Part shown: one piece after another, positions 1 to 64,000 of the stretch | Layout of the letters: every line of letters starts with the position of its first letter | How positions within the stretch are numbered: the stretch's first letter is position 1 | From: a virus | IMG/VR virus record: IMGVR_UViG_3300050343_000150 | Coordinates: 27,748 to 91,747 of that record | Strand: one strand, 5' to 3' | Length of the DNA: 64,000 bases | Translations under genes and position numbers: made by a program | The notes under the pieces: generated by a model | The model's input: only the letters and a program-made list of their open reading frames with translations | Told to the model about the DNA's origin: nothing | Databases searched by the model: none

Positions 1-3000
1 AGAGACTCTTCAGGAGCAGGAATTGTTGAAGAAATTACCCCAACTAATTTGTTAACTATGTTAGGTGTAGAAGCCAGTGCAGACGTAACAGACACGACGA
101 ATGTTAGGGCTGCTCTACATAATGCAAATTTAGGAACTTTTAGTCTTGGTGATACGAATGATAACATTAGTGTTGGCAATTTAACTATTGGTGGGAATCT
201 AACAATTTCAGGAAGTACAACCACAGTTAACTCAACTACTGTTAACATAGGAGATAGTATAATTACTCTTAACTCAGATGAAACTGGGACTCCTTCAGAA
301 GATGCTGGTATAGAAATAGAGAGAGGAAATCAAACTAACAAGACGTTATTTTGGGATGAGAGTGCTAGTAGATGGACAGTTGGGAATGAGACTTTTGTTG
401 CAGGAACTTTTATTGGAAATGTAACTGGCACAGTATCTTCCGCAGGTGTATTATCTACCGCTAGAAATTTTGCACTCACAGGTGATGTAACAGCATCTGC
501 TGTTTCCTTTAATGGGTCAGGTGATGTTTCACTTTCAACTTCACTTTCAGATGGTACAATTACAACTTCCAAAATAGCCAACAATGCTGTCACTGCTGCT
601 AAATTAACTGGCAATTCTGTTGTCAATGCTTCAATCGCAACTAATGCAGTTACCACTGCTAAAATAGCAGATGATGCTATTACTACGGCTAAAATAGCAG
701 ATGATGCTATTACCTCTGCCTTGATTGCTGATGATGCTATTGTGTCTGCACTAATAGCAGATGATACAATAACTAGTGCTTTAATAGCAGATGATGCTGT
801 TTTAAATTCACATTTAGCAGGAAGTATTTCTCAAAGTAAAATTACAGGATTAACTTCTGCGCTGTCGGGTAAACAATCAACCTTAGCATTTGGTAATGCT
901 TTAACTAACACTAGTGGAACTGTTAATGTTGATATCGATTCTCTAAGCATTGAGACTGGTATTGACTTGAGTAACGATTATCTGATGTATGATGATGCGA
1001 CAAATGGACTACGAAGAATTAATTTATCTACAATATTTAGTAAATTAAACGCATCCCATATACCTAATTTATCTGCTAGTAAGACAACTAGTGGTGTATT
1101 TAACATAAGTAGAATACCGGATATGTCTACTAGTAAAATAACTAGTGGAACATTTTCAACAGCAAGAATCGCAAACGATGCAGTTACTTTTGATAAAATA
1201 CAAAATATAGGAGATACTGTAATATTAGGTAGACAGACTAGTGGTTCAGGAAGTATAGAAGCGTTGAATGCTTCACAGGCTAGAGCAGTATTAGGGGTAG
1301 ATACAGCAGGAACAGATAATTCTACCAACGTTACTTTAGCAGGAACTAGAAACTATCTTACAATTAGTGGGCAAACAATTACTAGAAACGTTATAGATAT
1401 CGGGGATGATACTAATTTAGTTGCCGGTAGTCGCATTAGTTTAACCGGAGATACATTAAATGTAGATGGAGATTTGGCTAATTATGATAACAGTAACAGT
1501 GGATTCTTAACTGCCCATCCCACTATTAGTGGGGCAGCATCTTCTGTTAATAATGACGGTAGGACATATATACAAGATATTACATTAGATTCTAATGGAC
1601 ACATTACCGCAATAACATCTGCTACTGAAACAGTAACAGATACTCAATATAGTGTGGGGGATGGAGGTCTTACCGAAAATAATTTTACTGATACATTGAA
1701 AACTAAATTAGATTCAGTAGATAGTAATTCTAATTATTATACTCTACCCATTGCTACTTCTTCTGCATTGGGTGGTTTTAAGGTAGGTAGTAATTTATCA
1801 ATTAATTCTATCACCGGAGTTTTATCTGCCGATACCCAATCTGACGTTAATTTTACTTCTGCACTAAATACTAAATTATCAGGAATAGCAACTAACGCTA
1901 CTGTTGGTGCAAATTGGGCAACTAACGTTTCAAATATCTCAGTAACGAATAGCCAATTAGCAGGTAGTATAACAAATGCAAAGTTGGCTAATTCAACAAT
2001 TACACTGAATGGTAGTTCTATTGCCCTTGGTGGAACTGCTACTTTAACCACCTCAAATATAGCAGAAGATTCAAACTTATATTTTACTGATGAACGAGTA
2101 GATGATAGGGTTAATGCTTTACTAACTGAAGGAGAAGGAATCACTACTACATACAATGATGGTGGGGGAGCATTAACAATTTCAGCAGAAGACGCTACTT
2201 CTTCTAACAAGGGTATTGCTTCTTTTGCAAGTGCTGACTTTGATGTTAGTAGTGGAGCAGTTACCGTAAAATCAGGAGGAATAAGTAATACTCAACTTGC
2301 TGGCTCTATCGCTAATAGTAAGTTATTAGATATTGCCCAAAGTAAAGTAACTGGATTAACTTCTACATTAAATACTAAAGTAGAAACTCTTAGTGATTTG
2401 AGTATAACTGCTTCTGCCGCAGAGATAAATATACTAGATGGAGTAACGGGAGTATCTGCAACCGAAATAGGACACCTCGGTGGTGTTACTTCTGCAATTC
2501 AAACACAACTAAATGCAAAACAGGCTAGTGGTAATTATTTAACTACATCAGCATCACTAACTTCTTTAGCAGATGTTAATGAATTTGACCATGATTTTAG
2601 TAGTATAAGTGCTAACCATGATTCAGTACCATCAACTAAAGCCGTCAAAACATATGTTGATTTGATATCATTTGATGCAAATGATACACAATATGCTTTC
2701 TCTGTTGAAGACACCGCCGATGTAGGTACTAAGAAATTAAAACTGACAGGAACAGATGGCTCATTTACTTCGGTAAATTTTGAGGGGTCAGGAGCAATAT
2801 CTGTCACAAGAATCAATGAAAGATTATTAATTACATCTAACCAACAAGCAGTTAATGCTGCAAATTTTGCAAATAATACATTAACCTTGACGAAAACTGA
2901 TGGAAGTACATTGACTACCACAATTAATACTACGTCAACTGCTTCTGAAGTACGTGCATTAGTAGAGTCAGCATTAGATTCAAATGTATTTACTGATGCA

Positions 3001-5250
3001 GACCATACTAAATTAAATGGTATTTCTACTAGTGCAAATAACTATTCAATTTCATCAGATTTACTAGACGAAGATAATATGGTTTCTAATTCAGCAACTA
3101 AAGTTGCTAGTCAACAGTCAATAAAGGCTTATGTTGATACAGAAGTGGCGGGGGTCATTGCTTCTGCTCCTGCGGCATTAGACACACTTAATGAGTTAGC
3201 AGCCGCCTTAGGAGATGATGCTAATTATGCTACAACAACTTCAACTGCATTAGGTAACAGATTACGAGTTGATGTTAACAGTCAAGGACTTAATGCTACA
3301 CAACAAGCAAATGCTATAACAAATTTAGGCATTACACCTAGTTTAGCAGAAATAAATATTCTCGATGGAGGATTGTCTGCAAGTGATATACCAAATTTAG
3401 CCGCATCTAAAGTTACAAGTGGTACGTTTGCAACAGTAAGGATACCGTCACTTTCTGCTTCAAAGATTACTAGTGGTACGTTTGCAACTGCGAGAATTGC
3501 AGATGATGCGATTACAGTTGATAAGATAAATGGTCTTACCGATTTAGGTAGTGGGACAGTTATTAGTTCATCAGAACGGACTAAACTATCCGGAATTGAA
3601 ACGTCAGCAGATGTAACGGATGCAACTAATGTTGCGGCGGCAGGGGCTGTAATGGATGGAGACTTTAGTAGTAATGGATTCATGAAAAGAACAGGCGCAG
3701 GAAGTTACACTGTTGACACTAATACATATCTAACTGCTCATCCTAATATTTCAGCCGCTAGTAGTAGTAACAATTCAGGAAGAACATACATTCAAGATAT
3801 AACATTAGATTCTAACGGTCATGTAACAGGCATTGCAACTGCAACAGAAACAGTAACTAACAGTGATACTCAGTTAACCCAAGAACAAGTAGAAGACTAT
3901 GTGAATGGATTGATTGTTGCAGGTACAAATGTAACTAAAACATATGACGATGTAGCAGGGACTTTAACCATTGCTTCCACTGGAAAAACACAAGAAGAAA
4001 TTGAAGATATTGTATCAAGTTTAGTTGTTGCAGGAAGTAATATCACAAAAACATATGATGACTCAGCAGGAACTTTAACTATTTCCTCGACAGATACTAA
4101 TACTCAATTAACTCTTTTAGATGAAGATAATATGGCTACTAATAGTGCCACAGCAGCAGCATCACAACAATCTATCAAAGCCTACGTAGACACTGAAGTA
4201 GCAAGTTTAGTAGATTCTGCTCCGGCTACCTTGAATACATTAAACGAATTAGCAGCCTCTATTGGTGATGACGCTAACTTTTCTACTACAATTACAACTG
4301 CGTTGGGTAATAGAGTTAGAACAGATACTGCTAGTCAAGGGTTAAACTCCACTCAAAAATCAAATGCTAGAACTAATATTGGTGTTGATGTTGCCGGGAC
4401 AGATAACTCTACCAATGTAACTTTGGCTTCTGTTAGTAATAATTATTTAAGTATTTCAGGACAGGCTATTACTGCTGGAACTATACCTTTGACTCTAGGA
4501 GGTACAGGAGCAACATCTGCTTCTGCTGCTAGAAGTAATTTAGGGTTGGGGACAGCAGCAGTCTTAGCAGGTAATGGTGCAATCGCTAATGGTAATGCAG
4601 GTTTAGTTACAGGAGATGTGGTTTTTGATTATATAACATCACAAGGGTTTGGTTCGGGTAACGGAGACATTACTAGTGTAGTAGCAGGAACTGGACTTAG
4701 TGGAGGTGCAACAAGTGGAGATGCAACACTAAATGTAGATGCTGCTCAAACACAAATAACTAGTGTTGGTACTCTAAGTAATTTAACAGTTTCAGGAGAT
4801 GTTACTGTTGATAGTACGACGTTTAAGATAGATACTACAAACAACCGTGTCGGTATCGGAACATCAAGTCCCGGCTACAAATTACAAGTAGAAGGTTCAT
4901 TTGCTGCGCAAACTAAGTCTTTCGTTATCCCACATCCTACACAAGAAGGAAAGACATTACAACATGGTTCTCTTGAAGGGCCGGAACATGGGGTATATCA
5001 TAGAGGTAGAATAACTGGTAGTGATAACATGGGAGTGTCAATAGAACTCCCTGAGTATTGGGAAGAATTAGTTGATGAAGAAACAATTACAGTACAATTA
5101 ACTGCAAATGGTGAGTTTCAAATGTTATATGTAGAAAAGATAGAAGACAACCGCGTGTTCGTAGGCAATGCAGCAGACGAGGGCGTTGACTGTTTTTACA
5201 TAATACATGGTGAAAGAAAGGACGTTGGAAAGATGGAGGTTGAATACTAA
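1..5250 (+). CDS. Giant repetitive tail fibre / adhesin protein 1 (5' end outside window)
   Basis: The frame is open from base 1, so the true start lies upstream. More than 1,740 residues are visible. The body is low-complexity Asn/Thr/Ser/Asp-rich beta repeat with recurring modules such as LNELAAALGDDANY, IADDAITTAKI and SGTFATARI, typical of marine phage fibres. The last ~130 residues form a conserved fibre-tip domain (GIGTSSPGYKLQVEG, then HGSLEGPEHGVYHRGRI, ending in YIIHGERKDVGKMEVEY) seen at the end of many T4-like cyanophage structural proteins. Role inferred: host attachment. The stop overlaps the start of the next fibre gene (TAATG), so the two are translationally coupled. Confidence 0.85.
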   Translation, partial: RDSSGAGIVEEITPTNLLTMLGVEASADVTDTTNVRAALHNANLGTFSLGDTNDNISVGNLTIGGNLTISGSTTTVNSTTVNIGDSIITLNSDETGTPSEDAGIEIERGNQTNKTLFWDESASRWTVGNETFVAGTFIGNVTGTVSSAGVLSTARNFALTGDVTASAVSFNGSGDVSLSTSLSDGTITTSKIANNAVTAAKLTGNSVVNASIATNAVTTAKIADDAITTAKIADDAITSALIADDAIVSALIADDTITSALIADDAVLNSHLAGSISQSKITGLTSALSGKQSTLAFGNALTNTSGTVNVDIDSLSIETGIDLSNDYLMYDDATNGLRRINLSTIFSKLNASHIPNLSASKTTSGVFNISRIPDMSTSKITSGTFSTARIANDAVTFDKIQNIGDTVILGRQTSGSGSIEALNASQARAVLGVDTAGTDNSTNVTLAGTRNYLTISGQTITRNVIDIGDDTNLVAGSRISLTGDTLNVDGDLANYDNSNSGFLTAHPTISGAASSVNNDGRTYIQDITLDSNGHITAITSATETVTDTQYSVGDGGLTENNFTDTLKTKLDSVDSNSNYYTLPIATSSALGGFKVGSNLSINSITGVLSADTQSDVNFTSALNTKLSGIATNATVGANWATNVSNISVTNSQLAGSITNAKLANSTITLNGSSIALGGTATLTTSNIAEDSNLYFTDERVDDRVNALLTEGEGITTTYNDGGGALTISAEDATSSNKGIASFASADFDVSSGAVTVKSGGISNTQLAGSIANSKLLDIAQSKVTGLTSTLNTKVETLSDLSITASAAEINILDGVTGVSATEIGHLGGVTSAIQTQLNAKQASGNYLTTSASLTSLADVNEFDHDFSSISANHDSVPSTKAVKTYVDLISFDANDTQYAFSVEDTADVGTKKLKLTGTDGSFTSVNFEGSGAISVTRINERLLITSNQQAVNAANFANNTLTLTKTDGSTLTTTINTTSTASEVRALVESALDSNVFTDADHTKLNGISTSANNYSISSDLLDEDNMVSNSATKVASQQSIKAYVDTEVAGVIASAPAALDTLNELAAALGDDANYATTTSTALGNRLRVDVNSQGLNATQQANAITNLGITPSLAEINILDGGLSASDIPNLAASKVTSGTFATVRIPSLSASKITSGTFATARIADDAITVDKINGLTDLGSGTVISSSERTKLSGIETSADVTDATNVAAAGAVMDGDFSSNGFMKRTGAGSYTVDTNTYLTAHPNISAASSSNNSGRTYIQDITLDSNGHVTGIATATETVTNSDTQLTQEQVEDYVNGLIVAGTNVTKTYDDVAGTLTIASTGKTQEEIEDIVSSLVVAGSNITKTYDDSAGTLTISSTDTNTQLTLLDEDNMATNSATAAASQQSIKAYVDTEVASLVDSAPATLNTLNELAASIGDDANFSTTITTALGNRVRTDTASQGLNSTQKSNARTNIGVDVAGTDNSTNVTLASVSNNYLSISGQAITAGTIPLTLGGTGATSASAARSNLGLGTAAVLAGNGAIANGNAGLVTGDVVFDYITSQGFGSGNGDITSVVAGTGLSGGATSGDATLNVDAAQTQITSVGTLSNLTVSGDVTVDSTTFKIDTTNNRVGIGTSSPGYKLQVEGSFAAQTKSFVIPHPTQEGKTLQHGSLEGPEHGVYHRGRITGSDNMGVSIELPEYWEELVDEETITVQLTANGEFQMLYVEKIEDNRVFVGNAADEGVDCFYIIHGERKDVGKMEVEY

Positions 5251-8200
5251 TGGCTGATTCAGATAAAGATATTGTAATTACACCAAATACAGGGAACACC
5301 ACAAAACCAAAAATAGAATTTACTGGTGCAGATAATTCGGTTAAATATCTACAAGTTAACGATGATGGTAGTCTAACATTCAATGATACGATAACCGCAA
5401 CATCCGGTTCAGTTGCAAATGGGAATCAAAATTTAGTTACTGGAACTGCGGTGTTTGGTTATATTTCTGCGCGAAATTTTATATCAAACAATTCTAATAT
5501 AACAGTTGGTAATAATATAGGATTAGCAGGAGCATCAGGTAATAGTTTACGAATTACAACTGCACAAGCGGCCTCTAATGGTGCGATTTTATCATTCGTT
5601 GGAAGTGATAATAACAGTATAAGTAATCTGACAATACCATCGGGTGATGGAACAATATCAACTTCTGACACTCAACTTACCACTGAAGAAGTTCAAGATA
5701 TAGTTGCCGCTATGATAGTCGGCGGTACTAATATTTCCGCAGCATATAATGATTCAGGTGGACTTTTAACTCTTGCAGTAAATGGACATAGAACAGTTAC
5801 AGCAGGTGGTAACACATTAGGTGCAACAGAAACACTTGCCCTAACTGCTGGCTCTAATGTTACGATTAGTGAAAGTGGAGGAGCAGTTACTATTGCTTCA
5901 ACAGATACTAATACTGACACAAATACACAGAATGTTTTCACATCCTCATTTGTTGATTCATCTAATGATACTATACTCAGGTTAACTAAAAGTGGTGCAT
6001 CAAGTGGTACTCAGGACATTAAGTTTGTAGCAGGTTCTAATGTAACATTAACACCTAGTGGAACAAATTTAACTATTGCTTCTACTGATACTAATACACA
6101 ATTATCATTACTTGACGAAGATAACTTTGCATCAAACAGCGCAACTGCTGCTGCTAGTCAACAGTCAATTAAATCATATGTAGATACTTCAGTTTCTAAT
6201 TTGGTGGCATCTGCACCTTCTGCATTAGATACTTTAAATGAACTTGCAGCAGCCTTAGGAGACGACGCGAGTTTTTCCACAACAACTGCTACTTCTCTAG
6301 GTAATAGACTTAGAATAGATGTAAGTAATCAAGGATTAAATTCTACACAACAGAGTAATGCTTTAACTAATTTAGGAATTACAGCAACATTAGCAGAAAT
6401 AAACATATTAGATGACGGACTTGCAACAGGAGATATACCTGCATTAGCCACTTCTAAAATCACATCGGGAACATTTGCTGATGCTAGAATAGCACAATCG
6501 AATGTTACTCAACATCAATCGGCTTTATCTATAACTGAATCACAAATTAGTGATTTACAATTTAAATTATTACCTGAAGTTCTATTTAACGATACTAATT
6601 TTGGGTTCAGTTTACTAATACAAACAGGTACTACTAACGCTGCCCCAACAACAGGTACGCTAGATAATGCAACTTTCAATATAGGATTAGGAAGTAATGT
6701 ATTTTCTTCATTAACATCAGGAACAAGAAATGTTGCTGTTGGACATGAAGCGGGGAGAAATTTAACAACTTCTGCTAGAAATACATTACTTGGTGCAGAA
6801 GCAGGACATGATATTACTACTGGTGGTAACAATGTTGCAATAGGAGATTTAGCCGGAGATAAAATTACTACTGGAAGCCAAAATACGTTGATTGGTGCAG
6901 AAAGTGGAGGAAATATTACTACTACATCATACAGTATAGGTTTAGGTAATAAAGCATTACTAGGTTCAACTGGAACAGCAAATATAGGAATAGGTTATCA
7001 GAGCCTTAACCATACTTCTCATTCAGGTTCATACAATGTAGCAATAGGACATCAAGCCGCACATAATGCTACGGGGGCAAATGGTAACAACATCGGTATT
7101 GGTAAATCATCATTGTATAATGTTACAGGAGGTTATAATTATGCAATAGGTGACGAAAGCGGTCAAGGTATAACTTCAGGTAGTAGTAATATTGCAATAG
7201 GAAGTAAATCTTTAGGAGGCTCAGGTACAGTTGTTACAAATGCACATAATATCGCCATAGGTAATAATGCTCTAAAAACTGGAGGTACACTTTCCGGTGG
7301 GTTGAATACTGCATTTGGATATGCTACTGGAAGTTCCTTAACAACAGGTCAAGGAAATTTATTATTAGGATTTACAGCAGGGAACAATATTACTACTGGT
7401 AGTGAAAATATAGTAATCGGTGCAGCAGATGTACCTTCTGCTACTGGTAATCATCAATTGTCAATATCTGATAATGGTAATGGGTCAGTAGTATGGATTA
7501 CAGGTGATTCTTCGGGACACGTTTCTTTAGGAAACTATGAATTTAACGCTGACCAAACAGTAGGTTCAGGTCAAGACAATTACGTTTTAAGGTACGACCA
7601 CTCAACCGGACAAATCGGTTTGGAAGCAGCAGGTGCAGGTGGAGAAAACAATCAAAATGCTTTCAGTAATGTAGCAGTAAGTGGACAAACAACTGTCGCA
7701 GCAGATTCAGCAACTGATACTCTTACTCTAGCCGCAGGTGCTAATGTTACATTAACAACTAATGCATCTAATGATACAGTAACTATCGCAGCAACTGATA
7801 CTAACACCAATACTCAACTTTCAACAGAACAAGTACAAGATATTGTAGGTGGTATGCTTGTTGGAACAGAAACAAGAATTGGTGTAAGTTATGATGATAC
7901 TAACGGTAGAATTAACTTTGTTGTAGATGATATGACAACAGATACTAATACATTTAGAACAGTAACTGCTGGAGGCAATACACTTGGTTCAAGTGAAACT
8001 CTTGCATTTACAGCAGGAAGTAATGTAACAATAACTGAATCCGGTGGTTCAGTAACAATAGCCTCAACAGATACCAACACTAACACTACTTACTCAGCAG
8101 GTAGTGGTATTGCTCTAAGTGGAACTACATTTAGTGTTGCAGGAGGAACTGGTTTATCCCAAACTTCTAGTGGGTTGGCATTATCACACTTAGGTATAGA

Positions 8201-11200
8201 AAGTCTTTCTGACCCTAATGCTGATAGGATTCTAATTTGGGATGATTCAGCAGGGGCTATTGCATTTGCTACACCAAACAGTAACATTTCAATTGATGGT
8301 ACAAATATTAACACTACTAACACACAACTTTCTACTGAGCAGGTGCAGGATATAGTAGGTGCAATGTTAGTAGGTACTGAAACTAGAATTGGTGTAACCT
8401 ATGATGATACAAACGGCAGGATTAATTTCGTAGTAGATGACATGACGGCAAACACCCAATTGACGTTGCTTGACCAAGACAATATGAGTTCGAACAGTGC
8501 TACCGCCGCAGCAAGTCAACAATCTATTAAGGCATATGTTGATGCAGAGATAGCAGGACTTGTTGATTCGTCTCCTAGTGCATTAAATACCCTAAACGAA
8601 TTAGCGGCGGCTCTTGGAGATGATGCTTCATTTTCAACTACTACGGCTACTTCTTTAGGAAATAGATTGAGAGTAGATGTAAATAACCAAGGTTTAAACT
8701 CAACTCAACAAGGAAATGCACTAACAAATCTAGGAATAACTGCCTCACTTGCTGAGATTAATATTCTAGATGGTGGATTAGCAGCATCTAACATTACTGA
8801 AATATCTAATTTGACAGCAGCAGAAGGAGAGCAATTAGAAAATATTGGTAGCACAACAATCTCCGCAACACAATGGGGTTATCTCGGTGGTTTAACTGCG
8901 GCAAAAGTAATAGATTGGTCGGTATCACAAACATTTGATGATATTCATCCAAATAATCAACACTCAGCAGGTACTAACCTCACATTAAGCGGTACTACTC
9001 TTAATGTTGATGATGCTTTCTTAGTCAATAATGCTAACGATACTACAACGGGTACTATTACTGCGGCTGGTTTTACAACAGCAGGGATAGTTGATGGTGT
9101 TAATTTCAAAATAAATGGCGGTCAAGGTTCTGACGGTCAAGTTCTAACTTCAACTGGTTCAGGAGTTGCTTGGGAAGATGCCGCAAGTGGTGGTGATTCA
9201 AATGCAGGTGGTGTTAATGGTTCAGCAGGTGCGCCTACATTTTCATTTGCTTCTGATACTAATACAGGAATGTATAGATTAACAGGTGATACTTTAGCAT
9301 TCTCAGTTGGTGGTTCTAATGCTATGTATATGCAACCATCTAAGGTTGAAGCGAATAAAAGATTTGAAATTATTGCAGGTTCTAATTCTGCTCCGGGTTT
9401 GTCATTAGCAGGTGATGATAATACAGGAATATACCGATATGCAGAAAATCAAATAGGATTCACAACAGACGGAACGGCTCAACTATTGATTAAAGATGGT
9501 GCAATAGAACCTGTTACTGATAATGATATAGATTTAGGAACATCCTCTCTAAAGTTCAAAAACTCATACTTTGGGTTAGTAGATGCTGAAAACTTCAAAG
9601 TAAATGGAGGGCAAGGTAATGACGGCCAAATCCTAACTTCAACAGGTAGTGGTGTTGCATGGGAAAATGCCGCAGTTGGTGGTATAGCAAGTTTAGCCGC
9701 AGATGACACGCCACAGTTAGGTGGAGATTTAGATGTTAATGGAAATAGTATTGTTTCAACTTCAAACACTGCAATAAATATTACACCAAATGGAACAGGA
9801 GATATACAACTTAATGCTGATACTATTAGAGTAGGAGATTCTAATGCAGATGTTACAATTGCACCTAATATTAGCAGTACAACTGCTAAACTTCAATTTC
9901 AATCAGATGGAGATACATTACTTAGAACAGCAAGTGGTACAGGAAATATGTATCTTAATGCTAATTCATTAATGTCAATGCAAGCAACAACTTTTAGATT
10001 TGGTACTAGCGGGGGTAATCCAACATTAACTACATTAGGAACAAGTGATTTAACTCTTAATACAAATAGCGGAACAAACTCCGGTTCTATTGTAATTGCA
10101 GATGGTGCTAATAGTGATATTAGTATTACGCCAAATGGAACAGGTCAAGTAAACTTAGGTAACTTTCAATTTGATGTAGACCAAACAGTAGGTTCAGGCC
10201 AAGATAATTATGTATTAACTTACGACCATGCTAATACACAAATTAGTTTAGAAGCAGCAGGTGGTGGTGGTGCTTCTGATATTGGCGCACTAGATGATGT
10301 ATTGATGGATGCTACTAATTTCACTAATTCACTTTTAATTCAAACCAACAGCGATACATCCGCACCTACAACGGGTACACTAAGTAGTGCTAATGAAAAT
10401 ATAGGAATAGGTAGAGATGTATTCAAGGTCTTAACAAGTGGTTCACAAAACGTATCAATGGGGAGTTACACATTAGATGCAGTTACAACAGGTAGTAACA
10501 ATACCATCATCGGTCATAATGCGGGAACTAGAATTGAAGATGACTCAGAAAATACATACATCGGTCAGGGTGCAGGTGCTAATTCAATAGGCAGTTTCAA
10601 CGTAGCATTAGGTTCAAGTACGATGACAGGTAGCAGTTCAACACTTCATACTGGTAGTCATAACGTAGCACTAGGTCGTGGCGCGATGACTAAAGTTCAA
10701 GGAGATGCGGCAGGTAACGTAGCTGTATAACACAACAACAGGTGGTTACAACATTGGTATAGGTCAAAATGCTTTAGAAAGAAATACTACTGAAGGTAAT
10801 CAGATTGCCATTGGTTCATCCGCTATGGGTGGTGCATATAATCAAGCGGCGACAGGTGCATACAATCTTGCTATTGGGAATCAAGCCTTGAGATATGGCG
10901 CACAGGACAATGGAAACTTTAACATTGGAATAGGCTATAAAGCACTTTATGGCTCTAATGGTAATAGTAGTGCTGCTAATTATAATATAGCAATCGGTTA
11001 TGAAGCGTTAGAGGCAAATACAACCGGAGATAGTAACGTAGCAGTAGGAACACAAGCGTTAGAAGCAAACACAACAGGTACAAGAAATCTCGCAATAGGT
11101 TATCGTGCCTTAGATGCCGCAGATACAGAAAACGATAACATAGCAATAGGTTATGATGCTTTAGGTGGTTCAGTAGCAGGTGCAGAATACACAGTAGCAA

Positions 11201-13271
11201 TTGGGAATTACACGCTTGATGCTTTAACATCGGGAGATAACAACACAGCAGTAGGTTATAATTCTGCAACAGCATTAATCGAAGGAAATCATAACACGGC
11301 AATAGGTTCTTACTCTTACTTTAGAGCAACAGATGGAACATATAATTGTGTTATAGGACAAAACTCAGGTGGAGGTTTAAGGTCGGGTAGTTATAACATA
11401 GTAACAGGCTTTAATACAATGGTCAAATAAATAATGACGGAGACTACAACGTAGCAATAGGCACACACTCTATGAATGCCGCAACAGGTAATGACGTTAA
11501 TTATAACACAGCAATAGGCACAAGTTCATTACAAAGTATTACATCAGGCGCGAAGAACATAGCATTAGGACAAACTGCCGGAAATAATATCACTAGCGGA
11601 GATTTTAACGTAGTAATTGGTGCGGCTGATGTAGCAAGTGCAACAGGTGATAGTCAGTTATCAATAAGTTCTGGTGATGGTGGTGTTACTTGGATAACAG
11701 GTGCTTCAACAGGTGCAGTAGATATTCCCGGTTCTTTAACAGTAGCGGGTTCAGCAGTTGGTGGTGCTTCTGACCTCAATGGTTTAACGGATGTAATTAG
11801 TAATATTACTAACTTTACAGACAGTATGCTAATTTCTACTGATAATGCTGCACCTCCACATGGCACACTAAGTAGTGCCAATGACAATTTAGGGATAGGT
11901 AAAGATGCACTTAGAACATTAACAAGCGGTACAAAAAACGTAGTTATTGGTAACTATGCTGGAGATGCTTTGACAACTAGTAGGGAAGTTGTGTTGATTG
12001 GATATAATGCAGGTTCGTCAATAACAGGAAGTAAACACGATTCAGTAGTAATTGGTTCTAATGCGCTGTGTGAAGCAGCAGACCCAAGTAACACAGTAGC
12101 AATAGGACAAAGTGCAGGTCAATATGCTGAGGGCATTCAAAATGTAATGGTTGGAGTAAGTGCAGGTAAATACTGGCAAAATACCGGCCTTAATTCTCAA
12201 AAGAATGTATTTATTGGTAGTAGTGCTGGAAATAGAGGAACAGTTAATGGTGAACAAACATGGGTTACTGTTGTTGGCGCAGATGCCGGTAGTAGAACAG
12301 CGATAGGGTCTTTTTCAACAATTATAGGTGGTGGTTCAGGGCTATGGTCTCCCGGACAAAGTAATACATTTCTTGGTCAGTATGCAGGTCAAGGAAATGC
12401 TAACGTAACTACATCCTCTAACAATAATATAGCAATTGGTAAACAGGCCTTGTATGGTCATCAAATGACATCTTCAGGTAATAACGTAGCAATTGGGCCT
12501 TCAACGTTGTATAATACTACAACAGGTTCTTTGAATATTGCTCTTGGTAATAGTGCCTTAAATGATGTAACATCAGGCGGCAACAACATAGGTATAGGAT
12601 TCGGTGCGGGGGATTTAATAACAACTGCTGATAAAAACATTACAATTGGTTATGATGCTGGAAATAATATTACAACAGGTTCTAACAACGTAGTTATTGG
12701 TGGTGCTGATGCGCCTTCTGCAACAGGTAATGACCAATTAGTTATCGCATCCGGTGATGGTTCACCTACATGGTTAACAGGTAATTCGTCAGGAGTTGTT
12801 GACTTTCCCAATGGAACAACAGGTACAGGTTCTTTCTACATTACAGCAGAAGAAAGTAATTGGCAATTAAATGTAGGTGAGTCAAATGGTTTCCATTGGT
12901 CTTTTGGTAACGGTGCTGATATAGGAGATGCACCTTCTAGTAACGCAAAGAACGAAGGTATTGCACTACCTGTTGATTGTACACTAAAGTTCTTACATTT
13001 AAACTGTGCAAATGACGGTAATGAAACCGCAGGTAACAGTGCAACTGTTCAGATATACAAAGCAACTTCGGCCACTGCTACTCAATCGGCAGTTGCTAAT
13101 ACTGGAATAACTGCTACTGTTGCGACAAATGGACACGGTGTATCTGCTACTGGTGATTATGACGTTGATTTTAACAAGGGAGACATTATTCTTTTCCGTT
13201 CAACTACGGCTAATCAGTCAGGTATATATGTCGGAAGAGGAACAATATCAGCATATTTCGTAGAGAGGTGA
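5250..13271 (+). CDS. Giant tail fibre / adhesin protein 2 (two compensating frameshifts)
   Basis: About 2,670 residues once two frameshifts are bridged: near 10,730 (frame 0 to +1) and near 11,430 (back to frame 0). Repeat sequence continues across both, so this is one gene with probable sequence errors. It shares the LNELAAALGDD module with the upstream fibre. It also has long stretches of YadA-head-like beta-roll repeats (NVAIG/NTAIG/NIGIG units about every 14-20 residues), roughly 6.7-7.4 kb and 10.4-12.7 kb. The C-terminal ~145 residues (from FYITAEESNWQLN to ISAYFVER) are a non-repetitive cap, probably receptor-binding. Role inferred: second attachment fibre or partner of fibre 1. Confidence 0.83.
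6690..7440 (+). repeat. Beta-roll (YadA-head-like) repeats, block 1
   Basis: Degenerate tandem coding repeats of about 45-60 bp within fibre 2, translating as alternating xTGxxN and VAIGxxA units. Similar units resume at about 10.4-12.7 kb. In trimeric adhesins such repeats form left-handed parallel beta-rolls. Confidence 0.7.
10380..12730 (+). repeat. Beta-roll (YadA-head-like) repeats, block 2
   Basis: Second, longer block of NxAIGxxAL / TTGSxN units within fibre 2. It contains both frameshift points (near 10,730 and 11,430); the repeat register resumes in another frame each time, which is why the breaks read as indels within one gene. Confidence 0.7.
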
Positions 13272-13275
13272 TTAG

Positions 13276-13536
13276 ATGGTGGAAGAAACAGACATGGATT
13301 TAATGTGGGCAAAAATGAGAAGAGTGAGAAATGCACTGCTGTTGCAGTCGGATAAATATGTATTGCCTGATTTATGGGAAGGATATACAGTTGCACAAAG
13401 AGGTGAAGTTAGAAGATATAGAATGGAACTTCGAGATTGGCCTGAAAATATTGATACTCCATTTAGTCTAGGAACTAAACTACCTGCTAAGCCTTCTTTT
13501 GTAAAAGATGTAGGAACGTACAACCTTAGAAGATAA
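13276..13536 (+). CDS. Tail assembly chaperone-like protein
   Basis: 86 residues. The N-terminal pattern WAKMRRVRNALLLQSD followed by YRMELRDWPENI matches the phage tail assembly chaperone family found next to tail-fibre genes, where the signature is WxxVRxxRNxLLxxSD...YRxxLRDxP. It starts 5 bases after the fibre-2 stop, with GAGGTGAT as ribosome binding site. It is the last gene of the rightward tail operon before a terminator. Confidence 0.65.
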   Translation: MVEETDMDLMWAKMRRVRNALLLQSDKYVLPDLWEGYTVAQRGEVRRYRMELRDWPENIDTPFSLGTKLPAKPSFVKDVGTYNLRR

Positions 13537-13560
13537 AAGATGTAAATAACTTTGACAACA

Positions 13561-13592
13561 GATTTTGAAAACTTTCTAAAATTTTCAAAAAA
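13561..13592. terminator. Bidirectional AT-rich terminator between convergent operons
   Basis: Inverted repeat GAAAACTTT-ct-AAAATTTTC flanked by T- and A-runs, between the end of the rightward tail operon (13,536) and the end of the leftward replication operon (13,604). Its placement suits termination in both directions. Confidence 0.55.
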
Positions 13593-13603
13593 AAGGGCGC
13601 GAG

Positions 13604-13693
13604 TCAGATGATGACTTGAACAAACCATTTTAATATTCCAATTGATATTAATACCAATCCGAATCCTAAAATTAATTTATCGAAATCATCCAT
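13604..13693 (-). CDS. 29-residue membrane microprotein
   Basis: MDDFDK followed by a hydrophobic segment of about 20 residues (LILGFGLVLISIGIL) and a short tail. Its ATG overlaps the stop of the upstream zinc-ribbon ORF (ATGGATGA), like other genes of this operon. It is the last gene of the leftward operon. Function unknown. Confidence 0.4.
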   Translation of the reverse strand: MDDFDKLILGFGLVLISIGILKWFVQVII

Positions 13694-13823
13694 CTGACCA
13701 CAACGCTTTACATTCTCTACATTGCCAAATGTATAGGGTTTCTTTTGACCCTACTACTTTACCTTTAATTCGTCTAGGGATAGTTTCCCTAGAACAAAAG
13801 GAACAGGTTTTATGGAGAGCCAC
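13686..13823 (-). CDS. Zinc-ribbon microprotein, 45 aa
   Basis: With a GTG start at 13,823 it reads MALHKTCSFCSRE and ends in CRECKALWSDG, two CxxC knuckles about 25 residues apart, a classic zinc ribbon. It overlaps the upstream membrane microprotein by 14 bases in another frame. No strong ribosome binding site is visible, so the start is uncertain. Could bind nucleic acid or RNA polymerase; function unknown. Confidence 0.5.
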   Translation of the reverse strand: MALHKTCSFCSRETIPRRIKGKVVGSKETLYIWQCRECKALWSDG

Positions 13824-13968
13824 TGCGACCACGTTCTTCGTCAATTAACGTATCCATGTACTCTTCAATAGTGCGTTCGGAATATTTTGAATTCCCGAAT
13901 GCAGCAAAGAATAACAAGGATATGATTATGACGAATACAATCCAACCTACTATTTCCCAAGTTGACAT
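13810..13968 (-). CDS. 52-residue single-pass membrane protein
   Basis: Starts MSTWEIVGW and continues as one transmembrane helix (IVFVIIISLLFFAAF), then a charged tail with EEYMDTLIDEERG. It has a perfect ribosome binding site (GGAGGTGAT) and its ATG overlaps the exonuclease stop (TAATG). Probably a small type I/III membrane protein; function unknown. Confidence 0.6.
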   Translation of the reverse strand: MSTWEIVGWIVFVIIISLLFFAAFGNSKYSERTIEEYMDTLIDEERGRSGSP

Positions 13969-14561
13969 TACCAAATCACCTCCAATTCTTTCATTTCTTC
14001 TTTTTCAATGGAGAAACCTTTCACCATTTTATTTTCTTTTCCATGTACCCACAAATCATAAACTAATTCGCAGTCTTTTAAACAATAATCTGCTACTTCA
14101 GTAAATTTCCCTGCTTTCCAAACTAACGGTGCATCTGCACTATCCATTAATTTTTCTGCACCTAGTGTATGATGTACTAAATTAGAAAGACTATATCTTT
14201 CACCGTGTTGTTTGTTTAGAATTCTACTGGTATCAATATACGCTTTGTCATCTAAATATTCTTTAATACAATAAATATCCATTGCATTTTTTAGTACCGC
14301 TAAATCAAAGGCAACAATATTGTGTCCCAATAATATACCATCATTTTGCCTGTGGTCATCTAAATCAAATTTTAACTGTGATAGTGGTTTAACAGACACA
14401 TTTGATTTCCTAATAGATTTAATAGGTTCATCAATGTAAACTGTCCCTTGATTACCGTCCCATGTACATACAGTAGAAACTTGAAACATATGGGTATTTC
14501 CCCATCCACCAATCTCATGTGAATAGTTCTTGGTTTCAATATCTAATGCTAAAACATTCAT
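13968..14561 (-). CDS. DEDD-type 3'-5' exonuclease (RNase H-like fold)
   Basis: 197 residues from the ATG at 14,561, chosen because it gives MNVLALDIETK and a 4-base ATGA overlap with the upstream gene. Exonuclease motif I is DIET, motif II is GHNIVAFD, and motif III is YCLKDCE with the Tyr typical of the DEDDy class. This matches stand-alone PolB-proofreading-like exonucleases of phages. Likely role: DNA end processing or proofreading in the viral replisome. Confidence 0.75.
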   Translation of the reverse strand: MNVLALDIETKNYSHEIGGWGNTHMFQVSTVCTWDGNQGTVYIDEPIKSIRKSNVSVKPLSQLKFDLDDHRQNDGILLGHNIVAFDLAVLKNAMDIYCIKEYLDDKAYIDTSRILNKQHGERYSLSNLVHHTLGAEKLMDSADAPLVWKAGKFTEVADYCLKDCELVYDLWVHGKENKMVKGFSIEKEEMKELEVIW

Positions 14562-14812
14562 TCTTCGCCACTGTCCCCTGCTGTCCAAAGATTTGCTAAC
14601 TTTTTAGCCTGTGCTTCGGCAGGATTAGGTGCTAAGAAAATATTAGGTTTAACCATCCATGCAACTAAGTGTTCACCCCCACCAACAGTTATCATAGTTG
14701 ACAAATACCAACCATCTTTCCCATATGTATTAAGGGATTCATTTATTATTTTCGGGCCATCGCTAACGTTAAACACCAAAAACTGATGCTCATATGTATC
14801 TTTTTTACTCAT
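14558..14812 (-). CDS. DUF4177-like small protein
   Basis: 84 residues. YEHQFLVF...LNTYGKDGWYLSTM...HLVAWMVK resembles the DUF4177 pattern (YE..V....LN..G..GWE......L..R), a small alpha/beta fold of unknown role. Overlaps both neighbours by a few bases in the operon. Confidence 0.45.
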   Translation of the reverse strand: MSKKDTYEHQFLVFNVSDGPKIINESLNTYGKDGWYLSTMITVGGGEHLVAWMVKPNIFLAPNPAEAQAKKLANLWTAGDSGEE

Positions 14813-16298
14813 TTTTCTTTTCCTCCTTTACTTTCAAATATGTTCTTACTCCTATTTTTTTGTCCTCAAACATATGTGAAATTTCTTTGTACCATCTATA
14901 AATTGTAGATTGTCCCTTTTTAGTATCCTCTCTGACCATCTCCATTAACAGATTCTTGTTTACCCATCCTTCATCATCTCTTTTCTTTAACTTTTCGTAG
15001 GCTCTATAAAATGCTGCTTTATTAACTCGGTCGTGTAAAGCGTGGGTTTTAACCTTTAACGCTACGTCAAGCCACGACACCAGCGATTTATAGCATTGTC
15101 GAATGAGAGAAGATGCTTGTCGGACGTGTCTAGCAGTAACTATGTACCTTTTTGATTTGTCTTTTATGTTGGGTGCTTCTGCAATACAGCATAATATAGA
15201 GAACCTTACCATTGTCTGATTCATCCTAGTAATGAAGTTTCCAGCAATCTCAAAAACTTCAGGTCTACTATCAGAAATATAGTTTCTCATTTTATATGAT
15301 TCATTTTTTAGTGCATCATTATATCCTTTACCGAATTGAATTGTTGTTAAAGGGTCTTCACCATTTTCCTTGAACCTTTGATATAAATTATCATAAATTA
15401 TAACAAAATTTTCAGCGAATCTTTTTATTGGTGCTTCATTAGATTTGATAAATCCTACTTCATCTAATATTTGGTCACGTAGTTCATCTTGTACTTCTTG
15501 TGGGATTTCTTTAACAAACATAGTAGAACGTTGAGTTACACCCTTTTCTGCTACAACATTAGTTAATGTTTTAGGAATATAAGATGTAGCGTAAACACTG
15601 CGTTTACAGTCACATACAATTATATTACCATCCTTAAGTTTCTTTTTAATTAAGTATCCTTCTCCCCATAGAGTGTTCATTAGTTTATTCAAATACATAA
15701 CAACATTTTCCTTGTGTTGCGATTGTTTGAATACTCCTGAATATTCAAATTCATCATACGCAATCAAACCTTCACCTTGGAAACCACCGTTTATCTGAAC
15801 ATATTCTTCTTCGTATGTTATGTTACCATCATCATCTTCATGAGGAACTCTTTCTTTAGCAATTGAACCAATTAGAGCCGCATCAGTAGTATCGTCAACT
15901 CCGAACACATCGAAATCAGTACCATATTTACTATTAATTATCTTAAAGGTTTCATTTGTTACTGGCCCAAAGAAATTGTACATTTCCGATTTACCAGTAC
16001 CCGATGTCTGCAACCAAATGAAATGTATCCTAGTGTCATCCCTTCTTCTACCACTTGGGATTGCAACCATATCTTTACACAGTTGTCCTAATAATACATA
16101 GAAACCAATTGTTGCAGGTATTTCATTATATTTAGAAACCTCAACTGCACTTTTAACATATTCTTCTACGATTTTAGGTAGAGAGTTATCTGTTTTTCTA
16201 TCACGTGGAATTATCGGAACGGCATCATTTGTTAGTCCTTCGTAGTATAATCTATCTTCATCATCACTTGTATATATATCATCATATTCATTATTCAT
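14805..16298 (-). CDS. AAA+ / SF3-like replicative helicase
   Basis: 497 residues. Walker A is TSGTGKS (about residues 98-104), Walker B is GLIAYDEF (about 177-184), and a candidate arginine finger lies in GVTQRSTMF. The C-terminal ~80 residues look like a winged helix (KAAFYRAYEKLKKR...STIYRWYKEI). The organisation resembles DUF3987-type and D5/P4-type phage helicases rather than a standard archaeal MCM. Placed beside primase and the XPF-type nuclease, so probably the viral replicative helicase. Confidence 0.65.
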   Translation of the reverse strand: MNNEYDDIYTSDDEDRLYYEGLTNDAVPIIPRDRKTDNSLPKIVEEYVKSAVEVSKYNEIPATIGFYVLLGQLCKDMVAIPSGRRRDDTRIHFIWLQTSGTGKSEMYNFFGPVTNETFKIINSKYGTDFDVFGVDDTTDAALIGSIAKERVPHEDDDGNITYEEEYVQINGGFQGEGLIAYDEFEYSGVFKQSQHKENVVMYLNKLMNTLWGEGYLIKKKLKDGNIIVCDCKRSVYATSYIPKTLTNVVAEKGVTQRSTMFVKEIPQEVQDELRDQILDEVGFIKSNEAPIKRFAENFVIIYDNLYQRFKENGEDPLTTIQFGKGYNDALKNESYKMRNYISDSRPEVFEIAGNFITRMNQTMVRFSILCCIAEAPNIKDKSKRYIVTARHVRQASSLIRQCYKSLVSWLDVALKVKTHALHDRVNKAAFYRAYEKLKKRDDEGWVNKNLLMEMVREDTKKGQSTIYRWYKEISHMFEDKKIGVRTYLKVKEEKKNE

Positions 16299-17000
16299 TT
16301 ATATCACCATTTTATCTTCGGAGTTTAATACTCCTAGTATTCTTTTTGCTAGGACATTACCAAGTCCCTCTATCTCACTTATTTCTTCTATCGAAGCCTC
16401 GCCTACTTCCATTATAGAACCAAACTTCTTAATTAACAACTTTGCCTTCTTTGGACTTATACCCTTGATAGTACAAAGTACATCTATACGTAAATCAGTA
16501 GTAGAAATTTTCTTTCTAACTAGACTTGGCGTATGAATTTCTCTATCTATTGGTTGCATTTTAGATACAACCGATATGAGCCGACCTGCCTCCTTAGCAC
16601 TGTTAACCCATATAACACTACAATCAGTGTCTAATATTATTTTACCAAATGCCCCATCAAACTTATTTCTAAGTAAACGTGCTTGGTTTCCTCTATTTTT
16701 TGTTACCTTAACAAAGGTAAGATAATTTTCTATTGCTTCGGAAAAAGTACCATATACTATTACTACATTGTTCAAGAATGTAGCATCCATGTTATCTATC
16801 TGATTCCATAACCGTTTGTTTATTACTGATTGTAGAAAGTCAAAAGACGACTTGGCTTCAAAACATACATTTGCAAAAACATAATCACCTACATCTAACC
16901 ACATCTTTTCATATGGTATGTTTAACATTTCACAGTTTCTTATTACATGTTCTGTTAGTTCTGAATTTTCCCTACTATCAATTTTAAGTACTTCCATCAT
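16299..17000 (-). CDS. XPF/Hef/Mus81-family structure-specific endonuclease
   Basis: 233 residues. The ERCC4 nuclease core shows KIDSRE (D8, R10, E11), GDY (38-40) and the metal site FEAKSSFD (E48, K50, D54). A tandem helix-hairpin-helix region follows (TIKGISPKKAKLLIKKFGS and EIEGLGNVLAKRIL). The canonical ERK triad reads EAK here, a loss of the Arg. Expected to cut forked or flapped DNA in replication and recombination. The C-terminal (HhH)2 would mediate dimerisation and DNA binding. Confidence 0.8.
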   Translation of the reverse strand: MMEVLKIDSRENSELTEHVIRNCEMLNIPYEKMWLDVGDYVFANVCFEAKSSFDFLQSVINKRLWNQIDNMDATFLNNVVIVYGTFSEAIENYLTFVKVTKNRGNQARLLRNKFDGAFGKIILDTDCSVIWVNSAKEAGRLISVVSKMQPIDREIHTPSLVRKKISTTDLRIDVLCTIKGISPKKAKLLIKKFGSIMEVGEASIEEISEIEGLGNVLAKRILGVLNSEDKMVI

Positions 17001-18000
17001 AATACCTCCAACATTTCCCTACACAATATCCTTGTGGGATAAGAACGTTAGTACAACTAGGTGCATTGTATCCTTTTTCAACTATACCCCTAACATATTT
17101 TCTACTTGTCCTAACATCCCAATCCAACCACACATCTTCTTGATTAGACAGTATTTCCAACTCAGACATTATAGTGTTAGTTATTTCTTCATTCTGCTCG
17201 GAGGATACGTTTCTGTTACCTAAACTTAGTAAGTCTCTGAACCACTGAACTAAGTATACTCTAGCATAATGACTAGGGTTCTCTACCATGACAGCATTAT
17301 GTAAGCAGGGTAACATAGGTAATCTACCTACTGGTTTTGGTATTTCTATGTCTATGTCATCCATAGATATAGGTTTCATTTCAGGAAAGACTACTAATTT
17401 TGTACCATGAGAACTTTGTATTCTTCTAGGTTTCTTAGCCATTGTTAATATTTCGGATAGGTCTTTTCTTAGGTCATCAACTAACAAAGGAATACAGAAA
17501 TATGGATTACCATTTTCATCTGAACTACTAAGATTCATCGAATTAGGAAGCCTACGTAGTCTATTAGTTTGAATACCTGTCCTATCCAATGTAGGAATAT
17601 CTTCACTGATTGAGGAATAATACTGTTGAATGCCCCGGATATCATTTACTTGTTCACCAAAGACAAAGACATGGAATCCTTTACCACTAAAATACATTTT
17701 GAATATGATATCTCCTTCTATTAATTTCGATACTACCTTCTTTACGTCTCGATATGCATTATCTAATGGTTCATCATGTGCATCAAAATCTAAGAAAGCC
17801 CTGTCTAATATGACAGAATATTCTAATTTTATCCCATTACTAAAATCACTAAAATCATAAACAGTTGTGTAACAATTCATCTTTCCATTGAACAGATTAA
17901 ACCATTCAATAAATTCATTTTTTGTCTGTACTATCTTTCTTTTCATCTGTGGTGCGTTTCTTAGATGGCTTCCTGCCCACACTTCTCTTGGTATCTTCAT
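16984..18000 (-). CDS. Archaeo-eukaryotic primase with C-terminal PriL-like Fe-S domain
   Basis: 338 residues from the ATG at 18,000, which sits 9 bases after AAGGAGG. The catalytic domain shows FLDFDAH (D71, D73) and SGKGFHVF (105-112), the signature of PriS/AEP primases. The C-terminal ~110 residues hold four cysteines (about 232, 316, 326, 330) in the order PCLHN...PSCTN...GYCVGKCWRYY, resembling the 4Fe-4S domain of PriL. In cellular archaea these parts are on separate PriS and PriL subunits; here they seem fused. It overlaps the upstream gene by 86 bases. Confidence 0.75.
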   Translation of the reverse strand: MKIPREVWAGSHLRNAPQMKRKIVQTKNEFIEWFNLFNGKMNCYTTVYDFSDFSNGIKLEYSVILDRAFLDFDAHDEPLDNAYRDVKKVVSKLIEGDIIFKMYFSGKGFHVFVFGEQVNDIRGIQQYYSSISEDIPTLDRTGIQTNRLRRLPNSMNLSSSDENGNPYFCIPLLVDDLRKDLSEILTMAKKPRRIQSSHGTKLVVFPEMKPISMDDIDIEIPKPVGRLPMLPCLHNAVMVENPSHYARVYLVQWFRDLLSLGNRNVSSEQNEEITNTIMSELEILSNQEDVWLDWDVRTSRKYVRGIVEKGYNAPSCTNVLIPQGYCVGKCWRYYDGST

Positions 18001-18289
18001 TTTTATTTTCCTCCTTAAATGAGACTTTTGCTTTGAGCAATTCTGCTCTAACAATCTCTGCTATTTTTATTCTTAATTCTGCCATAATAGTATCCATATA
18101 CAAATGGCCGAAGGGCGTTCTTTCTTCTGCGAAAACTTCTGTGTCCCATACTAATTTTATTTTTTCAGTTGTTGGCATTTTGTCATAAACAGTTTGTGCT
18201 AAATTCTCTACTGTTTCTGACACGTTTGCAATCTCCGAAAAAGACCACACCTTTTGATTCAATTCTTGTTTAACTAATTCTTCTATCAT
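17915..18289 (-). CDS. Unknown charged protein, 124 aa
   Basis: Starts MIEELVKQELNQKVWSF. The first ~85 residues look globular and helical; the last ~35 are highly charged (KEENKNEDTK then KPSKKRTTDEKK), like a disordered or DNA-contacting tail. The tail region also carries the ribosome binding site and start of the primase gene. No family recognised; association with primase is by position only. Confidence 0.55.
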   Translation of the reverse strand: MIEELVKQELNQKVWSFSEIANVSETVENLAQTVYDKMPTTEKIKLVWDTEVFAEERTPFGHLYMDTIMAELRIKIAEIVRAELLKAKVSFKEENKNEDTKRSVGRKPSKKRTTDEKKDSTDKK

Positions 18290-18345
18290 TTTTTATTCCT
18301 CTCTCTATATTCTTTCTTTCTTCTAAAATATTCTTTCCACTTCAT
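18286..18345 (-). CDS. 19-residue basic microprotein
   Basis: Reads MKWKEYFRRKKEYRERNKK. It has a strong ribosome binding site (GAGGTGGAG) and ATGA overlaps at both ends. The start resembles the MSWxxhLKK tag of the late operon but in a very short protein. May be a real peptide or a translational relay between longer genes. Confidence 0.4.
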   Translation of the reverse strand: MKWKEYFRRKKEYRERNKK

Positions 18346-18419
18346 TTTCTCCACCTCTTAATTGTAGTAGATACTTTTCCTATGAAATATATTATTCGCA
18401 CTGTCCATGTACCTTTCAT
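18342..18419 (-). CDS. 25-residue microprotein
   Basis: Starts MKGTWTVRIIYFIGK and ends in KRWRK: hydrophobic with a basic end. The start overlaps the nuclease stop (TAATG) and the stop overlaps the next start (ATGA). Perfect coupling on both sides supports translation; function unknown. Confidence 0.35.
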   Translation of the reverse strand: MKGTWTVRIIYFIGKVSTTIKRWRK

Positions 18420-19318
18420 TAAAACCAACTCTCCATATTAGCCGCATCACATATCCCAAAGAAACTACAATTAGCACATGTTTTAGCAAAATACTTTGCT
18501 GAAAATATACCCGTCTCATATGAATGTAAAAGTTGCGCTATGTTCTTTTTTAGGGAAGACATACTACTCTTTTTTACCTTCTCAATATGTATGTAGTTAG
18601 CAGCCGGATAATACCAGCCCCAATGTGATATTGGTATTTCGGGGTCTAATCCCATTGCTATCAATTTATCCTCAGGTGTATTTTCAAATAACAATTGGTA
18701 GAATGCCATTTCTTTCCTCATCATGGTAGTTTTCCAATCTTTCCACCCACCTGTTTTCAACTCCATTGGTATGTACATGTTACCCTCTTGAAACATTCTA
18801 TCAATAATACCTTGCAAATGTACTACGTAGTCTTGCTTCAATTCAAACTTAGGGTGTGTATTTTTATCTATCACAACCTTCGCATCTAACATTATTTCAT
18901 TAATTACTGGTAGAAACTTATCGGTTGTTCCTTCTGTAACAGATTCCATAAACCTATTCGCCTCGAAAATTGACATGGCTTCATACATTTCTGTGTTATC
19001 GTCAATTGGATGCAAACTCATACAATAGTTGATTAACTCATTATGTGATAGAGATTCTGCTTTTTTAACATCAAAGGTATTAAAGAAATCTTCTCTAGCA
19101 TTATGCACTAAAGTACCTATCAACATAACTGGCGTTGAATCTATTGGTAGTCCTTCTTTATATTGAAACTCATATCTTTTAGGACACCAATTATATGAAC
19201 CCATAGAAGATTTAGATATCTTCAGAATAGGTTCTGTTCGTTTAGCATCATCACTTGTGTAAGTTTCAGGATTCCACTGATATGTATATTCATTTGTGTT
19301 ACTACTTCTTCTACTCAT
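18419..19318 (-). CDS. Cas4/RecB-like PD-(D/E)XK nuclease with Fe-S cysteines
   Basis: 299 residues. SKSSMGSYNWCPKRYEFQY supplies the first cysteine; GTLVHNAREDFF, GIIDRM and MELKTGG form the PD-(D/E)XK catalytic core; TCANCSFFGIC gives the three C-terminal cysteines of an AddB/Cas4-type 4Fe-4S clamp. Such enzymes act as 5'-3' exonucleases on DNA ends. No CRISPR array is nearby, so the role is likely viral recombination or DNA processing. Ribosome binding site GAGGAA precedes the ATG. The C-terminus NMESWF loosely resembles a PCNA-binding peptide. Confidence 0.8.
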   Translation of the reverse strand: MSRRSSNTNEYTYQWNPETYTSDDAKRTEPILKISKSSMGSYNWCPKRYEFQYKEGLPIDSTPVMLIGTLVHNAREDFFNTFDVKKAESLSHNELINYCMSLHPIDDNTEMYEAMSIFEANRFMESVTEGTTDKFLPVINEIMLDAKVVIDKNTHPKFELKQDYVVHLQGIIDRMFQEGNMYIPMELKTGGWKDWKTTMMRKEMAFYQLLFENTPEDKLIAMGLDPEIPISHWGWYYPAANYIHIEKVKKSSMSSLKKNIAQLLHSYETGIFSAKYFAKTCANCSFFGICDAANMESWF

Positions 19319-19745
19319 TTTTATTCCTCTGTGTCATTACTTTTGTTAAATCTTGCATAAAGATATTCATGCAATCAACACATGTACAATCTTTACTATG
19401 TTGTTTAATTTCAACAACGGTAGTATTCATTTTTTTCGCTTCTTCGATTAGATTTGAAGGAGGTTTTGATATAAGTGTAATTACACCTTTATCATAAGTC
19501 AATCCAATATATTCTCTTGAATCAAAGAATATATTTTGTTTCTTATCACGATTAACTATTACTGTTTTATTTTTTCTAGATGATAGTTTTGTTTTAACCT
19601 TACCAATATCAGACTTAATTTCTTTTTTATAGAAAGAAAACCAGTCTTTAATCCATGTTGAAAAAGAAGATGTGCGTTTTTTTATATTATCCACTCTTCT
19701 CTTATTAGTCCATGATAGACTACTGTATAAATTATCTAAAACCAT
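19311..19745 (-). CDS. Unknown basic protein with C-terminal CxCxxC
   Basis: 144 residues. The N-terminal half is basic and helical (KRRVDNIKKR...FYKKEIKSDIGKVK), followed by a small alpha/beta segment and the cysteine cluster KDCTCVDC near the end. The start overlaps the PolB stop by 10 bases. No family recognised. Confidence 0.55.
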   Translation of the reverse strand: MVLDNLYSSLSWTNKRRVDNIKKRTSSFSTWIKDWFSFYKKEIKSDIGKVKTKLSSRKNKTVIVNRDKKQNIFFDSREYIGLTYDKGVITLISKPPSNLIEEAKKMNTTVVEIKQHSKDCTCVDCMNIFMQDLTKVMTQRNKNE

Positions 19746-20617
19746 TCTTCCAAACTCCTTTGATTAACGTCTCGCATAATTTGTAGTGTGTTCCATCCCA
19801 TTGCATTGAATACTGGTTCAGCCTTTTTAACGACTGATTCAGCATAATGTCTCCAATCAGGAGTAAACTGATTGAATTTATCTGCCGTTAATAGTGAAAT
19901 ATAGTTAGGAACAACTGTTTTACCAGTTATTGGATTATAGTAATTATTGTTACAATCCTTGATTCTAATATAAAGATAAGAATCTTCTATTGGTTCATAT
20001 CCTAATTTATGGTTGAATAGTACACCTTCAATACCCGAACCAATTGTGGGTCTTTTTCCACCAATAGTTTGGAAGGACTTGGGTGCAGCACAACATTCTT
20101 CTTCCATTAATTCAAAAATTGTACTTGTCTTTCTACAATTTTGACAGACAACCTTAAATCTTTCTTCGCGATATCTACTTCGCTTGATAATATCTGATAA
20201 TGGTATCTGTCCATGCATAACAGAATTATATTTCTCATTTAAGTAAGAAACTATTTCTTGTTCAGGTATATTGTTAACCCATTTTTTGAGAAGACTGATT
20301 TGCGTTTCCTTGGCTAATTTAGTTGAAGAAACTCTTTTAGCAGTGAAACCTGTCATAACAAATTCCTCTTCTTCTAAGAAGTCCCCATCTTTCCAAGTAA
20401 TTAACCCTGCATTTCTATTTTTAGTAGCCCCTACACCTAATGATTTGAAGTATTTTTCAAATTCTAAGGTTACAGGATGTTCTTTCAGACCCATAACATT
20501 GGGAAATAGTTCTCTAACATGTTCATTTAACACTACTAGTGCTTTTTCGGCAGTTTCAATGTTATTATCTTCTATTTTTACATAAATAGAATCAGTATGT
20601 CCATACACTACCTTCAT
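19736..20617 (-). CDS. polB: Family B DNA polymerase, C-terminal part (motif C, thumb)
   Basis: 293 residues beginning MKVVYGHTDSIYV, i.e. directly at polymerase motif C, with His in place of the first Asp of the usual YGDTDS. It contains the palm remainder, a zinc-ribbon-like insert (CQNCRK...EECCAAP) and the thumb. The last residues NQRSLEEWF form a PCNA-interacting (PIP) box. The ATG overlaps the stop of the 68-aa gene (ATGA). The N-terminal part is encoded upstream, so the polymerase appears split. Confidence 0.82.
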   Translation of the reverse strand: MKVVYGHTDSIYVKIEDNNIETAEKALVVLNEHVRELFPNVMGLKEHPVTLEFEKYFKSLGVGATKNRNAGLITWKDGDFLEEEEFVMTGFTAKRVSSTKLAKETQISLLKKWVNNIPEQEIVSYLNEKYNSVMHGQIPLSDIIKRSRYREERFKVVCQNCRKTSTIFELMEEECCAAPKSFQTIGGKRPTIGSGIEGVLFNHKLGYEPIEDSYLYIRIKDCNNNYYNPITGKTVVPNYISLLTADKFNQFTPDWRHYAESVVKKAEPVFNAMGWNTLQIMRDVNQRSLEEWF

Positions 20618-20820
20618 ATTAAGTTCACATCCTGTAATAGTGATATCGCACCATATAAAAAGATAAAAACGATAGAAATCTTTGTAAATATTCTAAATAC
20701 AGTATTAATATCTTTAAAAATCTGAATTGCTATCTGTTTTCTTAGTTCAAAAGGAGATAATTCTTCTTTTTCTTCTAAAAGAGACTCAGATAATTTTATT
20801 TCTGCGGTTTCAATAGGCAT
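20614..20820 (-). CDS. 68-aa membrane protein lying between the two polB parts
   Basis: An acidic/amphipathic N-terminal half (ETAEIKLSESLLEEKEEL) and one transmembrane helix (TKISIVFIFLYGAISLL). It has its own ribosome binding site (GAGGGAT) and start overlapping the polB-N stop region, and an ATGA junction with polB-C. Its frame differs from both polymerase pieces, so it is not an in-frame insertion. Function unknown; the position is striking. Confidence 0.6.
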   Translation of the reverse strand: MPIETAEIKLSESLLEEKEELSPFELRKQIAIQIFKDINTVFRIFTKISIVFIFLYGAISLLQDVNLI

Positions 20821-22553
20821 TTATATCCCTCACTTTGAAAGCGGCGGCTCTGATTGCTTCTCTAGCACTAGCAGTAATACTAGCGGCTAAATCAACATTG
20901 GCCCAACCAAATCCCTGATACGCAATAATACCGTAGAAAGATGCAGATCAAGCCGTTTTACTGCTAACTGATTATTATTCCATTTAATGTATTCATCTTT
21001 AGTTGTTGCTTCTTTCATCTTTTTCTTATACTCGTTTCTTAAATCTTTAAGTTCAAGAACGGCTTTAGGTAGTACAGACCTAATTTGTCTGTTTTGTAAT
21101 ATCATCATCTCTTCTCTAGTAACTTCACTAGAAATCTTTAGGTATTTTTATATTAACACCAAACTCTGTTACTACGTCTGGATTTAGTCTCCCATGAAAT
21201 ATTTCGTGCTATCATCATAGAGGATATAGTCCAGCAAAGTCAAATGCGGCTACACCCTGATGGAGTCCATTAGTACCCTCACTCAATGGGTCATATACCA
21301 TTGCCCCATCATAGTTTATTCTGTCACCTTTCCTCCCCCGTAGGTGCTTTCCAAGTAGCATTACGCATGAAATATATTCCTCCCATGTTGCTTGCATAGA
21401 AACATGCATCAAATGGTGCTTTCAATAATCGTTGTAATGAGAGAACAGCGTCAACACAATGATTCTATTCATCAATTCTTTTGATTAACTCAACATCCTT
21501 GAAAGCATATTCTAGATAGGTATCTGAATCTTCTAACCATGCCCTTCTAAAGAACTCATTCTTATCAGGAAACTTCTCACTTACTAACTTAACATCACCA
21601 AGTACACTTTCTGAAACATAGTCCAAAGAAAGTGAAGGTAAAGTTCCACGTTGAGCATCATTCCATTGTCGCTCGAACACTAAATCAAGTGCTACTGTAA
21701 TCATACCTTTAATTGGTTGAGATACAGGAGAGTAACCTTCTACTCTTGACTTCCATATAGTTGGCTTGTTCTTCTTCCAACCAATACCAGTTATCTCATC
21801 AAATGGAGATAGTAGTCTTGGGTCTATTCCATGATGTACCATTCTAGTCAATAGTACAGGTATGTCGAACTTCCATCCAAACCATGAGATAAGCATATCA
21901 GGTTCTTTGTCCATAGCAAATGCTAGAAATCCTGTAAGCATATTATGCTCTCCTGTATATCTATGAAGAATGAAGTTATCATTATCTTTCAATACTACAT
22001 GTTTCCTAGCCTCTGAAAGATCAGGATACCAAGCAAATACATGATACTCATCATCATAGTTATCGTATATTACAATACAAGTAATTGCTTCATCATACTT
22101 ACCACCTTGTTGCCATTCCATATCCCAATACCATCTACGTAAGTTTTGTTCAGGTATTTCTTTTACTTCATCGACTGCATATCTATAATGATGTTGAACA
22201 TCACCCTCATATGTTTTCATACCTCTAGCCTCTAGAACTATTCTTACATCTTTAGCATATTTAGGATGTTTGGGTTGCCAAGTTACTTTGACTAGTTCTT
22301 CATTATCTAAGTTAACCCAATCACCATTCGTATAACTTACAACTAACTTGTAGTGTGAGTTTGCTCCACCCCACTTTTCCTTGAGATATATATCTTCATT
22401 TAACTTATTATCTTGGTCAGGACTAAATACGTCAACTGCTCTAACAAAGAAATACGGAGAGAAGTCGTCATGAGAAATTGTATTCTCACAACGTACTCCT
22501 TCTACGTCTCTCCATCTAAGATGGATGCCTTGTTCTGTATCTGTAATTATCAT
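20810..22553 (-). CDS. polB: Family B DNA polymerase, N-terminal part (exonuclease, motifs A and B), frameshifted
   Basis: Starts MIITDTEQGIHLRWRD after AGGATGA. Exo I is WYWDMEW (D144), Exo II is SWFGWKFD (223-230), Exo III is YLEYAFKDVE (346-355). After an in-frame TAG at about 21,467 and single-base frameshifts near 21,350, 21,220, 21,175, 21,130 and 20,945, the reading continues through motif A (FDFAGLYPSMM) and a motif B-like SASFYG. It ends at FKVRDINAY (stop 20,810). The dense 1-bp breaks look like sequence errors; the terminal stop looks genuine. Confidence 0.82.
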
Positions 22554-22557
22554 TTTA

Positions 22558-23322
22558 TCATCCTGTAATATACGGTGCTTTAATTAAGATTTTATTCTCT
22601 GCTGTCCAAATAACAGGAGACTCATCTTTTAGATAAATTGTGACTGGTACAATACCACGAAAGAATTTGTGGAACTGTCCTGTTACCTCAACCGTAGATG
22701 GGTCGCCTTCTATGTTTAGATGATTTAATTCTGTTACAATTTTATCAACAGATGATGCACCTTTTTGACTACCTAGAGTTAATGTATTACCATTGTAATC
22801 AAATAGATATCTAGCATTGTTAATAGTGTCACATCTTTTTACTGCATCTGTAAGGAAGGAAGAAGATGTATTGATTATTGTTTCAAAGGTTACATTACTA
22901 AACACGGGACTTTCCTGTGTAATATTATATCCTTGAATCCTAGCAATCATTGCAGAATTAGGATGATGTAATACTATCGGAAGTGTTGCTGTACTAACAC
23001 CATCCGACAGTACAATATAATCATCAATATCTAATAGAGTGGTTTCGTTATATGTTTTAAGATATGTTAACATCTTATCAATTTCAACCACAGTCATAGA
23101 CTGTTCTGCTCCACCTAACCATTCATCTACATTTATGATAACTCTACATAACGTAGTCATGTCAGCGTTGTATAATGCTAGTTGTGTTTCACCAACCATT
23201 TCTAACATTGCATAATTTGAAAGTTCACTGTTTTTAGCAGACTCCCCATTATGATACTTGCCTTTCATTTGTACATCTTGTAGTGCTTCACTCAATACTT
23301 TTGTCATTATTCTCATTTTCAT
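22558..23322 (-). CDS. PCNA-like DNA sliding clamp
   Basis: 254 residues, the usual PCNA length (~245-250). Two-domain clamp pattern: N-terminal LSEALQD helix, a strand-rich body (YNADMTTLCRVIINVDEWL), and a C-terminal strand ending LIKAPYITG in the place of the archaeal LAP end. Immediately upstream of polB, with GAGGAA as ribosome binding site. It would tether PolB, RFC and other proteins with PIP-type peptides. Confidence 0.8.
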   Translation of the reverse strand: MKMRIMTKVLSEALQDVQMKGKYHNGESAKNSELSNYAMLEMVGETQLALYNADMTTLCRVIINVDEWLGGAEQSMTVVEIDKMLTYLKTYNETTLLDIDDYIVLSDGVSTATLPIVLHHPNSAMIARIQGYNITQESPVFSNVTFETIINTSSSFLTDAVKRCDTINNARYLFDYNGNTLTLGSQKGASSVDKIVTELNHLNIEGDPSTVEVTGQFHKFFRGIVPVTIYLKDESPVIWTAENKILIKAPYITG

Positions 23323-23334
23323 ATTTATTCCTCA

Positions 23335-24195
23335 TTATATTTCACCCGCCTTAATTTCGGGGAAACCAATCCATTCAACCGTACCATCGTTTATTGACAA
23401 TACTTTTCTTCTTTTACCAATCAACTGTGGCATTTTAGCACTAGCCTCAACTGTTGCAGTATATTCTGCTCCGTTTTTACGTAAGTCCCTTTTCATTCTA
23501 ATTGTAGCAGTAAAGATATCTTCAGTCGTAGAATGCCAATTTGCTTCTACTCCAATAGGATTTGGTGTGCCACCATATTTATCTTTAGAATGTGCTATTA
23601 CTATTCTATGACACGGCATTTCTAATATTTGCTTGTGTAAGAAGTTCTTGTAGGGAGTATTTCTATCTCCCCAAACATACGGAGGTTGCTTAATTACTGT
23701 GTCAGCATCCATCTTGTGTTTATTTCGCATATATGTTTCACATACATCAGTTAGAAGTTTATCTGCTCCGTCAACTATTACTGCTTTTAACTTATCATCG
23801 GCAAGATATTCTTTTGCTAATGCATAAAAAGCCCTAGCGTTATCCATAGTTTCATCGAAGTCTACTAAACTCTCATCTTTCCTAACAATAGGATTGTACA
23901 CAATAATATTTTCTATATTATTATAGTGGTTTCTTTTGACATCGATTGCTCTATTATCAAAATCAAATATTAATACATGCATTCCGTTTTTGATATCTTC
24001 TTCTGTTAAGATATCCATAGCCGTTGCTGACTTTGCAGATTTAGGTTCACCCCAAATACCTAAGCACAGGTACGATTTATTATTCTCCTGTACTTCCTTT
24101 ATCCTAGCCAACATTGCTTTCTTTCGAAGAGCATAGTTTCCTTCTGCGTTCTGTTGTGTGTTTACTGCTGTTTTACCTTGTGTTTCCCAACTCAT
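23335..24195 (-). CDS. RecA/Sak4-like ATPase
   Basis: 286 residues from the ATG at 24,195 (GGTGAT just upstream), giving MSWETQGKTAV. Walker A is GEPKSAKS, Walker B is LKAVIVDGAD, and a conserved HRIVIAHSKDKYGG segment follows. This fits the phage RecA-like AAA_24/Sak4 group used in single-strand annealing and recombination with SSB. The neighbouring SSB-like gene supports this. The MSW start resembles the late-protein tag but lacks the LKK part. Confidence 0.7.
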   Translation of the reverse strand: MSWETQGKTAVNTQQNAEGNYALRKKAMLARIKEVQENNKSYLCLGIWGEPKSAKSATAMDILTEEDIKNGMHVLIFDFDNRAIDVKRNHYNNIENIIVYNPIVRKDESLVDFDETMDNARAFYALAKEYLADDKLKAVIVDGADKLLTDVCETYMRNKHKMDADTVIKQPPYVWGDRNTPYKNFLHKQILEMPCHRIVIAHSKDKYGGTPNPIGVEANWHSTTEDIFTATIRMKRDLRKNGAEYTATVEASAKMPQLIGKRRKVLSINDGTVEWIGFPEIKAGEI

Positions 24196-24445
24196 ATTTA
24201 TCACCATATTTATTCATATTAAATTGAATCCCTCTCCATACCCCCAATATATGGTTGAGTTCATCGATAGTTACTTTTAACCGGACATCCTTCTGACTGA
24301 AATGTAATTTACACCAGTACTCAGAAGTTTCTCCATTGAATTTCCATGTGATGAAATCCACGTTCTCCATAGGGATAGCATAACTAACCCCATGAAGAGT
24401 CATGGATTCACCATCAGGACTCATTGATATTGTATATTCAGACAT
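24173..24445 (-). CDS. Unknown 90-aa protein
   Basis: Starts MSEYTISMSPDGESMTLHG; beta-rich with aromatic residues (FITWKFNGETSEYWCKLHF) and a short helix (VTIDELNHILGVWRGI). It overlaps the RecA-like gene by 23 bases. No family recognised. Confidence 0.55.
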   Translation of the reverse strand: MSEYTISMSPDGESMTLHGVSYAIPMENVDFITWKFNGETSEYWCKLHFSQKDVRLKVTIDELNHILGVWRGIQFNMNKYGDKYELGNTR

Positions 24446-24454
24446 TATAATCCC

Positions 24455-25615
24455 TCAATCAAAGAACCAACTGTCTTCATCTTCTTCTACGAAATCAATC
24501 TGTTCAGGACTTCCGCCTCTGTTTGTTACAACATATATTCCATTTACATTAATAGTAGTAGGATTTGGCGCACCTGTTTCATCTCTAGATTGAGATGTTC
24601 TACCTACAACGATAACATTAGAACCGATTCCAAAGTCAATATTTACATTAGAAGGAATCCAACATGTAGTTCCACTCCAACCTTCATTATCGAAATCGAA
24701 GTCAGTGTTTAAATCATCTAGATTGATAATACGATTACCATTGCTTGTTGGTGTCATGTTGATACTAGTTACACTTCCGTCAGTGAAAACGAATCTATCA
24801 GCATATGCCTTTGACATAACTTGACTATGATATCTATCTAAGTCTACTAATGGACTGTAATTACCTTCACAGTATTGCATAATAGAATCTTGTAGTGATA
24901 TTGAATCTACATTTCTTTTCATTTCTGAACCATCAGGTAAATCTATATTGTATACTAGTGATTCTAGTGTCTGTGTAGTTCCACCACTAATTGCTTCTTT
25001 GTTAAAGGAATTAGGTATACATGTAAAGTGTACAAATTCGAAGGTTTTAGGTTGGAAAGTCTTCGAAGAATCTCCCTTGTATGAGAAAAACCATTTCCCC
25101 ATTACACCATCAACTTCTCCCAAAAATACTCCACTTCTTCTATATTCTACCTTAGGTAGAGGTTTACCATAGTTTTTATTCCAATCACCTTGTCTAGTAT
25201 CTAATGGTACTATAAACTGTTGAGTATCTACTTCAACATGATTAGCAGGTAAATTATCCATTACTCGAATTACCTCTTCATTGTCTTTCATCATTCTTCC
25301 TTCGTATCCTTCGTCAAGTTGCGTGAAAATAGCAATCTTACCTAGGTCATATGTTGTAGCACTATCACGCATGTATTCATTTGTGATTCTCTCACGGTTC
25401 ATCTTAGCCATATCTCTAGCATCATCTAGAGCAATAAAGAAGCCAAATGCTGGCTTGAACAAACTGTTACTTGATTGTTGTTGTGTGTTCTGTCTTTTCA
25501 TTGCGTTTCTAGAATTGCTGAAGAATTGTCTCCAAAGTCCCCTTGCTAGAAGGGGTTCTTGTGACGCATCTACTGAGTTCTTAGAGCATATCTCCTCGAA
25601 CTTACTCAGTTGCAT
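24455..25615 (-). CDS. Probable single-stranded DNA-binding protein (RPA-like)
   Basis: 386 residues. The body is beta-rich with aromatic-lined strands. The far C-terminus is an acidic, aromatic tail (FVEEDEDSWFFD) like those SSBs use to recruit partners. It sits between RFC and the RecA-like gene, where an SSB is expected. The identification rests on tail, size and context rather than a clear OB-fold motif. The N-terminus may continue upstream through a frameshift into the 25-aa ORF that overlaps it. Confidence 0.5.
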   Translation of the reverse strand: MQLSKFEEICSKNSVDASQEPLLARGLWRQFFSNSRNAMKRQNTQQQSSNSLFKPAFGFFIALDDARDMAKMNRERITNEYMRDSATTYDLGKIAIFTQLDEGYEGRMMKDNEEVIRVMDNLPANHVEVDTQQFIVPLDTRQGDWNKNYGKPLPKVEYRRSGVFLGEVDGVMGKWFFSYKGDSSKTFQPKTFEFVHFTCIPNSFNKEAISGGTTQTLESLVYNIDLPDGSEMKRNVDSISLQDSIMQYCEGNYSPLVDLDRYHSQVMSKAYADRFVFTDGSVTSINMTPTSNGNRIINLDDLNTDFDFDNEGWSGTTCWIPSNVNIDFGIGSNVIVVGRTSQSRDETGAPNPTTINVNGIYVVTNRGGSPEQIDFVEEDEDSWFFD

Positions 25616-25679
25616 CTGACTCGGACATACCGAGCAGTTCTGCTGCTTTCCTTATTTCATTCATTATTTCATCATTCAT
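25602..25679 (-). CDS. 25-aa ORF or true N-terminus of the SSB-like gene
   Basis: Has a good ribosome binding site (AAGGAG), starts MNDEIMNEIRKAAELLGM, and ends 14 bases inside the SSB-like ORF in another frame. A single indel would fuse it to the SSB-like protein as an extra helix; otherwise it is a coupled microprotein. Confidence 0.35.
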   Translation of the reverse strand: MNDEIMNEIRKAAELLGMSESDATE

Positions 25680-25681
25680 AT

Positions 25682-25914
25682 TTATTTCTCCTTGTTTTTC
25701 ATTTGTTTTATTTCTACCAATCCTTCTGTTAGCATGACTAAGCCACACAATATCCAAAAGAAATTGGAATCTACGCTAATATAATTTAACGTGTTTAATA
25801 CTGGTAGTACTATTAGCAACGCACCACCTAACACTATAATCTCATATCTCAAGTAAAAGATGTTACATCATCTTGGTCTACGACTCCATCTTTATTAATA
25901 TCTAATTTACTCAT
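25682..25914 (-). CDS. EF-hand plus two-helix membrane microprotein (one frameshift)
   Basis: Starts MSKLDINKDGVVDQDDV, a full EF-hand calcium-loop pattern (D-x-N-x-D-G-x-V-D-x-x-D). A 1-bp shift at about 25,850 then leads into two hydrophobic segments (IIVLGGALLIVLPVL and FWILCGLVMLTEGLV) and a KNKEK end. About 77 residues if bridged. It could sense calcium at the membrane. It lies next to the frameshifted RFC gene, so the break is probably a sequence error. Confidence 0.45.
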
Positions 25915-25998
25915 TTTTTACCATCTGTTTCTAGGACCATTATCTAACATTTTAATTAATAATTCTCAATCCAATACAACCCTAAAATAACTCTATCA

Positions 25999-26917
25999 TT
26001 AAATCATCTGTCCTATCATCCAAGATGCCAAGCACTTTTGGAGTCATATTATTACTCCTCCATTCAGCCTCCCCGATAACGAAGCAATTTGAACTTCTTG
26101 GCGGATTGCATGTCTGTTTTTATAACAACATCATGTAAATTAATACATATAGTCTTCATATCAACGGAATCGTAAATCAATTTATGCACCTTCTCTAAAG
26201 CATTTTCATAGTTATTTTCATTTATCATTTTAATATTTCAGAGTATACGGTTCTAAATTTTTGTCTATTTGACTATTGAGAGAGCTTCTTACTGTTGGAT
26301 GCAGCCTGTAATTCAGTCAGCCCTCGTCTCATGTCACCCATGCAAATCTATAATAAACCTTTCTAAATCATCTTCGGGAATATGTGCATTTATTTCTTCT
26401 TTTCCAAAATTTCGTTAGAAATATCTAATGCATAGTTCTTTTATTCAATCTTTAAAATTATAGTTAGCACATCTTGATTGTAAAGGGTGTAATAATTTTA
26501 TGTCTATCATTACAGGTAATGATGAACCTACAATTATCTGCATACCTTTCCATAATTCTCTTCAATGCATTTTGTGCATCTTTAGTCATACCATCCATCT
26601 CATCTAATAAGAATAATCTTAAATGGAACATCACCTATCTTTTAGTAGAAGCTATTTCTTTGATTTGGTTTCTTACTGTTTCTAACCTTCCTATCATCAG
26701 AAGCATTAATCTCAAAGAAGTTATTTTCTTTGTGTTCCTTTAATAAGTCATTTGCTAGTGCTATACCTGCCGCAGTTTTACCTACTCCGGCTATACCGAA
26801 TAACAATACATTGGGCATGTTATTATTCTCTACCCAACTTTCAGCGTCAATTGTGAAAGCATATTGTCCTACTACATCTGCTAACTTAGTTGGCCTGTAT
26901 TTCTCTGTCCATAACAT
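25999..26917 (-). CDS. Replication factor C small subunit / clamp loader (frameshifted)
   Basis: Begins MLWTEKYRPTKLADVVGQ at 26,917, overlapping the upstream stop (TAATG). Walker A is GIAGVGKT and FFEINASDDR follows, both hallmarks of RFC-S. From about 26,690 the reading is broken by several single-base shifts, but the frames continue as IILLDEMDGMTKDAQNALKR (Walker B) and RFIITCNDRHKI (sensor 1), then the collar helices (DLHGDMRRGLTEL), ending near 25,999. It loads the clamp encoded at 22.6-23.3 kb. Confidence 0.8.
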
Positions 26918-27396
26918 TATACCACTACCCTGAACCATGTTGGGGTTTCTGTTTTCCAAGTTGCAATGTGAGATTTTTCTATCATGTAGTAGTCTCGATA
27001 TGCCTTAACAGCAGTAGTATCTCTACAATAATCGGGCATTGCTTGCGCGAATGGTGTTAGTCCTATGTCCGGTAGTACGGAAAGAAGACTATCCCAAACT
27101 GGATTGTATTCTTTAATTACCAGTTCACACTTGTGTATCTTATTATATCTCTTGGTGTACTCATGACACAATGCAATTGCATGTGTTTTAAGCCATTCAA
27201 AATTCTGCTTGGATTCTCTAGCCCAAATAGTACAGGGATGATTTAACATTACAGGTTTGTAAGGACTATCAAATCCTAAGTGGTCTGCAATAGTTGACAT
27301 CATCTGTAAACTTTCTGTGGGCATTTTGACTGCGTGTTTATCTAACACATACGTTGCTGCTATTTTCGGGTTTTCATCTAATACAAATATATTCAT
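26917..27396 (-). CDS. Pyrimidine-dimer DNA glycosylase-like protein
   Basis: 159 residues beginning MNIFVLDENPKIAATYVLDKH, with DKHAVKMPTESLQMM next. This is the N-terminal signature of the phage pyrimidine dimer DNA glycosylase/endonuclease V-like family common in marine viruses. Such proteins repair UV damage in surface water. The remainder (NHPCTIWARESKQNFEWLK) fits the same family. Ribosome binding site GAGGAA. Confidence 0.6.
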   Translation of the reverse strand: MNIFVLDENPKIAATYVLDKHAVKMPTESLQMMSTIADHLGFDSPYKPVMLNHPCTIWARESKQNFEWLKTHAIALCHEYTKRYNKIHKCELVIKEYNPVWDSLLSVLPDIGLTPFAQAMPDYCRDTTAVKAYRDYYMIEKSHIATWKTETPTWFRVVV

Positions 27397-27412
27397 TTTT
27401 ATTCCTCATTTA

Positions 27413-28264
27413 TTATAACCATCTCATTAAAGAAGTGGAAGGTGTTACTGGTGTTTTTGTTTTACTGGTTCTATTTTTACGTAGTTTAAGTACTCTCAGT
27501 TCAGTGACTGAAAGTGTGTTTTTACAGTAGTCCTGAAAATCAGGGCTTTTTAGTAAGTCTTTGAAAAGATATACTTGAGAAGGCCGCATTTTAAGCCTCC
27601 GCAAAATTCTCGGTAATCTAGAATACTCTTTTCTTTGTGGTGGTGTCATCTTTCTGTACATTCTACCATCGTGGGCATATGCTAACATCTCGTAGAAGTA
27701 TGTTTTATTCCATTTTCTTTTTACTTTAGCATCAATAAACATTAATTTGTTAGGGTGAATATTGGGTGCTAGCCAAGAGATAAATTGTATATCAGCAGGT
27801 TCTGAAATTTTCAACATGTCTGCAATAACATCTCTATTTGAATTACGAAGGTAGTCGCCTACCATGGTGAAAATATCTACTTCATAATTTTGAGGTTCAA
27901 CTGAACGTGGTGCGATTTCATTTATTTCGTCTCGTAATGATTTCTTGGTTGCTCTTTTTAGTTTACATAAATTGTATAACTTCTTAGGTACATCTTTTTG
28001 ATTCATAGAACACAAAACTGTTTGTCCTCTATATTGTAAGATGGTTTTTCTAATTAAGTCAATATTAGGTTTGTAATTACACTCTCTGATAATTATTCCA
28101 ACATCAGCAGGAATACTTAGGTTGTCTTCGATATCATATTCATTAGCATACACGATGATAGGAGTATCTGATGTGTATTCTTTTGCTTTAGTTATTTTAT
28201 CTGTGCCTTCTTTTCCTACTATTATTATTGCTCTATTTTTATTGTTCATTGTCAATAGACTCAT
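27413..28264 (-). CDS. Possible clamp-loader large-subunit-like protein
   Basis: 283 residues. A degenerate P-loop (IIIVGKEGTDKITKAKEY) is followed by a helical body (DVIADMLKISEPADIQFISW), resembling lid and collar regions of RFC/delta-type subunits. The C-terminus STSLMRWL resembles a PCNA-binding PIP peptide, as in archaeal RFC-L. It lies in the same operon just upstream of RFC-S. The assignment is tentative: the ATPase motifs look inactive. Confidence 0.4.
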   Translation of the reverse strand: MSLLTMNNKNRAIIIVGKEGTDKITKAKEYTSDTPIIVYANEYDIEDNLSIPADVGIIIRECNYKPNIDLIRKTILQYRGQTVLCSMNQKDVPKKLYNLCKLKRATKKSLRDEINEIAPRSVEPQNYEVDIFTMVGDYLRNSNRDVIADMLKISEPADIQFISWLAPNIHPNKLMFIDAKVKRKWNKTYFYEMLAYAHDGRMYRKMTPPQRKEYSRLPRILRRLKMRPSQVYLFKDLLKSPDFQDYCKNTLSVTELRVLKLRKNRTSKTKTPVTPSTSLMRWL

Positions 28265-28556
28265 TTACAGCCCTCACTTCCATTATTTCTTCGTAAGTAG
28301 TTTTACATTGGTTACAATTTACTACTATTATGAACCAACGTAAGTCATTTTCATACTTTACTCCTGCTTCATATGAGAATGTTTTACTGCCACATTCTCT
28401 ACATCCATCTGAAACCCGTCTCAAAACATGGTGTTCAATGATGTCTTCGTCTGAAATCTTGTCTCCTGCACCTTTGACATATGATACTGTCAATTGACAA
28501 GGGACACAGTAATCAGAAACTGTTTCTCTTAAATTACATCTAGGACACAATTTCAT
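28239..28556 (-). CDS. Multi zinc-ribbon protein
   Basis: 105 residues with CPRC...CVPC, then CREC and CNQC: four cysteine pairs, enough for two zinc sites. Pattern resembles small transcription-factor-like ribbons. It overlaps both neighbours. Function unknown; nucleic-acid binding is plausible. Confidence 0.6.
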   Translation of the reverse strand: MKLCPRCNLRETVSDYCVPCQLTVSYVKGAGDKISDEDIIEHHVLRRVSDGCRECGSKTFSYEAGVKYENDLRWFIIVVNCNQCKTTYEEIMEVRAVNESIDNEQ

Positions 28557-28948
28557 AATAACCCCTTCATAGTTAAAATTTCATCTAATCCACTTGCGGA
28601 TAAGTGTTGTTTAGATTTTACCATGAATAATGTTTTAGTGAACGTTGTCCATTCTCCATTAGTCGGTGTATCCAAAGTTAACAAATTTAGAACTCTTGTT
28701 AAATTATCTAATCCACTAATTATTAATATTGGTCTTGGTCTACCTTTGTGTTCCGATTCTTTGTAGTTAGATGTTATCTCATATTGTAATAGAGAACGTT
28801 GAATCCCTAATAGAAAATCAGAATTACCCCTAATACATATTCTCAATCTAACTCTATAACCTAAATTAGATTTGGGACTACGCACAATATTTACCTCCGC
28901 ACTAGCAAGAGAAATGAATATTCCATTCAATGTATCGCTGTTGTACAT
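28553..28948 (-). CDS. LAGLIDADG-fold DNA-binding protein (degenerate motif)
   Basis: 131 residues. GIFISLASAEV sits where LAGLIDADG would be. The following pattern, with GYRVRLRICIRGNSDFLLGI in the middle and HLSASGLDEILTMKG at the end, matches the core and the closing HLT..G...I...K of archaeal LAGLIDADG proteins. The acidic catalytic residue of the motif appears altered, so it may be a DNA-binding relative rather than an active endonuclease. It has its own upstream TATA box. Confidence 0.5.
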   Translation of the reverse strand: MYNSDTLNGIFISLASAEVNIVRSPKSNLGYRVRLRICIRGNSDFLLGIQRSLLQYEITSNYKESEHKGRPRPILIISGLDNLTRVLNLLTLDTPTNGEWTTFTKTLFMVKSKQHLSASGLDEILTMKGLL

Positions 28949-28965
28949 AGTACTACGATACAGTT

Positions 28966-28981
28966 GTAGTCAATATATGTT
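28966..28981 (-). promoter_or_regulatory. TATA box for the LAGLIDADG-fold gene
   Basis: Minus-strand AACATATATTG lies about 25 bases before the ATG at 28,948. In archaea this spacing predicts a leaderless transcript. It falls in one of the few gaps of the leftward operon, after the ligase stop. Confidence 0.5.
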
Positions 28982-28982
28982 G

Positions 28983-30515
28983 CTACAAATTATCGCTTAC
29001 AGTGATAATTGTGTCACATTCTGACGGATACTTATCATCTCTAATTCTTAGAATTCTAGGAAACCTCATACCATAAGAACCGTCTTGATTTTTTGTTATT
29101 GCATCACAACTAACTTCTACTACAATTCTAGGTAAGAAATAGAAAGTGTCTGCTTTATATGAATCAACAATCTTCTTTAGTCGAACTGTTAAAGAATCTA
29201 ACTCTTTCTCGGAAACTCCACTACCAACCTGTCCTATTTCAGTAAACCCTGTTATTGAATTATCATCCCTTACAGAAACACCGAAACTAGATATTACAGT
29301 AGTTCTTCTACCAGTTCCATAGTTGCCGGATGTAATTACTAAATCCAACTCAACCCTAGGAGGTTTATGTTTTAATAAACTACTACTTCTCTTAGATTCG
29401 TATGGGGAATCTAAGTTTTTTATCATAATACCTTCGAACCCGTCGTTAATTGCTGTGTAATATGCGGCTTCGATATTGTTATGGGAATACAATTTAGTTT
29501 GATATTCTGTTGGTACTAACTTCTTTAACACATCTAATCTAGATTCGTAAGTATTATCTATTAATACATTTGACTCACTTAACAGAATATCGAATATTAC
29601 TAGTTTAACAGGACACTTAAGAATGGCTTCTGCTTTATCCTTAGAATGTACTCTTGTTGCTAATGATTGATGTGCTGTCGGTTGACCTATATTGTCTACT
29701 GGATAAATCTCACAGTCAAATATTGCACTCTGTGTACTGAACATCAAAACTATTTCAACTATATCTGAATATTGTTCAGTTACTATTTTTCCCTTTCGGT
29801 TAAAGATGATTACACTATCTCCATGTCTATGTATCTGATATCGGTTTCCATCATACTTAGTATCAATTATATAATTGGTTGGTAAATTTTTACCATTGTA
29901 CTTTTTAGCCAACATAGGTTTAACATATGCCCCGTGTACTAAGTTAGGCGGCGTTATATCATTCTCAAGATAGTGTACTATCATCGATAACGAATTAGTT
30001 TTCGCATACACATCGACTTCTGAAGTGTAGTATTTAGATAATGTTTTAGTTACTATACTACAATCAACGCCATTTCTAGGTGTCCTCAACCAATATCTAA
30101 CAAACCATTTTAATTCCAAAGCAGACATACTTCTTATTGCATCTCTTATGGTGTAGAAACTATTAGAATTCATAGAAGAACAATCTAGTTCTAACAATCT
30201 ATGAAATTGCTCAGTAGATATTTGTGAATCAGAAGGACTTAAAGAAAACCCTTCTTGAATAAGGCCTTCACCTAAATCTAACCACTTGTGAGTAGCGTCT
30301 TCTATTTCCCATTCAAACACACCAAATATATCTGCTAACCATTTGACTGCTTTTTTCTCTGCTATATTGTTCATCTCATATTCACGTGATAAAATTCTGA
30401 TAACTCTTGGTTTATCAGTAAAGTGAGATAGACTGGAATTAAGTATCTCTATTTTTCTTGTTGGTGTTACGGATTCTAGTGCTTCACACATCCTGCTCAT
30501 TTTTATTAAACTCAT
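28983..30515 (-). CDS. ATP-dependent DNA ligase
   Basis: 510 residues, close to archaeal Lig1 length (~560). N-terminal DNA-binding region, then motif I DTKYDGNR with catalytic Lys about 220, FDCEIYP (motif III), GIMIKNL (motif IV) and LLKHKPP (motif V). The OB domain ends in TIITVSDNL. GAGGAA 7 bases before the ATG supports this start despite overlap with the upstream gene. Seals nicks after lagging-strand synthesis. Confidence 0.9.
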   Translation of the reverse strand: MSLIKMSRMCEALESVTPTRKIEILNSSLSHFTDKPRVIRILSREYEMNNIAEKKAVKWLADIFGVFEWEIEDATHKWLDLGEGLIQEGFSLSPSDSQISTEQFHRLLELDCSSMNSNSFYTIRDAIRSMSALELKWFVRYWLRTPRNGVDCSIVTKTLSKYYTSEVDVYAKTNSLSMIVHYLENDITPPNLVHGAYVKPMLAKKYNGKNLPTNYIIDTKYDGNRYQIHRHGDSVIIFNRKGKIVTEQYSDIVEIVLMFSTQSAIFDCEIYPVDNIGQPTAHQSLATRVHSKDKAEAILKCPVKLVIFDILLSESNVLIDNTYESRLDVLKKLVPTEYQTKLYSHNNIEAAYYTAINDGFEGIMIKNLDSPYESKRSSSLLKHKPPRVELDLVITSGNYGTGRRTTVISSFGVSVRDDNSITGFTEIGQVGSGVSEKELDSLTVRLKKIVDSYKADTFYFLPRIVVEVSCDAITKNQDGSYGMRFPRILRIRDDKYPSECDTIITVSDNL

Positions 30516-30732
30516 TATTATTCCTCATTTTAATTACTTTTTCGAGAGCCTTGTGAACATCTTTCATCTCGTCCATGTTCATTCTAATACCTTTTTTGGT
30601 AGGATTACCATTTATATGCCAACGCACATCTACTACATGTAATTTCCAATATTCGCCAGTTCTGATGATTAACTCATTACTAGCGTCTCTTGGTATTCTC
30701 GCAATTATTTTTTCATCCTTCAAGCCAACCAC
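30484..30732 (-). CDS. PC4-like single-stranded DNA-binding protein
   Basis: About 80 residues. The pattern WKLHVVDVRWHINGNPTKKG followed by IRMNMDEMKDVHKAL matches the PC4/p15 coactivator core (strand, D.R.W, kkGI.L, helix). A TTG start at 30,723 with AGGAG 8 bases upstream is likely; a GTG at 30,732 is the alternative. Such proteins bind melted DNA in transcription and replication. Confidence 0.5.
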   Translation of the reverse strand: MVGLKDEKIIARIPRDASNELIIRTGEYWKLHVVDVRWHINGNPTKKGIRMNMDEMKDVHKALEKVIKMRNNNEFNKNEQDV

Positions 30733-31111
30733 TCCTAAATTGTTGTAGGGTTTTCCACGACTTAAAATATCGTGGTGATTCTTGTTTATCTATTCTGTGT
30801 GCAACCCAAACAACACCACCGAGACTACTTATCTTAACCAATTCATACGTTTTACCTTCAACATCGAACATATCTTCTGTTTGCACATCAGGTACTAAAC
30901 CAAACTTCTGTGATAACTCATTAGCCACCTCATCCATATGTTCAGCGACATACTGAACAATCAAATGTCTTTGTATTGGTACTTTAGCATCAACTGTTAC
31001 CTTAATCTTACCCTGCATTTCACATACCTTACATTTATTACCTTCACAAATAGGACAAGGGATTTCCGCAGGTAGCGGAGCAGGAAAGCGAATTGTTACA
31101 GCCTTCTTCAT
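30713..31111 (-). CDS. DnaJ-type zinc-finger protein
   Basis: 132 residues from MKKAVTIRFP (ATGA overlap with the lipoprotein stop). The cysteine cluster CPICEGNKCKVCEMQGKI is a half DnaJ-type zinc motif. The rest is alpha/beta (HLIVQYVAEHMDEVANEL). Unknown function. Confidence 0.55.
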   Translation of the reverse strand: MKKAVTIRFPAPLPAEIPCPICEGNKCKVCEMQGKIKVTVDAKVPIQRHLIVQYVAEHMDEVANELSQKFGLVPDVQTEDMFDVEGKTYELVKISSLGGVVWVAHRIDKQESPRYFKSWKTLQQFRSGWLEG

Positions 31112-31587
31112 ATTCTGCCATCCCAAATTCTGTATGTTACTTCGTAGGTAACAGTTACATCAAAAGGAAATGCTGCGAAATGTAAAGTGGCATTGCCAAA
31201 TTCAGGAGCGAGTCCTTCTTGCCAATATACCTTCCCATTAACAGTATCCTGTACAATATATCCTCTCATATCAAAAGAATAATTGTTAAAGATAACTGTA
31301 TTGTTAGTCACAGTGAAACTTAGGTGGGTAGCGGTATAATTTAGACCACCTATCTCTAACGCTCCATATGATGTATTAACATCTAACCATATAGTAGGAG
31401 CATAGATTAACGTTTGATTAGTGTTGTTGCTCATTTCTAATGTAAACTCTCCTGTTTCTGTTACCCATTCGTTTGTTGGTTCATCATCACTAAAAATTTC
31501 ACTTGGTGATGGTATGCTCTCTGTACATCCTGCTAGCATTATACACACTAGAAGTAATGATATTATTTGTTGTTTCATAGTCGTCAT
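31108..31587 (-). CDS. Secreted lipoprotein with many N-glycosylation sequons
   Basis: About 159 residues. A signal peptide (MKQQIISLLLVCIMLAGC) with lipobox LAGC predicts lipid anchoring. The mature part is beta-rich with at least six NxS/T sequons (NNT, NQT, NTS, NYT, NYS, NAT), consistent with archaeal surface glycoproteins. It lies inside the replication operon but behind its own TATA box. Possible superinfection-exclusion or cell-surface function; inference only. Confidence 0.75.
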   Translation of the reverse strand: MTTMKQQIISLLLVCIMLAGCTESIPSPSEIFSDDEPTNEWVTETGEFTLEMSNNTNQTLIYAPTIWLDVNTSYGALEIGGLNYTATHLSFTVTNNTVIFNNYSFDMRGYIVQDTVNGKVYWQEGLAPEFGNATLHFAAFPFDVTVTYEVTYRIWDGRI

Positions 31588-31622
31588 AGTATTCAACCTA
31601 TTACTTCGGAGATAGTGGAAGG

Positions 31623-31631
31623 CTATATATG
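31623..31631 (-). promoter_or_regulatory. TATA box for the lipoprotein gene
   Basis: Minus-strand CATATATAG, about 40-45 bases before the lipoprotein ATG, in a 100-base gap. It would start transcription about 16-24 bases before the coding region. Confidence 0.5.
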
Positions 31632-31640
31632 TTACACCAT

Positions 31641-31700
31641 TCAGTTAAAGATTAAACCGAATTCAACTAATGTTGTTTGTCTACTGTTTTCTATATTCAT
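31641..31700 (-). CDS. 19-aa microprotein carrying a PIP-box-like motif
   Basis: Reads MNIENSRQTTLVEFGLIFN. QTTLVEFG fits the PCNA-interaction consensus Q-x-x-L-x-x-F-x. The ATG overlaps the JAB-protease stop (TAATG), as at many real junctions in this operon. May be a free clamp-binding peptide; chance is possible because it is so short. Confidence 0.4.
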   Translation of the reverse strand: MNIENSRQTTLVEFGLIFN

Positions 31701-32245
31701 TATTCTTCCTCCAATGCTTTTTCTGCTGCTTCAACCCATGCCGGTTTCTTAGAACCTTCTTTTTGATAAATAGCATAGTTTACTTTCTTTGCAATTTCTG
31801 TTGCTGTATCATATGCAATATATTGGTTATCACCTAATACAGTTGCACTTAACATTACAGATTTCCATGTATGTATAGTGTTCCAATCTGTTCCGCTAAA
31901 GAATGCTTGACCAAAAGGGTGTGTGTGTATCCAACATTTGATTGGTAATTTCATACCACCTAGTTGTTCTTCTTGGTCCTTGAAACTAACGAAACCAAAC
32001 GTCCCTACACTAATGTATAAATCATCTTTGCTATCTACAATAACTTGTACTTCTCTAGGAGAATCAAATGCATTCAATGACATGTCCCAAATAACAGAAT
32101 AAAATGCTTCTGTTGCTGCATTAGGATATGGATAACTAAACTGTATTTGTTGAAATACTTGTCTAATATTATCCTGCCATTTCTCATCCTTAATTTCAAT
32201 TTTATTTTCTATCCAATCACTATCTTCTGTTTTTATTTCATTCAT
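31700..32245 (-). CDS. JAB/MPN+ (JAMM) metalloprotease
   Basis: 181 residues. CWIHTHPFGQAFFSGTD carries the complete zinc motif H-x-H-P-x-G...S-x-x-D (H107, H109, S117, D120). JAMM proteases cleave after the C-terminal Gly-Gly of ubiquitin-like proteins or remove them from targets. An E1-like enzyme is encoded 1 kb upstream in the same operon, and a GGC-ended beta-grasp protein 6.5 kb upstream. No tail-protein context, unlike the lambda gpK JAB domain. Confidence 0.75.
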   Translation of the reverse strand: MNEIKTEDSDWIENKIEIKDEKWQDNIRQVFQQIQFSYPYPNAATEAFYSVIWDMSLNAFDSPREVQVIVDSKDDLYISVGTFGFVSFKDQEEQLGGMKLPIKCWIHTHPFGQAFFSGTDWNTIHTWKSVMLSATVLGDNQYIAYDTATEIAKKVNYAIYQKEGSKKPAWVEAAEKALEEE

Positions 32246-32507
32246 TTTCCAACACTTCCTTTGCTTTAAGCAATGCTCCCACTAAATTATTAATGTCTCT
32301 AGCGTGTAGAGGTTCATTACTATTCATAAAAGCCATTTTTAATCTGACTGCCATAACCACTGTATCATTACAGTTACTACAACACCTACCATTATTTATT
32401 GGTTCTGCGTTATGTCCTTCTGTCCAATAAGGCACACCTTCTTCTGTATATTTAATATCTATTACATCTTCACATATACTACATTGTTTCATTTCTATTT
32501 TATTCAT
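32238..32507 (-). CDS. Phage-type zinc protein (CSIC...GRCCSNCN)
   Basis: 89 residues. CSICEDVID, EGHNAEPINNG and RCCSNCNDTVV form a zinc-binding pattern common in uncharacterised phage proteins, followed by a helix. Overlaps the JAB start by 8 bases. Function unknown. Confidence 0.6.
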   Translation of the reverse strand: MNKIEMKQCSICEDVIDIKYTEEGVPYWTEGHNAEPINNGRCCSNCNDTVVMAVRLKMAFMNSNEPLHARDINNLVGALLKAKEVLENE

Positions 32508-32750
32508 TTATATTCCTCCCATTTGTTTTACTATTGTATCCTGAGCATTTTCAAATTCATGATATGCTCTATGACCTGCAATGAATCCACCTGCATGTCT
32601 TTTAGTTCCTAAGAACTCTTCACCACAAGCAGGGCAAGATACTTGCACAATCTCTGCTTGTTTGTAATATCCGTCGGTAGATATCACATCCATTATTTCA
32701 CCGACATCTTCTTCTGATATATCATCTATGTTTGCGTCTTCTTTACTCAT
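32508..32750 (-). CDS. C2H2-type zinc-finger protein ending in GGI
   Basis: 80 residues. An acidic N-terminus (EDANIDDISEEDVGEIMD) precedes a single finger CPACGEEF...GHRAYHEF (CxxC...HxxxH). It ends KQMGGI. Possibly DNA-binding. The GG near the end is noted because of the nearby JAB protease, but the fold is a zinc finger, not beta-grasp. Confidence 0.55.
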   Translation of the reverse strand: MSKEDANIDDISEEDVGEIMDVISTDGYYKQAEIVQVSCPACGEEFLGTKRHAGGFIAGHRAYHEFENAQDTIVKQMGGI

Positions 32751-33016
32751 ATTTTCACCTTCAAATAATACCTCAATGTTTTAGTTGGTTTGGGTATGTG
32801 TTCCAACGGAGATTCTACTTTCCTCTTGATAGTTTTCTTTACATCGACTTTCGATACTTCTTGTCGTACAAGTATATCTCTTCTATATTGTTCCCTCCAC
32901 ATAACTTGAATACAGTCATTACATAACCTTCTACTATTTGCCAAGTGTTCAGGAACAGGCTCATCCTCTTTACCACAAAGAGTCTTACCTAATATTGAGA
33001 AGCAGATGTACTTCAT
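32747..33016 (-). CDS. Unknown cysteine-containing protein, 89 aa
   Basis: KYICFSILGKTLCG and RRLCNDCIQVMW supply two cysteine pairs, probably one zinc site, then a basic tail (VDVKKTIKRKVESP). ATGA-type overlaps on both sides. No family recognised. Confidence 0.5.
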   Translation of the reverse strand: MKYICFSILGKTLCGKEDEPVPEHLANSRRLCNDCIQVMWREQYRRDILVRQEVSKVDVKKTIKRKVESPLEHIPKPTKTLRYYLKVKI

Positions 33017-33243
33017 TCTCCCTTCTCCTTGTAGGCAGGATGTGTCTTCGGCAACCTGTGCAGTCTTCTCACAATCATATTGTTTACTAAAGCAGCAGCA
33101 GATTCTGCACCGTCATTAAATCTCTTTAACGCGACTGCATCTCCGGTCGGACACATCTCTTGTTCCAGTAAAGTTAGGTCTATCTCATTCATGATAAATT
33201 TCAATACTTCATACTCGACATGAATTTTAGATGCTGCTCTCAT
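33013..33243 (-). CDS. Unknown small helical protein, 76 aa
   Basis: Starts MRAASKIHVEYEVLKFIM; helical throughout, with a basic C-terminus (IVRRLHRLPKTHPAYKEKGE). It overlaps the E1-like stop by 4 bases, so it is translated with it. Not beta-grasp and no E2-like cysteine, so not an obvious partner of the E1/JAB pair. Confidence 0.5.
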   Translation of the reverse strand: MRAASKIHVEYEVLKFIMNEIDLTLLEQEMCPTGDAVALKRFNDGAESAAALVNNMIVRRLHRLPKTHPAYKEKGE

Positions 33244-33836
33244 AGGTTCACCATCTTCATATCTATAACATCATCATTATCATTAAACCAACGTTGAATC
33301 CACTGAACACCCATACCTGCTATTACCATATTCATACAGTTAATATCTTCCGCACTACCATCCCATGATTGTGCTTGACATGAAAAAGAACCTTCTTCTC
33401 CTGCTAAAAGAGTATTCATTAAGTCCGGATTTATTTTGTATGATACTAATGCAGCGTTCCTTCCAGTGGAACGTAGGTCTAACCACTTTAATTTTGTATC
33501 ATTCCCAAAACCCTGTTTGTATAATAAACGTCTTACTGCTAGGTTATCTGCACAACAGATAACTAAATCATATCCTTTAAGTTGTTTTTCTACAAGTACA
33601 TTAAATGGTTGTGCGTTAATACCTTGGATACATTCTACTTTCTTTTCACCTATATCTAATTCATCAAATGCTTGATAACCAAGATTCTTTCTATCCACAA
33701 CATCATCGTCAAATACAGTAATGTCATACAGATGAGTATTTGGAGTGTTATTCCTGTGTGCTTGATTCATTCTCTTGAGAAACTGTACTAGATAACTACC
33801 AATTCCTCCTGCTCCTACAATCATAACTCTTCTCAT
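33240..33836 (-). CDS. E1/ThiF-like adenylyltransferase
   Basis: 198 residues. VMIVGAGGIGSYLVQFL is the nucleotide-binding glycine loop. FDDDVVDRKNLGYQAF gives the acidic D-x-D-x-V-x-x-x-N-L of E1/ThiF/MoeB proteins; YDLVICCADN and GSFSCQAQ supply cysteines. Short for the family (~240), with no rhodanese domain. E1-like enzymes adenylate the C-terminal glycine of ubiquitin-like proteins. It shares the operon with a JAMM protease. Confidence 0.78.
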   Translation of the reverse strand: MRRVMIVGAGGIGSYLVQFLKRMNQAHRNNTPNTHLYDITVFDDDVVDRKNLGYQAFDELDIGEKKVECIQGINAQPFNVLVEKQLKGYDLVICCADNLAVRRLLYKQGFGNDTKLKWLDLRSTGRNAALVSYKINPDLMNTLLAGEEGSFSCQAQSWDGSAEDINCMNMVIAGMGVQWIQRWFNDNDDVIDMKMVNL

Positions 33837-34054
33837 TTCAAATCACCTTCCCAAATACCACTGAAAAGTATTAGGGTTTGTTCATCTATTTCCGATGTAA
33901 ATATTGTACCGCTTCTCATATGTATATCAATTACATACATTGCCTTCTTCAACATTGAAGTTGGGGTTTTAGCCACGGTAAAGGCAACACATTCGGATAC
34001 ATCTATTGTTGTCATTCCACTTTTAGTTTCTATCTTTATTTTCTTTCTGTTCAT
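33833..34054 (-). CDS. Unknown 73-aa beta-rich protein
   Basis: The ATG at 34,054 is chosen because GGAG lies 9 bases upstream, giving MNRKKIKIETKSGMTTIDVS. The pattern (KIKIETKSG, YVIDIHMRSG) is beta-rich and ends in GIWEGDLK with no terminal Gly-Gly. Overlaps the E1 start (ATGA). No family recognised. Confidence 0.5.
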   Translation of the reverse strand: MNRKKIKIETKSGMTTIDVSECVAFTVAKTPTSMLKKAMYVIDIHMRSGTIFTSEIDEQTLILFSGIWEGDLK

Positions 34055-34280
34055 TTTCATTATCTCCATAATATATTTTTTGTTGTTGTTGGTGTCTCCA
34101 TGCATCGATTATTTCATGCGTGATTCCATCCATTGTTGCGCCTACGACACTTAGTGCATCTTCTAACACAGTTCTTCGCACTACATTCCTCAACTGTGGT
34201 AGTTTTTCGTATTCTTCTATTACCATACTAAAATGGTATTGCATTTTCTTTAGTGTTTGTATTATATTATCTTCCATCAA
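34023..34280 (-). CDS. Unknown helical protein, 85 aa
   Basis: Starts MMEDNIIQTLKKMQYHFSM; a helical bundle-like body (VVRRTVLEDALSVVGATMDG) and a charged Gln-rich tail. Overlaps the TFB stop. No family recognised. Confidence 0.5.
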   Translation of the reverse strand: MMEDNIIQTLKKMQYHFSMVIEEYEKLPQLRNVVRRTVLEDALSVVGATMDGITHEIIDAWRHQQQQKIYYGDNENEQKENKDRN

Positions 34281-35146
34281 TATGCCCCGCTTAAAAATTG
34301 GTCTACATCCATTTCCATTAGTTCTTTTTTAGTAAGACCTAATGAATTAGACAAGTCCTTGGTTGCCATACGCAATCCGATTGTAGAAGCATTTCCTGAC
34401 TTATCTACTAACTCTGTTTGTGTATGGATTTCATCTTCCATCTGTCCTACTAACCAAAGAGTAGCACAGATTAAATTGGTAGTATATCTTTTACCAACCT
34501 CATTGAAAAACACTTCAATGTGTTCAACAACTCGTATTGATTTACTTCTATAATTAGAAGATACATTATCTAATTTGTCAAGAATACCTATTGTTATTAG
34601 AACAGGGTTATGTGATGACAGTATGTGTGATTTTCTAAAGAATCTTGCAATACGTTTTGCGTATTTAGATATCTTACTTTTACTCACTTTACTATATCCA
34701 CTGTGTTGTTTCAAAACAACTGGGACACCTGCCTCCTTTAACATAAAATATGTTAATGCTGCTGCTCTATCTTCTATTGGTATACCTCGTAAAACATGTT
34801 CATTTTTTAATGAGATAAAATATCCTTTGACACTATTCCTAATGTCTGAGGAAACATTGTAATAAGACAATATCATATTACACAATCTAAACATTCTCTT
34901 ATCTGCTTCAGTATAGGGATTGCTCCAAATATTTTGTGTTTTAAGTCTATAACTCATCTTAGTAGGAGTTTCAATAATATGAGAACCTAAATCTCTTGTT
35001 ACTTCGTAAGAAGAATCTTCTTTCCACTTAACCGTCTCTTCAAAGGGTCGTATCATTTGAATCAACCCACAACTTGAACACACTTTTTCACCCAATACTT
35101 CGTCGAAGTAGTATGTATTGTGATTACACTCAACGCAAGCCATCAT
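34277..35146 (-). CDS. Transcription initiation factor TFB/TFIIB-like
   Basis: 289 residues. The N-terminal zinc ribbon CVECNHN...CSSCGLI (C4, C7, C23, C26) is typical of TFB. Two cyclin-like repeats follow (EDRAAALTYFMLKEAGVPVV and TTNLICATLWLVGQ), then a helix-turn-helix end (STIGLRMATKDLSNSLG). About the length of archaeal TFB (~300). A virus-encoded TFB would redirect host RNA polymerase, perhaps to the special promoters at 42.7-47.1 kb. Confidence 0.8.
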   Translation of the reverse strand: MMACVECNHNTYYFDEVLGEKVCSSCGLIQMIRPFEETVKWKEDSSYEVTRDLGSHIIETPTKMSYRLKTQNIWSNPYTEADKRMFRLCNMILSYYNVSSDIRNSVKGYFISLKNEHVLRGIPIEDRAAALTYFMLKEAGVPVVLKQHSGYSKVSKSKISKYAKRIARFFRKSHILSSHNPVLITIGILDKLDNVSSNYRSKSIRVVEHIEVFFNEVGKRYTTNLICATLWLVGQMEDEIHTQTELVDKSGNASTIGLRMATKDLSNSLGLTKKELMEMDVDQFLSGAY

Positions 35147-36438
35147 TTATACAACGCTCCCGGATATTTATCTTCGACCCATTTCTTGACAGGCATAGAT
35201 TCTTCAGTATGTGTTAAATTAAATACATCACTATCACTTAGTCGATAAGTTGTAGAGTCAACACGTGCTAGAGTATGAATCATTGATTTAGCCACTACAT
35301 CATTCTTCAATATCATTGCCCTTGCTGCTATTTGGTCGCCAATACTAGAATTACCATGTAAATTATCTATACAGAAAGGCCCAAGATATTCGAACCCTCC
35401 ACCATATGCATTACCTTCCTTACCTATCACGAATACAACTTTAACACTTTGATGTCTAGAATCAGGAGAAGAAGGATAAACAATCCAGTCTCCTAACTTC
35501 CCTCTTACTAACATTGAGAAATCATAGGTTTTAGATATTGTAAGTTTACTAAAGTACTTAGAAAGCCACTTTTTATTACGTATTAAAAATAACTCTTTAT
35601 GAGAATCATCTAATTCTACCAATAGTTCTTTGGCTCTAGTTTCCACCATCTTAGATGTTCTATTTTGTTTCAACCATGCTGTCATTAATGTAAGTTCGGA
35701 ATCACTAGGTTCTGATTTCATTATGTTAGTCCACAATTTTTTAGGAGAAATATTAGCCCACTTAGTAGACCTTGATTTATTATATCGGTAACTATCAATC
35801 AAGGTGTTGACATCTTTAATGTTTATACTTCCCCAAATACCATCACATAATTCTAGGGCGACTTCTTTTTTACTGATAGCAGTTAAATTAATCCTAACAG
35901 ATATCTTCTGCCCCATTTCATAAAAATGATATGGCATTCTGTTCTCTAATGCATACATTACATTTTCAGGATAATTTATACATCGGTCTATGTAATTATT
36001 CATAGCAACAGCACTTCTGTTATTTGCACCAAACATAATTATCTTTGATAGTGCAGAAACAATATCCTTCATGTTCTTATGCACCCCATTCATATGATAT
36101 CTAGACGAATCTTTTCTTAATAGAATAGAACTATCACCATCATTGTACCTAAAGGTAACATATGTAATAAATTCATCATTATCGCTAGTCCACATAGTTG
36201 TAAAAAATGTTTTTTTAACAACATTAGAGAACTCTACTAATAGTGGGTCATCGCTAACATGTCTACTACTTGCAATAGATGGCATTGGTATTTTAATTTC
36301 ATATTCACCGAATTTATTCAATCTATGTTTGCGAATAGAACCAACCACTCGACTCTTTGCATCAGATTTAACTAAGAAAGAACTGCTTCGCATATTACTA
36401 TTATCACTTATAGAAGGTATCAAGAATTTTATTTTCAT
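35143..36438 (-). CDS. Unknown 431-aa protein
   Basis: The ATG at 36,438 is chosen because GGTGAT lies 7 bases upstream; it starts MKIKFLIPSISDNSN. Mixed alpha/beta with a Ser/Arg/Lys-rich first half and a conserved-looking late segment (KLGDWIVYPSSPDSRHQ, AYGGGFEYLGPFCIDNLHG). No motif recognised. It lies between TFB and ribonucleotide reductase. Confidence 0.6.
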   Translation of the reverse strand: MKIKFLIPSISDNSNMRSSSFLVKSDAKSRVVGSIRKHRLNKFGEYEIKIPMPSIASSRHVSDDPLLVEFSNVVKKTFFTTMWTSDNDEFITYVTFRYNDGDSSILLRKDSSRYHMNGVHKNMKDIVSALSKIIMFGANNRSAVAMNNYIDRCINYPENVMYALENRMPYHFYEMGQKISVRINLTAISKKEVALELCDGIWGSINIKDVNTLIDSYRYNKSRSTKWANISPKKLWTNIMKSEPSDSELTLMTAWLKQNRTSKMVETRAKELLVELDDSHKELFLIRNKKWLSKYFSKLTISKTYDFSMLVRGKLGDWIVYPSSPDSRHQSVKVVFVIGKEGNAYGGGFEYLGPFCIDNLHGNSSIGDQIAARAMILKNDVVAKSMIHTLARVDSTTYRLSDSDVFNLTHTEESMPVKKWVEDKYPGALYK

Positions 36439-36697
36439 ATATATCACCGTATTCATCTTTATTGTCTGTATAGTATTTTTTAACACCATACAATTCCTTA
36501 ACTTTATCCCAACTTTTTATTTTAGAATAGCCCATTCTAATATAGTAAACTATTCTTCTTTCAGCATACTTCGCAGTCACTGAACCATCTTCGAGGTGTC
36601 GGAAAACTACCTCGGTAGATTTTTTTGCTCCATTATTTGTCATGGAAGATATTATTTCTGATTTAAGAAATATTAACTTATTTCTATCCATTTTCAT
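36404..36697 (-). CDS. Unknown 97-aa basic protein
   Basis: Starts MKMDRNKLIFLKSEIISSM. The segment VTAKYAERRIVYYIRMGYSK suggests a small nucleic-acid-binding helical fold. Overlaps the ribonucleotide reductase stop. No family recognised. Confidence 0.55.
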   Translation of the reverse strand: MKMDRNKLIFLKSEIISSMTNNGAKKSTEVVFRHLEDGSVTAKYAERRIVYYIRMGYSKIKSWDKVKELYGVKKYYTDNKDEYGDIYENKILDTFYK

Positions 36698-38586
36698 ATT
36701 TCACAAACTCCACCTGCACAGGCTAACTCCCCTTGCAAGTTTGTGTTGTCCATTGATTCATAAACTTCAGATAAATCAATGCTCTGAAGTAACATAAACA
36801 TTTTTTGATATGTCTCTTTATCAATTGCTTCGAAAGGTGCTTGTTTATACAACCCACCATCATATGGTAAAACAGAAAGACCATTGTAATAGTCTCTATT
36901 TTTCCACATCCAATTCTTAACATCATCCCATTCGTCTTCACGAATATTAACTGTGGCAGATACATTGTGAGTATTGACACCTCTATTGTGTCCACTCATT
37001 ACCCACCTGACAGAGAATTCTTTGACTCGTTCTAACATCTCTAATGCAGATTCTTCTCTAGTAATCACATTACCATCAGGAGTTTTCTGAGGTATAGATA
37101 TGATTGCCTGATTAGGATTGAAGTAATCGTCTTCTACTAATTCAGGTAATTTGTTTAGCAGGTATGTGTAAATTGCTTCTGTTTTTAGAACTCTAAGTCT
37201 CCTAATATAATATTCAGAAAACCATCCATGGATTCCTGAAGAAGAACCTAATACTAGACTAGTAGTTCCCGCAGGTTTTACACAAGTTATTCTTGCAGCA
37301 GTTCTGATACCCAAAAGAGTTGCAAATTTTTCGTTTTCTTTCCTAGCAACATCTGCCGCCTTCTCTAAATCTAAACTAGAAACTTTATTGCTAGCAATAC
37401 CTGTCATAGACACTCCTAGTAATGCATCCTTCTCAGAAGTTCTTTTCCAAACTTCTCTCAAATAGTGAAAATCTGTATAAGATGCTTGTAGTGTTCCCAA
37501 GAAAGCAGCAATAGCAACTCTCATGTTTAAATCAGATTGGTCTGTAACAGTAGAAGCATTAACTTCTGTTAGGTTACAGAACTGATATGGTCTTAGTGCT
37601 ATTTCACAACACGGATTAGTTCCCCAGTCCTTATCATTAGTTAGATAAAATCCCGGTTCTCCAGTTCCGGACTCTTGAACTCTAGTCCATAAATTATTAA
37701 AGAAATCTCTTTTTATTCTATGTCTTAATAGAACAACAGAATTATTCGCTCTTGCTCTCTGAGGATTAGTGTCCCAAAATTGTCCTGATTTACAAGTCAA
37801 CATTTCATCATCGTCTGCACTAAACAAACTAATTAGTGCTGCACGTCTAATACCTCCTGCTAATACTGCATCAGCAATATAACAAACAATATCGTGTGCT
37901 TCTAATGAAGATAGTTTGTCCCCATTAGTCTTACTAGAAAGAATACCTTCAACTTTAACTAGACATTCTTTTAGTGGTTGTGGACCGGGTGCTTTTCCAC
38001 CACTAGTTTTCAATGGTGAACCCTTAGGTCTAATATCAGAATAGTCGAAGCGAACTGTTGTTGCTCTTTTACCGATATAAGATTCGAATAGTACTTTTAC
38101 TGCATCAGCCCAACCCTCAATAGAATCACTAACTAAGTGTCTATATGTTCTACTAGGATTAGGTAATATAATTTCGGGTAATTTATCTACGTGGTGTCTT
38201 TGTACTGAGAAGCCCACGCCTGTTCCTCCCAAAAGTAAGAACATTGCTTCTGCAAATGATACATAGGAATCAATTGGCATATAAGCACAATTGTATACTC
38301 TATTAGGAGATAACTCAATCGGTTTACCTGCAAATTGCATTGACCTCATTGAAGGTAATACTTTCTTAGGTATAACAAAATTTTCATATGCATTGTGTAT
38401 TGCAGCAATTAATTCTGTTTCTGATTCTTTAGTAATCCCATCTCTAGTGCTTACTGATTTGATATGCATATCCATATTGCGCTTACATATTTCTTCCCAT
38501 GTTTCTCTACGCATTTTCATTTCATTATATTTACCGTATTTCATATGTACTGTTATATCTGATAATATCTCTTGTTGTAATTCCAT
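36694..38586 (-). CDS. nrdJ: Ribonucleotide reductase, adenosylcobalamin-dependent (class II)
   Basis: 630 residues, monomeric type. VYNCAYMPID and NPCCEIALRPYQFCNLTEVN carry active-site cysteines, GGTGVGFSVQ the substrate loop, VKPAGTTSLVLGSSSGIHGW the phosphate-binding end, and GHNRGVNTHNVSATV matches the B12-dependent triphosphate reductase group. C-terminal CAGGVCEI is the redox pair. Supplies deoxynucleotides without oxygen or a small subunit but needs B12. Ribosome binding site AAAGGAGAT. Confidence 0.85.
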   Translation of the reverse strand: MELQQEILSDITVHMKYGKYNEMKMRRETWEEICKRNMDMHIKSVSTRDGITKESETELIAAIHNAYENFVIPKKVLPSMRSMQFAGKPIELSPNRVYNCAYMPIDSYVSFAEAMFLLLGGTGVGFSVQRHHVDKLPEIILPNPSRTYRHLVSDSIEGWADAVKVLFESYIGKRATTVRFDYSDIRPKGSPLKTSGGKAPGPQPLKECLVKVEGILSSKTNGDKLSSLEAHDIVCYIADAVLAGGIRRAALISLFSADDDEMLTCKSGQFWDTNPQRARANNSVVLLRHRIKRDFFNNLWTRVQESGTGEPGFYLTNDKDWGTNPCCEIALRPYQFCNLTEVNASTVTDQSDLNMRVAIAAFLGTLQASYTDFHYLREVWKRTSEKDALLGVSMTGIASNKVSSLDLEKAADVARKENEKFATLLGIRTAARITCVKPAGTTSLVLGSSSGIHGWFSEYYIRRLRVLKTEAIYTYLLNKLPELVEDDYFNPNQAIISIPQKTPDGNVITREESALEMLERVKEFSVRWVMSGHNRGVNTHNVSATVNIREDEWDDVKNWMWKNRDYYNGLSVLPYDGGLYKQAPFEAIDKETYQKMFMLLQSIDLSEVYESMDNTNLQGELACAGGVCEI

Positions 38587-38672
38587 TTAATTTCATCTCC
38601 TTTAGATTGTTGATATGGGCTTTGCACCCACTCGGTAGTCGTATCGTCTAAACTACTAAGACAGTTTACGGT

Positions 38673-38876
38673 CTAACATCCACCGACGACGGCAGGTATT
38701 AGGTTTACTTCAGTTACCGAATCCCAACTAACTGTTGAAATGTTTTCACGTGTAACTAAGTCTCCATCAACGAAAACCCAATGTGTTGGGTGGTCATTGA
38801 TTTGTTCTATCGCTTGCTCAGAAGTTAATTCCGGCAAGGTTGTGTGTCCTGTTTCATTCATTATTATCATTTTCAT
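38673..38876 (-). CDS. Ubiquitin-like beta-grasp protein ending in Gly-Gly-Cys
   Basis: 67 residues from the ATG at 38,876 (AAAGGAG 9 bases upstream). The order is strand MKMIIMN, hairpin TGHTTLPEL, helix TSEQAIEQINDHP, strand THWVFVDGDLV, and the final strand VTEVNLIPAVVGG followed by one Cys, as in ThiS/MoaD/ubiquitin-like modifiers. A single residue after GG would need trimming, which the JAMM protease of this operon could do. The fold is inferred from pattern and the terminus is seen directly. Confidence 0.6.
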   Translation of the reverse strand: MKMIIMNETGHTTLPELTSEQAIEQINDHPTHWVFVDGDLVTRENISTVSWDSVTEVNLIPAVVGGC

Positions 38877-38898
38877 ATTTTTTTTCTCCTTTGTTTCT

Positions 38899-39126
38899 TT
38901 ACTTTTGTTGTGCTTGAGTAAGTGCTTGTTGTAGTTCTTGGACTCTACCCGTTAAGATATTTATTGTCATCTCGTAGTGATTACACAAGGCAGCATACTC
39001 ATTTGCCTTGTTAACTACGATTTGCAAATTACTTTGGAGTTGAGCCATCACAGCCTCCGTTTCATTCACAACATCTACTTCCTTCACTGGTTCTGCTTCT
39101 TTTTTACTTTCTTTCTTTTTTGTCAT
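38899..39126 (-). CDS. Coiled-coil protein, 75 aa
   Basis: A highly charged start (MTKKKESKKEAEPVKEVDVV), then a long heptad-like helix (EAVMAQLQSNLQIVVNKANE through RVQELQQALTQAQQK). Likely an oligomeric coiled coil. Function unknown. Confidence 0.6.
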   Translation of the reverse strand: MTKKKESKKEAEPVKEVDVVNETEAVMAQLQSNLQIVVNKANEYAALCNHYEMTINILTGRVQELQQALTQAQQK

Positions 39127-40245
39127 TTATTTTTCCTCCTTAAGTTCATCGATTAATTTCGATACTTCTCCTTTAGATAGTGAATCTATATCTCCTTCGT
39201 ACCCCAATGCTCTTAGGTACTTTATCTGAGGTATGGTAGGGTTATCATTATACCGATTAATTATCTTCATTAATGTGCTAATTTGCTTGGGTGAGATATC
39301 CTTTCGTTCAGATACTCTATTTACCATATCAGTTAGGAATTTAGTTTCCCAATCATTAGATGCTAGTTTAGTAGTGAAGTGTGGAATACCGAAATATTCG
39401 CAACTCTCACGGAAATCTCTTTCGGTTTTCTCAGTCCAAACTTTATTCCTCAACTCTAACTGTTGTTCATATTTCATCTTCCTTTGCTGTGCGGCTTCAA
39501 TTGCATCATCTTCTTCTTTGACTTCTTGACGATGTTGAGCAATGAGAGCGTGGAATATAGATAAGTCTTGCATTAATCTATCGTTAGGATAACCACGACC
39601 ATTCTGTTGATTTCTAGTGTTGTCAGGATGATTCCATCTCCACACAATAGAAGCCATTTCATAATCGGGAGTATATACTTCACCACGACTAACCTTTCTA
39701 ATTTTAGTTTGTTCAGTACGAATACCTAACTTATTATCCCACATATATCTACCAGTTCTTCTGACATTAATACGTAAATCCAATTCTTTAATTTCATTAA
39801 ATGTTGCAATGAAATCTTCTCCATTTGCATTCCACCATGCATCTTTCTTTAACGCACTAACTCTAACATCAATCCATTCTTGAATCATACTTTCTGTAAT
39901 AGCATCTGAATCAATACCAGTCTCTTCTGAAATTGCTCTAAGAATCATGTAAGAATTAATGTGGTCTGAACCAACACATTCTCTAACACCAGTTTCTGTG
40001 TTTTCTATTTCGAAATGATACACAATTCTATGTCCACATAAACATGTTCTAGGATGTTTGGCTGCCCAATTCGGTCTTGGAGTTCCAATACCTTGCCACC
40101 ATACTTCACCAGTTGCACGCCATTCATGTTTAGCATCATCGTAGTTATCTGAAAGAGATAATTCTGTCATATTCCTTTTCAGGAGTTTATCCCATCTACC
40201 ATTACCAAGTTCTCTTTTACCTAGTTTGTAGTCTTCTATCTCCAT
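39127..40245 (-). CDS. Unknown zinc-site protein, 372 aa
   Basis: CLCGHRIVYHFEIEN and RECVGSDHI form a C-x-C-x-x-H...C...H zinc pattern near residues 68-95. The middle is a long charged helix (EEDDAIEAAQQRKMKYEQQ). The end has a small repeated helical motif (ISPKQISTLMKIINRY and TIPQIKYLRALGYEGD). This architecture recurs in uncharacterised marine virus proteins. Perhaps DNA-binding. Confidence 0.55.
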   Translation of the reverse strand: MEIEDYKLGKRELGNGRWDKLLKRNMTELSLSDNYDDAKHEWRATGEVWWQGIGTPRPNWAAKHPRTCLCGHRIVYHFEIENTETGVRECVGSDHINSYMILRAISEETGIDSDAITESMIQEWIDVRVSALKKDAWWNANGEDFIATFNEIKELDLRINVRRTGRYMWDNKLGIRTEQTKIRKVSRGEVYTPDYEMASIVWRWNHPDNTRNQQNGRGYPNDRLMQDLSIFHALIAQHRQEVKEEDDAIEAAQQRKMKYEQQLELRNKVWTEKTERDFRESCEYFGIPHFTTKLASNDWETKFLTDMVNRVSERKDISPKQISTLMKIINRYNDNPTIPQIKYLRALGYEGDIDSLSKGEVSKLIDELKEEK

Positions 40246-40488
40246 TCACTCATCACCAATTCTCTCACACGCTCTCTGTTCTTTTAGATGACCAGTTAGT
40301 AACTCGTCTATCTTACCAAACAATGCTTCAGCACATCCACCAATTGTTTTTCTATGTAATGCAAGCCAAATTTTGTGCTGTGCATTTAACACAACTTTCG
40401 GCCTATCATCATCATTCATTGTTATCATAATAGGTGGTAGTTCTATATCGTCTACCAACCTAAATTCTATATTTATTTCTTCTATCAT
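40246..40488 (-). CDS. Unknown 80-aa protein
   Basis: The ATG at 40,488 gives an ATGA junction with the upstream gene; starts MIEEINIEFRLVDDIELPPI. Beta hairpin, then a helical half (HKIWLALHRKTIGGCAEAL). No family recognised. Confidence 0.5.
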   Translation of the reverse strand: MIEEINIEFRLVDDIELPPIMITMNDDDRPKVVLNAQHKIWLALHRKTIGGCAEALFGKIDELLTGHLKEQRACERIGDE

Positions 40489-40814
40489 TTTACATTCCAC
40501 CATTCATTTTCATTTTCATTTTTATATGCTCCTTCGAATTCATCTTTGGGAGTTATTAATTTCACTACTGATTTTATACTGGTAGTGACAGTACTTAAAC
40601 AACGTAAAATTAATTTTTTAACTCTATCAATTCTTTCACGCTTTCTAATTTCTAACCACAATTCTTCTTGCTCTCTAATAGCAGAAGTATTGATTGTACA
40701 CAAGTCTTCTAACATTTCGTCGTAGTCATTACTTAACATTGATATATCTAAATAATAATCATTTCTTAAGAAACTTAAGTCATTGTAGTTCATCTTCATC
40801 TTCTTGATATTCAT
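40485..40814 (-). CDS. Unknown 109-aa protein
   Basis: The ATG at 40,814 is preferred because AAAGGTGA precedes it. Helical with acidic first half (MLSNDYDEMLEDLCTIN) and basic middle (EIRKRERIDRVKKLILRCL), ending NENENEWWNVK. No family recognised. Confidence 0.5.
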   Translation of the reverse strand: MNIKKMKMNYNDLSFLRNDYYLDISMLSNDYDEMLEDLCTINTSAIREQEELWLEIRKRERIDRVKKLILRCLSTVTTSIKSVVKLITPKDEFEGAYKNENENEWWNVK

Positions 40815-41064
40815 ATTGTTCACCTTTATTTTTATGTTTAAATCTTCTAATCATGTCATTCAGATTATTCTTAGTTGTTGCAGTCATAAACTTTTGACCA
40901 CCCCTCAAAAATATAAGAATACTAAAAAACTTCTCAATATGAGCATGTTCTTTATTTCTGAATTTTCTCATTAATGGGTCATCCTCATCTAACGGTCGCC
41001 AAGTAAAGGCTTGCATTTCTTCAATCGAAACGATGCCGTTAGTGAATCTGATATACCCTTTCAT
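40780..41064 (-). CDS. Unknown 94-aa protein
   Basis: Starts MKGYIRFTNGIVSIEEMQAF; beta strand, then helix. Central hydrophobic segment FFSILIFLRGG and an acidic tail (QYEYQEDEDELQ). Overlaps both neighbours. No family recognised. Confidence 0.5.
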   Translation of the reverse strand: MKGYIRFTNGIVSIEEMQAFTWRPLDEDDPLMRKFRNKEHAHIEKFFSILIFLRGGQKFMTATTKNNLNDMIRRFKHKNKGEQYEYQEDEDELQ

Positions 41065-41207
41065 TCTTCTTCAATCCCATGTAGTTCTAGCCACTCTGAA
41101 TATGTCGGTTCGCACCTACACAAACATGGGACTGGTTCTGCCTCACCGAGTAAGGTTATTGAAACTGCTGTTCCAGTGTCGCTACATGTTTTACATTTTA
41201 TTGTCAT
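41061..41207 (-). CDS. Zinc-ribbon microprotein, 48 aa
   Basis: MTIKCKTCSDTGTAVSITLL then PCLCRCEPTYSEW: CxxC and CxCxC clusters, one zinc ribbon. Start preceded by AGGTGA and stop overlapping the next start (ATGA). Unknown function. Confidence 0.6.
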   Translation of the reverse strand: MTIKCKTCSDTGTAVSITLLGEAEPVPCLCRCEPTYSEWLELHGIEEE

Positions 41208-41662
41208 TTTAATTCACCTATTGTTATTTAATCGCAGAGAAAGGTAGAGCCACCACAACTCTTGTTCTAGAAATGGAACTTCAAAATAAATGCTACCTTT
41301 TTTAATCGAACAAAAACTCTGCTCGTTGTCCGTAGTGTGAATACGGATTTGAGTATAATATATCGGGAAAACACTAGGGGGAGACGAAGCCCACTTATGC
41401 TAATGATTATGTGTTTTATTACCGCATTAAAACCGATTTGATTTGTGTGTTTGGGAAAGGAAAGGTACTATGCCCATCTCTCGGAGTAGGGGATTGTATG
41501 TCGGGAAGACACACACGATGTTTCTTACAACCCATGTTATCCTGCTCTATTTTTTATATCGAAAAGCCACCCATACATCCCGTGCATGAGTGAACATGTT
41601 TCCAACCTAACAGTTGCTCCTTAAAAGGTACAACAGGTTTGCCTTCAGTCTGCTCCTATATC
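41208..41662. other. 455-base intergenic stretch without a supported gene
   Basis: No ORF with a convincing start was found, only short open stretches on the minus strand. Local helices exist: AAAGGTAG (41,240-41,247) pairs with CTACCTTT (41,293-41,300), followed by a T-run and enclosing a GTTC/GAAC hairpin; TCCGTA (41,329) pairs with TACGGA (41,342). It may be untranslated RNA or a damaged gene. No tRNA was recognisable. Confidence 0.4.
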
Positions 41663-41782
41663 TTATTTCCTTATTATTGGTAAACCCAAAATTCCAACTA
41701 CTTTATCACCCCTAAATTCAAGGCCGCTAAACCCCTCTTCTATTTGTGATATCCCTAAGTAATATGTTGAATGTGAACTCAT
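41663..41782 (-). CDS. 39-aa microprotein coupled to the nucleotide-modification gene
   Basis: Starts MSSHSTYYLGISQIEEGFSG and ends GILGLPIIRK. The ATG overlaps the upstream stop (ATGA). Beta-rich composition; no family recognised. Confidence 0.4.
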   Translation of the reverse strand: MSSHSTYYLGISQIEEGFSGLEFRGDKVVGILGLPIIRK

Positions 41783-42105
41783 CTTCTTGAGACGAGTAGT
41801 AAAGTCAGATAACCTATCAAATCCATTATGATATCGTCATCTGATTCTAGTGAGTCATTACCTTGAACAAGTCTACTTAACTTGTCATCGATTCTGACTT
41901 TGATTTGTTCTTCTTTGTCTGCATGAGAAAAGAACCTACTAGGATTCAACACTGAATCCCCATACTGGTTATTCTTCTGAAGAAGCATCTTCTTCATCTC
42001 ATCACAGACATCGGCTATTGCCTTCTGTGAATCTGATAGTTTGGTTTTCTTATCTTTGTTAGGCTCATATTTTTCTCTACTGTTAATCCATTTTTCTTCT
42101 GTCAT
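41779..42105 (-). CDS. Nucleotide-modification-associated domain protein (DUF1599/MazG-like)
   Basis: 108 residues. LLQKNNQYGDSVLNPSRFF, then IDDKLSRLVQG, then DDIIMDLIGYLTLLLVSRR matches the DUF1599/Nmad1 family (KN.DYG.S...P, R..DKl.RL, D...DL.GY). This family is found in phages that modify nucleotides and resembles all-alpha NTP pyrophosphatases. It is the first gene of the long leftward operon, so probably the earliest expressed. Confidence 0.65.
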   Translation of the reverse strand: MTEEKWINSREKYEPNKDKKTKLSDSQKAIADVCDEMKKMLLQKNNQYGDSVLNPSRFFSHADKEEQIKVRIDDKLSRLVQGNDSLESDDDIIMDLIGYLTLLLVSRR

Positions 42106-42715
42106 GTTCTCACATCCTTTGGAGGTTTTCTCATTTAATTAATGTTTTCTCACTCAATGGGAAAATTGAACCTTTTCGCAGTAAAGCGTTTTTGTTCGGG
42201 TTTTCTCATTTTCTCATTTTCTCACACCATTCTAGGCAAGAGAGAGAGAGAGAGTATGTAATACATAATAATTTTATTATGTTATGATAATATTGATAAA
42301 ATGATAATATTAATTAAAAACTTTAATTCTAGTCAATTTAGGCATATTTTAATTTTCCCACTAATGGGAATATTGAGAAAATACCCAATTGACTCGAATA
42401 AGTTAGAAATGTCTTATGAAATGGTATAAGAAATACTACATCTCATATACATATTTACATATCATATATACATATCATATAGGGAGGGGTTTTGACACCC
42501 TTGAAAAGTGATGTTAATTTAGGTAAAAAGATATTGGGACAAATATACGAATATCTTTATGTGATATTATGGAATCTATCGCGTAAATGGATAAGTTGTG
42601 ATGAACTTTTGGTATAGATTCTAGGTAACAATAAACTGGCTGAGTGCTATATATAGGCTCTGACCACACCTACATGAGCAACTTTCCATACTGTCAAAGT
42701 TAATCTTCATTTTTA
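42106..42715. other. AT-rich divergent intergenic region, candidate replication origin
   Basis: About 600 bases with no gene between the leftward replication operon and the rightward small-gene region. It holds TTTTCTCA repeats at 42,126, 42,145 and three head-to-tail copies at 42,201-42,224, an (AG)7 run near 42,240, a long A+T tract (42,250-42,350), and inverted repeats TCAAT...ATTGA (42,154) and TTCCCA-ctaa-TGGGAA (42,355-42,370). Iteron-like repeats beside an unwinding-prone tract suggest an origin; promoters for the leftward operon must also lie here. Confidence 0.45.
42201..42224. repeat. Three tandem TTTTCTCA direct repeats
   Basis: Perfect 8-bp unit repeated three times without spacer. 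Two more exact copies lie at 42,126-42,133 and 42,145-42,152 and a variant (TGTTCTCA) abuts the start of the leftward operon. Candidate iterons or operator sites. Confidence 0.65.
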
Positions 42716-42755
42716 CTACCATATGGTAGGCCACTTTTGTAAGACTACCTTATAC
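42695..42755 (+). promoter_or_regulatory. CCATATGG-dyad promoter 1
   Basis: CTACCATATGGTAG palindrome (42,716-42,729), a partial left flank CAAAGT (42,695), right element ACTTTTGT, second inverted repeat GGTAG...CTACC (to 42,749), then TATA (CCTTATACC). The ATG at 42,778 lies about 25 bases after the TATA, so the transcript should be leaderless. Confidence 0.7.
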
Positions 42756-42777
42756 CGGACTATACCTAGATAATAAT

Positions 42778-43158
42778 ATGCCACTAATAGTAGGAATAGA
42801 GAATGGAATAGAGAGAGGATTTACTGAAAGAGAACTATCGTTGACCAACGGGTTTGGTTTCGGTATGTTAGCAACGAATGCAGGAGTAGGATTCAGTGTT
42901 TGGGAGAAAATCACGGTTGAGGAGTTCAGACGCAGGATGCTACTATGTAACTTTGCGAACAGCATATACAACATGGAGGACTTCTACGAGATAATGACAA
43001 TCGAGTTCTGTCAGAGATTGAAGGATGCTGATTGGTATTGTAATACTAGCACATACGACAAGCGAAAGTTTAACAGTGAATATAAGAACTGGTTAGTCAG
43101 ACTGAACGAGATGAACTTCCGTGATTTTGAGAGAAAGATGCAACAGGAGGAAGAGTGA
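42778..43158 (+). CDS. Unknown 126-aa protein, first of the promoter-rich region
   Basis: Starts MPLIVGIENGIERGFTEREL; hydrophobic Gly-rich N-terminus (NGFGFGMLATNAGVGFSVWE) followed by a helical half (VEEFRRRMLLCNFANSIYN) and an acidic end (KMQQEEE). Likely early gene under promoter 1. No family recognised. Confidence 0.6.
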   Translation: MPLIVGIENGIERGFTERELSLTNGFGFGMLATNAGVGFSVWEKITVEEFRRRMLLCNFANSIYNMEDFYEIMTIEFCQRLKDADWYCNTSTYDKRKFNSEYKNWLVRLNEMNFRDFERKMQQEEE

Positions 43159-43314
43159 ATGGGAGATTATGGAATATTTTGTGAATGTTGTAACGTATAT
43201 TATGAGTTCGAGGTTGAAGGATACCTAGGAAATATCTCAGATTATTATTGTGAATCATGTGGATATGATATGGAGAATTGTGAAGGAGGTTGCGAACGTG
43301 TTCCTTCGGTTTAG
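43159..43314 (+). CDS. Zinc-ribbon microprotein, 51 aa
   Basis: MGDYGIFCECCNVYYEFEV...YYCESCGYDMENCEGGC: CxCC and CxxC pairs plus extra cysteines. It starts directly after the upstream stop. Probably a small zinc-binding protein; function unknown. Confidence 0.55.
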   Translation: MGDYGIFCECCNVYYEFEVEGYLGNISDYYCESCGYDMENCEGGCERVPSV

Positions 43315-43352
43315 AGTTGAGACTAATGAATACACATGGGAGTTGTGGGATT

Positions 43353-43475
43353 ATGTTTATTGATATAATTAGATGTAATGGCTGTGGTAGAAATACTATC
43401 AGACCTGAAGATGAAGAATATTTCTCAGAATGGGATGATTGCCTGTGCTATTTGGAAATGGAGGAATTAAGATGA
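43353..43475 (+). CDS. Zinc-binding microprotein, about 40 aa
   Basis: MFIDIIRCNGCGRNTIRPED...WDDCLCYLEMEELR: CxxC and CxC. GGGAG lies 10 bases upstream; an alternative ATG at 43,326 would add 9 residues. ATGA overlap with the next gene. Confidence 0.45.
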   Translation: MFIDIIRCNGCGRNTIRPEDEEYFSEWDDCLCYLEMEELR

Positions 43476-43738
43476 GTAATTACCCCGACGGAATGACTGC
43501 TGATGACCATGCTTACCTAGATGGGTATAGTGGTTGTTTACATGAAGATGTTCATGTTGAGGATGCAAGAGTTCGTATTCGTGTTCCCAAGAATATGAAA
43601 GAAGGTGACTGGATAGAGGAACATAGTTTCGAAGTAGAAGGATTATTTGTGTGTTCAGCCTGTGGCGAATCAAAATGGGTCTCCATAGATATAGATACAT
43701 ATATTTTGGAACTTGATGACAATACTGTTTTCGATTAA
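43472..43738 (+). CDS. Unknown 88-aa protein with zinc-like site
   Basis: The ATG at 43,472 (ATGA junction) gives MSNYPDGMTADDHAYLDGYS. CLHEDVHVED and CSACGESKW provide Cys/His ligands. Acidic overall. Followed by a UUCG hairpin. No family recognised. Confidence 0.55.
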   Translation: MSNYPDGMTADDHAYLDGYSGCLHEDVHVEDARVRIRVPKNMKEGDWIEEHSFEVEGLFVCSACGESKWVSIDIDTYILELDDNTVFD

Positions 43739-43741
43739 TGT

Positions 43742-43760
43742 GCCACCCTTCGGGGTGCGC
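43742..43760 (+). terminator. UUCG-tetraloop hairpin after the 43.5-kb gene
   Basis: CACCC-TTCG-GGGTG stem-loop 3 bases after the stop codon, just before promoter 2. A weaker CCC-TTCG-GGG copy follows the gene ending at 46,710. Likely 3'-end hairpin or transcript stabiliser. Confidence 0.5.
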
Positions 43761-43769
43761 CGTTACACT

Positions 43770-43820
43770 ACAAAGTCTCCCACCATATGGTAAGTAACTT
43801 TGTCAACTTACCTTATATAG
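43770..43820 (+). promoter_or_regulatory. CCATATGG-dyad promoter 2 (most symmetrical copy)
   Basis: ACAAAGT (43,770) and ACTTTGT (43,797) are placed exactly symmetrically around CCATATGG (43,783-43,790). A second overlapping inverted repeat GGTAAGT...ACTTACC runs to 43,812, and TTATATAG follows. It drives the gene at 43,880 with a leader of about 40 bases and an AAGGAG site. Confidence 0.75.
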
Positions 43821-43879
43821 CAGGTGGCTAGACTAATTATGTTGCTTGGAGGCGACAAAATCAATAAGGAGACGATAAG

Positions 43880-44341
43880 ATGGCAGTAGAAAATTGGAAT
43901 ACAGAAATAGAAGCCCCGACAGTAAAATACCTAGAACAAGGAACTCTAAATGAGTTTGCTCAAGACTTGATTCGTGGATGGTTAGATGAAGGAAGAACAA
44001 CCCCTCGCTCTCAGAGAAGAGTTACAGGATTCATTAAAGAGATTATCAATAAGAATGATGATTCACCTTTCAAGGCAACACGAACAGGCTCAAGAACATA
44101 CACTCTACCACAAGAACAGCAGGAAGCAATGAATGCAGTTTGTAGTATGGTAGACGGTCAACTTGTTCTATCAGAAGATGCTCACACATACTTCCGTACA
44201 TACTACGGAAGGACTAACTCTGATGGCACTAAAAAGACATCATGGGAAAACAACGAAGAATTAATTAATACTTTAGTTCTTAGCAAAATGCAGGAATCTT
44301 TCATAAGTGATTATAAGAAATCACTAAAGGAGGATAACTGA
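43880..44341 (+). CDS. Unknown 153-aa protein
   Basis: Starts MAVENWNTEIEAPTVKYLEQ. Helical, charged (GFIKEIINKNDDSPFK, SRTYTLPQEQQEAMNAVC), ending KKSLKEDN. AAGGAG lies 9-10 bases upstream. The leader GCTTGGAGGC (43,844-43,853) is perfectly complementary to GCCTCCAAGC just after the stop (44,350-44,359). No family recognised. Confidence 0.6.
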   Translation: MAVENWNTEIEAPTVKYLEQGTLNEFAQDLIRGWLDEGRTTPRSQRRVTGFIKEIINKNDDSPFKATRTGSRTYTLPQEQQEAMNAVCSMVDGQLVLSEDAHTYFRTYYGRTNSDGTKKTSWENNEELINTLVLSKMQESFISDYKKSLKEDN

Positions 44342-44409
44342 TTTCATTTGCCTCCAAGCACCACCTTAAACGATAAATAACTAATTTTGTTGTTTTTGGA
44401 GGTCCTTGG

Positions 44410-44460
44410 ACAAAGTTAGAACCATATGGTAGTAACTTTTGTCAACTACCTTAATATAGG
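44410..44460 (+). promoter_or_regulatory. CCATATGG-dyad promoter 3 (drives the non-coding RNA candidate)
   Basis: ACAAAGTTA (44,410), CCATATGG (44,422-44,429), TAACTTTTGT, second inverted repeat GGTAGT...ACTACC (to 44,450), then TTAATATAGG. No ORF of note follows for about 400 bases. Confidence 0.7.
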
Positions 44461-44477
44461 AATTGGCTAGGGTATTT

Positions 44478-44865
44478 ATGTTGGTTGACGTGACCAACAC
44501 GCTATGACTGAATAATGCCGTTGTATAGGCATAAGGTAATACTAGTTTGTTCTGTGGTGGAACAGCGAGCCGGTGTGGTAAAGCATTGGCAGTACAATGA
44601 GAGTAACTCCTCACTAGTATGTATAGTCGGGTTAAATGCTCTAAGCAAAATATACACCCTATGATTATTGGAAGACGCTGGAAACAGTGATGAAACCTAG
44701 CATCCAACTCTTAGTAGAAGAGCAACAGAAAACAATTGAAGAACTAAACACTATAATTAGTAAGGACACAGTGTATTCTACGTGAATACGGACTAGATAC
44801 GAAACTTCTCGAACTATCTAGTGGCCGAGAGAGTTCTTATTGTTAGTTTGCTCTTCTACATCTGA
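44478..44865 (+). ncRNA. Structured non-coding RNA candidate
   Basis: Begins about 20-25 bases after the TATA of promoter 3 with hairpin TTGGT...ACCAA (44,481-44,497). Other helices: TGTTC/GAACA (44,548/44,560), ATACTAGT/ACTAGTAT (44,539/44,613), and a long stem of 12 perfect pairs GTAGAAGAGCAA (44,714) with TTGCTCTTCTAC (44,848). That stem is extended by AACAA..AAGAACT with AGTTCTT.TTGTT and encloses hairpins GTATTC/GAATAC (44,773/44,784) and CTAGATA/TATCTAG (44,793/44,815). No coding frame. No known RNA family recognised. Confidence 0.6.
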
Positions 44866-44875
44866 GGTATGTTAT

Positions 44876-44927
44876 ACAAAGTTACAACCATATGGTATTC
44901 AACTTTCGTAAGGATACCTCATATAGG
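44876..44927 (+). promoter_or_regulatory. CCATATGG-dyad promoter 4
   Basis: ACAAAGTT (44,876), CCATATGG (44,888-44,895), AACTTTCGT, second inverted repeat GGTAT...ATACC, then CATATAGG. The ATG at 44,947 is about 25 bases after the TATA: leaderless. Confidence 0.7.
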
Positions 44928-44946
44928 ACTAAGGTAGGTAAATAAT

Positions 44947-45132
44947 ATGGAAGCAGAAACCAAAATAGAAGCAATGCCAGCATATACGATTGAAGTAGGA
45001 CATATGAAGTCCGGTTCTGATATCGTTCTGATATTAAAAAGTCTGAAAGTGAATAAAGATTCACTTCCGGAAGCAATAGCAGAAATTAAAGCCGCACTAG
45101 AAGTGTTCAATGATATGGGGTTGGGACAATGA
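44947..45132 (+). CDS. Unknown 61-aa protein
   Basis: Starts MEAETKIEAMPAYTIEVGHM; a beta hairpin plus one helix (SLPEAIAEIKAALEVFNDMG). Probably leaderless from promoter 4 and coupled to the next gene (ATGA). No family recognised. Confidence 0.6.
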   Translation: MEAETKIEAMPAYTIEVGHMKSGSDIVLILKSLKVNKDSLPEAIAEIKAALEVFNDMGLGQ

Positions 45133-45869
45133 GTGTAGCATATATTAGAACTTATGAGTTAGAATATGATGTAGTGCCATCTGACCAACAATTGAAAGCA
45201 ATTAACACTCTTTTAATGCAAGAAAATCTTCCTGCTATTGATAGATGGGACACTGAAGTATTAGAAGATAAATATGGTTTAGTAGATAAAGTAACTAAGA
45301 CTGAAACTTATGCTGTTGGTTGGGAAATTGATGGGGAACAAGTCGATAAAGTATTATTCTTTGAATATCAATCTAGAGCAGACTCAGTAGTAGAAGATTT
45401 ATCAGCAGTAGGAATAGATGCGACAATTACACACAGTAAATCAGAAGAAAGTAAAACTGTTGAACAGACACTGAGAGGAGAAAAGTTGATTTTACTTAGA
45501 AAGTTAGGAAACTACCGATTAAATGGCTATGGTGATAAACCATTAGTATATGATAATGAAGTTGAACTATCAGCGTCATTAATTACATCATATAGAAATA
45601 CTAAATTGAGATTTACTTCTCAATGGATGACTGACAAGGTTGCACGCAAGACACAAATAGAATCTATGGTAGTTGATACACCATTGAATGATATGGCTGA
45701 AATACAACATATAGTTGAAACTATATTACATACTGTTACAGAATATGATGTTTCAGAAGCAGAAATAAACTGTCATTTCGATGCTAAAACAGAGAGTCGT
45801 TCTGAATGTACTCCTGATATCATCAACAGAGTTAAAGAAGCAAAGAAATTGTTAGAGGTGGAACAATGA
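45129..45869 (+). CDS. Unknown 246-aa protein
   Basis: Starts MSVAYIRTYELEYDVVPSDQ. Alpha/beta with two similar-looking halves; KVLFFEYQSRADSVVEDLSA and TLRGEKLILLRKLGNYRLNG are the most ordered parts. No catalytic motif seen. Coupled with both neighbours, so the three genes form one unit. Confidence 0.6.
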   Translation: MSVAYIRTYELEYDVVPSDQQLKAINTLLMQENLPAIDRWDTEVLEDKYGLVDKVTKTETYAVGWEIDGEQVDKVLFFEYQSRADSVVEDLSAVGIDATITHSKSEESKTVEQTLRGEKLILLRKLGNYRLNGYGDKPLVYDNEVELSASLITSYRNTKLRFTSQWMTDKVARKTQIESMVVDTPLNDMAEIQHIVETILHTVTEYDVSEAEINCHFDAKTESRSECTPDIINRVKEAKKLLEVEQ

Positions 45870-46048
45870 AAACACCTTATACTATCACAAAAGAGTTGTG
45901 GGATGATTATTATACAATGCAGCAGAGTGGTCAAATGAATATGTTTGGCTACCCTACTGTTGTGTATTTTATATCGCATAACGCCTACCCTAAAGCCCTC
46001 AAACATTTTAATGAAGAAGGTAATACTTCTGATTTAGTGATTGAGTGA
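45866..46048 (+). CDS. Unknown 60-aa protein
   Basis: Starts MKTPYTITKELWDDYYTMQQ; aromatic-rich (NMFGYPTVVYFISHNAYPKA). ATGA overlap with the 246-aa gene. Last gene of the promoter-4 unit. No family recognised. Confidence 0.5.
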   Translation: MKTPYTITKELWDDYYTMQQSGQMNMFGYPTVVYFISHNAYPKALKHFNEEGNTSDLVIE

Positions 46049-46345
46049 TGTTGGGCAACAAACAAAAAACGAGGAGCGACTACAATAGTGGTGTAGTCCT
46101 AAACCTGTAACCAAACGAGTTGAAATAAACTCAGAAAGATAGGCAATCCTCATTACATTCCTTACTAATTAGTAAATACAGGAAACGATTGACAAGTAAT
46201 CCCTAGTGAGCAATACTATGTACAGCGCAATAATTCTTTAGAGCATTCTAGACAATCCTAAAGTTATTAGTCGGATATGAATCATTTTACGCGAACAACT
46301 ATTACCTCTGTCATGACTTTCCTGAGGAATGAGGTATTATCATAC
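46049..46345 (+). ncRNA. Second structured, gene-free stretch (3' UTR or ncRNA)
   Basis: About 300 bases without ORFs. Helix GAGGA (46,071)/TCCTC (46,147) encloses hairpins GACTAC/GTAGTC (46,078/46,093) and GAGTT/AACTC (46,117/46,128), a three-way junction. TTCC...GGAA (46,158/46,181) encloses palindrome TTACTAATTAGTAA. TACCTC/GAGGTA (46,304/46,331) encloses TTCCTGAGGAA. No promoter is seen directly upstream, so it may be the structured 3' end of the promoter-4 transcript. Confidence 0.45.
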
Positions 46346-46353
46346 AACGTCGA

Positions 46354-46395
46354 TACTACCATATGGTAGTAACTTTTGTCAACTACCTTTATATC
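46354..46395 (+). promoter_or_regulatory. CCATATGG-dyad promoter 5
   Basis: Perfect 18-bp palindrome TACTACCATATGGTAGTA (46,354-46,371), AACTTTTGT, second inverted repeat GGTAGT...ACTACC, TATA CTTTATATC. The left ACAAAGT element is missing. The ATG at 46,417 is about 26 bases after the TATA: leaderless. Confidence 0.7.
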
Positions 46396-46416
46396 TCACA
46401 TAGTCAGCATTATAAT

Positions 46417-46710
46417 ATGAAAGAAACAGTAACAAGACATCGATTTATTGACTTATTTATGAAAATTAGACCCGACAACTTCAGCAGACCCGGCTTACAT
46501 GCATTATTTGATTATCTCGAAGAACTTGAAGAAGACATAGGCGAGGAAATTGAATTTGATGTAATCGCCTTATGTTGTGATTTTAGCGAGTATAAAGATA
46601 TTAATGAAATCAGCGAGGCATATGGCAAAGATTTTTCAGACTCTGAAGACCTCGGAGACTATACGCAAATTATCGATTTTGAAGGGGGTATAATAATTCA
46701 AGATTGGTAG
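46417..46710 (+). CDS. Conserved phage-type acidic protein, 97 aa
   Basis: Starts MKETVTRHRFIDLFMKIRPD. GLHALFDYLEELEEDIGEE then FDVIALCCDFSEYKD is a pattern I recognise from many uncharacterised phage and plasmid proteins. Strongly acidic. Function unknown; placement behind its own promoter suggests host takeover. Confidence 0.65.
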   Translation: MKETVTRHRFIDLFMKIRPDNFSRPGLHALFDYLEELEEDIGEEIEFDVIALCCDFSEYKDINEISEAYGKDFSDSEDLGDYTQIIDFEGGIIIQDW

Positions 46711-46728
46711 CCCTTCGGGGAACTAAAT

Positions 46729-46777
46729 ACAAAGTCAGTACCATATGGTAATAACTTTTGTCTATTACCTTTAGATA
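46729..46777 (+). promoter_or_regulatory. CCATATGG-dyad promoter 6
   Basis: ACAAAGT (46,729), CCATATGG (46,741-46,748), ACTTTTGT, second inverted repeat GGTAATA...TATTACC, then CTTTAGATAGG as a weak TATA. The ATG at 46,799 lies about 25 bases further: leaderless. Confidence 0.68.
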
Positions 46778-46798
46778 GGAGTTAGTTTGTACATTAAT

Positions 46799-47059
46799 AT
46801 GAACAGATACATCAAAAACCTACCAAAAGCAAACTTGAAGCAATTACATGACATATTAGTTAATTATAATTCATATGCTGACCATCCGGATGATGAAGGG
46901 ACTCTAACTATTGGACAAATCTTCTTTATTCAGGATTTAATGAAACAAAAGAAAAAACAAGGTCAGAAGTTATATTGTATTGACCCACAATGTTCATTCT
47001 GTACTAATGGAGAGAATCATCGGCAATTTCATCAAGATGATGCAGCAGCATCTAGTTGA
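46799..47059 (+). CDS. Unknown 86-aa protein
   Basis: The start at 46,799 fits the promoter spacing. MNRYIKNLPKANLKQLHDIL is a basic helical start; KKKQGQKLYCIDPQCSFCTN adds a CxxxxCxxC zinc-like site; the end is His/Asp/Ala-rich. No family recognised. Confidence 0.55.
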   Translation: MNRYIKNLPKANLKQLHDILVNYNSYADHPDDEGTLTIGQIFFIQDLMKQKKKQGQKLYCIDPQCSFCTNGENHRQFHQDDAAASS

Positions 47060-47094
47060 GGTTGCTGTCTCTTCACTAGCACTGCGTTCCGCAA

Positions 47095-47134
47095 CCATAT
47101 GGTGGTAACTTTTGTTAACTACCTTAATATATAG
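47095..47134 (+). promoter_or_regulatory. CCATATGG-dyad promoter 7
   Basis: CCATATGG (47,095-47,102), AACTTTTGT, second inverted repeat GGTGGT...ACTACC (one G-T pair), TATA TTAATATATAG. The left ACAAAGT element is missing. ATG at 47,153. Confidence 0.65.
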
Positions 47135-47152
47135 AATAAATAACTTAATTAT

Positions 47153-47323
47153 ATGGACTTTGAAGAAATGTTTGATAAAATGCAAGTAACACAGGTAGTA
47201 TGGGATTTTCCAAGAATATGGGTGAAACTCACAGTAGTAGATGATGGTAGTGCCATTTGTTTAAAGTGTGCTATCGAACAAATAGGGTTCACGGAGACTT
47301 CTCGCTTACTTATGATGTATTGA
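47153..47323 (+). CDS. Unknown 56-aa protein
   Basis: Starts MDFEEMFDKMQVTQVVWDFP; IWVKLTVVDDGSAICLKCAI gives a beta hairpin and a CxxC. Start placed about 25 bases after the promoter-7 TATA. No family recognised. Confidence 0.5.
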   Translation: MDFEEMFDKMQVTQVVWDFPRIWVKLTVVDDGSAICLKCAIEQIGFTETSRLLMMY

Positions 47324-47349
47324 GTAGGTGAGGTGTCCCGCCTACGTCT

Positions 47350-47500
47350 TTAACACCATATGCTAGTAGCAAATTTTATCCAACCATATGGCAAAATTTT
47401 TTTGATTTTATCTGTTGTCGAAGTTAAATGTTTTTTGTCAATTTTATATCTACATCTAGTTTATTTACGACACTTATATTTACTTGATGTAATTAGGACC
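47350..47500 (+). promoter_or_regulatory. Divergent promoter region with two CCATATG boxes
   Basis: CCATATGC (47,355) and CCATATGG (47,384), then a long A+T tract with TTTTATATC (about 47,442) and CTTATATTTAC (about 47,473). The inverted-repeat arms of promoters 1-7 are absent, so control of the PIP-box gene at 47,508 probably differs. Confidence 0.45.
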
Positions 47501-47507
47501 TCACGCT

Positions 47508-47717
47508 ATGTCAGAAGAAGATGCGAGAAAAGAGATTGTGTCTCAATCAAAAAAGATACAATCTGTTATCACTACGGAATTGGATAACATCAAAAATTCG
47601 GGTACATTACCAAGAGAAGTTATAATTAACTTAAACAAGATACAAATGGGTGTAAATGAATTAGTACGTGCTATTAATGATAAGTTATATCATCAAACAA
47701 CTCTAGATGACTTCTAA
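47508..47717 (+). CDS. Helical protein with C-terminal PCNA-binding (PIP) box
   Basis: 69 residues. Two predicted helices (EEDARKEIVSQSKKIQSVIT and INLNKIQMGVNELVRAINDK) end in HQTTLDDF, a textbook Q-x-x-L-x-x-F PIP motif at the extreme C-terminus as in archaeal clamp-binding proteins. Likely binds the viral or host clamp. No other domain recognised. Confidence 0.6.
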   Translation: MSEEDARKEIVSQSKKIQSVITTELDNIKNSGTLPREVIINLNKIQMGVNELVRAINDKLYHQTTLDDF

Positions 47718-47753
47718 GTTAATTTTTATTATGGGAATGCACAGAAAGCAAGG

Positions 47754-47784
47754 AAAAAAAATTCGCTAGTAGCGAAAAAATTCC
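47754..47784. terminator. Hairpin with A/T runs before the late operon
   Basis: TTCGCT-agt-AGCGAA flanked by A-runs and by GGAA...TTCC. It separates the small-gene region from the rightward late operon. Confidence 0.5.
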
Positions 47785-47819
47785 AGCCCATTTTTCTGAT
47801 TTGGTGTTGAAGTGATATA

Positions 47820-48293
47820 TTGCTACCTGAAATAAGTAACGAAAATGGGGAATGGTTTTCCGGTTTTGTTAGGGAAGATGAAATTGCGGATAGTTGGGGT
47901 AGTAGTTTCCGCACAGCATTAGAGAAAGGCTATCCTGAGCATGTTTGTGAGAACTTATTTGTGATAGGCAAATTCATTGATGATGAAGTAATAGCCCACA
48001 CATCCTTTGCTGATATGGGAAGTTGGTATTTCATTGGTAATAACTATGTGAAACCAGCCCACCGTAAGAATGGTATCTTAAGGCAAATGGTAGAGAGGCG
48101 AAATCTTAGGTTAGGTAATTTTCCCAAGATTGCTATACTACGTCCAATTGAGGAAACTGATTTAGGTACGTTAATTGATTTTCTTAAGACGCTCAATTAT
48201 ACTGAGGTTGAAACTTATGATGATGTGTCTGATGTTATGTCTTTTATTGAGTATGATTTGATAGAACAAGAAGAACTGTGGAGGTGTGATTGA
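47820..48293 (+). CDS. GNAT-like acetyltransferase fold protein
   Basis: 157 residues from a TTG start. IAHTSFADMGSWYFIGNNYV and KPAHRKNGILRQMVERRNLR fit the GNAT strand-4/P-loop region. It shares this with the protein at 56,905 (GYAGFEDNGSFYATAGIY, TPKERGSGVSYLLNQRR). It may modify virion or host proteins; substrate unknown. Confidence 0.55.
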   Translation: MLPEISNENGEWFSGFVREDEIADSWGSSFRTALEKGYPEHVCENLFVIGKFIDDEVIAHTSFADMGSWYFIGNNYVKPAHRKNGILRQMVERRNLRLGNFPKIAILRPIEETDLGTLIDFLKTLNYTEVETYDDVSDVMSFIEYDLIEQEELWRCD

Positions 48294-48460
48294 TGGTTGA
48301 AATCAATCAAGCAGTTATTGATAGTTTAGTTATGTTAGATTTAGAATTGTCAATGCATTATGTTAATGTTTTTTTTGTAATTGTGTCTTTACAGGCATCT
48401 CATCTATTCTATGAATTAAGGAGGGAAAGAAATGAAAGACAGAGAACATCACAATGGTAA
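48293..48460 (+). CDS. Single-pass membrane protein, 55 aa
   Basis: Starts MVEINQAVIDSLVMLDLELS; hydrophobic segment HYVNVFFVIVSLQASHLFY; charged end with RRERNERQR. TGATG junction with the GNAT gene. Spanin- or holin-like role cannot be excluded. Confidence 0.45.
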   Translation: MVEINQAVIDSLVMLDLELSMHYVNVFFVIVSLQASHLFYELRRERNERQRTSQW

Positions 48461-48506
48461 ATGTAAATGGATGAAAGATTTTATGGAATCATTAGTATTT
48501 GAGTAA
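48432..48506 (+). CDS. 24-aa microprotein with strong ribosome binding site
   Basis: Starts MKDREHHNGKCKWMKDFMES after AAGGAGGG, which lies inside the upstream gene. Short, charged. Real translation is likely given the site; function unknown. Confidence 0.35.
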   Translation: MKDREHHNGKCKWMKDFMESLVFE

Positions 48507-48539
48507 TGATAATATGATTAACTATTGTGGGGGTAGCGT

Positions 48540-48821
48540 ATGAGTTGGGAAGACACCATTCGAAAGAAAGGCAGTCGTTCCGTTTCAAGTACTGCAATTG
48601 AGTATGTTGATTTTGTTATGTCAGATAATAAAACAAGAACAGTAAGAGAAGTTATAGAAGACTTATTCGAGATGAAAAAGGATAAAACGCATACTAATTT
48701 TAAGAATAAGATTCCAACTACAAGAGAATTAGAATATTATTTTCAAAATGATGCTAAATATGAACGAGTTGGACGAAATAAGTTCACGAATCAAATACAA
48801 TATCAAAAGGTGAATCAATGA
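48540..48821 (+). CDS. Tagged late protein 1 (MSWEDTIRKKG...), 93 aa
   Basis: N-terminal MSWEDTIRKK is a member of the MSWxxhLKK family. The body is a winged-helix-like basic domain (VREVIEDLFEMKKDKTHTNF; PTTRELEYYFQNDAKYERVG). Possibly a DNA-binding internal virion protein. Confidence 0.6.
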   Translation: MSWEDTIRKKGSRSVSSTAIEYVDFVMSDNKTRTVREVIEDLFEMKKDKTHTNFKNKIPTTRELEYYFQNDAKYERVGRNKFTNQIQYQKVNQ

Positions 48822-48922
48822 AACCTTTTCATGGGGTTTGTGTTACTTGTGAATGGTTTAGACTAATTGAATATTCAAGTCAGGGTTGTTTCTGTTCTTA
48901 TTGTGGAGCGTATGTAGAATGA
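48818..48922 (+). CDS. Zinc-ribbon microprotein, 34 aa
   Basis: MKPFHGVCVTCEWFRLIEYS then GCFCSYCGAYVE: CxxC...CxCxxC. ATGA overlaps at both ends. Function unknown. Confidence 0.5.
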   Translation: MKPFHGVCVTCEWFRLIEYSSQGCFCSYCGAYVE

Positions 48923-49206
48923 AACAGTGGCTAATTAGAAAGTTGATTGCTTTCATGGGACAGTTTTATGTTTGGTTAGATAGGAAACTAGAACATCCAA
49001 AGGGAAAAATTCTAGAATTGGAGATAGATGAAGACCTTGATAATATGTCTAGGTATGATTTGTGTTGTCATATTGAAGAAATGTTTGGCTTAAACAGGGA
49101 TAGTTTTTGGAGATTAGAATCTACTCAAAAAATTAGGTATTGCGCACAGACTGCTAGGAATCTAAGAGCGAACCAAAAGAAAAGTCGAAAAAAGAAATCT
49201 TCATAG
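48919..49206 (+). CDS. Unknown 95-aa protein with amphipathic start and basic tail
   Basis: The ATG at 48,919 (ATGA junction) gives MKQWLIRKLIAFMGQFYVWL. An acidic middle (LELEIDEDLDNMSRYDL) follows, and a strongly basic end (NLRANQKKSRKKKSS). The start resembles a distant version of the late-protein tag. Confidence 0.5.
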   Translation: MKQWLIRKLIAFMGQFYVWLDRKLEHPKGKILELEIDEDLDNMSRYDLCCHIEEMFGLNRDSFWRLESTQKIRYCAQTARNLRANQKKSRKKKSS

Positions 49207-49229
49207 AACTATACTCTCTCCGAAGTATC

Positions 49230-49556
49230 ATGTCGTGGTTCGATGTTGTTAAACGTGGTGGCGATTATGATTCATATATTATTGATTTAGCAATGGATAT
49301 AAATGAAGAATTAGGGCAACACATTGACACTTCTGAAGTAAGAGATAATGTAGAAGACGCTAGAATTTCGAGAGGATTAAGAACTATGTCTCCTGATGAA
49401 GTATTTGAAAAGTATCCTAAATTGAAAGCAGCATTGTTGGAAGCAATTAGAGATGAAATATCTAATGTAAGTATGTATGTACAAGACAGAAGGGAACAAA
49501 GGATGAATACTTCTTCTGAATATGATTCAAAGTTTGATAATAGGGACGAATATTAA
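49230..49556 (+). CDS. Tagged late protein 2 (MSWFDVVKRGG...), 108 aa
   Basis: N-terminal MSWFDVVKR tag, then a helical acidic domain (DLAMDINEELGQHIDTSEVR; PDEVFEKYPKLKAALLEAIR). No family recognised. Likely virion-associated by tag and position. Confidence 0.6.
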   Translation: MSWFDVVKRGGDYDSYIIDLAMDINEELGQHIDTSEVRDNVEDARISRGLRTMSPDEVFEKYPKLKAALLEAIRDEISNVSMYVQDRREQRMNTSSEYDSKFDNRDEY

Positions 49557-49557
49557 T

Positions 49558-49791
49558 ATGTGGAGAAAGACATTGAAATCAGTTGGTCAGTCTGATGCTG
49601 ATAAAATGAAAGATTTGTTTTCTGACATTACTGATGATTTAATATTAGTTAGAAGGGCTGTTATTGCAGGGAATAAAGATTTAGCAGCAGAGCAGTTAGG
49701 AACACTAATCAATTTTATGAAATCACAAGATATTGCTATTGATAGAATGATGGAATCTGCTTGGCAGCGTAGTCTGCGAGGCGAGACATAA
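49558..49791 (+). CDS. Tagged late protein 3 (MWRKTLKSVGQ...), 77 aa
   Basis: MWRKTLKSVG is a tag variant with the Trp one position earlier. The rest is a helical hairpin (DADKMKDLFSDITDDLILVR; DLAAEQLGTLINFMKSQDIA). Coupled to the next gene (TAATG). Confidence 0.55.
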   Translation: MWRKTLKSVGQSDADKMKDLFSDITDDLILVRRAVIAGNKDLAAEQLGTLINFMKSQDIAIDRMMESAWQRSLRGET

Positions 49792-49940
49792 TGTCGTTCA
49801 AATCTGTATTAGAAAGTTCAGCAGTTTCACATAGTGGAATTTGTAATGAGTGTGGTGTGTTTGTTAGAGAAGGACAGAAATGTAATAGTGTTCGGCTAAC
49901 AGAAAAAATCTTCTCTTGTCCTATGAATGGGGCAAGTTAA
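49791..49940 (+). CDS. Tagged zinc microprotein (MSFKSVLESS...), 49 aa
   Basis: MSFKSVLES resembles the tag with Phe for Trp. SGICNECGVFVREGQKCNSV and FSCPMN form a compact four-Cys zinc site. Function unknown. Confidence 0.5.
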   Translation: MSFKSVLESSAVSHSGICNECGVFVREGQKCNSVRLTEKIFSCPMNGAS

Positions 49941-50154
49941 GAACAATGTTTATTGTGTCCAGTATATTGAGCGAGGTCAGGTTGTGTCATCAGAATCGAA
50001 ATCCGAATGGTTTAATTTACTGCGAATGGCTGGCGCAGTTACTACAACTTCCAGTCCCGCAATGTTCAATGTAAGTTATGGGAGGAAGAAAAAAGATGGC
50101 AAAAAAACCCGTAAAAAAAGGAATGACCGCCGTAAGATTATCCGGCAATACTAA
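49927..50154 (+). CDS. Unknown 75-aa protein with basic tail
   Basis: Starts MGQVKNNVYCVQYIERGQVV and ends in a Lys/Arg-rich stretch that overlaps the next gene in another frame by about 60 bases. The N-terminal part looks real (SSESKSEWFNLLRMAGAV); the overlap makes the exact end uncertain. Confidence 0.35.
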   Translation: MGQVKNNVYCVQYIERGQVVSSESKSEWFNLLRMAGAVTTTSSPAMFNVSYGRKKKDGKKTRKKRNDRRKIIRQY

Positions 50155-51163
50155 GGCTATTGCTGATGGAGAAATTCCGGATTTTAAAACTGCGTTCAAG
50201 GAGTGGAAAACTAAGGCCAGCACTTACTCACTTAGTATGGGTAAGGGTGATATTACTATCTTACAGTTTATTGAGAATATGGGTAGGGTTGGCAGACATG
50301 CTCCGGAAAAAGATGGAGAACTTAGAGGAGCGCGTGCGCCTCCGCAGAAATTTATACAATTAGCCGAAGAGGTTAGTAAAGAAAAAGCCCTAACTGGTAG
50401 TCAGTTAGCAAAAATAAAACAACTACAAGCATATTTAACTGCAAATAAAAGTGATACTTCTAAAAATAATCCTGCTAATATTAAATTTAATGGTATTGCT
50501 GGATTTAGTTCTAAGGGTAAAATTACAAAAAAGCCAATGTACGGAGATTATCGTACAAAGCAATATGTTAGATATCGTAAGAAATTTAAAAACCAAACAG
50601 TCGAACCGGCAAAAGAACATTGGTATAACGAAAAACCCGGAACTGCACGTCCTCCTGTTTGGCAAGCACTGTTTGGTGAAGAAATTGAAGATTTTAAGTC
50701 TCCTAGTTTGTTGAAAATATCAACTGATTTGTTTAAGGCATTAGAAGGGCTAGATTTTGAGATAGACCCCAATGAACCGTATCGATTAACAGCATCAAAA
50801 GCACAAGGGACTGCTGAATTTTTGTATACTAATATTTCTGCTGTTAGGCAATTATTTGAAAAATTAGCAAAAGACCCGGCATTTTCTACCAATAAAGGAT
50901 TTAGGCAAGAAAAAGCACAGAATTTAATTAATGGTAAAAATACTGGTAAACCATTTCCGTTCATTATAAGTCCAGCAGAGTCTAAGGCATTTTTATCTGA
51001 AATTGGTGAAAAGGATAGCGCAATAGAATTAGATAAAATATATTTACATATTCCAAAAAGGCAATGTGGCTACTTAGCAGCAAAGGCTGGATATAAAGTT
51101 CCAGTACAAGAAACTCCCAAAATTGAAAAATCATGGAAAAAAATATTGGAGGTAGTAAGATGA
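50096..51163 (+). CDS. Unknown 355-aa late protein with C-terminal SWKKIL tag
   Basis: The ATG at 50,096 (GGAGG upstream) gives MAKKPVKKGMTAVRLSGNTK. Lys-rich, with an N-terminal basic arm; YGDYRTKQYVRYRKKFKNQT is a conserved-looking middle. The last residues EKSWKKILEVVR repeat the tag at the C-terminus rather than the N-terminus. Probably a virion or DNA-packaging component; no family recognised. Confidence 0.55.
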   Translation: MAKKPVKKGMTAVRLSGNTKAIADGEIPDFKTAFKEWKTKASTYSLSMGKGDITILQFIENMGRVGRHAPEKDGELRGARAPPQKFIQLAEEVSKEKALTGSQLAKIKQLQAYLTANKSDTSKNNPANIKFNGIAGFSSKGKITKKPMYGDYRTKQYVRYRKKFKNQTVEPAKEHWYNEKPGTARPPVWQALFGEEIEDFKSPSLLKISTDLFKALEGLDFEIDPNEPYRLTASKAQGTAEFLYTNISAVRQLFEKLAKDPAFSTNKGFRQEKAQNLINGKNTGKPFPFIISPAESKAFLSEIGEKDSAIELDKIYLHIPKRQCGYLAAKAGYKVPVQETPKIEKSWKKILEVVR

Positions 51164-51606
51164 ATTGGAAAAATAATTTAAGGAAGTCTGAGTTGAGAAA
51201 AATGGAATATAGTGTCAATTGGACAGGTATCAAGGTAGATTATTTAGACATAAAAAATAAACCTAAGGACTTGATAAATATGGAGGCTAACTTTGATACA
51301 GTAGAAGCAACAGCAGAAAAAGCAATCGTCAACGGAGAGTTTTCAGCCGACATTAGACGTAATGGAATTAAGGACATAGGTAGTTATGCTACTGATATTT
51401 CTCTACGAATAACCTTTGAAGATACTGAAACTGATTTATATGAGGAAATTGATATTGAAATTGACTCTGATATTACAGATGAAAATATAGAAGGTAGAGT
51501 CCAAATTAATCCTGCATATATTGAAGTCGAAATAGATATGAAGGGGCAAAAAGACCCCTCACAATTTAAAAAGACCGCTAGAATATGGTGGCAAGGAACT
51601 TATTAG
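51160..51606 (+). CDS. Tagged late protein 4 (MNWKNNLRKSEL...), 148 aa
   Basis: The ATG at 51,160 follows GGAGGT and overlaps the upstream stop. The MNWKNNLRKS tag is followed by a beta-rich acidic domain (SYATDISLRITFEDTETDLY; DSDITDENIEGRVQINPAYI). No family recognised. Confidence 0.6.
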   Translation: MNWKNNLRKSELRKMEYSVNWTGIKVDYLDIKNKPKDLINMEANFDTVEATAEKAIVNGEFSADIRRNGIKDIGSYATDISLRITFEDTETDLYEEIDIEIDSDITDENIEGRVQINPAYIEVEIDMKGQKDPSQFKKTARIWWQGTY

Positions 51607-51618
51607 GAAGTGAAAAAA

Positions 51619-51702
51619 ATGAAATGTTGTAGAGGAATGAATAGTATAATAGATGAAGATAATTGGTCACAGACCATGTGTTGTTATTGTGGAGAGTATT
51701 AA
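51619..51702 (+). CDS. 27-aa zinc knuckle microprotein
   Basis: MKCCRGMNSIIDEDNWSQTM then CCYCGEY: CC...CCxxC. AGGAAG ribosome binding site. Similar tiny Cys proteins recur between the tagged genes. Confidence 0.4.
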   Translation: MKCCRGMNSIIDEDNWSQTMCCYCGEY

Positions 51703-51703
51703 G

Positions 51704-51952
51704 ATGAGTTGGGAAAAAATATTAAAATCGCAAATTGGAGATGGTGGTTTCATGTTTCATGTGACTGCTAAAGTTTTGACAGAAGATGAAGACGGAGAAG
51801 AAGTTGCTATGGACGAAAGAGAACTTCATACACTTGCTGAAAGTGTTTTACAGCAACTGCTCCGAGAAAGATTTTCTTCGGAGTTTGATAAAGATGATGG
51901 TACTACCTTTGAAGTAGATTGTGAAATAATCAGTGTAAGTGAAAACAGGTGA
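51704..51952 (+). CDS. Tagged late protein 5 (MSWEKILKSQIG...), 82 aa
   Basis: The start at 51,704 gives the best match to the consensus (MSWEKILKS), followed by an acidic alpha/beta domain (FHVTAKVLTEDEDGEEVAMD; LHTLAESVLQQLLRERFSSE). No family recognised. Confidence 0.6.
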   Translation: MSWEKILKSQIGDGGFMFHVTAKVLTEDEDGEEVAMDERELHTLAESVLQQLLRERFSSEFDKDDGTTFEVDCEIISVSENR

Positions 51953-51957
51953 GTGAG

Positions 51958-52686
51958 ATGAGTTGGAAAAGCATTCTGAAAAAGGAAGTAGACACAAGCA
52001 CCTTTACTCGTTATGTAACTGAGGATAACTATACTCTAAACGATAAATTTGGAGATGCGGTTCGGGAAAAAATAAACGATGCATCTCTCTTGGAGATGAT
52101 GAACGAGAGTAATTTATTGCATAGCAGTATGCTTAAGATTACTAGAGATAATTTTAACGAAATATTTGACATACGACCTTATCTCAAAGACCTTTACAAT
52201 AAATTAAGCCGAGAGTTTACGAAAGAAGAAATAGCAGAAACAATGGAAGTTTCATTTTCTTTCTTAGACGAGTCTCCAAGTAACTCTATTGATAAAACGG
52301 AAGAAATAGACGAATACATAGTTAATTTTATGCATGAAAAAGCCAACCCGTTTGTGCGTAAAGCACTTCAACCTCGAACAAGAGGTATGATTTTCTCAGG
52401 CCCGTTACCTAAAGATGTTAAGAGCAAGGAAGAAGCAATTGAGAAATTGAATGATTATGCAGCAGAACTAGATGTAGGATATTATCCGAAATTAAATCAG
52501 GATGCCACTCTTGAACAATTCAAGAAATCACTAGGAGAAATGGAAGCATCCATAGAAGGTGAGGCTAGTGGTTTCCGTGGGTATTTCGATAATGGTGTTG
52601 TGTGGTATCACATATTGAGAGAGATTGAGGGCTTTAGAACCCTAGATAAACTATGGAGACCCAAAACATATAGATTCATTAACTAA
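51958..52686 (+). CDS. Tagged late protein 6 (MSWKSILKKEVD...), 242 aa
   Basis: The ATG at 51,958 is chosen for the tag MSWKSILKK. Largely helical, with ASLLEMMNESNLLHSSMLKI and EFTKEEIAETMEVSFSFLDE; ends in a compact aromatic segment (FDNGVVWYHILREIEGFRTL). No family recognised; internal virion protein is a plausible role. Confidence 0.6.
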   Translation: MSWKSILKKEVDTSTFTRYVTEDNYTLNDKFGDAVREKINDASLLEMMNESNLLHSSMLKITRDNFNEIFDIRPYLKDLYNKLSREFTKEEIAETMEVSFSFLDESPSNSIDKTEEIDEYIVNFMHEKANPFVRKALQPRTRGMIFSGPLPKDVKSKEEAIEKLNDYAAELDVGYYPKLNQDATLEQFKKSLGEMEASIEGEASGFRGYFDNGVVWYHILREIEGFRTLDKLWRPKTYRFIN

Positions 52687-52722
52687 GTTAGCAAAGGAAG
52701 TCCGTGAGAGTTTGAGATATTG

Positions 52723-52866
52723 ATGGAGTTCAAAGGTAAGTTAGTTCACAAGAGACAAGACACAATTATTGTTCATCAGATGCAAGTCATCAAGGAAGTG
52801 TTAGCACAAAATCACCCTGAAGTTTGGTTAGATGTTAGAAAACAAATGGAGAGTAAGTTACAATGA
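52723..52866 (+). CDS. Unknown 47-aa protein
   Basis: Starts MEFKGKLVHKRQDTIIVHQM; one amphipathic helix (VIKEVLAQNHPEVWLDVRKQ). ATGA overlap with an MSWYSN start just downstream. No family recognised. Confidence 0.4.
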   Translation: MEFKGKLVHKRQDTIIVHQMQVIKEVLAQNHPEVWLDVRKQMESKLQ

Positions 52867-52887
52867 GTTGGTATTCAAATTGATATA

Positions 52888-54390
52888 ATGCTAAAAGCAA
52901 TCCAAGCCGCTAGAACTAAAGATATCACTAGAGAAAAAAGTCAAAGAATTGGAGATGCTAAGGCATCAATATCGAGAAATACTGAAGAATGGGAAAGTAG
53001 TCTCAAAACCTTAGGAGTAAAACTTGAAGATGTTATTGCGAGATTATCTAAAGTAGTCGCTACTAGAAATACACAAGAACGGCCCGCTTCTATAAAAAAT
53101 TGGAAAAAATTAGTTACTGATAAGAAATGGGAAGAATTACTTCAAATTCTATCAGATGAAAAAGTAAGAAGTAGATTTAGACAATTATTACGTCAGTCAA
53201 ATAATTCAGAAAGTAGTAATGCTCTATTCACTTCTGAAGATGAAAACGCTAAAAAAATAATTTCATTGCTATATCCTACAAAGGAAGCATTTCCATCAAT
53301 GGAACTTACTACCACAATAAGTAATGACAACGCAATAGAATATGTTCAATTCGTATTGAATAAAGTAAATGTTAATCATCGTATACCTTTCATTAGTATG
53401 AAGCAAGGAGATAATCAATCTATGCGTACTCTATTTATGGCAAAACCAAAGTTGAAGGGGCTGCAATATATATTAGAAAATGATGCCATAGATACTAGTA
53501 AATTATCTAAACCTATGCTCAGACAATCAGTAGGTAAACTTGGTCTAATAAATGATTTAATAAATGACTCTCAATCTGTTAAATCTTTAGACAACATACA
53601 AGCAGAATGGAAAAATTTCAAAGACTTCGTAAAGGAAATTAAAACTGAGGAAAGCGATAAAACTAGTAAGAAAGTTTTACCGTTAGTAAAAAGAAAACTT
53701 TTCTTTGGGGCTATTGATAAAAATTTACTTGCTAAAAATGAGTTGTTAATGTATTTTAAGGGAGAAGGAATTTCCGAACCGGACTATGATGAACTGATAG
53801 AACTGATGGAAGATGAAGCATGGGCAGATATAGATGACCTACTAAATTTAGGAGATTTAGATACCGATGAAGTAGAGGCCAAATTTACACAGGCAGTACA
53901 GGGAGCAATACGTAATATGGTTTTGACCCCGGATAAATATAGAATACCTAGAAGTGATGATGCTAAATCCCTTGAGTTTATTTTCGAGAACGAAATGGAA
54001 GATATTATGGATAGTTTAACTGAAGAATCATTAGATGAGTCTTCTTTTACTACATCTCAACAAACAACATTTAACGATGGTGTAGCAATAAGAAATGATA
54101 CTTCAGGATTTCCGGAAGTAGTTAGAGTGTTAGAGATTCTAGGAGAATTATTTTCTGCCGGAGAAGATACTATTTCTACCTTTGATTACATAGAAGGAGA
54201 AATAACCCGTGAAAAGTTTATGGCACAAGTCCAAAAAGAATTTTCAGAAATTAAAAAAGACTTCTTAGCCAATGTTAAAGAAAATATGAAAGTTGTAATG
54301 AGCCAAGGTAAAAGAATTAACAAGGCTAATATTAAGAAAGAAAATGAACCATACATCTTTATTTATAAAATGTTTAATTTAGGAGGTTAA
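52888..54390 (+). CDS. Unknown 500-aa late protein
   Basis: Helical and highly charged, with an internal tag-like segment (SIKNWKKLVTDKKWEELLQI). ATG AGT TGG (MSWYSN, then TGA) begins 25 bases upstream at 52,863 in another frame, so the true N-terminus may be a tag lost through a 1-bp error. Large, unrecognised protein between tagged genes; scaffold, internal or portal-proximal virion protein are possibilities. Confidence 0.55.
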   Translation: MLKAIQAARTKDITREKSQRIGDAKASISRNTEEWESSLKTLGVKLEDVIARLSKVVATRNTQERPASIKNWKKLVTDKKWEELLQILSDEKVRSRFRQLLRQSNNSESSNALFTSEDENAKKIISLLYPTKEAFPSMELTTTISNDNAIEYVQFVLNKVNVNHRIPFISMKQGDNQSMRTLFMAKPKLKGLQYILENDAIDTSKLSKPMLRQSVGKLGLINDLINDSQSVKSLDNIQAEWKNFKDFVKEIKTEESDKTSKKVLPLVKRKLFFGAIDKNLLAKNELLMYFKGEGISEPDYDELIELMEDEAWADIDDLLNLGDLDTDEVEAKFTQAVQGAIRNMVLTPDKYRIPRSDDAKSLEFIFENEMEDIMDSLTEESLDESSFTTSQQTTFNDGVAIRNDTSGFPEVVRVLEILGELFSAGEDTISTFDYIEGEITREKFMAQVQKEFSEIKKDFLANVKENMKVVMSQGKRINKANIKKENEPYIFIYKMFNLGG

Positions 54391-54394
54391 TATT

Positions 54395-56899
54395 ATGAGT
54401 GAACGATTTGATAAGTTTATGTTCGAAGGTATGCGAGGGCTAAAATCTGACTTAGAGGCAGAAGGAGTGAAAGAAATTAGTGCTGAAGCAAGAAAAATAA
54501 AAAATGGATTTGCAGATAATTCATTATTCGATTTTCTTTCTGTAAATGATATTTCTGATAAAGTAGTAAATGCTAAAGACGAGGCTAATGATTCTACATT
54601 ATTACTACGCAGTCCTGAAGGAAAAGTTACATTACAAAATTATGCTATGGCTTTAGGGGGAGCAAGAGCGCAAGAAAAGTTCAGAAACAAATTAATTGCA
54701 AGATATAGAAATTTCAAAAATCTATCTAGTATGCAGCAAATAGGTATGTTGAATTATGTATACCGAGAAACTAAAACATCTGAAATGGGTTCTAGAGAAG
54801 AAGGTAAACTTTCAGACGCTAACGTATTAGATGAAGAATTACTAGCAGCACTTTCTAAATTTAAATATACTAAAAATAATCTATCAGTTGGTGGAGAGGC
54901 AATAAGTAAACCAATTAAAAATTTCTCTAAGGAAATTATGTTTGATGGTTCGAAGATGCCTCGCAATGAAAAAGAAGATATGTATAGTCTTTTATTAGGT
55001 CAACCATTTGAAATTAAATCTAAACTCAAGCCTTTTATTGACAGGTTAAAAAACGAATTAGGTGATTTGAGTGAACAGCCTATTTCGGTAGAAAAAATAA
55101 GTGCTGGTTCTCTTTTAGGTAAATATGATTTAAAATTACTAAAACGTAGAGAAGCAATATACGATTATTGGGAAGAAATAGGAACAACAAAATGGGCAGA
55201 ATTTAGAAAAACTCATGTTGAATTTGTTGCGGCTATGAAGAAATTAATAAGTGGTAGTAAAAATAATGATTTCATTAGAGAAGTACAATCTCTTATTGAT
55301 ATAGAAGTAGATACTCTACAATATGTAATGCAGTATGAAGCAAAGAATTTACCGGCTGATAGTCCATTAGTTAACAGTGTTAAGTTGTTTGAATTATTTG
55401 TAGAAGAAAATAAAGATAATGAAAATTTAATTTATCAAGAAGGAGGATATAGAACCTCAAACGAAAAGGGTGGAGGCCAAGTAGGTGAACTTGACTATGA
55501 TTCTGTTGAAGATGGGGATATTGAAGAAAAACTTTCTAGTATATTAGAAGACTTAGATGAAGGTCTAGAAAATGCAGCAGACCCTCTTTTACATTATGCT
55601 TACGAATTGGGAGCAGTAGGACTTAAGGGTAAACCTGTTTTACTTTCTGAGATTAAAAAAATTAAACTTATGTTGAGAAATACTCTAGTCGTGATAGATG
55701 CTGAAGGATTAGAAGATACACTAAATGAGTTATTAGATAATATAGAAAACATGGCTATTGATAGTTCTAGGAAAACATTTTACTTACCATATCAAAAAGA
55801 ATTATATGGAGAAATTCCTTATGGGCCAATGAATGACTCTAGTAATTTATTCAACGCTTCTAATGTAGAACAAACTAAAAAATATCTAAGATTACTTTCT
55901 GAGTTTATTGATGTAGGTAATGACTTTGACCGTGGGGCAACAGGAGGAAGCAGCAACAAATACAAGTTCCCTGCTAGAGAAGGTGGACGTGGCGGTTCAC
56001 GAATGAAAGATTTTTCAGAGTTAAAGATGGAAGAGAAGTTTACTAAGTATTTATCTGCTGTTATGGAATATTTTGTTATTCCTGCTAGAAGTAGATTTAG
56101 ACCTTTGAAATCTTCATTGCCACACATAGTGCCACGTGATATCAATATTCTAGGTAAAGAAACACCTGCTAGTCAAAATGCTTTTATTCATTTGTTGCGC
56201 ATGGAATTTTCTACGGATGAAGGTATTATACTAAATAAAACTCAACTTACTCAAATTAATAGATTACTTGATACTCTGACTAGACCAGCAGTATCGAATA
56301 GATTAAGAGAATTTATTGGTGAAGTCCGTTCCTTTGCAATTATGATTAGTAATGTATATGACAACACAGTTACCAATGAAGTCAATATGGAAATGGGGGC
56401 TTTCTTACATGATGTATTAGAGAAGAATGGTATTGCTCCGCAAAAATTTGGTATCGGTAATGAAAAGATGACAAATGAATGGAATGCTGAGTATGAAGAA
56501 AATAAATCTAGAGTATTACCCTTCGAAGGTATATATGACCATATTAGATACAGGGAGTCTTCGTATCGTGCAGCAAATTTAGCAACCGAAATTAAAACAT
56601 TGATTCGTTTAGAAAGTAAATTGGACATAACTAAATCTCAAGAAGAATCTATAATATTACAAGCACATGATGAGATTCGTAAAATGTTAGGTAAACCAGT
56701 ATATTATGGGTTAGGAAAAGTAGATAGTTACGATAATGTTTCTGACACTTTGAACTTAATGAAGAGTATGTTTTCTGTGGATTTAACTGCTATGGAGTTA
56801 GAAAATATTGTAAATGATTTTGACTCTATGCAAAATCTTAGTACTAAACATGGTGTTTCAAAAGAAGGAATTTATTTCTTAAAGGCTAATTTTAGGTGA
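54395..56899 (+). CDS. Unknown 834-aa late protein
   Basis: Starts MSERFDKFMFEGMRGLKSDL after a perfect AGGAGGT. Almost entirely helical with acidic patches, e.g. DGDIEEKLSSILEDLDEGLE, and one Gly/Arg-rich loop (REGGRGGSRMKDF). No catalytic motif seen. Among the largest late proteins, just upstream of terminase; may be an internal virion or DNA-ejection protein. Confidence 0.6.
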   Translation: MSERFDKFMFEGMRGLKSDLEAEGVKEISAEARKIKNGFADNSLFDFLSVNDISDKVVNAKDEANDSTLLLRSPEGKVTLQNYAMALGGARAQEKFRNKLIARYRNFKNLSSMQQIGMLNYVYRETKTSEMGSREEGKLSDANVLDEELLAALSKFKYTKNNLSVGGEAISKPIKNFSKEIMFDGSKMPRNEKEDMYSLLLGQPFEIKSKLKPFIDRLKNELGDLSEQPISVEKISAGSLLGKYDLKLLKRREAIYDYWEEIGTTKWAEFRKTHVEFVAAMKKLISGSKNNDFIREVQSLIDIEVDTLQYVMQYEAKNLPADSPLVNSVKLFELFVEENKDNENLIYQEGGYRTSNEKGGGQVGELDYDSVEDGDIEEKLSSILEDLDEGLENAADPLLHYAYELGAVGLKGKPVLLSEIKKIKLMLRNTLVVIDAEGLEDTLNELLDNIENMAIDSSRKTFYLPYQKELYGEIPYGPMNDSSNLFNASNVEQTKKYLRLLSEFIDVGNDFDRGATGGSSNKYKFPAREGGRGGSRMKDFSELKMEEKFTKYLSAVMEYFVIPARSRFRPLKSSLPHIVPRDINILGKETPASQNAFIHLLRMEFSTDEGIILNKTQLTQINRLLDTLTRPAVSNRLREFIGEVRSFAIMISNVYDNTVTNEVNMEMGAFLHDVLEKNGIAPQKFGIGNEKMTNEWNAEYEENKSRVLPFEGIYDHIRYRESSYRAANLATEIKTLIRLESKLDITKSQEESIILQAHDEIRKMLGKPVYYGLGKVDSYDNVSDTLNLMKSMFSVDLTAMELENIVNDFDSMQNLSTKHGVSKEGIYFLKANFR

Positions 56900-56904
56900 T
56901 ATAT

Positions 56905-57420
56905 ATGGTTGAAGTTCCCGATAAAATATACTCTGAGAAAGAGATGTTAAATTTATGGAATTCAAATAATCCCGATGACCAAAAATTACCTAGAAAACAA
57001 AGACCAACCTTAAAAACTACATTAACTACTACTAACCCTGAATATTTTATTGCTCTGTCAAAAAACAAACCTGTTGGTTATGCAGGTTTTGAGGACAATG
57101 GTTCTTTTTACGCTACTGCCGGAATTTATACCACTCCAAAAGAAAGAGGTAGTGGAGTTTCGTATTTGTTAAATCAAAGAAGATTAAGAATATTAAGACA
57201 GAAGCCATCGATTGCTTCTGTTAATATTAGTACATTTTCAAAAAATAAATGGATTAAACATTGGGAAGACCAAGGGTGGAAATTTAATTTAGAAGATGTA
57301 GAAGTACCTAGTGAGATTCCTATGGGTGTGTATCAAAAAGAAATCAAAGCCTACGGTAGGCAAAATGTAGGAGTATTAGATAATAGACTTGCTAAGTGGC
57401 AACAACAATTGAGGAGATAA
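56905..57420 (+). CDS. GNAT-like acetyltransferase fold protein 2
   Basis: 171 residues from the ATG at 56,905 (AGGTGAT upstream). KPVGYAGFEDNGSFYATAGI and TPKERGSGVSYLLNQRRLRI match the GNAT core, with an R-G-x-G acetyl-CoA loop. It ends in a basic helix (LAKWQQQLRR). Paralogue of the protein at 47,820. Next to terminase; substrate unknown. Confidence 0.6.
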   Translation: MVEVPDKIYSEKEMLNLWNSNNPDDQKLPRKQRPTLKTTLTTTNPEYFIALSKNKPVGYAGFEDNGSFYATAGIYTTPKERGSGVSYLLNQRRLRILRQKPSIASVNISTFSKNKWIKHWEDQGWKFNLEDVEVPSEIPMGVYQKEIKAYGRQNVGVLDNRLAKWQQQLRR

Positions 57421-57421
57421 A

Positions 57422-58861
57422 TTGGAAATAGATAATCTAGATTTTGTTTCACAAATGGATATGGAATTATCTAAAACTTCTTTTCCATATTTTTTTAAAA
57501 ATGTTCTTAGGTATGATGTACCCGAATATATGCAAGAATGGTTAGAATCAATGGAAACTACTGATAGAACAGTTATTATTTGTAGTCGTGACCACGGTAA
57601 ATCTGTCTTTATGCATAGTTGGGTAGTATGGAATCTTAATATTTCAAGAACCACCATTTCAAATGTTATACATTTCTTCTAACCAAAAGCAGACTTTAGT
57701 TCACATGAGAGAAATTGATAGATATTTTAATCATCCAGCACTTAAACAGTTCAAACCTAGTAGGGGTTGGGCTATTGGTAACATTCAATTAACAAATGGT
57801 AACGCAATTTTAGAACGTTCTGTTGGTTCTCAGATTAGAGGACTTCACCCTCAAGAGATTATTATTGACGACCCTTTGAAAGAGTTTAGTCTAGCAGGTA
57901 TTCAGAAGAGTTACTGATTGGTTCTTTGGAGATATGATACCAACACTTCATCACACTTCTAAGTTGAGAATGATTGGTACACCGTTTACCTATACTGATA
58001 TATTTTGCACAATTAGAAGAAAATGAGTGCATATACTGTTAAAAAATATCCTTGTCTTAATGCAATGAATGAACCACTTTGGCCTGAACGTTGGGACTTA
58101 TGATGCACTTATGCAAAGAAAGGCTGAAATAGGTTCTCTTAAGTTTACAAGAGAATATCTTTGTGTTCCTATCTCTACTGGAACTGCATTATTTAATCCT
58201 GAGTTTATTGCTGAAATGTAAAAATAAAGACTATGTTTTGAAATTAGGACATAGAAAGGATAAGGGATACAAATATTATGTTGGAGTTGACCCTGCTATC
58301 TCAACTGATGGAGACTACAATGTAATTACTGTTTTAGAAGTGATGATGAGAAAAAACAAAACTATTGTTCATGTTGATAGAGCTAAAAATGTTGAGTTTA
58401 GAGAAAATATTGATAAGATTAGTTTGATAGGTAAAATATTTGAGCCTGAAGAAATACTATACGAAACTAATACTTTCGCTAAAGCATTCACTCAAGAACT
58501 AAGGAATATTTCAGATTTGAACGTTAGAGATTTTAATACTACTAGAAAAAGAAACAGGAAATAATTCTTGAATTTACAAATGAATATAGAAAATGGAAAA
58601 ATAACTTTCCCATATGGTGATAATCTAGTAGAAATTAACCAATACGCTTTAATTGAAGAATTGTCAATGTTTTCTATTACTCATATTCAGGAAATTTGAA
58701 GGTGTAGGCGCACACGATGACTTAGTAATGAGTTTAGCATTGGCCAACGCTTGCGCTACAAAAACACAAGATGTGTTCATGTTATTAGATGATATGGGAA
58801 TTTTGATAAGTCCTAAGCCTACGAATAGGTCTTTAGGCGGTATGCTGGGGCTGAACTTCTA
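57422..58861 (+). CDS. terL: Terminase large subunit (several frameshifts)
   Basis: TTG start after GAGGAG. ATPase: Walker A CSRDHGKS, Walker B EIIIDDPLKE, coupling motif RMIGTPFTYT. Nuclease: YYVGVDPAISTDGDYNVITV, then ILYETNTF and GVGAHDDLVMSLALA. Reading jumps frame near 57,660, 57,900, 58,010, 58,090, 58,220, 58,560 and 58,690, yet every domain is in order, so the breaks look like sequence errors. Packages DNA into proheads with the portal encoded downstream. About 475 residues if repaired. Confidence 0.85.
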
Positions 58862-58867
58862 GGGTAT

Positions 58868-60228
58868 ATGCGTGGCGTGAAAAGGGTGACAAATTAAGAG
58901 ATGCTTGCAGACCTTGAACCAAGACGGAAGAACATCTGAAGAAAGAAAAAAGTATCACTGAAGATATGAAAAGAGTTGGTTATCCAACCTATTTCAGACC
59001 ATACAATTAGAAAAAAGATTCGCAGAAGATTTTAGGTTAACACTTTCAGATGCTAAGAAAACTAAAATATGAACTTAAAAAATATGAGATAGAAGGTAAA
59101 GATATACCTAAGATATTAAAGAACTAAAAAAGTTTAGAAGAACTCTGAAAGGAGAAGAAAAAATTAGCAGATTACAAAATCGATTGATAATTTAATCAAA
59201 GCATATTCAACTCATTTAGATACTAGTATGGATTCTATTTATTGGTTAAGAAATATAAACCTGTTCTAAAAGATATGACTTGCACTGAAGATAACCTAAT
59301 TAAATTATCATATGTTAATGATGAAGTTACTAGAAGAGAAATTGTGATACTTTGTAAATATTGGGAAGCGAGATAGAGAAGGATGGTATGCCATTCAACT
59401 CAGAGTATTCAAAATTAACTAAAACAGATGACAATTCTAAAGAGAGTTCAAGAGAATAGTTAAAGAAACATATGAAAACTTAACTCAAAAGAATTATCAA
59501 ACACCACATAACAAGTTAGTTAGTGAAGAGTCAGGGAATATCTGCTAGACAAATACACGAAAGATTACCTAAGATAACTATTCAAGAAAACAACTCCTAG
59601 TATAATTTCTAAAATGGCTAAACAAAGTAACATTACTAATGTTGAAGGTTCTTTCTATAAGTTCAGTGATGAAATTAAAAAAGGATATTTATGCTTATAC
59701 TGCGGCTTTCATAGATTCTGATGGATACATTACTATGGATAAAAATATAATCCTAGAGTTGGTTTAGTTGCAACGGGTGACAGAGGAAAGCATTCATGAT
59801 AGAAATGCATAAATCTCTAGGATGTGGGAGACTACATTTAGACCAAAAATCTCCACAAGACACTAAACCAATGTCAATAGATTAAACTTTTATTCTAGAA
59901 ATGATGTTGGAGAATATTAACAAATGCTTACCACATTTTAGAATGAAAGGGAAAAATGCAGAAATATTGTTAGAGTTACTTAAGAATGAAAAAATCATAA
60001 AAAAGCAAATTGGTACAAGGCACGTAAGGAAAACTGAACTTTAAATTAATGAAATATGAAAATCATAAAGACCATAAGAACTATGATTTCGCAAAGTATG
60101 AGATTGACATAGATAGTGTTGTAAAATATTATGATAATGATAAAAATTCTACTATGGATAAATTAGAAGAAGTTTTGAAGGATAACGAAGTGGTCGATGT
60201 TATCCACAAGATGGAGGAGGAAGAGTAG
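58868..60228 (+). CDS. LAGLIDADG-domain protein between terminase and portal (many frameshifts)
   Basis: Bridging about ten single-base shifts gives a protein starting with a probable helix-turn-helix (GRTSEERKKSITEDMKRVGY, ISDHTIRKKI), a long helical middle, then YTAAFIDSDGYITMD (about 59,690-59,740), a LAGLIDADG motif, followed by LGCGRLHL and LNFYSRNDV typical of the fold. It ends KMEEEE just before the portal. Probably a free-standing homing endonuclease or DNA-binding relative. Damaged or error-laden, so activity is unknown. Confidence 0.55.
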
Positions 60229-60229
60229 T

Positions 60230-61888
60230 ATGGTAGAAAAGAAGCCAACGTTGTTTCAGAGATTAACTCGAAGAACGACCCCTAAGCCCCAAGACAGAAA
60301 CATTTACAATCCGGGTATTCAAGAAAAAGCCCCGTCAAATATTATAACTGCTCCAATAATATATCACGTTACTTACCAATCTGTAATTGTACGTACTTGT
60401 ATTACTCAATTGAAAAATGAAATATTTAGGCGTGGGTATACATGGGAAGAAAAGTTTGTAGTCAAGTGTACAGATTGTGGAAGAGAACACAAAACTCCTA
60501 CTACTGCCTGTATTGATTGTGGTAGTACTAACTTAGTCAAGCCTAATCGTGACCAATTAAAATACATACATAAATTATTAGATGGTTATGTAAACAAAGG
60601 TGAACAATTATTTATTGATGTGCTAAAAGAGTTAGAAGATGACTTGAATATAATGGACGATGCATACTTATGATTATGGTTAAGGAATACTTTGTTGATG
60701 GATAATGGAGACATACGAATGCATCGTATTAAGGAAGTATATCAGAGGCGACCCTGTTTCTATGCATATTTATGCTGATGAAAATAGGAGAAAGAGGACA
60801 TCAAGGATTTACATGTTTGAATCATAGAGATTTTATTAGTACAGAAATTTCTGATACTTGTGGCATGTGTGGTTCTGAACTTATATCCTGTACATTATGT
60901 AAATAGAGTAAATGGAGACTGAACAGTATTTCTTAGATGGAGAAGTATTACATTTCAGTAAATATTCACCTTCTAGATTATATGGACAATCCCCAATTAT
61001 GACAATGTGGAATCAGATTACTACATTGCTAATTGCTATGGAAAATTATGTTAATTCTTCCTACACTAAGGCAAGAATGCCAAGAGGATTATTGGCAGTA
61101 CAAACAAGAAATATGGAATCTATGAAATCTTTTTGGAGAGGCGTCAAAGAAAAGATGGAGCAAGACCCACACTTTATTCCTGTTATGGGAATAGAAGGTG
61201 AAGGCGGTAAAGGAGGAGTTGAGTGGATTAAGTTCATGGATAGCCTAAAAGAAATGGACTATATTTCTGTTAAAGATGATTTAAGAGATAGGATTTCTGG
61301 ATTTCTATGGAGTTAGTAAAGTTTTCATGGCTGACAGTTCTGCTAGTGGTGGATTAAATAACGAAGGTATGCAAATACTTGTTACTAATAGAGCAGTAGA
61401 AATGGCGCAAACTATTTGGAATAATTATGTGTTTCCATTTATGACTAAGGAATTTGGGATTACAGATTGGGAGTTAAAGTTGCCTCCTTCAGAAGAAGAA
61501 GATGAAATTGCAGTTCTTCGTAAAAGAGAGATAGAAGTTAATATTGCAGCAGTCAATTAAAAATTTAGGATTTGAAGTAAATATGGATGACGAAGGTAGA
61601 TTTTCATATACTAAACCTGAGCCAAAAATGGAAGGTGGTGAAGGTGGTGCAAGCCAAGGTGGAGATAAAGTAGAACTTGACCCTTATGCTGGAACAGATA
61701 TAGATGCAAGTCAAATGGGACAAATGCAAGAACAGATGATGATGGGTGGTAGTAAACCACAAGAAAATCCACCTGCAACTAGAAACAAACCATCAATGTC
61801 TACTGGACCTGATAAGAGATTTACTGGATTACCAGCAGATGCTGGAAATCAAAATGTTGACAAGCGTACTGAAAGGAGAGTAGGTTAA
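60230..61888 (+). CDS. Portal protein with two zinc-binding inserts (frameshifts)
   Basis: ATG at 60,230 after GGAGGAGG. YQSVIVRTCITQLKNEIFRR is the start of the portal fold. CTDCGREHKTPTTACIDCGS is a zinc ribbon, and a second Cys/His set (FTCLNHRDFI...CGMCGSEL) follows. DGEVLHFSKYSPSRLYGQSP and the long stem helices are classic portal features. Frameshifts near 60,670, 60,700, 60,780, 60,890, 61,320 and 61,555. The Gly/Met/Gln-rich C-terminus ends TERRVG. About 550 residues if repaired. Confidence 0.78.
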
Positions 61889-62088
61889 TGAGTTGGTTTG
61901 ACGTTATTAAGAGAAAGAAATCAACAGTTAACCAAGCGGGTAATTATACTAAGCCCGGTATGAGAAAGAGGATATTCCAACGAATAAAAGCAGGAAGCAA
62001 AGGCGGTAGAAAAGGTCAATGGTCTGCAAGAAAAGCACAGTTACTTGCTGCAAGATACAAGAAAGCAGGTGGTGGGTATCGTGATTAA
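61888..62088 (+). CDS. Tagged basic late protein 7 (MSWFDVIKRKK...), 66 aa
   Basis: MSWFDVIKRKK tag, then a very basic conserved domain (PGMRKRIFQRIKAGSKGGRK; GQWSARKAQLLAARYKKAGG) seen in small proteins of marine phages. TAATG junction with the portal. Probably binds DNA inside the virion. Confidence 0.65.
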   Translation: MSWFDVIKRKKSTVNQAGNYTKPGMRKRIFQRIKAGSKGGRKGQWSARKAQLLAARYKKAGGGYRD

Positions 62089-62344
62089 TTGGTTTGACTT
62101 GATTAAAAAGAAAAATTTACAACCCTCACAACAGTCTATGGTAGAATGGAAAGATGAAGATTGGGTAGATATGGGAGGAAAAGGAAAGAAAGGAAGATAT
62201 GCTCCTAGAGCAGTTGCTGAGTCATTAACTCCCAAACAAAGAGCCGCAGAGAACAGAAAGAAAAGAGCAGGTAGAAAGAAAGGCAAGCAACATGTTCCTA
62301 GAACAAAAGCAGGAAAAAAAGTCTACCAAAGAATAGAGGGCTGA
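62081..62344 (+). CDS. Tagged basic late protein 8 (MINWFDLIKKKN...), 87 aa
   Basis: A GTG start at 62,081 (GGTGG upstream) places MINWFDLIKKK at the N-terminus. Then RYAPRAVAESLTPKQRAAEN and KKRAGRKKGKQH: basic, phage-type SLTP..R.A.NR.KR motif. Overlaps the previous gene by 8 bases. Confidence 0.6.
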   Translation: MINWFDLIKKKNLQPSQQSMVEWKDEDWVDMGGKGKKGRYAPRAVAESLTPKQRAAENRKKRAGRKKGKQHVPRTKAGKKVYQRIEG

Positions 62345-62350
62345 AAGATT

Positions 62351-62605
62351 ATGAGTTGGGAAGAAGTTTTGAAAAAGAAAAAACCTAACAAGGGTAAAAG
62401 ATTTGTCTCTCCAAAAGGAACTTCTTATGGTCAGGCTGGTAAAGCGAAAGATGGCGGAGATAGAATTAGACCCGGTACAAGTAAAGGTGATGCTTATTGT
62501 GCAAGGTCAAATAAGATAAAAGGGGATTGGAGAAAAGACCCTGATAGTCCTAATAATCTAAGTCGTAGAAAATGGAAATGTCACGGGAATAAGTCTAGCA
62601 AATAG
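62351..62605 (+). CDS. Tagged basic late protein 9 (MSWEEVLKKKK...), 84 aa
   Basis: MSWEEVLKKKK tag, Gly/Lys-rich linker, then a conserved phage motif (YCARSNKIKGDWRKDPDSPN and NLSRRKWKC), whose cysteines could bind zinc. Likely nucleic-acid-binding virion protein. Confidence 0.65.
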   Translation: MSWEEVLKKKKPNKGKRFVSPKGTSYGQAGKAKDGGDRIRPGTSKGDAYCARSNKIKGDWRKDPDSPNNLSRRKWKCHGNKSSK

Positions 62606-62678
62606 ATAAAATTGTGGAAAGGCTCATCAACTACATTATATGTCGAAGTAATTGTTAAACAGTAGGGGGGGAGACAAT

Positions 62679-62840
62679 ATGAGTTGGAAAAAACTACTAA
62701 AAAACCGTGATGATTGTTTGTGTTGGAGAACAAAGTCAGAAAGAGAAATGATGATGGATGACGATGGTAATTGTAAGCATTGCGGTAGAAAAATACCGGG
62801 AATGGAAAAAGCAATCGAATGGGGGTACAGGGGTAAATAA
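62679..62840 (+). CDS. Tagged zinc microprotein 10 (MSWKKLLKNRDD...), 53 aa
   Basis: The ATG at 62,679 follows a G-rich ribosome binding site. MSWKKLLKNR tag, then CLCWRTKSE and CKHCGRKI forming a zinc ribbon. Function unknown. Confidence 0.6.
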   Translation: MSWKKLLKNRDDCLCWRTKSEREMMMDDDGNCKHCGRKIPGMEKAIEWGYRGK

Positions 62841-62841
62841 T

Positions 62842-63066
62842 ATGAGTGAAAAAAGTGTAAGAGAATTAGAAAGACAACTAGCAGATGCAAGAGCAGAACA
62901 ATATGCTCATTATAGTAGAAAGGAAACAAAATCAAGAGATTATTCTGTTGGGGGAGTAGACCCACAAACTACTGTGGAGAAAAAAATACCTAAGGCTTCT
63001 GAAATACCGGATGCAATCTTGTTACCTAAAGCAAGAAAAAATAGAAAAGAAAATATTCCATTTTAG
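62842..63066 (+). CDS. Unknown 74-aa charged protein
   Basis: Starts MSEKSVRELERQLADARAEQ, a coiled-coil-like helix, then a disordered basic tail (LLPKARKNRKENIPF). It lacks the tag. It starts one base after the upstream stop. No family recognised. Confidence 0.5.
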   Translation: MSEKSVRELERQLADARAEQYAHYSRKETKSRDYSVGGVDPQTTVEKKIPKASEIPDAILLPKARKNRKENIPF

Positions 63067-63075
63067 GTGAGTTAC

Positions 63076-63936
63076 ATGGACGATTCTTTTTTTGAGATTT
63101 TAAAAAAAAAGAAAAAGGAATCTACGATTAGTAGTGTAGCCGATACATTATTTGGTGGTAAAAAACCTAGTGCTGCTATGATGGAAGCAACCCACGGAAT
63201 TAAAATTGAAGATACAAAAACTAGCACTAAAAATGTAGAAAAGGAGTTAGAAGAATTATTAGAAATTTTTTCTAAGACCAAAGACATTAATGATAATAGT
63301 GTTAGAGAAAAATTGGTGTTAACTCAAGACTTAATATTCAAGCCTAAGAACGTAGTAAATCGTATTCTTGCGGGTTTAGAAAATATAAATAGAATGCCCT
63401 CCGCATTCAAGTTAATTTTCTATGAACAAAACCGTGATGGAAGTGCTAGTGAAACATTTAGGAGATACAACAATTTAGACAGTGATGATATCTTTAGAGA
63501 ATTATTAGATACATTACCAAATACCAGTAGAACTCGTAGTACACTATCTGAATTAAAATACCGCAGAGCAGTTTCTGCTTTCAAAAATTCCTTAAATGCG
63601 GTAGGTAAAGTTACATTGAGAGGTTCTAGACTGTCTGACTTAGAAAAATTTAGTCAATTAACGCTTAGTCTTTCAGATTGGATGGAAGTTGAAGACGAAG
63701 AAGAATTAGAAAATATCGGAGATATCTACGAAACTCTAGGAGATGATGCATTCGAAAGAGATAGTGTAGGGCAATTATCAGAAGCATTAGATATGGTTGA
63801 AAATATGTGGAAAAATGCAACTCCTGAAATAAGGGTAAAATTTAGAAAAATGTTAACTAATGCAGACATAATTAATCATGGTTTCCCTGTACAAAATGGG
63901 AAAAGAAGAAAAATTAATTTAACAGAAGAGATTTAG
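63076..63936 (+). CDS. Tagged late protein 11 (MDDSFFEILKKKKK...), 286 aa
   Basis: The ATG at 63,076 follows AGGTGA. N-terminal FFEILKKKKK is a variant of the tag with Phe for Trp. Helical, acidic body (KELEELLEIFSKTKDINDNS; EVEDEEELENIGDIYETLGD) resembling the large unknown proteins at 52.9-56.9 kb in composition. Function unknown; virion protein by context. Confidence 0.55.
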   Translation: MDDSFFEILKKKKKESTISSVADTLFGGKKPSAAMMEATHGIKIEDTKTSTKNVEKELEELLEIFSKTKDINDNSVREKLVLTQDLIFKPKNVVNRILAGLENINRMPSAFKLIFYEQNRDGSASETFRRYNNLDSDDIFRELLDTLPNTSRTRSTLSELKYRRAVSAFKNSLNAVGKVTLRGSRLSDLEKFSQLTLSLSDWMEVEDEEELENIGDIYETLGDDAFERDSVGQLSEALDMVENMWKNATPEIRVKFRKMLTNADIINHGFPVQNGKRRKINLTEEI

Positions 63937-63962
63937 ACTAGGTAGTAGTGGGAGATAGTAGT

Positions 63963-64000
63963 ATGGCGTGGCAGGAAATATTGAAAGCGTCAAATTTTCT
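63963..64000 (+). CDS. Tagged late protein 12, 5' end only (MAWQEILKAS...)
   Basis: Only 12 codons are in the window (MAWQEILKASNF), enough to show the tag. The gene continues to the right. Confidence 0.5.
   Translation, partial: MAWQEILKASNF

Follow-up and report, generated by a model that had tools for sequence, protein, structure and literature searches.

Magroviruses, the viruses of Poseidoniales archaea, probably encode a self-contained ubiquitin-like system in which every enzymatic step is inferred; we put the odds of this reading at roughly two in three. The system was recognised in a window of 64,000 nucleotides, the whole stretch of DNA that was analysed, which stems from a 91,747-base virus record (IMGVR_UViG_3300050343_000150). 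The module is best read as viral machinery that activates and processes a ubiquitin-like protein, most likely for reversible protein conjugation, with sulfur transfer not excluded. A trio of E1-like enzyme, JAMM protease and Gly-Gly-Cys-ended modifier had been proposed from the DNA alone, and this first interpretation is supported by computed evidence on fold, motifs, the invariant Gly-Gly, co-occurrence, operon and fusion links and common descent with a host system. Trimming, adenylation and conjugation stay inference, as there are no expression or biochemical data.

The following genes are referred to below:
30713..31126, minus strand: conserved 137-aa protein with CPxC...CxxC, downstream of the JAMM gene (89/100 loci; four Cys invariant)
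31700..32245, minus strand: JAMM/JAB metalloprotease, 181 aa (E65, H107-T-H109-P, S117, D120; PDB profile match)
33240..33836, minus strand: E1-like adenylating enzyme, 198 aa (Pfam ThiF 4.7e-15; PDB E1 matches)
34277..35146, minus strand: TFB-like transcription factor, conserved neighbour (Pfam Zn_Ribbon_TF 4e-7; 100/100 loci)
35143..36489, minus strand: fourth component, candidate transfer protein, 448 aa (100/100 complete loci)
36694..38586, minus strand: B12-type ribonucleotide reductase, between the modifier gene and the fourth component (Pfam 3.8e-9 and 5.4e-8; 69/100 loci)
38673..38876, minus strand: UBL, 67-aa ubiquitin-like modifier ending VVGG-C (AlphaFold, Foldseek, invariant GG)
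39127..40245, minus strand: conserved 372-aa protein with CxCGH motif, upstream of the UBL gene (91/100 loci; Cys kept in 94%)

Components of the viral module

The reading frames of UBL, E1 and JAMM protein are all present on the minus strand at the positions where the sequence-only reading had placed them. The operon that it assumed is borne out by genes that are co-oriented on one strand, with stop and start codons overlapping in many cases, and the two neighbours that it named, TFB and ribonucleotide reductase, were both recovered by Pfam. Nothing points to a role of the TFB-like protein in the mechanism of the module. The reductase was considered as a functional partner of UBL and ruled out; since it was detected in only 69 of the loci, it lies outside the module.

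A search of PDB sequences with the UBL sequence profile gave no useful match and the fold was therefore assessed via structure. The AlphaFold model (pLDDT 89) has the element order β-β-α-β-β-α-β followed by a tail, and nearly all of the best 50 matches listed by Foldseek against the PDB are ubiquitin-fold proteins (ubiquitin, NEDD8, ThiS, MoaD), with a best E of 2e-3 and TM values of 0.4-0.56 for this small protein. Structure prediction thus agrees with the beta-grasp fold suspected earlier. None of the curated families scored above its cut-off with UBL; ThiS reached 0.094 over residues 11-66. Loss of the Gly-Gly end in close relatives had been named beforehand as a possible refutation, and the motif is invariant in all 77 distinct viral homologues. 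The terminal cysteine, on the other hand, is not conserved: Gly-Gly is followed by no residue in eight homologues, by one in 34 and by two in 35, and these are of variable type. Cysteine as the specific residue to be trimmed is consequently not borne out, and the eight proteins that stop exactly at Gly-Gly need no trimming, a point which we count against the main reading. The UBL reading frame is regarded as real because of its 77 distinct homologues and because dN is about 0.18 as compared to a dS of about 1.4. With its modelled fold and its C-terminal Gly-Gly, UBL fulfils two criteria for membership in the beta-grasp ubiquitin-like modifiers; a third, covalent attachment to targets, is inferred.

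The glycine loop and acidic motif on which the E1 assignment was originally founded are corroborated by the Pfam ThiF match and, in the PDB, by UBA5, MoeB, UBA3 and Cap2, which the profile hits at 1e-10 to 1e-9; BubCD and MccB are also among the PDB matches of the E1. The motifs comprise the GAGGIGS loop, D43/D45, K66, D97, R102 and a candidate catalytic C153 (SFSCQ). Residues G8-S14, D43, D45, K66, D97 and R102 are conserved, and the GxGGxG loop and the adenylate- and Mg-binding residues that define the E1/ThiF/MoeB superfamily are present. The protein is a MoeB/ThiF-like minimal adenylation domain without a separate catalytic-cysteine domain, as in sulfur-carrier systems, and PADLOC E1-E2 models cover just its first ~70 residues (2.6e-5). 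The nearest NCBIfam family is PRTRC_ThiF (6e-16), which stays under its cut-off (58.5 vs 144.75 bits). C153 never varies across 87 viral and 26 host sequences and aligns with the conserved cysteine of PRTRC ThiF; judged from this conservation, it is a candidate for thioester or persulfide formation, the chemistry being inferred.

The JAMM motif claimed for the 181-aa protein is complete (E...HxHP x6 S x2 D), and among 93 homologues E65, H107, H109, S117 and D120 are each kept in 98% or more. Pfam Prok-JAB detects the protein only at 0.003, under the cut-off; the family profile, when compared with the PDB, matches AMSH-LP (1e-5) and Caldiarchaeum Rpn11 (2e-4) across HTHP-x6-S-x2-D.

UBL, E1 and JAMM occur together in 100 of 131 viral loci, and the remaining loci stop short of where the missing gene would lie. 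Co-occurrence in related viruses, which had been put forward as a check, therefore holds wherever the contig is long enough. The E1 and JAMM genes overlap or abut in more than ten loci. All 100 complete loci also contain the 448-aa cysteine protein, a candidate fourth component of the module whose transfer role is inferred. Its C-terminal domain carries an invariant Cys373 in GP(F/I)CIDN...GDQ and recurs in proteins encoded by UBL/E1/JAMM operons of the host; in the model (pLDDT 86) a helix and four strands are followed by Cys373 and a further helix. Foldseek of this model against the PDB returned no match and no E2. Its GPICIDN resembles the GxICLD motif of E2 enzymes and the strand order fits an E2, but PDB Foldseek, PDB sequence profiles and Pfam are empty, which leaves it as a candidate only. 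A SWIM-like interpretation of the cysteine domain has no Pfam support. The statement that no E2 or E3 is recognisable still stands, in that no module protein has a Pfam, PADLOC or PDB match to an E2 domain.

Related systems in hosts and on mobile elements

A homologous set is present in Poseidoniales, the host order. Among 293 genomes, UBL was found in 124 and JAMM in 136, both together in 112, UBL alone in 12 and JAMM alone in 24; in a comparison set from a methanogen class UBL is missing from all 150 genomes. Many host UBLs are tandem proteins of two to four units that by analogy resemble polyubiquitin precursors. Host operons carry cysteine protein-UBL-E1-JAMM, and UBL-UBL-E1 and E1-JAMM fusions exist. 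These arrangements, as read from gene sequences, link the same three proteins independently. An RFC-like gene beside host tandem UBLs was considered as a transfer enzyme and dismissed as a mere neighbour. Common descent of the viral and host systems is shown by computation on sequences: the E1s of the viruses fall into a single clade next to a single Poseidoniales clade, and the E1s of PRTRC plasmids and crAss-like phages stand apart. A single viral clade adjoining a single host clade rules out recent capture from hosts; the direction of an ancient transfer is unresolved.

The closest parallel on mobile elements is the PRTRC plasmid cassette (ThiF, A (JAB), B (E2-like), C (Ub-like), E, F, ParB), which resembles operon type 6d (Iyer et al., 2006; PMC1779556) and, like the viral module, unites Ub-like protein, E1, JAB and cysteine protein in a single cassette. 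The PRTRC E1 is clearly related to the viral enzyme (hhalign 99.1%, E 4e-19), although the latter groups with Poseidoniales E1s. PRTRC_C, in contrast, has no detectable relation to viral UBL and has just one Gly (KG/NG) instead of GG at the end of its conserved domain; for the viral cysteine protein, no resemblance to PRTRC protein B or to any solved E2 could be detected. Homologues of PRTRC C and B are absent among the module proteins (hhalign probability <1%, no NCBIfam hits), and PRTRC membership, suggested by the E1, is ruled out on this ground. The inspected neighbours include no recognised ParB-family protein, in a scan that did not extend to other parts of the genome. The haloarchaeal SAMP/UbaA/HvJAMM system shares a beta-grasp GG modifier, a MoeB-like E1, JAMM and the lack of a known E2. 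Its criteria are not met, with the viral E1 at 28.6 bits against a UbaA cut-off of 450 and SAMP1 matched weakly by 3 of 54 relatives (best E 0.033). The viral genes are co-located, whereas linkage of archaeal Jab genes to Ubl genes is reported to be rare (PMC2948915). The Caldiarchaeum operon (Ub, E1, E2, RING, Rpn11) is similar in its Rpn11 and in precursor residues after GG; it differs in that no E2 or RING was found in the viral module and the viral E1 is a minimal adenylation domain. Bacterial antiviral systems (BIL/type 6, Bub, CBASS Cap2/Cap3) follow the same logic of E1, Ub-like protein (or CD-NTase) and JAB. The viral module is virus-borne and lacks an E2 domain, so that the E2-domain criterion for E1-E2-JAB defence (BIL, CBASS type II) is not fulfilled. 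In the tailed crAss-like phages an E1-like ThiF (crAss001 gp76) adjoins a JAMM-like metalloprotease, gp77 (JAB profile 6e-4), yet this E1 is larger (383 aa) and belongs to another clade, and no GG-ended UBL was identified there.

Proposed conjugation and its alternatives

In the proposed mechanism, the JAMM protease would trim the zero to two residues after the Gly-Gly of UBL and/or later strip UBL from its targets. E1 would adenylate the exposed glycine and probably load UBL onto C153, from where, in the course of infection, it may be handed directly or via the cysteine protein to lysines of proteins of the virus or the host. Timing, targets and benefit to the virus are inferred just as the enzymatic steps and the role of the cysteine protein are. 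Given that the host encodes a homologous system of its own, with UBL precursors in tandem, the viral copy probably works either in parallel with this host pathway or in opposition to it. The boldest version, an archaeal virus lineage that runs its own conjugation pathway, related to the poly-UBL system of the host, in which an orphan cysteine domain substitutes for E2, and that uses it to redirect or block host tagging in infection, is tentative and we would not presently expect it to hold in full.

Host UBL conjugation might itself restrict the virus and the viral set be mainly an antagonist, its JAMM stripping host UBL and its UBL and E1 diverting or poisoning the host pathway. This explanation concerns the role and may overlap with the main reading. 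It gains from the homologous system in the host order, the antiviral nature of UBL conjugation in bacteria and the proposal that Borg JAMM proteins counter SAMP tagging (PMC12660748). We consider it unlikely, as an antagonist would require neither an E1 with a full set of catalytic residues nor its own invariant-GG modifier, and there is no evidence of a defensive role for the host system.

Also improbable is a sulfur carrier of the ThiS/MoaD/Urm1 type. E1 would adenylate UBL and its invariant cysteine would yield a UBL-thiocarboxylate as sulfur source for tRNA thiolation or a cofactor, with JAMM freeing the GG end. The minimal MoeB/ThiF-like E1, whose invariant cysteine has its counterpart in PRTRC ThiF, is in line with this, as is the weak similarity of UBL to ThiS and SAMP1, and archaeal SAMPs perform both protein tagging and sulfur transfer. 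We count the type of E1, the resemblance of UBL to ThiS/MoaD as well as to ubiquitin, and the undemonstrated E2/E3 against the main reading. Conjugation is favoured by the absence of a rhodanese domain from E1 and of any recognised rhodanese, desulfurase or sulfur-acceptor gene in the neighbourhood. The polyubiquitin-precursor likeness of host tandem UBLs also speaks against a sulfur carrier, and thiamine and molybdopterin operons are without JAB genes (Iyer et al., 2006; PMC1779556).

MccB, one of the nearest solved E1-like enzymes, raises the thought of MccB/RiPP-like chemistry, in which E1 would act on a small peptide or metabolite and UBL would be its peptide substrate or an unrelated small protein. 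This is very improbable given a predicted folded 67-aa domain with invariant GG, host UBL-E1 fusions and a constant JAMM partner. Processing in virion tail assembly, as for lambda tail proteins I (Ub-like) and K (JAB + NlpC), has a precedent in phage tail clusters with a Ub-like/JAB pair (PMC1779556) but is hardly credible for a module that resides in a replication-side operon, includes an E1 and lacks both NlpC and tail genes.

Implications for virus and host

The module adds a new variant to the predicted prokaryotic Ub-like/E1/JAB systems. Animal viruses often hijack ubiquitin; to our knowledge, they rarely carry a whole ubiquitin pathway. A ThiF-family E1 in archaeal viruses is previously noted. 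We found neither the trio nor the poly-UBL system of the host described in the literature searched, although prior mention in Philosof 2017 and Prabhu 2025 is not excluded. Modifier, activator and deconjugase recur throughout this virus lineage, and a related system with polyubiquitin-like tandem precursors and fused enzymes exists in Poseidoniales, which are among the most abundant archaea of the surface ocean. If active, the system would represent a ubiquitin-type interaction or conflict between a virus and its archaeal host. It would also extend the prokaryotic relatives of ubiquitin signalling by another branch and offer a concrete case in which to test whether transfer of a modifier is possible for a cysteine domain that is not related to known E2s.

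Identity of the three proteins

The parent virus record comprises 91,747 bases, and three genes of the replication-side operon in the window encode a predicted ubiquitin-like modifier (UBL), a ThiF-family adenylating enzyme (E1) and a JAMM metalloprotease.

31700-32245, minus strand: JAMM protein, 181 aa, matched by its family profile
33240-33836, minus strand: ThiF/E1-family enzyme, 198 aa, Pfam ThiF 4.7e-15
38673-38876, minus strand: UBL, 67 aa, ending VVGGC

As judged from sequence, the E1-family identity of 33240-33836 is secure, PDB matches including UBA5, MoeB, the NEDD8 and SUMO E1s and Cap2. Taken as a single sequence the JAMM protein stays under the Pfam cut-off; the profile of its family, however, finds AMSH-LP (1e-5) and archaeal Rpn11 (2e-4) in the PDB, in alignments spanning the HTHP...S..D motif. 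Sequence searches with the UBL gave no significant match and its structure was therefore predicted. The model (54 aligned sequences, pLDDT 89) has the beta-grasp order of strands and helices, and Foldseek retrieved ubiquitin, NEDD8, ISG15, SUMO, MoaD and ThiS from the PDB, ubiquitin-fold proteins making up almost all of the matches listed. The scores are modest (best E 2e-3, TM-score up to 0.56), as is expected for only 67 residues. The sequence-only reading, in which this protein had been called beta-grasp-like, is thus supported by a fold that is predicted, not solved.

Repeated ADDAITTAKIADD and NIAIGNxAL motifs mark two very long proteins, of 1733 and 1826 aa, along with another two open reading frames elsewhere in the window (49-13271); all are probably tail-fibre-like.

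Conservation of the genes and their neighbours in related viruses

Scanning viral contigs three times, once with each of the three proteins, yielded 130 loci, all of which were then searched with the profile of each family. The loci are not all independent, as some share a contig; besides the window they fall on about 87 contigs. All three genes are present in 100 of 131 loci, the window included, and the remaining 31 end short of the position expected for the absent gene. The UBL gene lies 2.5-6.5 kb before that for E1, which is followed at 0-1.7 kb by the JAMM gene; in more than ten loci the latter two overlap or abut. GG is invariant among 77 distinct viral UBLs, while the residues behind it, of many kinds, number none in eight sequences, one in 34 and two in 35. 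Both the co-occurrence of the genes and the diglycine end, whose loss would have refuted the proposal of a modifier system, are retained in relatives. A constrained GG with a free tail is the pattern that would be expected of a processed modifier, and the UBL, judged by its divergence from the nearest relative (dN 0.18, dS 1.4), is under purifying selection. Conserved residues comprise the glycine loop, D43, D45, K66, D97, R102 and C153 in E1 and E65, H107, H109, S117 and D120 in JAMM.

When the gene families of the interval were clustered across the 100 complete loci, two neighbours proved to be universal, a TFB-like factor and a 448-aa cysteine protein (35143-36489), each in 100/100. The latter possesses an invariant Cys373 within GP-I/F-CIDN and a GDQ motif; the C-terminal part of its model (pLDDT 86) contains a helix, four strands, the cysteine and a helix, in that order. 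No solved structure matched this model, and good matches among viral models were limited to three unnamed proteins. Ribonucleotide reductase (36694-38586 in the window) and a chaperonin gene occur in only 69 and 44 loci, respectively, and were hence ruled out as parts of the module. A 76-aa gene resembling a co-chaperonin is found nearby in 36 loci, and a predicted lipoprotein (31108-31596, start LLLVCIMLAGC), located between JAMM and a 137-aa protein, is kept in 54.

A chromosomal counterpart in Poseidoniales

Searching genomes of bacteria and archaea with the E1 alignment led to Poseidoniales, which are presumed to be the hosts, with identities of about 30%. Several of their loci have the order cysteine-domain protein (the domain being that of the virus), UBL, E1, JAMM, with UBLs ending GLVGGN, GLVGGY or GLIGGC. 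Among 293 Poseidoniales genomes, 124 encode the UBL, 136 JAMM and 128 E1 (E < 1e-12). Both UBL and JAMM are found in 112 of the genomes, UBL alone in 12 and JAMM alone in 24 (Fisher p 4e-42, shared ancestry ignored); in a methanogen class used as control the UBL was found in 0/150 genomes. Many host UBL genes consist of two, three or four tandem units, each ending VGG or IGG followed by a short linker, and thereby resemble polyubiquitin precursors (loci L205, L213, L215, L219, L220, L222-L224, L244); many of the 124 genomes with a UBL have such genes. Fusions also occur:

L203, 1132-2373 (also L204): UBL-UBL-E1
L208, 1723-3012 (also L209, L212): E1-JAMM
L202, 628-1710: UBL with a cysteine-domain-like region

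In one genome, which holds a single 2.06-Mb contig, a tandem UBL lies at 111 kb and the set E1-JAMM-cysteine protein near 507 kb, and the host system is therefore chromosomal. Two Poseidoniales bins containing a virus-like JAMM gene (E 1e-51) are probably contaminated. Near-viral E1/JAMM genes in the viral order were seen in L139 and L140 (MAG Maricaulis sp. IN14) and in bins G107 and G202, all of which appear to contain magrovirus contigs.

Proposed mechanism, precedents and descent

Every step beyond fold, motif and linkage is inference. JAMM may trim the short tail to expose GG, free UBL units or reverse conjugation. E1 would adenylate the GG and probably load the UBL onto C153, which, unlike the conserved viral C95, is invariant in virus and host alike. 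Since the cysteine protein shares operons with the three genes in both, it may receive the UBL next, with lysines of unidentified targets as the final acceptors. As E1 belongs to the MoeB/ThiF size class, the chief biochemical alternative is sulfur transfer; however, the neighbourhood has no recognisable rhodanese or sulfur-acceptor gene, and thiamine and molybdopterin operons lack JAB genes (PMC1779556). For the biological role of the proposed conjugation system, the chief alternative is counter-defence.

Operons that combine a Ub-like protein with E1, E2-like and JAB proteins were predicted in bacteria by Iyer et al. 2006 (PMC1779556); some are carried by mobile elements, and some repeat the Ub-like unit in tandem. 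The plasmid PRTRC cassette resembles one of these types, and the 33-kb Burkholderia phage BgVeeders33 (L134, 1776-5699) has most if not all of it (C, F, B, A, ThiF). RaFAH (PMC8276007) counts a MoeB/ThiF gene among the auxiliary genes most often found in genomes of archaeal viruses and connects it with the initial step of ubiquitination, and SAMP removal has been proposed for JAMM proteases of Borg elements (PMC12660748). Domains of the ubiquitin pathway have been reported for one genome of marine group II in a paper on ubiquitin origins (PMC4327156), whose passages on them do not describe the Poseidoniales UBL/E1/JAMM system. Ubiquitin, ThiF and JAB go unmentioned in PMC10160649 and PMC5628999, both of which discuss magroviruses, and only two papers bring Poseidoniales and ubiquitin together, neither of which, as far as titles and abstracts show, deals with this system. 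Prior work in the literature searched, which excludes the 2017 and 2025 magrovirus papers, thus covers parts only, and what appears to be new is the complete set of viral genes, the pattern of GG and tail, the cysteine protein as a partner and the poly-UBL system of the hosts.

In crAss001 (L132, 4256-6654), gp76, annotated as thiamine biosynthesis ThiF, directly follows gp77, a weak match to the JAMM profile (6e-4), so that crAss-like phages may possess a Ub-like module. E1 homologues in Methanosarcinales METP1 and Methanoperedens (L142, L150) have a gene for 712-741 aa before them and, after them, one for a 166-aa protein with the end KGKGG; JAMM was not detected at these loci.

In a maximum-likelihood tree of 71 E1s, those of plasmid PRTRC and crAss-phage are separate (96/92) from the virus and host groups. 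The root between virus and host E1s is unresolved, which leaves the direction of transfer open. Both groups are clean (support 95/95 and 98/98, respectively), and the viral system is therefore an old possession of the magroviruses and not the product of repeated capture.

Follow-up and report, generated by a model that had tools for sequence, protein, structure and literature searches.

The region at positions 44480-44865 of a 64 kb stretch of viral DNA (the window; positions 27748-91747 of a 91.7 kb IMG/VR virus record) is non-coding, structured and flanked by two archaeal promoters, and its 5' part (44480-44707) is, judged by sequence and fold, a divergent homologue of the Rfam manA RNA. The window RNA probably represents an optional, free-standing RNA gene in a magrovirus-like archaeal virus. 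It shares both sequence and structure with manA, its helices covary, it lies at a fixed spacing from a promoter, it is separated from the next gene, and it is cleanly absent from relatives. Transcription is presumed, and the RNA itself would act in trans, on something that bacteria and archaea share. Since 2010 manA has been listed as a probable cis-regulatory RNA or riboswitch; that archaeal viruses have it in free-standing form, under a promoter of its own and not in every relative, argues for independent action. The features of the locus are given below by position in the window.

44403-44462, plus strand: palindromic viral promoter; its CATATGG core lies at 44423 between inverted repeats, with a TATA-like TTAATATA at 44451-44458 (-29 to -22 relative to the RNA start)
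44480-44707, plus strand: manA-type RNA domain (RF01745, 31.7 bits), 28 base pairs, with covariation seen across 11 archaeal-virus sequences
44480-44498, plus strand: P1 hairpin with GACG in the loop, the predicted RNA 5' end (manA model positions 1-16), starting 57 nt after CATATGG
44501-44504, plus strand: GCTA, the putative 5' half of manA's long-range helix, with its partner TAGC at 44698-44701; aligned to the RF01745 helix written [[[[[ ]]]]]
44505-44537, plus strand: core TGACTGAATAA, P2 hairpin (TGCC/GGCA) and TAAGGT, closed by ACT/GGT; pairs present in 11 of 11 sequences
44540-44619, plus strand: P3 junction, closed by TACTAG/CTAGTA and containing three hairpins: Pa (GTTC/GAAC, loop TGTGGTG), a variable one and Pc (TGAG/CTCA)
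44625-44666, plus strand: P4, AGTC/GATT plus GGG(T)/(A)CCC, with pairing in the 11-sequence alignment
44708-44865, plus strand: lineage-specific 3' domain, with a 12-bp stem, inner helices and hairpins at 44773-44789 and 44792-44822 (folding z -4.2)
44863-44925, plus strand: next palindromic promoter, CATATGG at 44889, which separates the RNA from the gene at 44947

At the Rfam gathering threshold the window gave no match. A low-threshold search covering 561 nt, with E-values up to 10, returned a single match, to manA (RF01745) at 44480-44707, with 31.7 bits and an E-value of 1.9e-6 (7.5e-8 when computed for the whole record), covering model positions 1-192 of 192. As this score lies below the RF01745 gathering cut-off of 55.2 bits, the RNA is classed as a divergent manA homologue or variant and not as a member by score. 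The family's distinctive arrangement is nevertheless present: P1 with its GACG loop is followed by TGACTGAATAA, P2 and TAAGG (44480-44537), and a hairpin with a GUGGUG loop lies inside the P3 junction (44540-44619). The first-pass annotation had found no resemblance to tRNA, RNase P RNA or SRP RNA, and this holds, with tmRNA likewise giving no match (ARAGORN, 0 genes; Rfam up to E 10); the RNA does have relatives, its 5' 230 nt being a divergent manA.

Homologues of this RNA recur among related archaeal viruses. Nine relatives were found through ribonucleotide reductase, having up to 19 proteins in common with the window; manA scores above the cut-off in two of these and in two of another four relatives (64.4, 83.1, 84.7 and 86.1 bits), which with L415 at 70 bits makes five archaeal viruses. 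The protein family of the gene at 39127-40245 led to 74 more records, two of them already searched, among which 13 match manA at E <= 0.1 with scores from 54.6 down to 14.5 bits, twelve at E-values of 6.8e-15 to 2.3e-4 and one weakly (E 0.0098). About 15 further archaeal-virus homologues lie below the cut-off, with lower but mostly significant scores, and in total some 20 related archaeal viruses carry a manA-type RNA. This suggests that manA is a free RNA rather than a switch for one gene. A combined pattern of promoter core and manA core retrieved 13 contigs, 12 of them with manA; the other, L409, was rejected as a chance coding match. Matches to the core motif in cellular genomes were mostly due to chance, and the three real ones (L175, L179 and L213) are of the cyanophage type. 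A nucleotide search of GenBank phages gave no match.

The fold is supported by an alignment of 11 archaeal-virus copies. In this alignment, 90.6% of cells are paired against 63.3% in shuffles. Because the structure itself was derived from the window sequence together with the Rfam layout, this figure is biased in its favour, and counting double changes gives the stronger measure. Of the 28 pairs, 23 show such changes on both sides, a result that none of 500 shuffles equalled. The alignment has a covariation score of 0.76, compared with 0.22 in shuffles, and shifting the partners by a single column makes the signal collapse. Double changes affect all pairs of P3 (6/6), Pa (4/4) and Pc (4/4), core and P2 pairs also change on both sides, and one position of the helix closing the core shows AU, GC and CG types. 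Pairing in P4 reaches 94% of cells for GGG/CCC and 66% for AGTC/GATT, which is partly misaligned. The GCTA/TAGC helix, placed by the model and, at only 4 bp, weak alone, stands outside the covariation count.

The helices are thus kept with compensation among homologues, and no open frame is conserved across them, in agreement with the earlier description of a region lacking an ORF. A 9-codon ATG frame (ATGTTGGTTGACGTGACCAACACGCTATGA, 44478-44507) does begin at the predicted transcript start; it was dropped as a coding candidate, similar ATGs in P1 being found in some homologues only and in differing frames.

The promoter element fixes the probable start of the transcript. Palindromic elements of this type precede many genes in the window virus and its relatives, and one lies upstream of manA in 18 of 18 archaeal loci measured. 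The distance from CATATGG to P1, 57 nt in the window, is 53-70 nt across the 18 loci and 56-61 nt in 15 of them; this fixed spacing points to a likely RNA start near 44480. The helix that had been noticed at the predicted 5' end is the P1 hairpin. In the related loci, ATGs of ORFs after CATATGG peak at 55-59 nt: these five positions hold 52 of them, or 10.4 per nt, and other positions have about 1-2 each. Such a peak is what leaderless archaeal mRNAs would produce. The original proposal, a structured non-coding RNA behind a promoter of its own, is supported, with the qualification that the promoter is a repeated palindromic element and not a sigma-70 site, and is archaeal, given the magrovirus-like nature of the virus. 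Within the window, palindromic promoters centred on ACCATATGGT with a TATA-like box are located at 42720, 43784, 44423, 44889, 46360, 46742 and 47096, serially across a block of small genes whose ATGs mostly lie 57-58 nt downstream, consistent with leaderless mRNAs. The precision of the predicted start makes the transcript testable in existing marine transcriptomes.

The 3' part of the RNA is of a different character. The 12-bp stem at 44714-44725/44848-44859 (GTAGAAGAGCAA/TTGCTCTTCTAC) is exact on reading the sequence, as are the two perfect hairpins inside it, GTATTC-TACGT-GAATAC at 44773-44789 and ACTAGATA...TATCTAGT at 44792-44822. The stem, which had drawn attention to the locus, is therefore real, but it belongs to a lineage-specific 3' domain outside the conserved core. 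This domain is common to only one other virus, G023 (locus L396), where the window stem GUAGAAGAGCA/UGCUCUUCUAC becomes GCAGGG-uu-GAGCA/UGCUC-CCCUGC; three pairs of the outer stem are changed on both sides and GAGAGUUCUUAU is retained. A motif search for further relatives of the domain returned just G023 and two chance coding matches. The whole 388 nt fold at -104.6 kcal/mol (z -2.3), and nearly all of the excess is 3': 44708-44866 has z -4.2, with 0 of 200 shuffles as low, and 44480-44707 has an ordinary folding energy (z -0.9). Because the minus strand folds about equally well (z -3.2), folding energy alone cannot choose the strand, which is chosen by promoter and covariation.

Other archaeal viruses have 3' regions that differ from the window type. 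In a subset of them, a domain termed D2 (GAAAC-AAA-GCC ... GGC-GGA-GUUUC, with a GUAGUAAGAC motif) lies immediately 3' of manA at five loci:

L402, 1796-1923: D2 domain
L399, 1305-1427: D2 domain
L401, 1897-2015: D2 domain
L359, 3286-3412: D2 domain
L299, 1768-1885: D2 domain

D2, which Rfam lacks, is a new conserved domain whose outer pairs are compensated. A likeness of the window 3' domain to D2 had been noted by eye (AAACAC...GUAAGGACA); it was withdrawn at 3.9 bits against the D2 model. The group of G007, G012 and G013 has 350-590 nt of extra non-coding, strongly folding sequence between manA and the next promoter, as in the following long 3' extensions:

L298, 977-1500, minus strand: long 3' extension
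L309, 1706-2050: long 3' extension
L310: long 3' extension

Downstream of manA in L391-L398 there are short promoter-delimited segments of about 100-300 nt, lacking clear ORFs, which hint at several other small RNA genes.

The neighbourhood of the RNA bears on whether it controls an adjacent gene. The 61-aa gene at 44947 has its ATG 58 nt past the CATATGG at 44889, a leaderless position, and since the RNA has its own upstream promoter and the next gene a separate one, the RNA does not lie in the 5' UTR of a controlled gene as a riboswitch would. In most archaeal copies, as in the window, a CATATGG core falls between the RNA and the next substantial ORF, for which reason the RNA is held to act on its own. 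Homologues of the flanking genes at 43880 and 44947 are 606 nt apart here, compared with about 150-170 nt at nine loci of relatives, two of which (L304 and L318) are in one record; the gap in L304 consists of one promoter and no RNA. The relatives are without the entire promoter-RNA unit at the corresponding site, and the closest syntenic ones have no match elsewhere in their records; G023 has the window RNA type elsewhere in its genome. Gain and loss through recombination between promoter copies is a plausible explanation. The promoter of the next gene and the missing unit in relatives together favour a stand-alone optional RNA gene over an mRNA leader. A protein search with the upstream 153-aa gene found no relatives.

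In one subclade (L299, L410, L412 and L415), a small basic ORF follows manA without a recognised palindromic promoter directly before it, and is preceded by a Shine-Dalgarno-like sequence; L402 is similar. The encoded protein (L299:1896-2144, and in L410, L412 and L415) has 79-102 aa, 24-29% K/R and a start of the form MR..QK, and is a candidate RNA-binding partner.

The virus itself is, on its gene content, magrovirus-like. The window encodes a TFIIB zinc-ribbon protein, family B polymerase parts in two genes, an ERCC4-type nuclease, an ATP-dependent ligase and a B12-dependent ribonucleotide reductase. This content agrees with the ICTV description of Magrovirales, viruses infecting marine Poseidoniales (PMC10768690), and the record has the TFB, two-gene family B polymerase, ATP-dependent ligase and 90-100 kb genome of a magrovirus-like archaeal tailed virus. 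Neither the marker protein at 39127-40245 nor the TFIIB-like protein matched GenBank phages, and no named magrovirus was matched directly, so that the order is assigned by gene content. A TFIIB zinc ribbon is found in 16 of 18 archaeal-virus records carrying manA. Very long repetitive ORFs in consecutive frames (1733, 1826, 201 and 599 aa) occupy 49-13271 and are tail-fibre- or adhesin-like.

Bacterial phages present manA in other surroundings. In non-cyanobacterial phages, a tRNA lies within 150 nt in 19 of 28 manA loci, often 6-12 nt upstream, many of these loci being near-identical and not 28 independent cases; no such tRNA link is seen in the archaeal viruses. Adjacency to tRNAs in some cases has also been described in a study of a Bifidobacterium megaplasmid (PMC10832533). 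In phage contigs L131, L136 and L140, manA sits in a tRNA cluster and a tmRNA gene is found a few kb away.

A cis-regulatory leader or riboswitch, which would sense a ligand and control the gene immediately downstream, is the function under which Rfam types manA, many examples of which lie in potential 5' UTRs and were called cis-regulatory by Weinberg et al. 2010 (PMC2864571). The view may hold in cyanophages, where an ORF often begins within about 40 nt of manA, and the conserved basic ORF after manA in a few archaeal viruses is compatible with it. For the window RNA it is quite unlikely: a complete promoter stands before the next ORF, whose ATG is at a leaderless position, nine loci of relatives have the same neighbour gene but no RNA, the phage neighbour is often a tRNA, and downstream ORFs vary by clade. 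That the locus is no RNA at all, and that between the two promoters there is only some element acting as DNA, or a fold arising by chance, is scarcely credible given covariation that includes G-U pairs and manA-model homology in about 20 viruses, even though the minus strand folds nearly as well and the manA part is unremarkable in energy.

Being virus-borne, structured and apparently independently transcribed, the RNA could also serve genome replication or packaging (primer- or pRNA-like), with a viral rather than a host target. This is very unlikely for an optional element, missing from the closest syntenic relatives and giving no Rfam match in most of roughly 85 related records, many being fragments, and manA is moreover found in unrelated phage groups. 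A decoy or counter-defence RNA that sequesters or inhibits a host nuclease or signalling factor would suit an optional single-gene cassette within a promoter-delimited accessory region, and phage tRNA clusters are known to counter tRNA-cutting defences. It is nonetheless unlikely, as core motifs strictly conserved in bacterial and archaeal viruses would require its target to exist in both domains. Pairing through a C/D box or an anti-Shine-Dalgarno sequence was dropped as a candidate, the bases not being conserved in archaeal copies.

Under the preferred reading of a stand-alone RNA gene, transcription from the palindromic archaeal promoter would begin at the P1 hairpin and yield an RNA of about 385 nt, whose 5' 230 nt would fold as a divergent manA and the remainder as the lineage-specific 3' domain, the unit terminating just ahead of the next gene's promoter. 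More generally, it is tentatively proposed that manA may be a trans-acting viral RNA in bacterial and archaeal hosts, directed at a target common to both domains, and in archaeal viruses a modular gene that carries a promoter of its own and 3' domains that can be exchanged (window type, D2 type or long extensions), with a small basic protein as its companion in one clade. That viruses of both domains use manA restricts the range of possible targets. The leading candidate, though a doubtful one, is the translation or tRNA machinery, or else a host defence directed against that machinery, put forward because manA sits in tRNA clusters of non-cyanobacterial phages.

Among known systems, GOLLD and ROOL are, like manA, large structured phage RNAs described in the literature as often near tRNA genes; they are much larger, and the window has no Rfam match to either. 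The manA RNAs of tRNA-cluster phages (L123-L153) share the same core with the window RNA and are likewise tied to no single protein gene. Two UUAGC-type hairpin loops in these phage RNAs recur in one archaeal subtype; they differ from the window RNA in often lying about 150 nt or less from tRNA genes and in having no window-type 3' domain. With manA RF01745 itself, the window RNA has in common the P1 hairpin with GACG, the TGACTGAATAA core, P2, TAAGGT, the P3 junction with its GTGGTG-loop hairpin and the full model length, and putatively also the long-range closing helix. It departs from that family in its sub-cut-off score, its residence in an archaeal virus under its own archaeal promoter, its position outside a 5' UTR and its extra 3' domain of about 158 nt.
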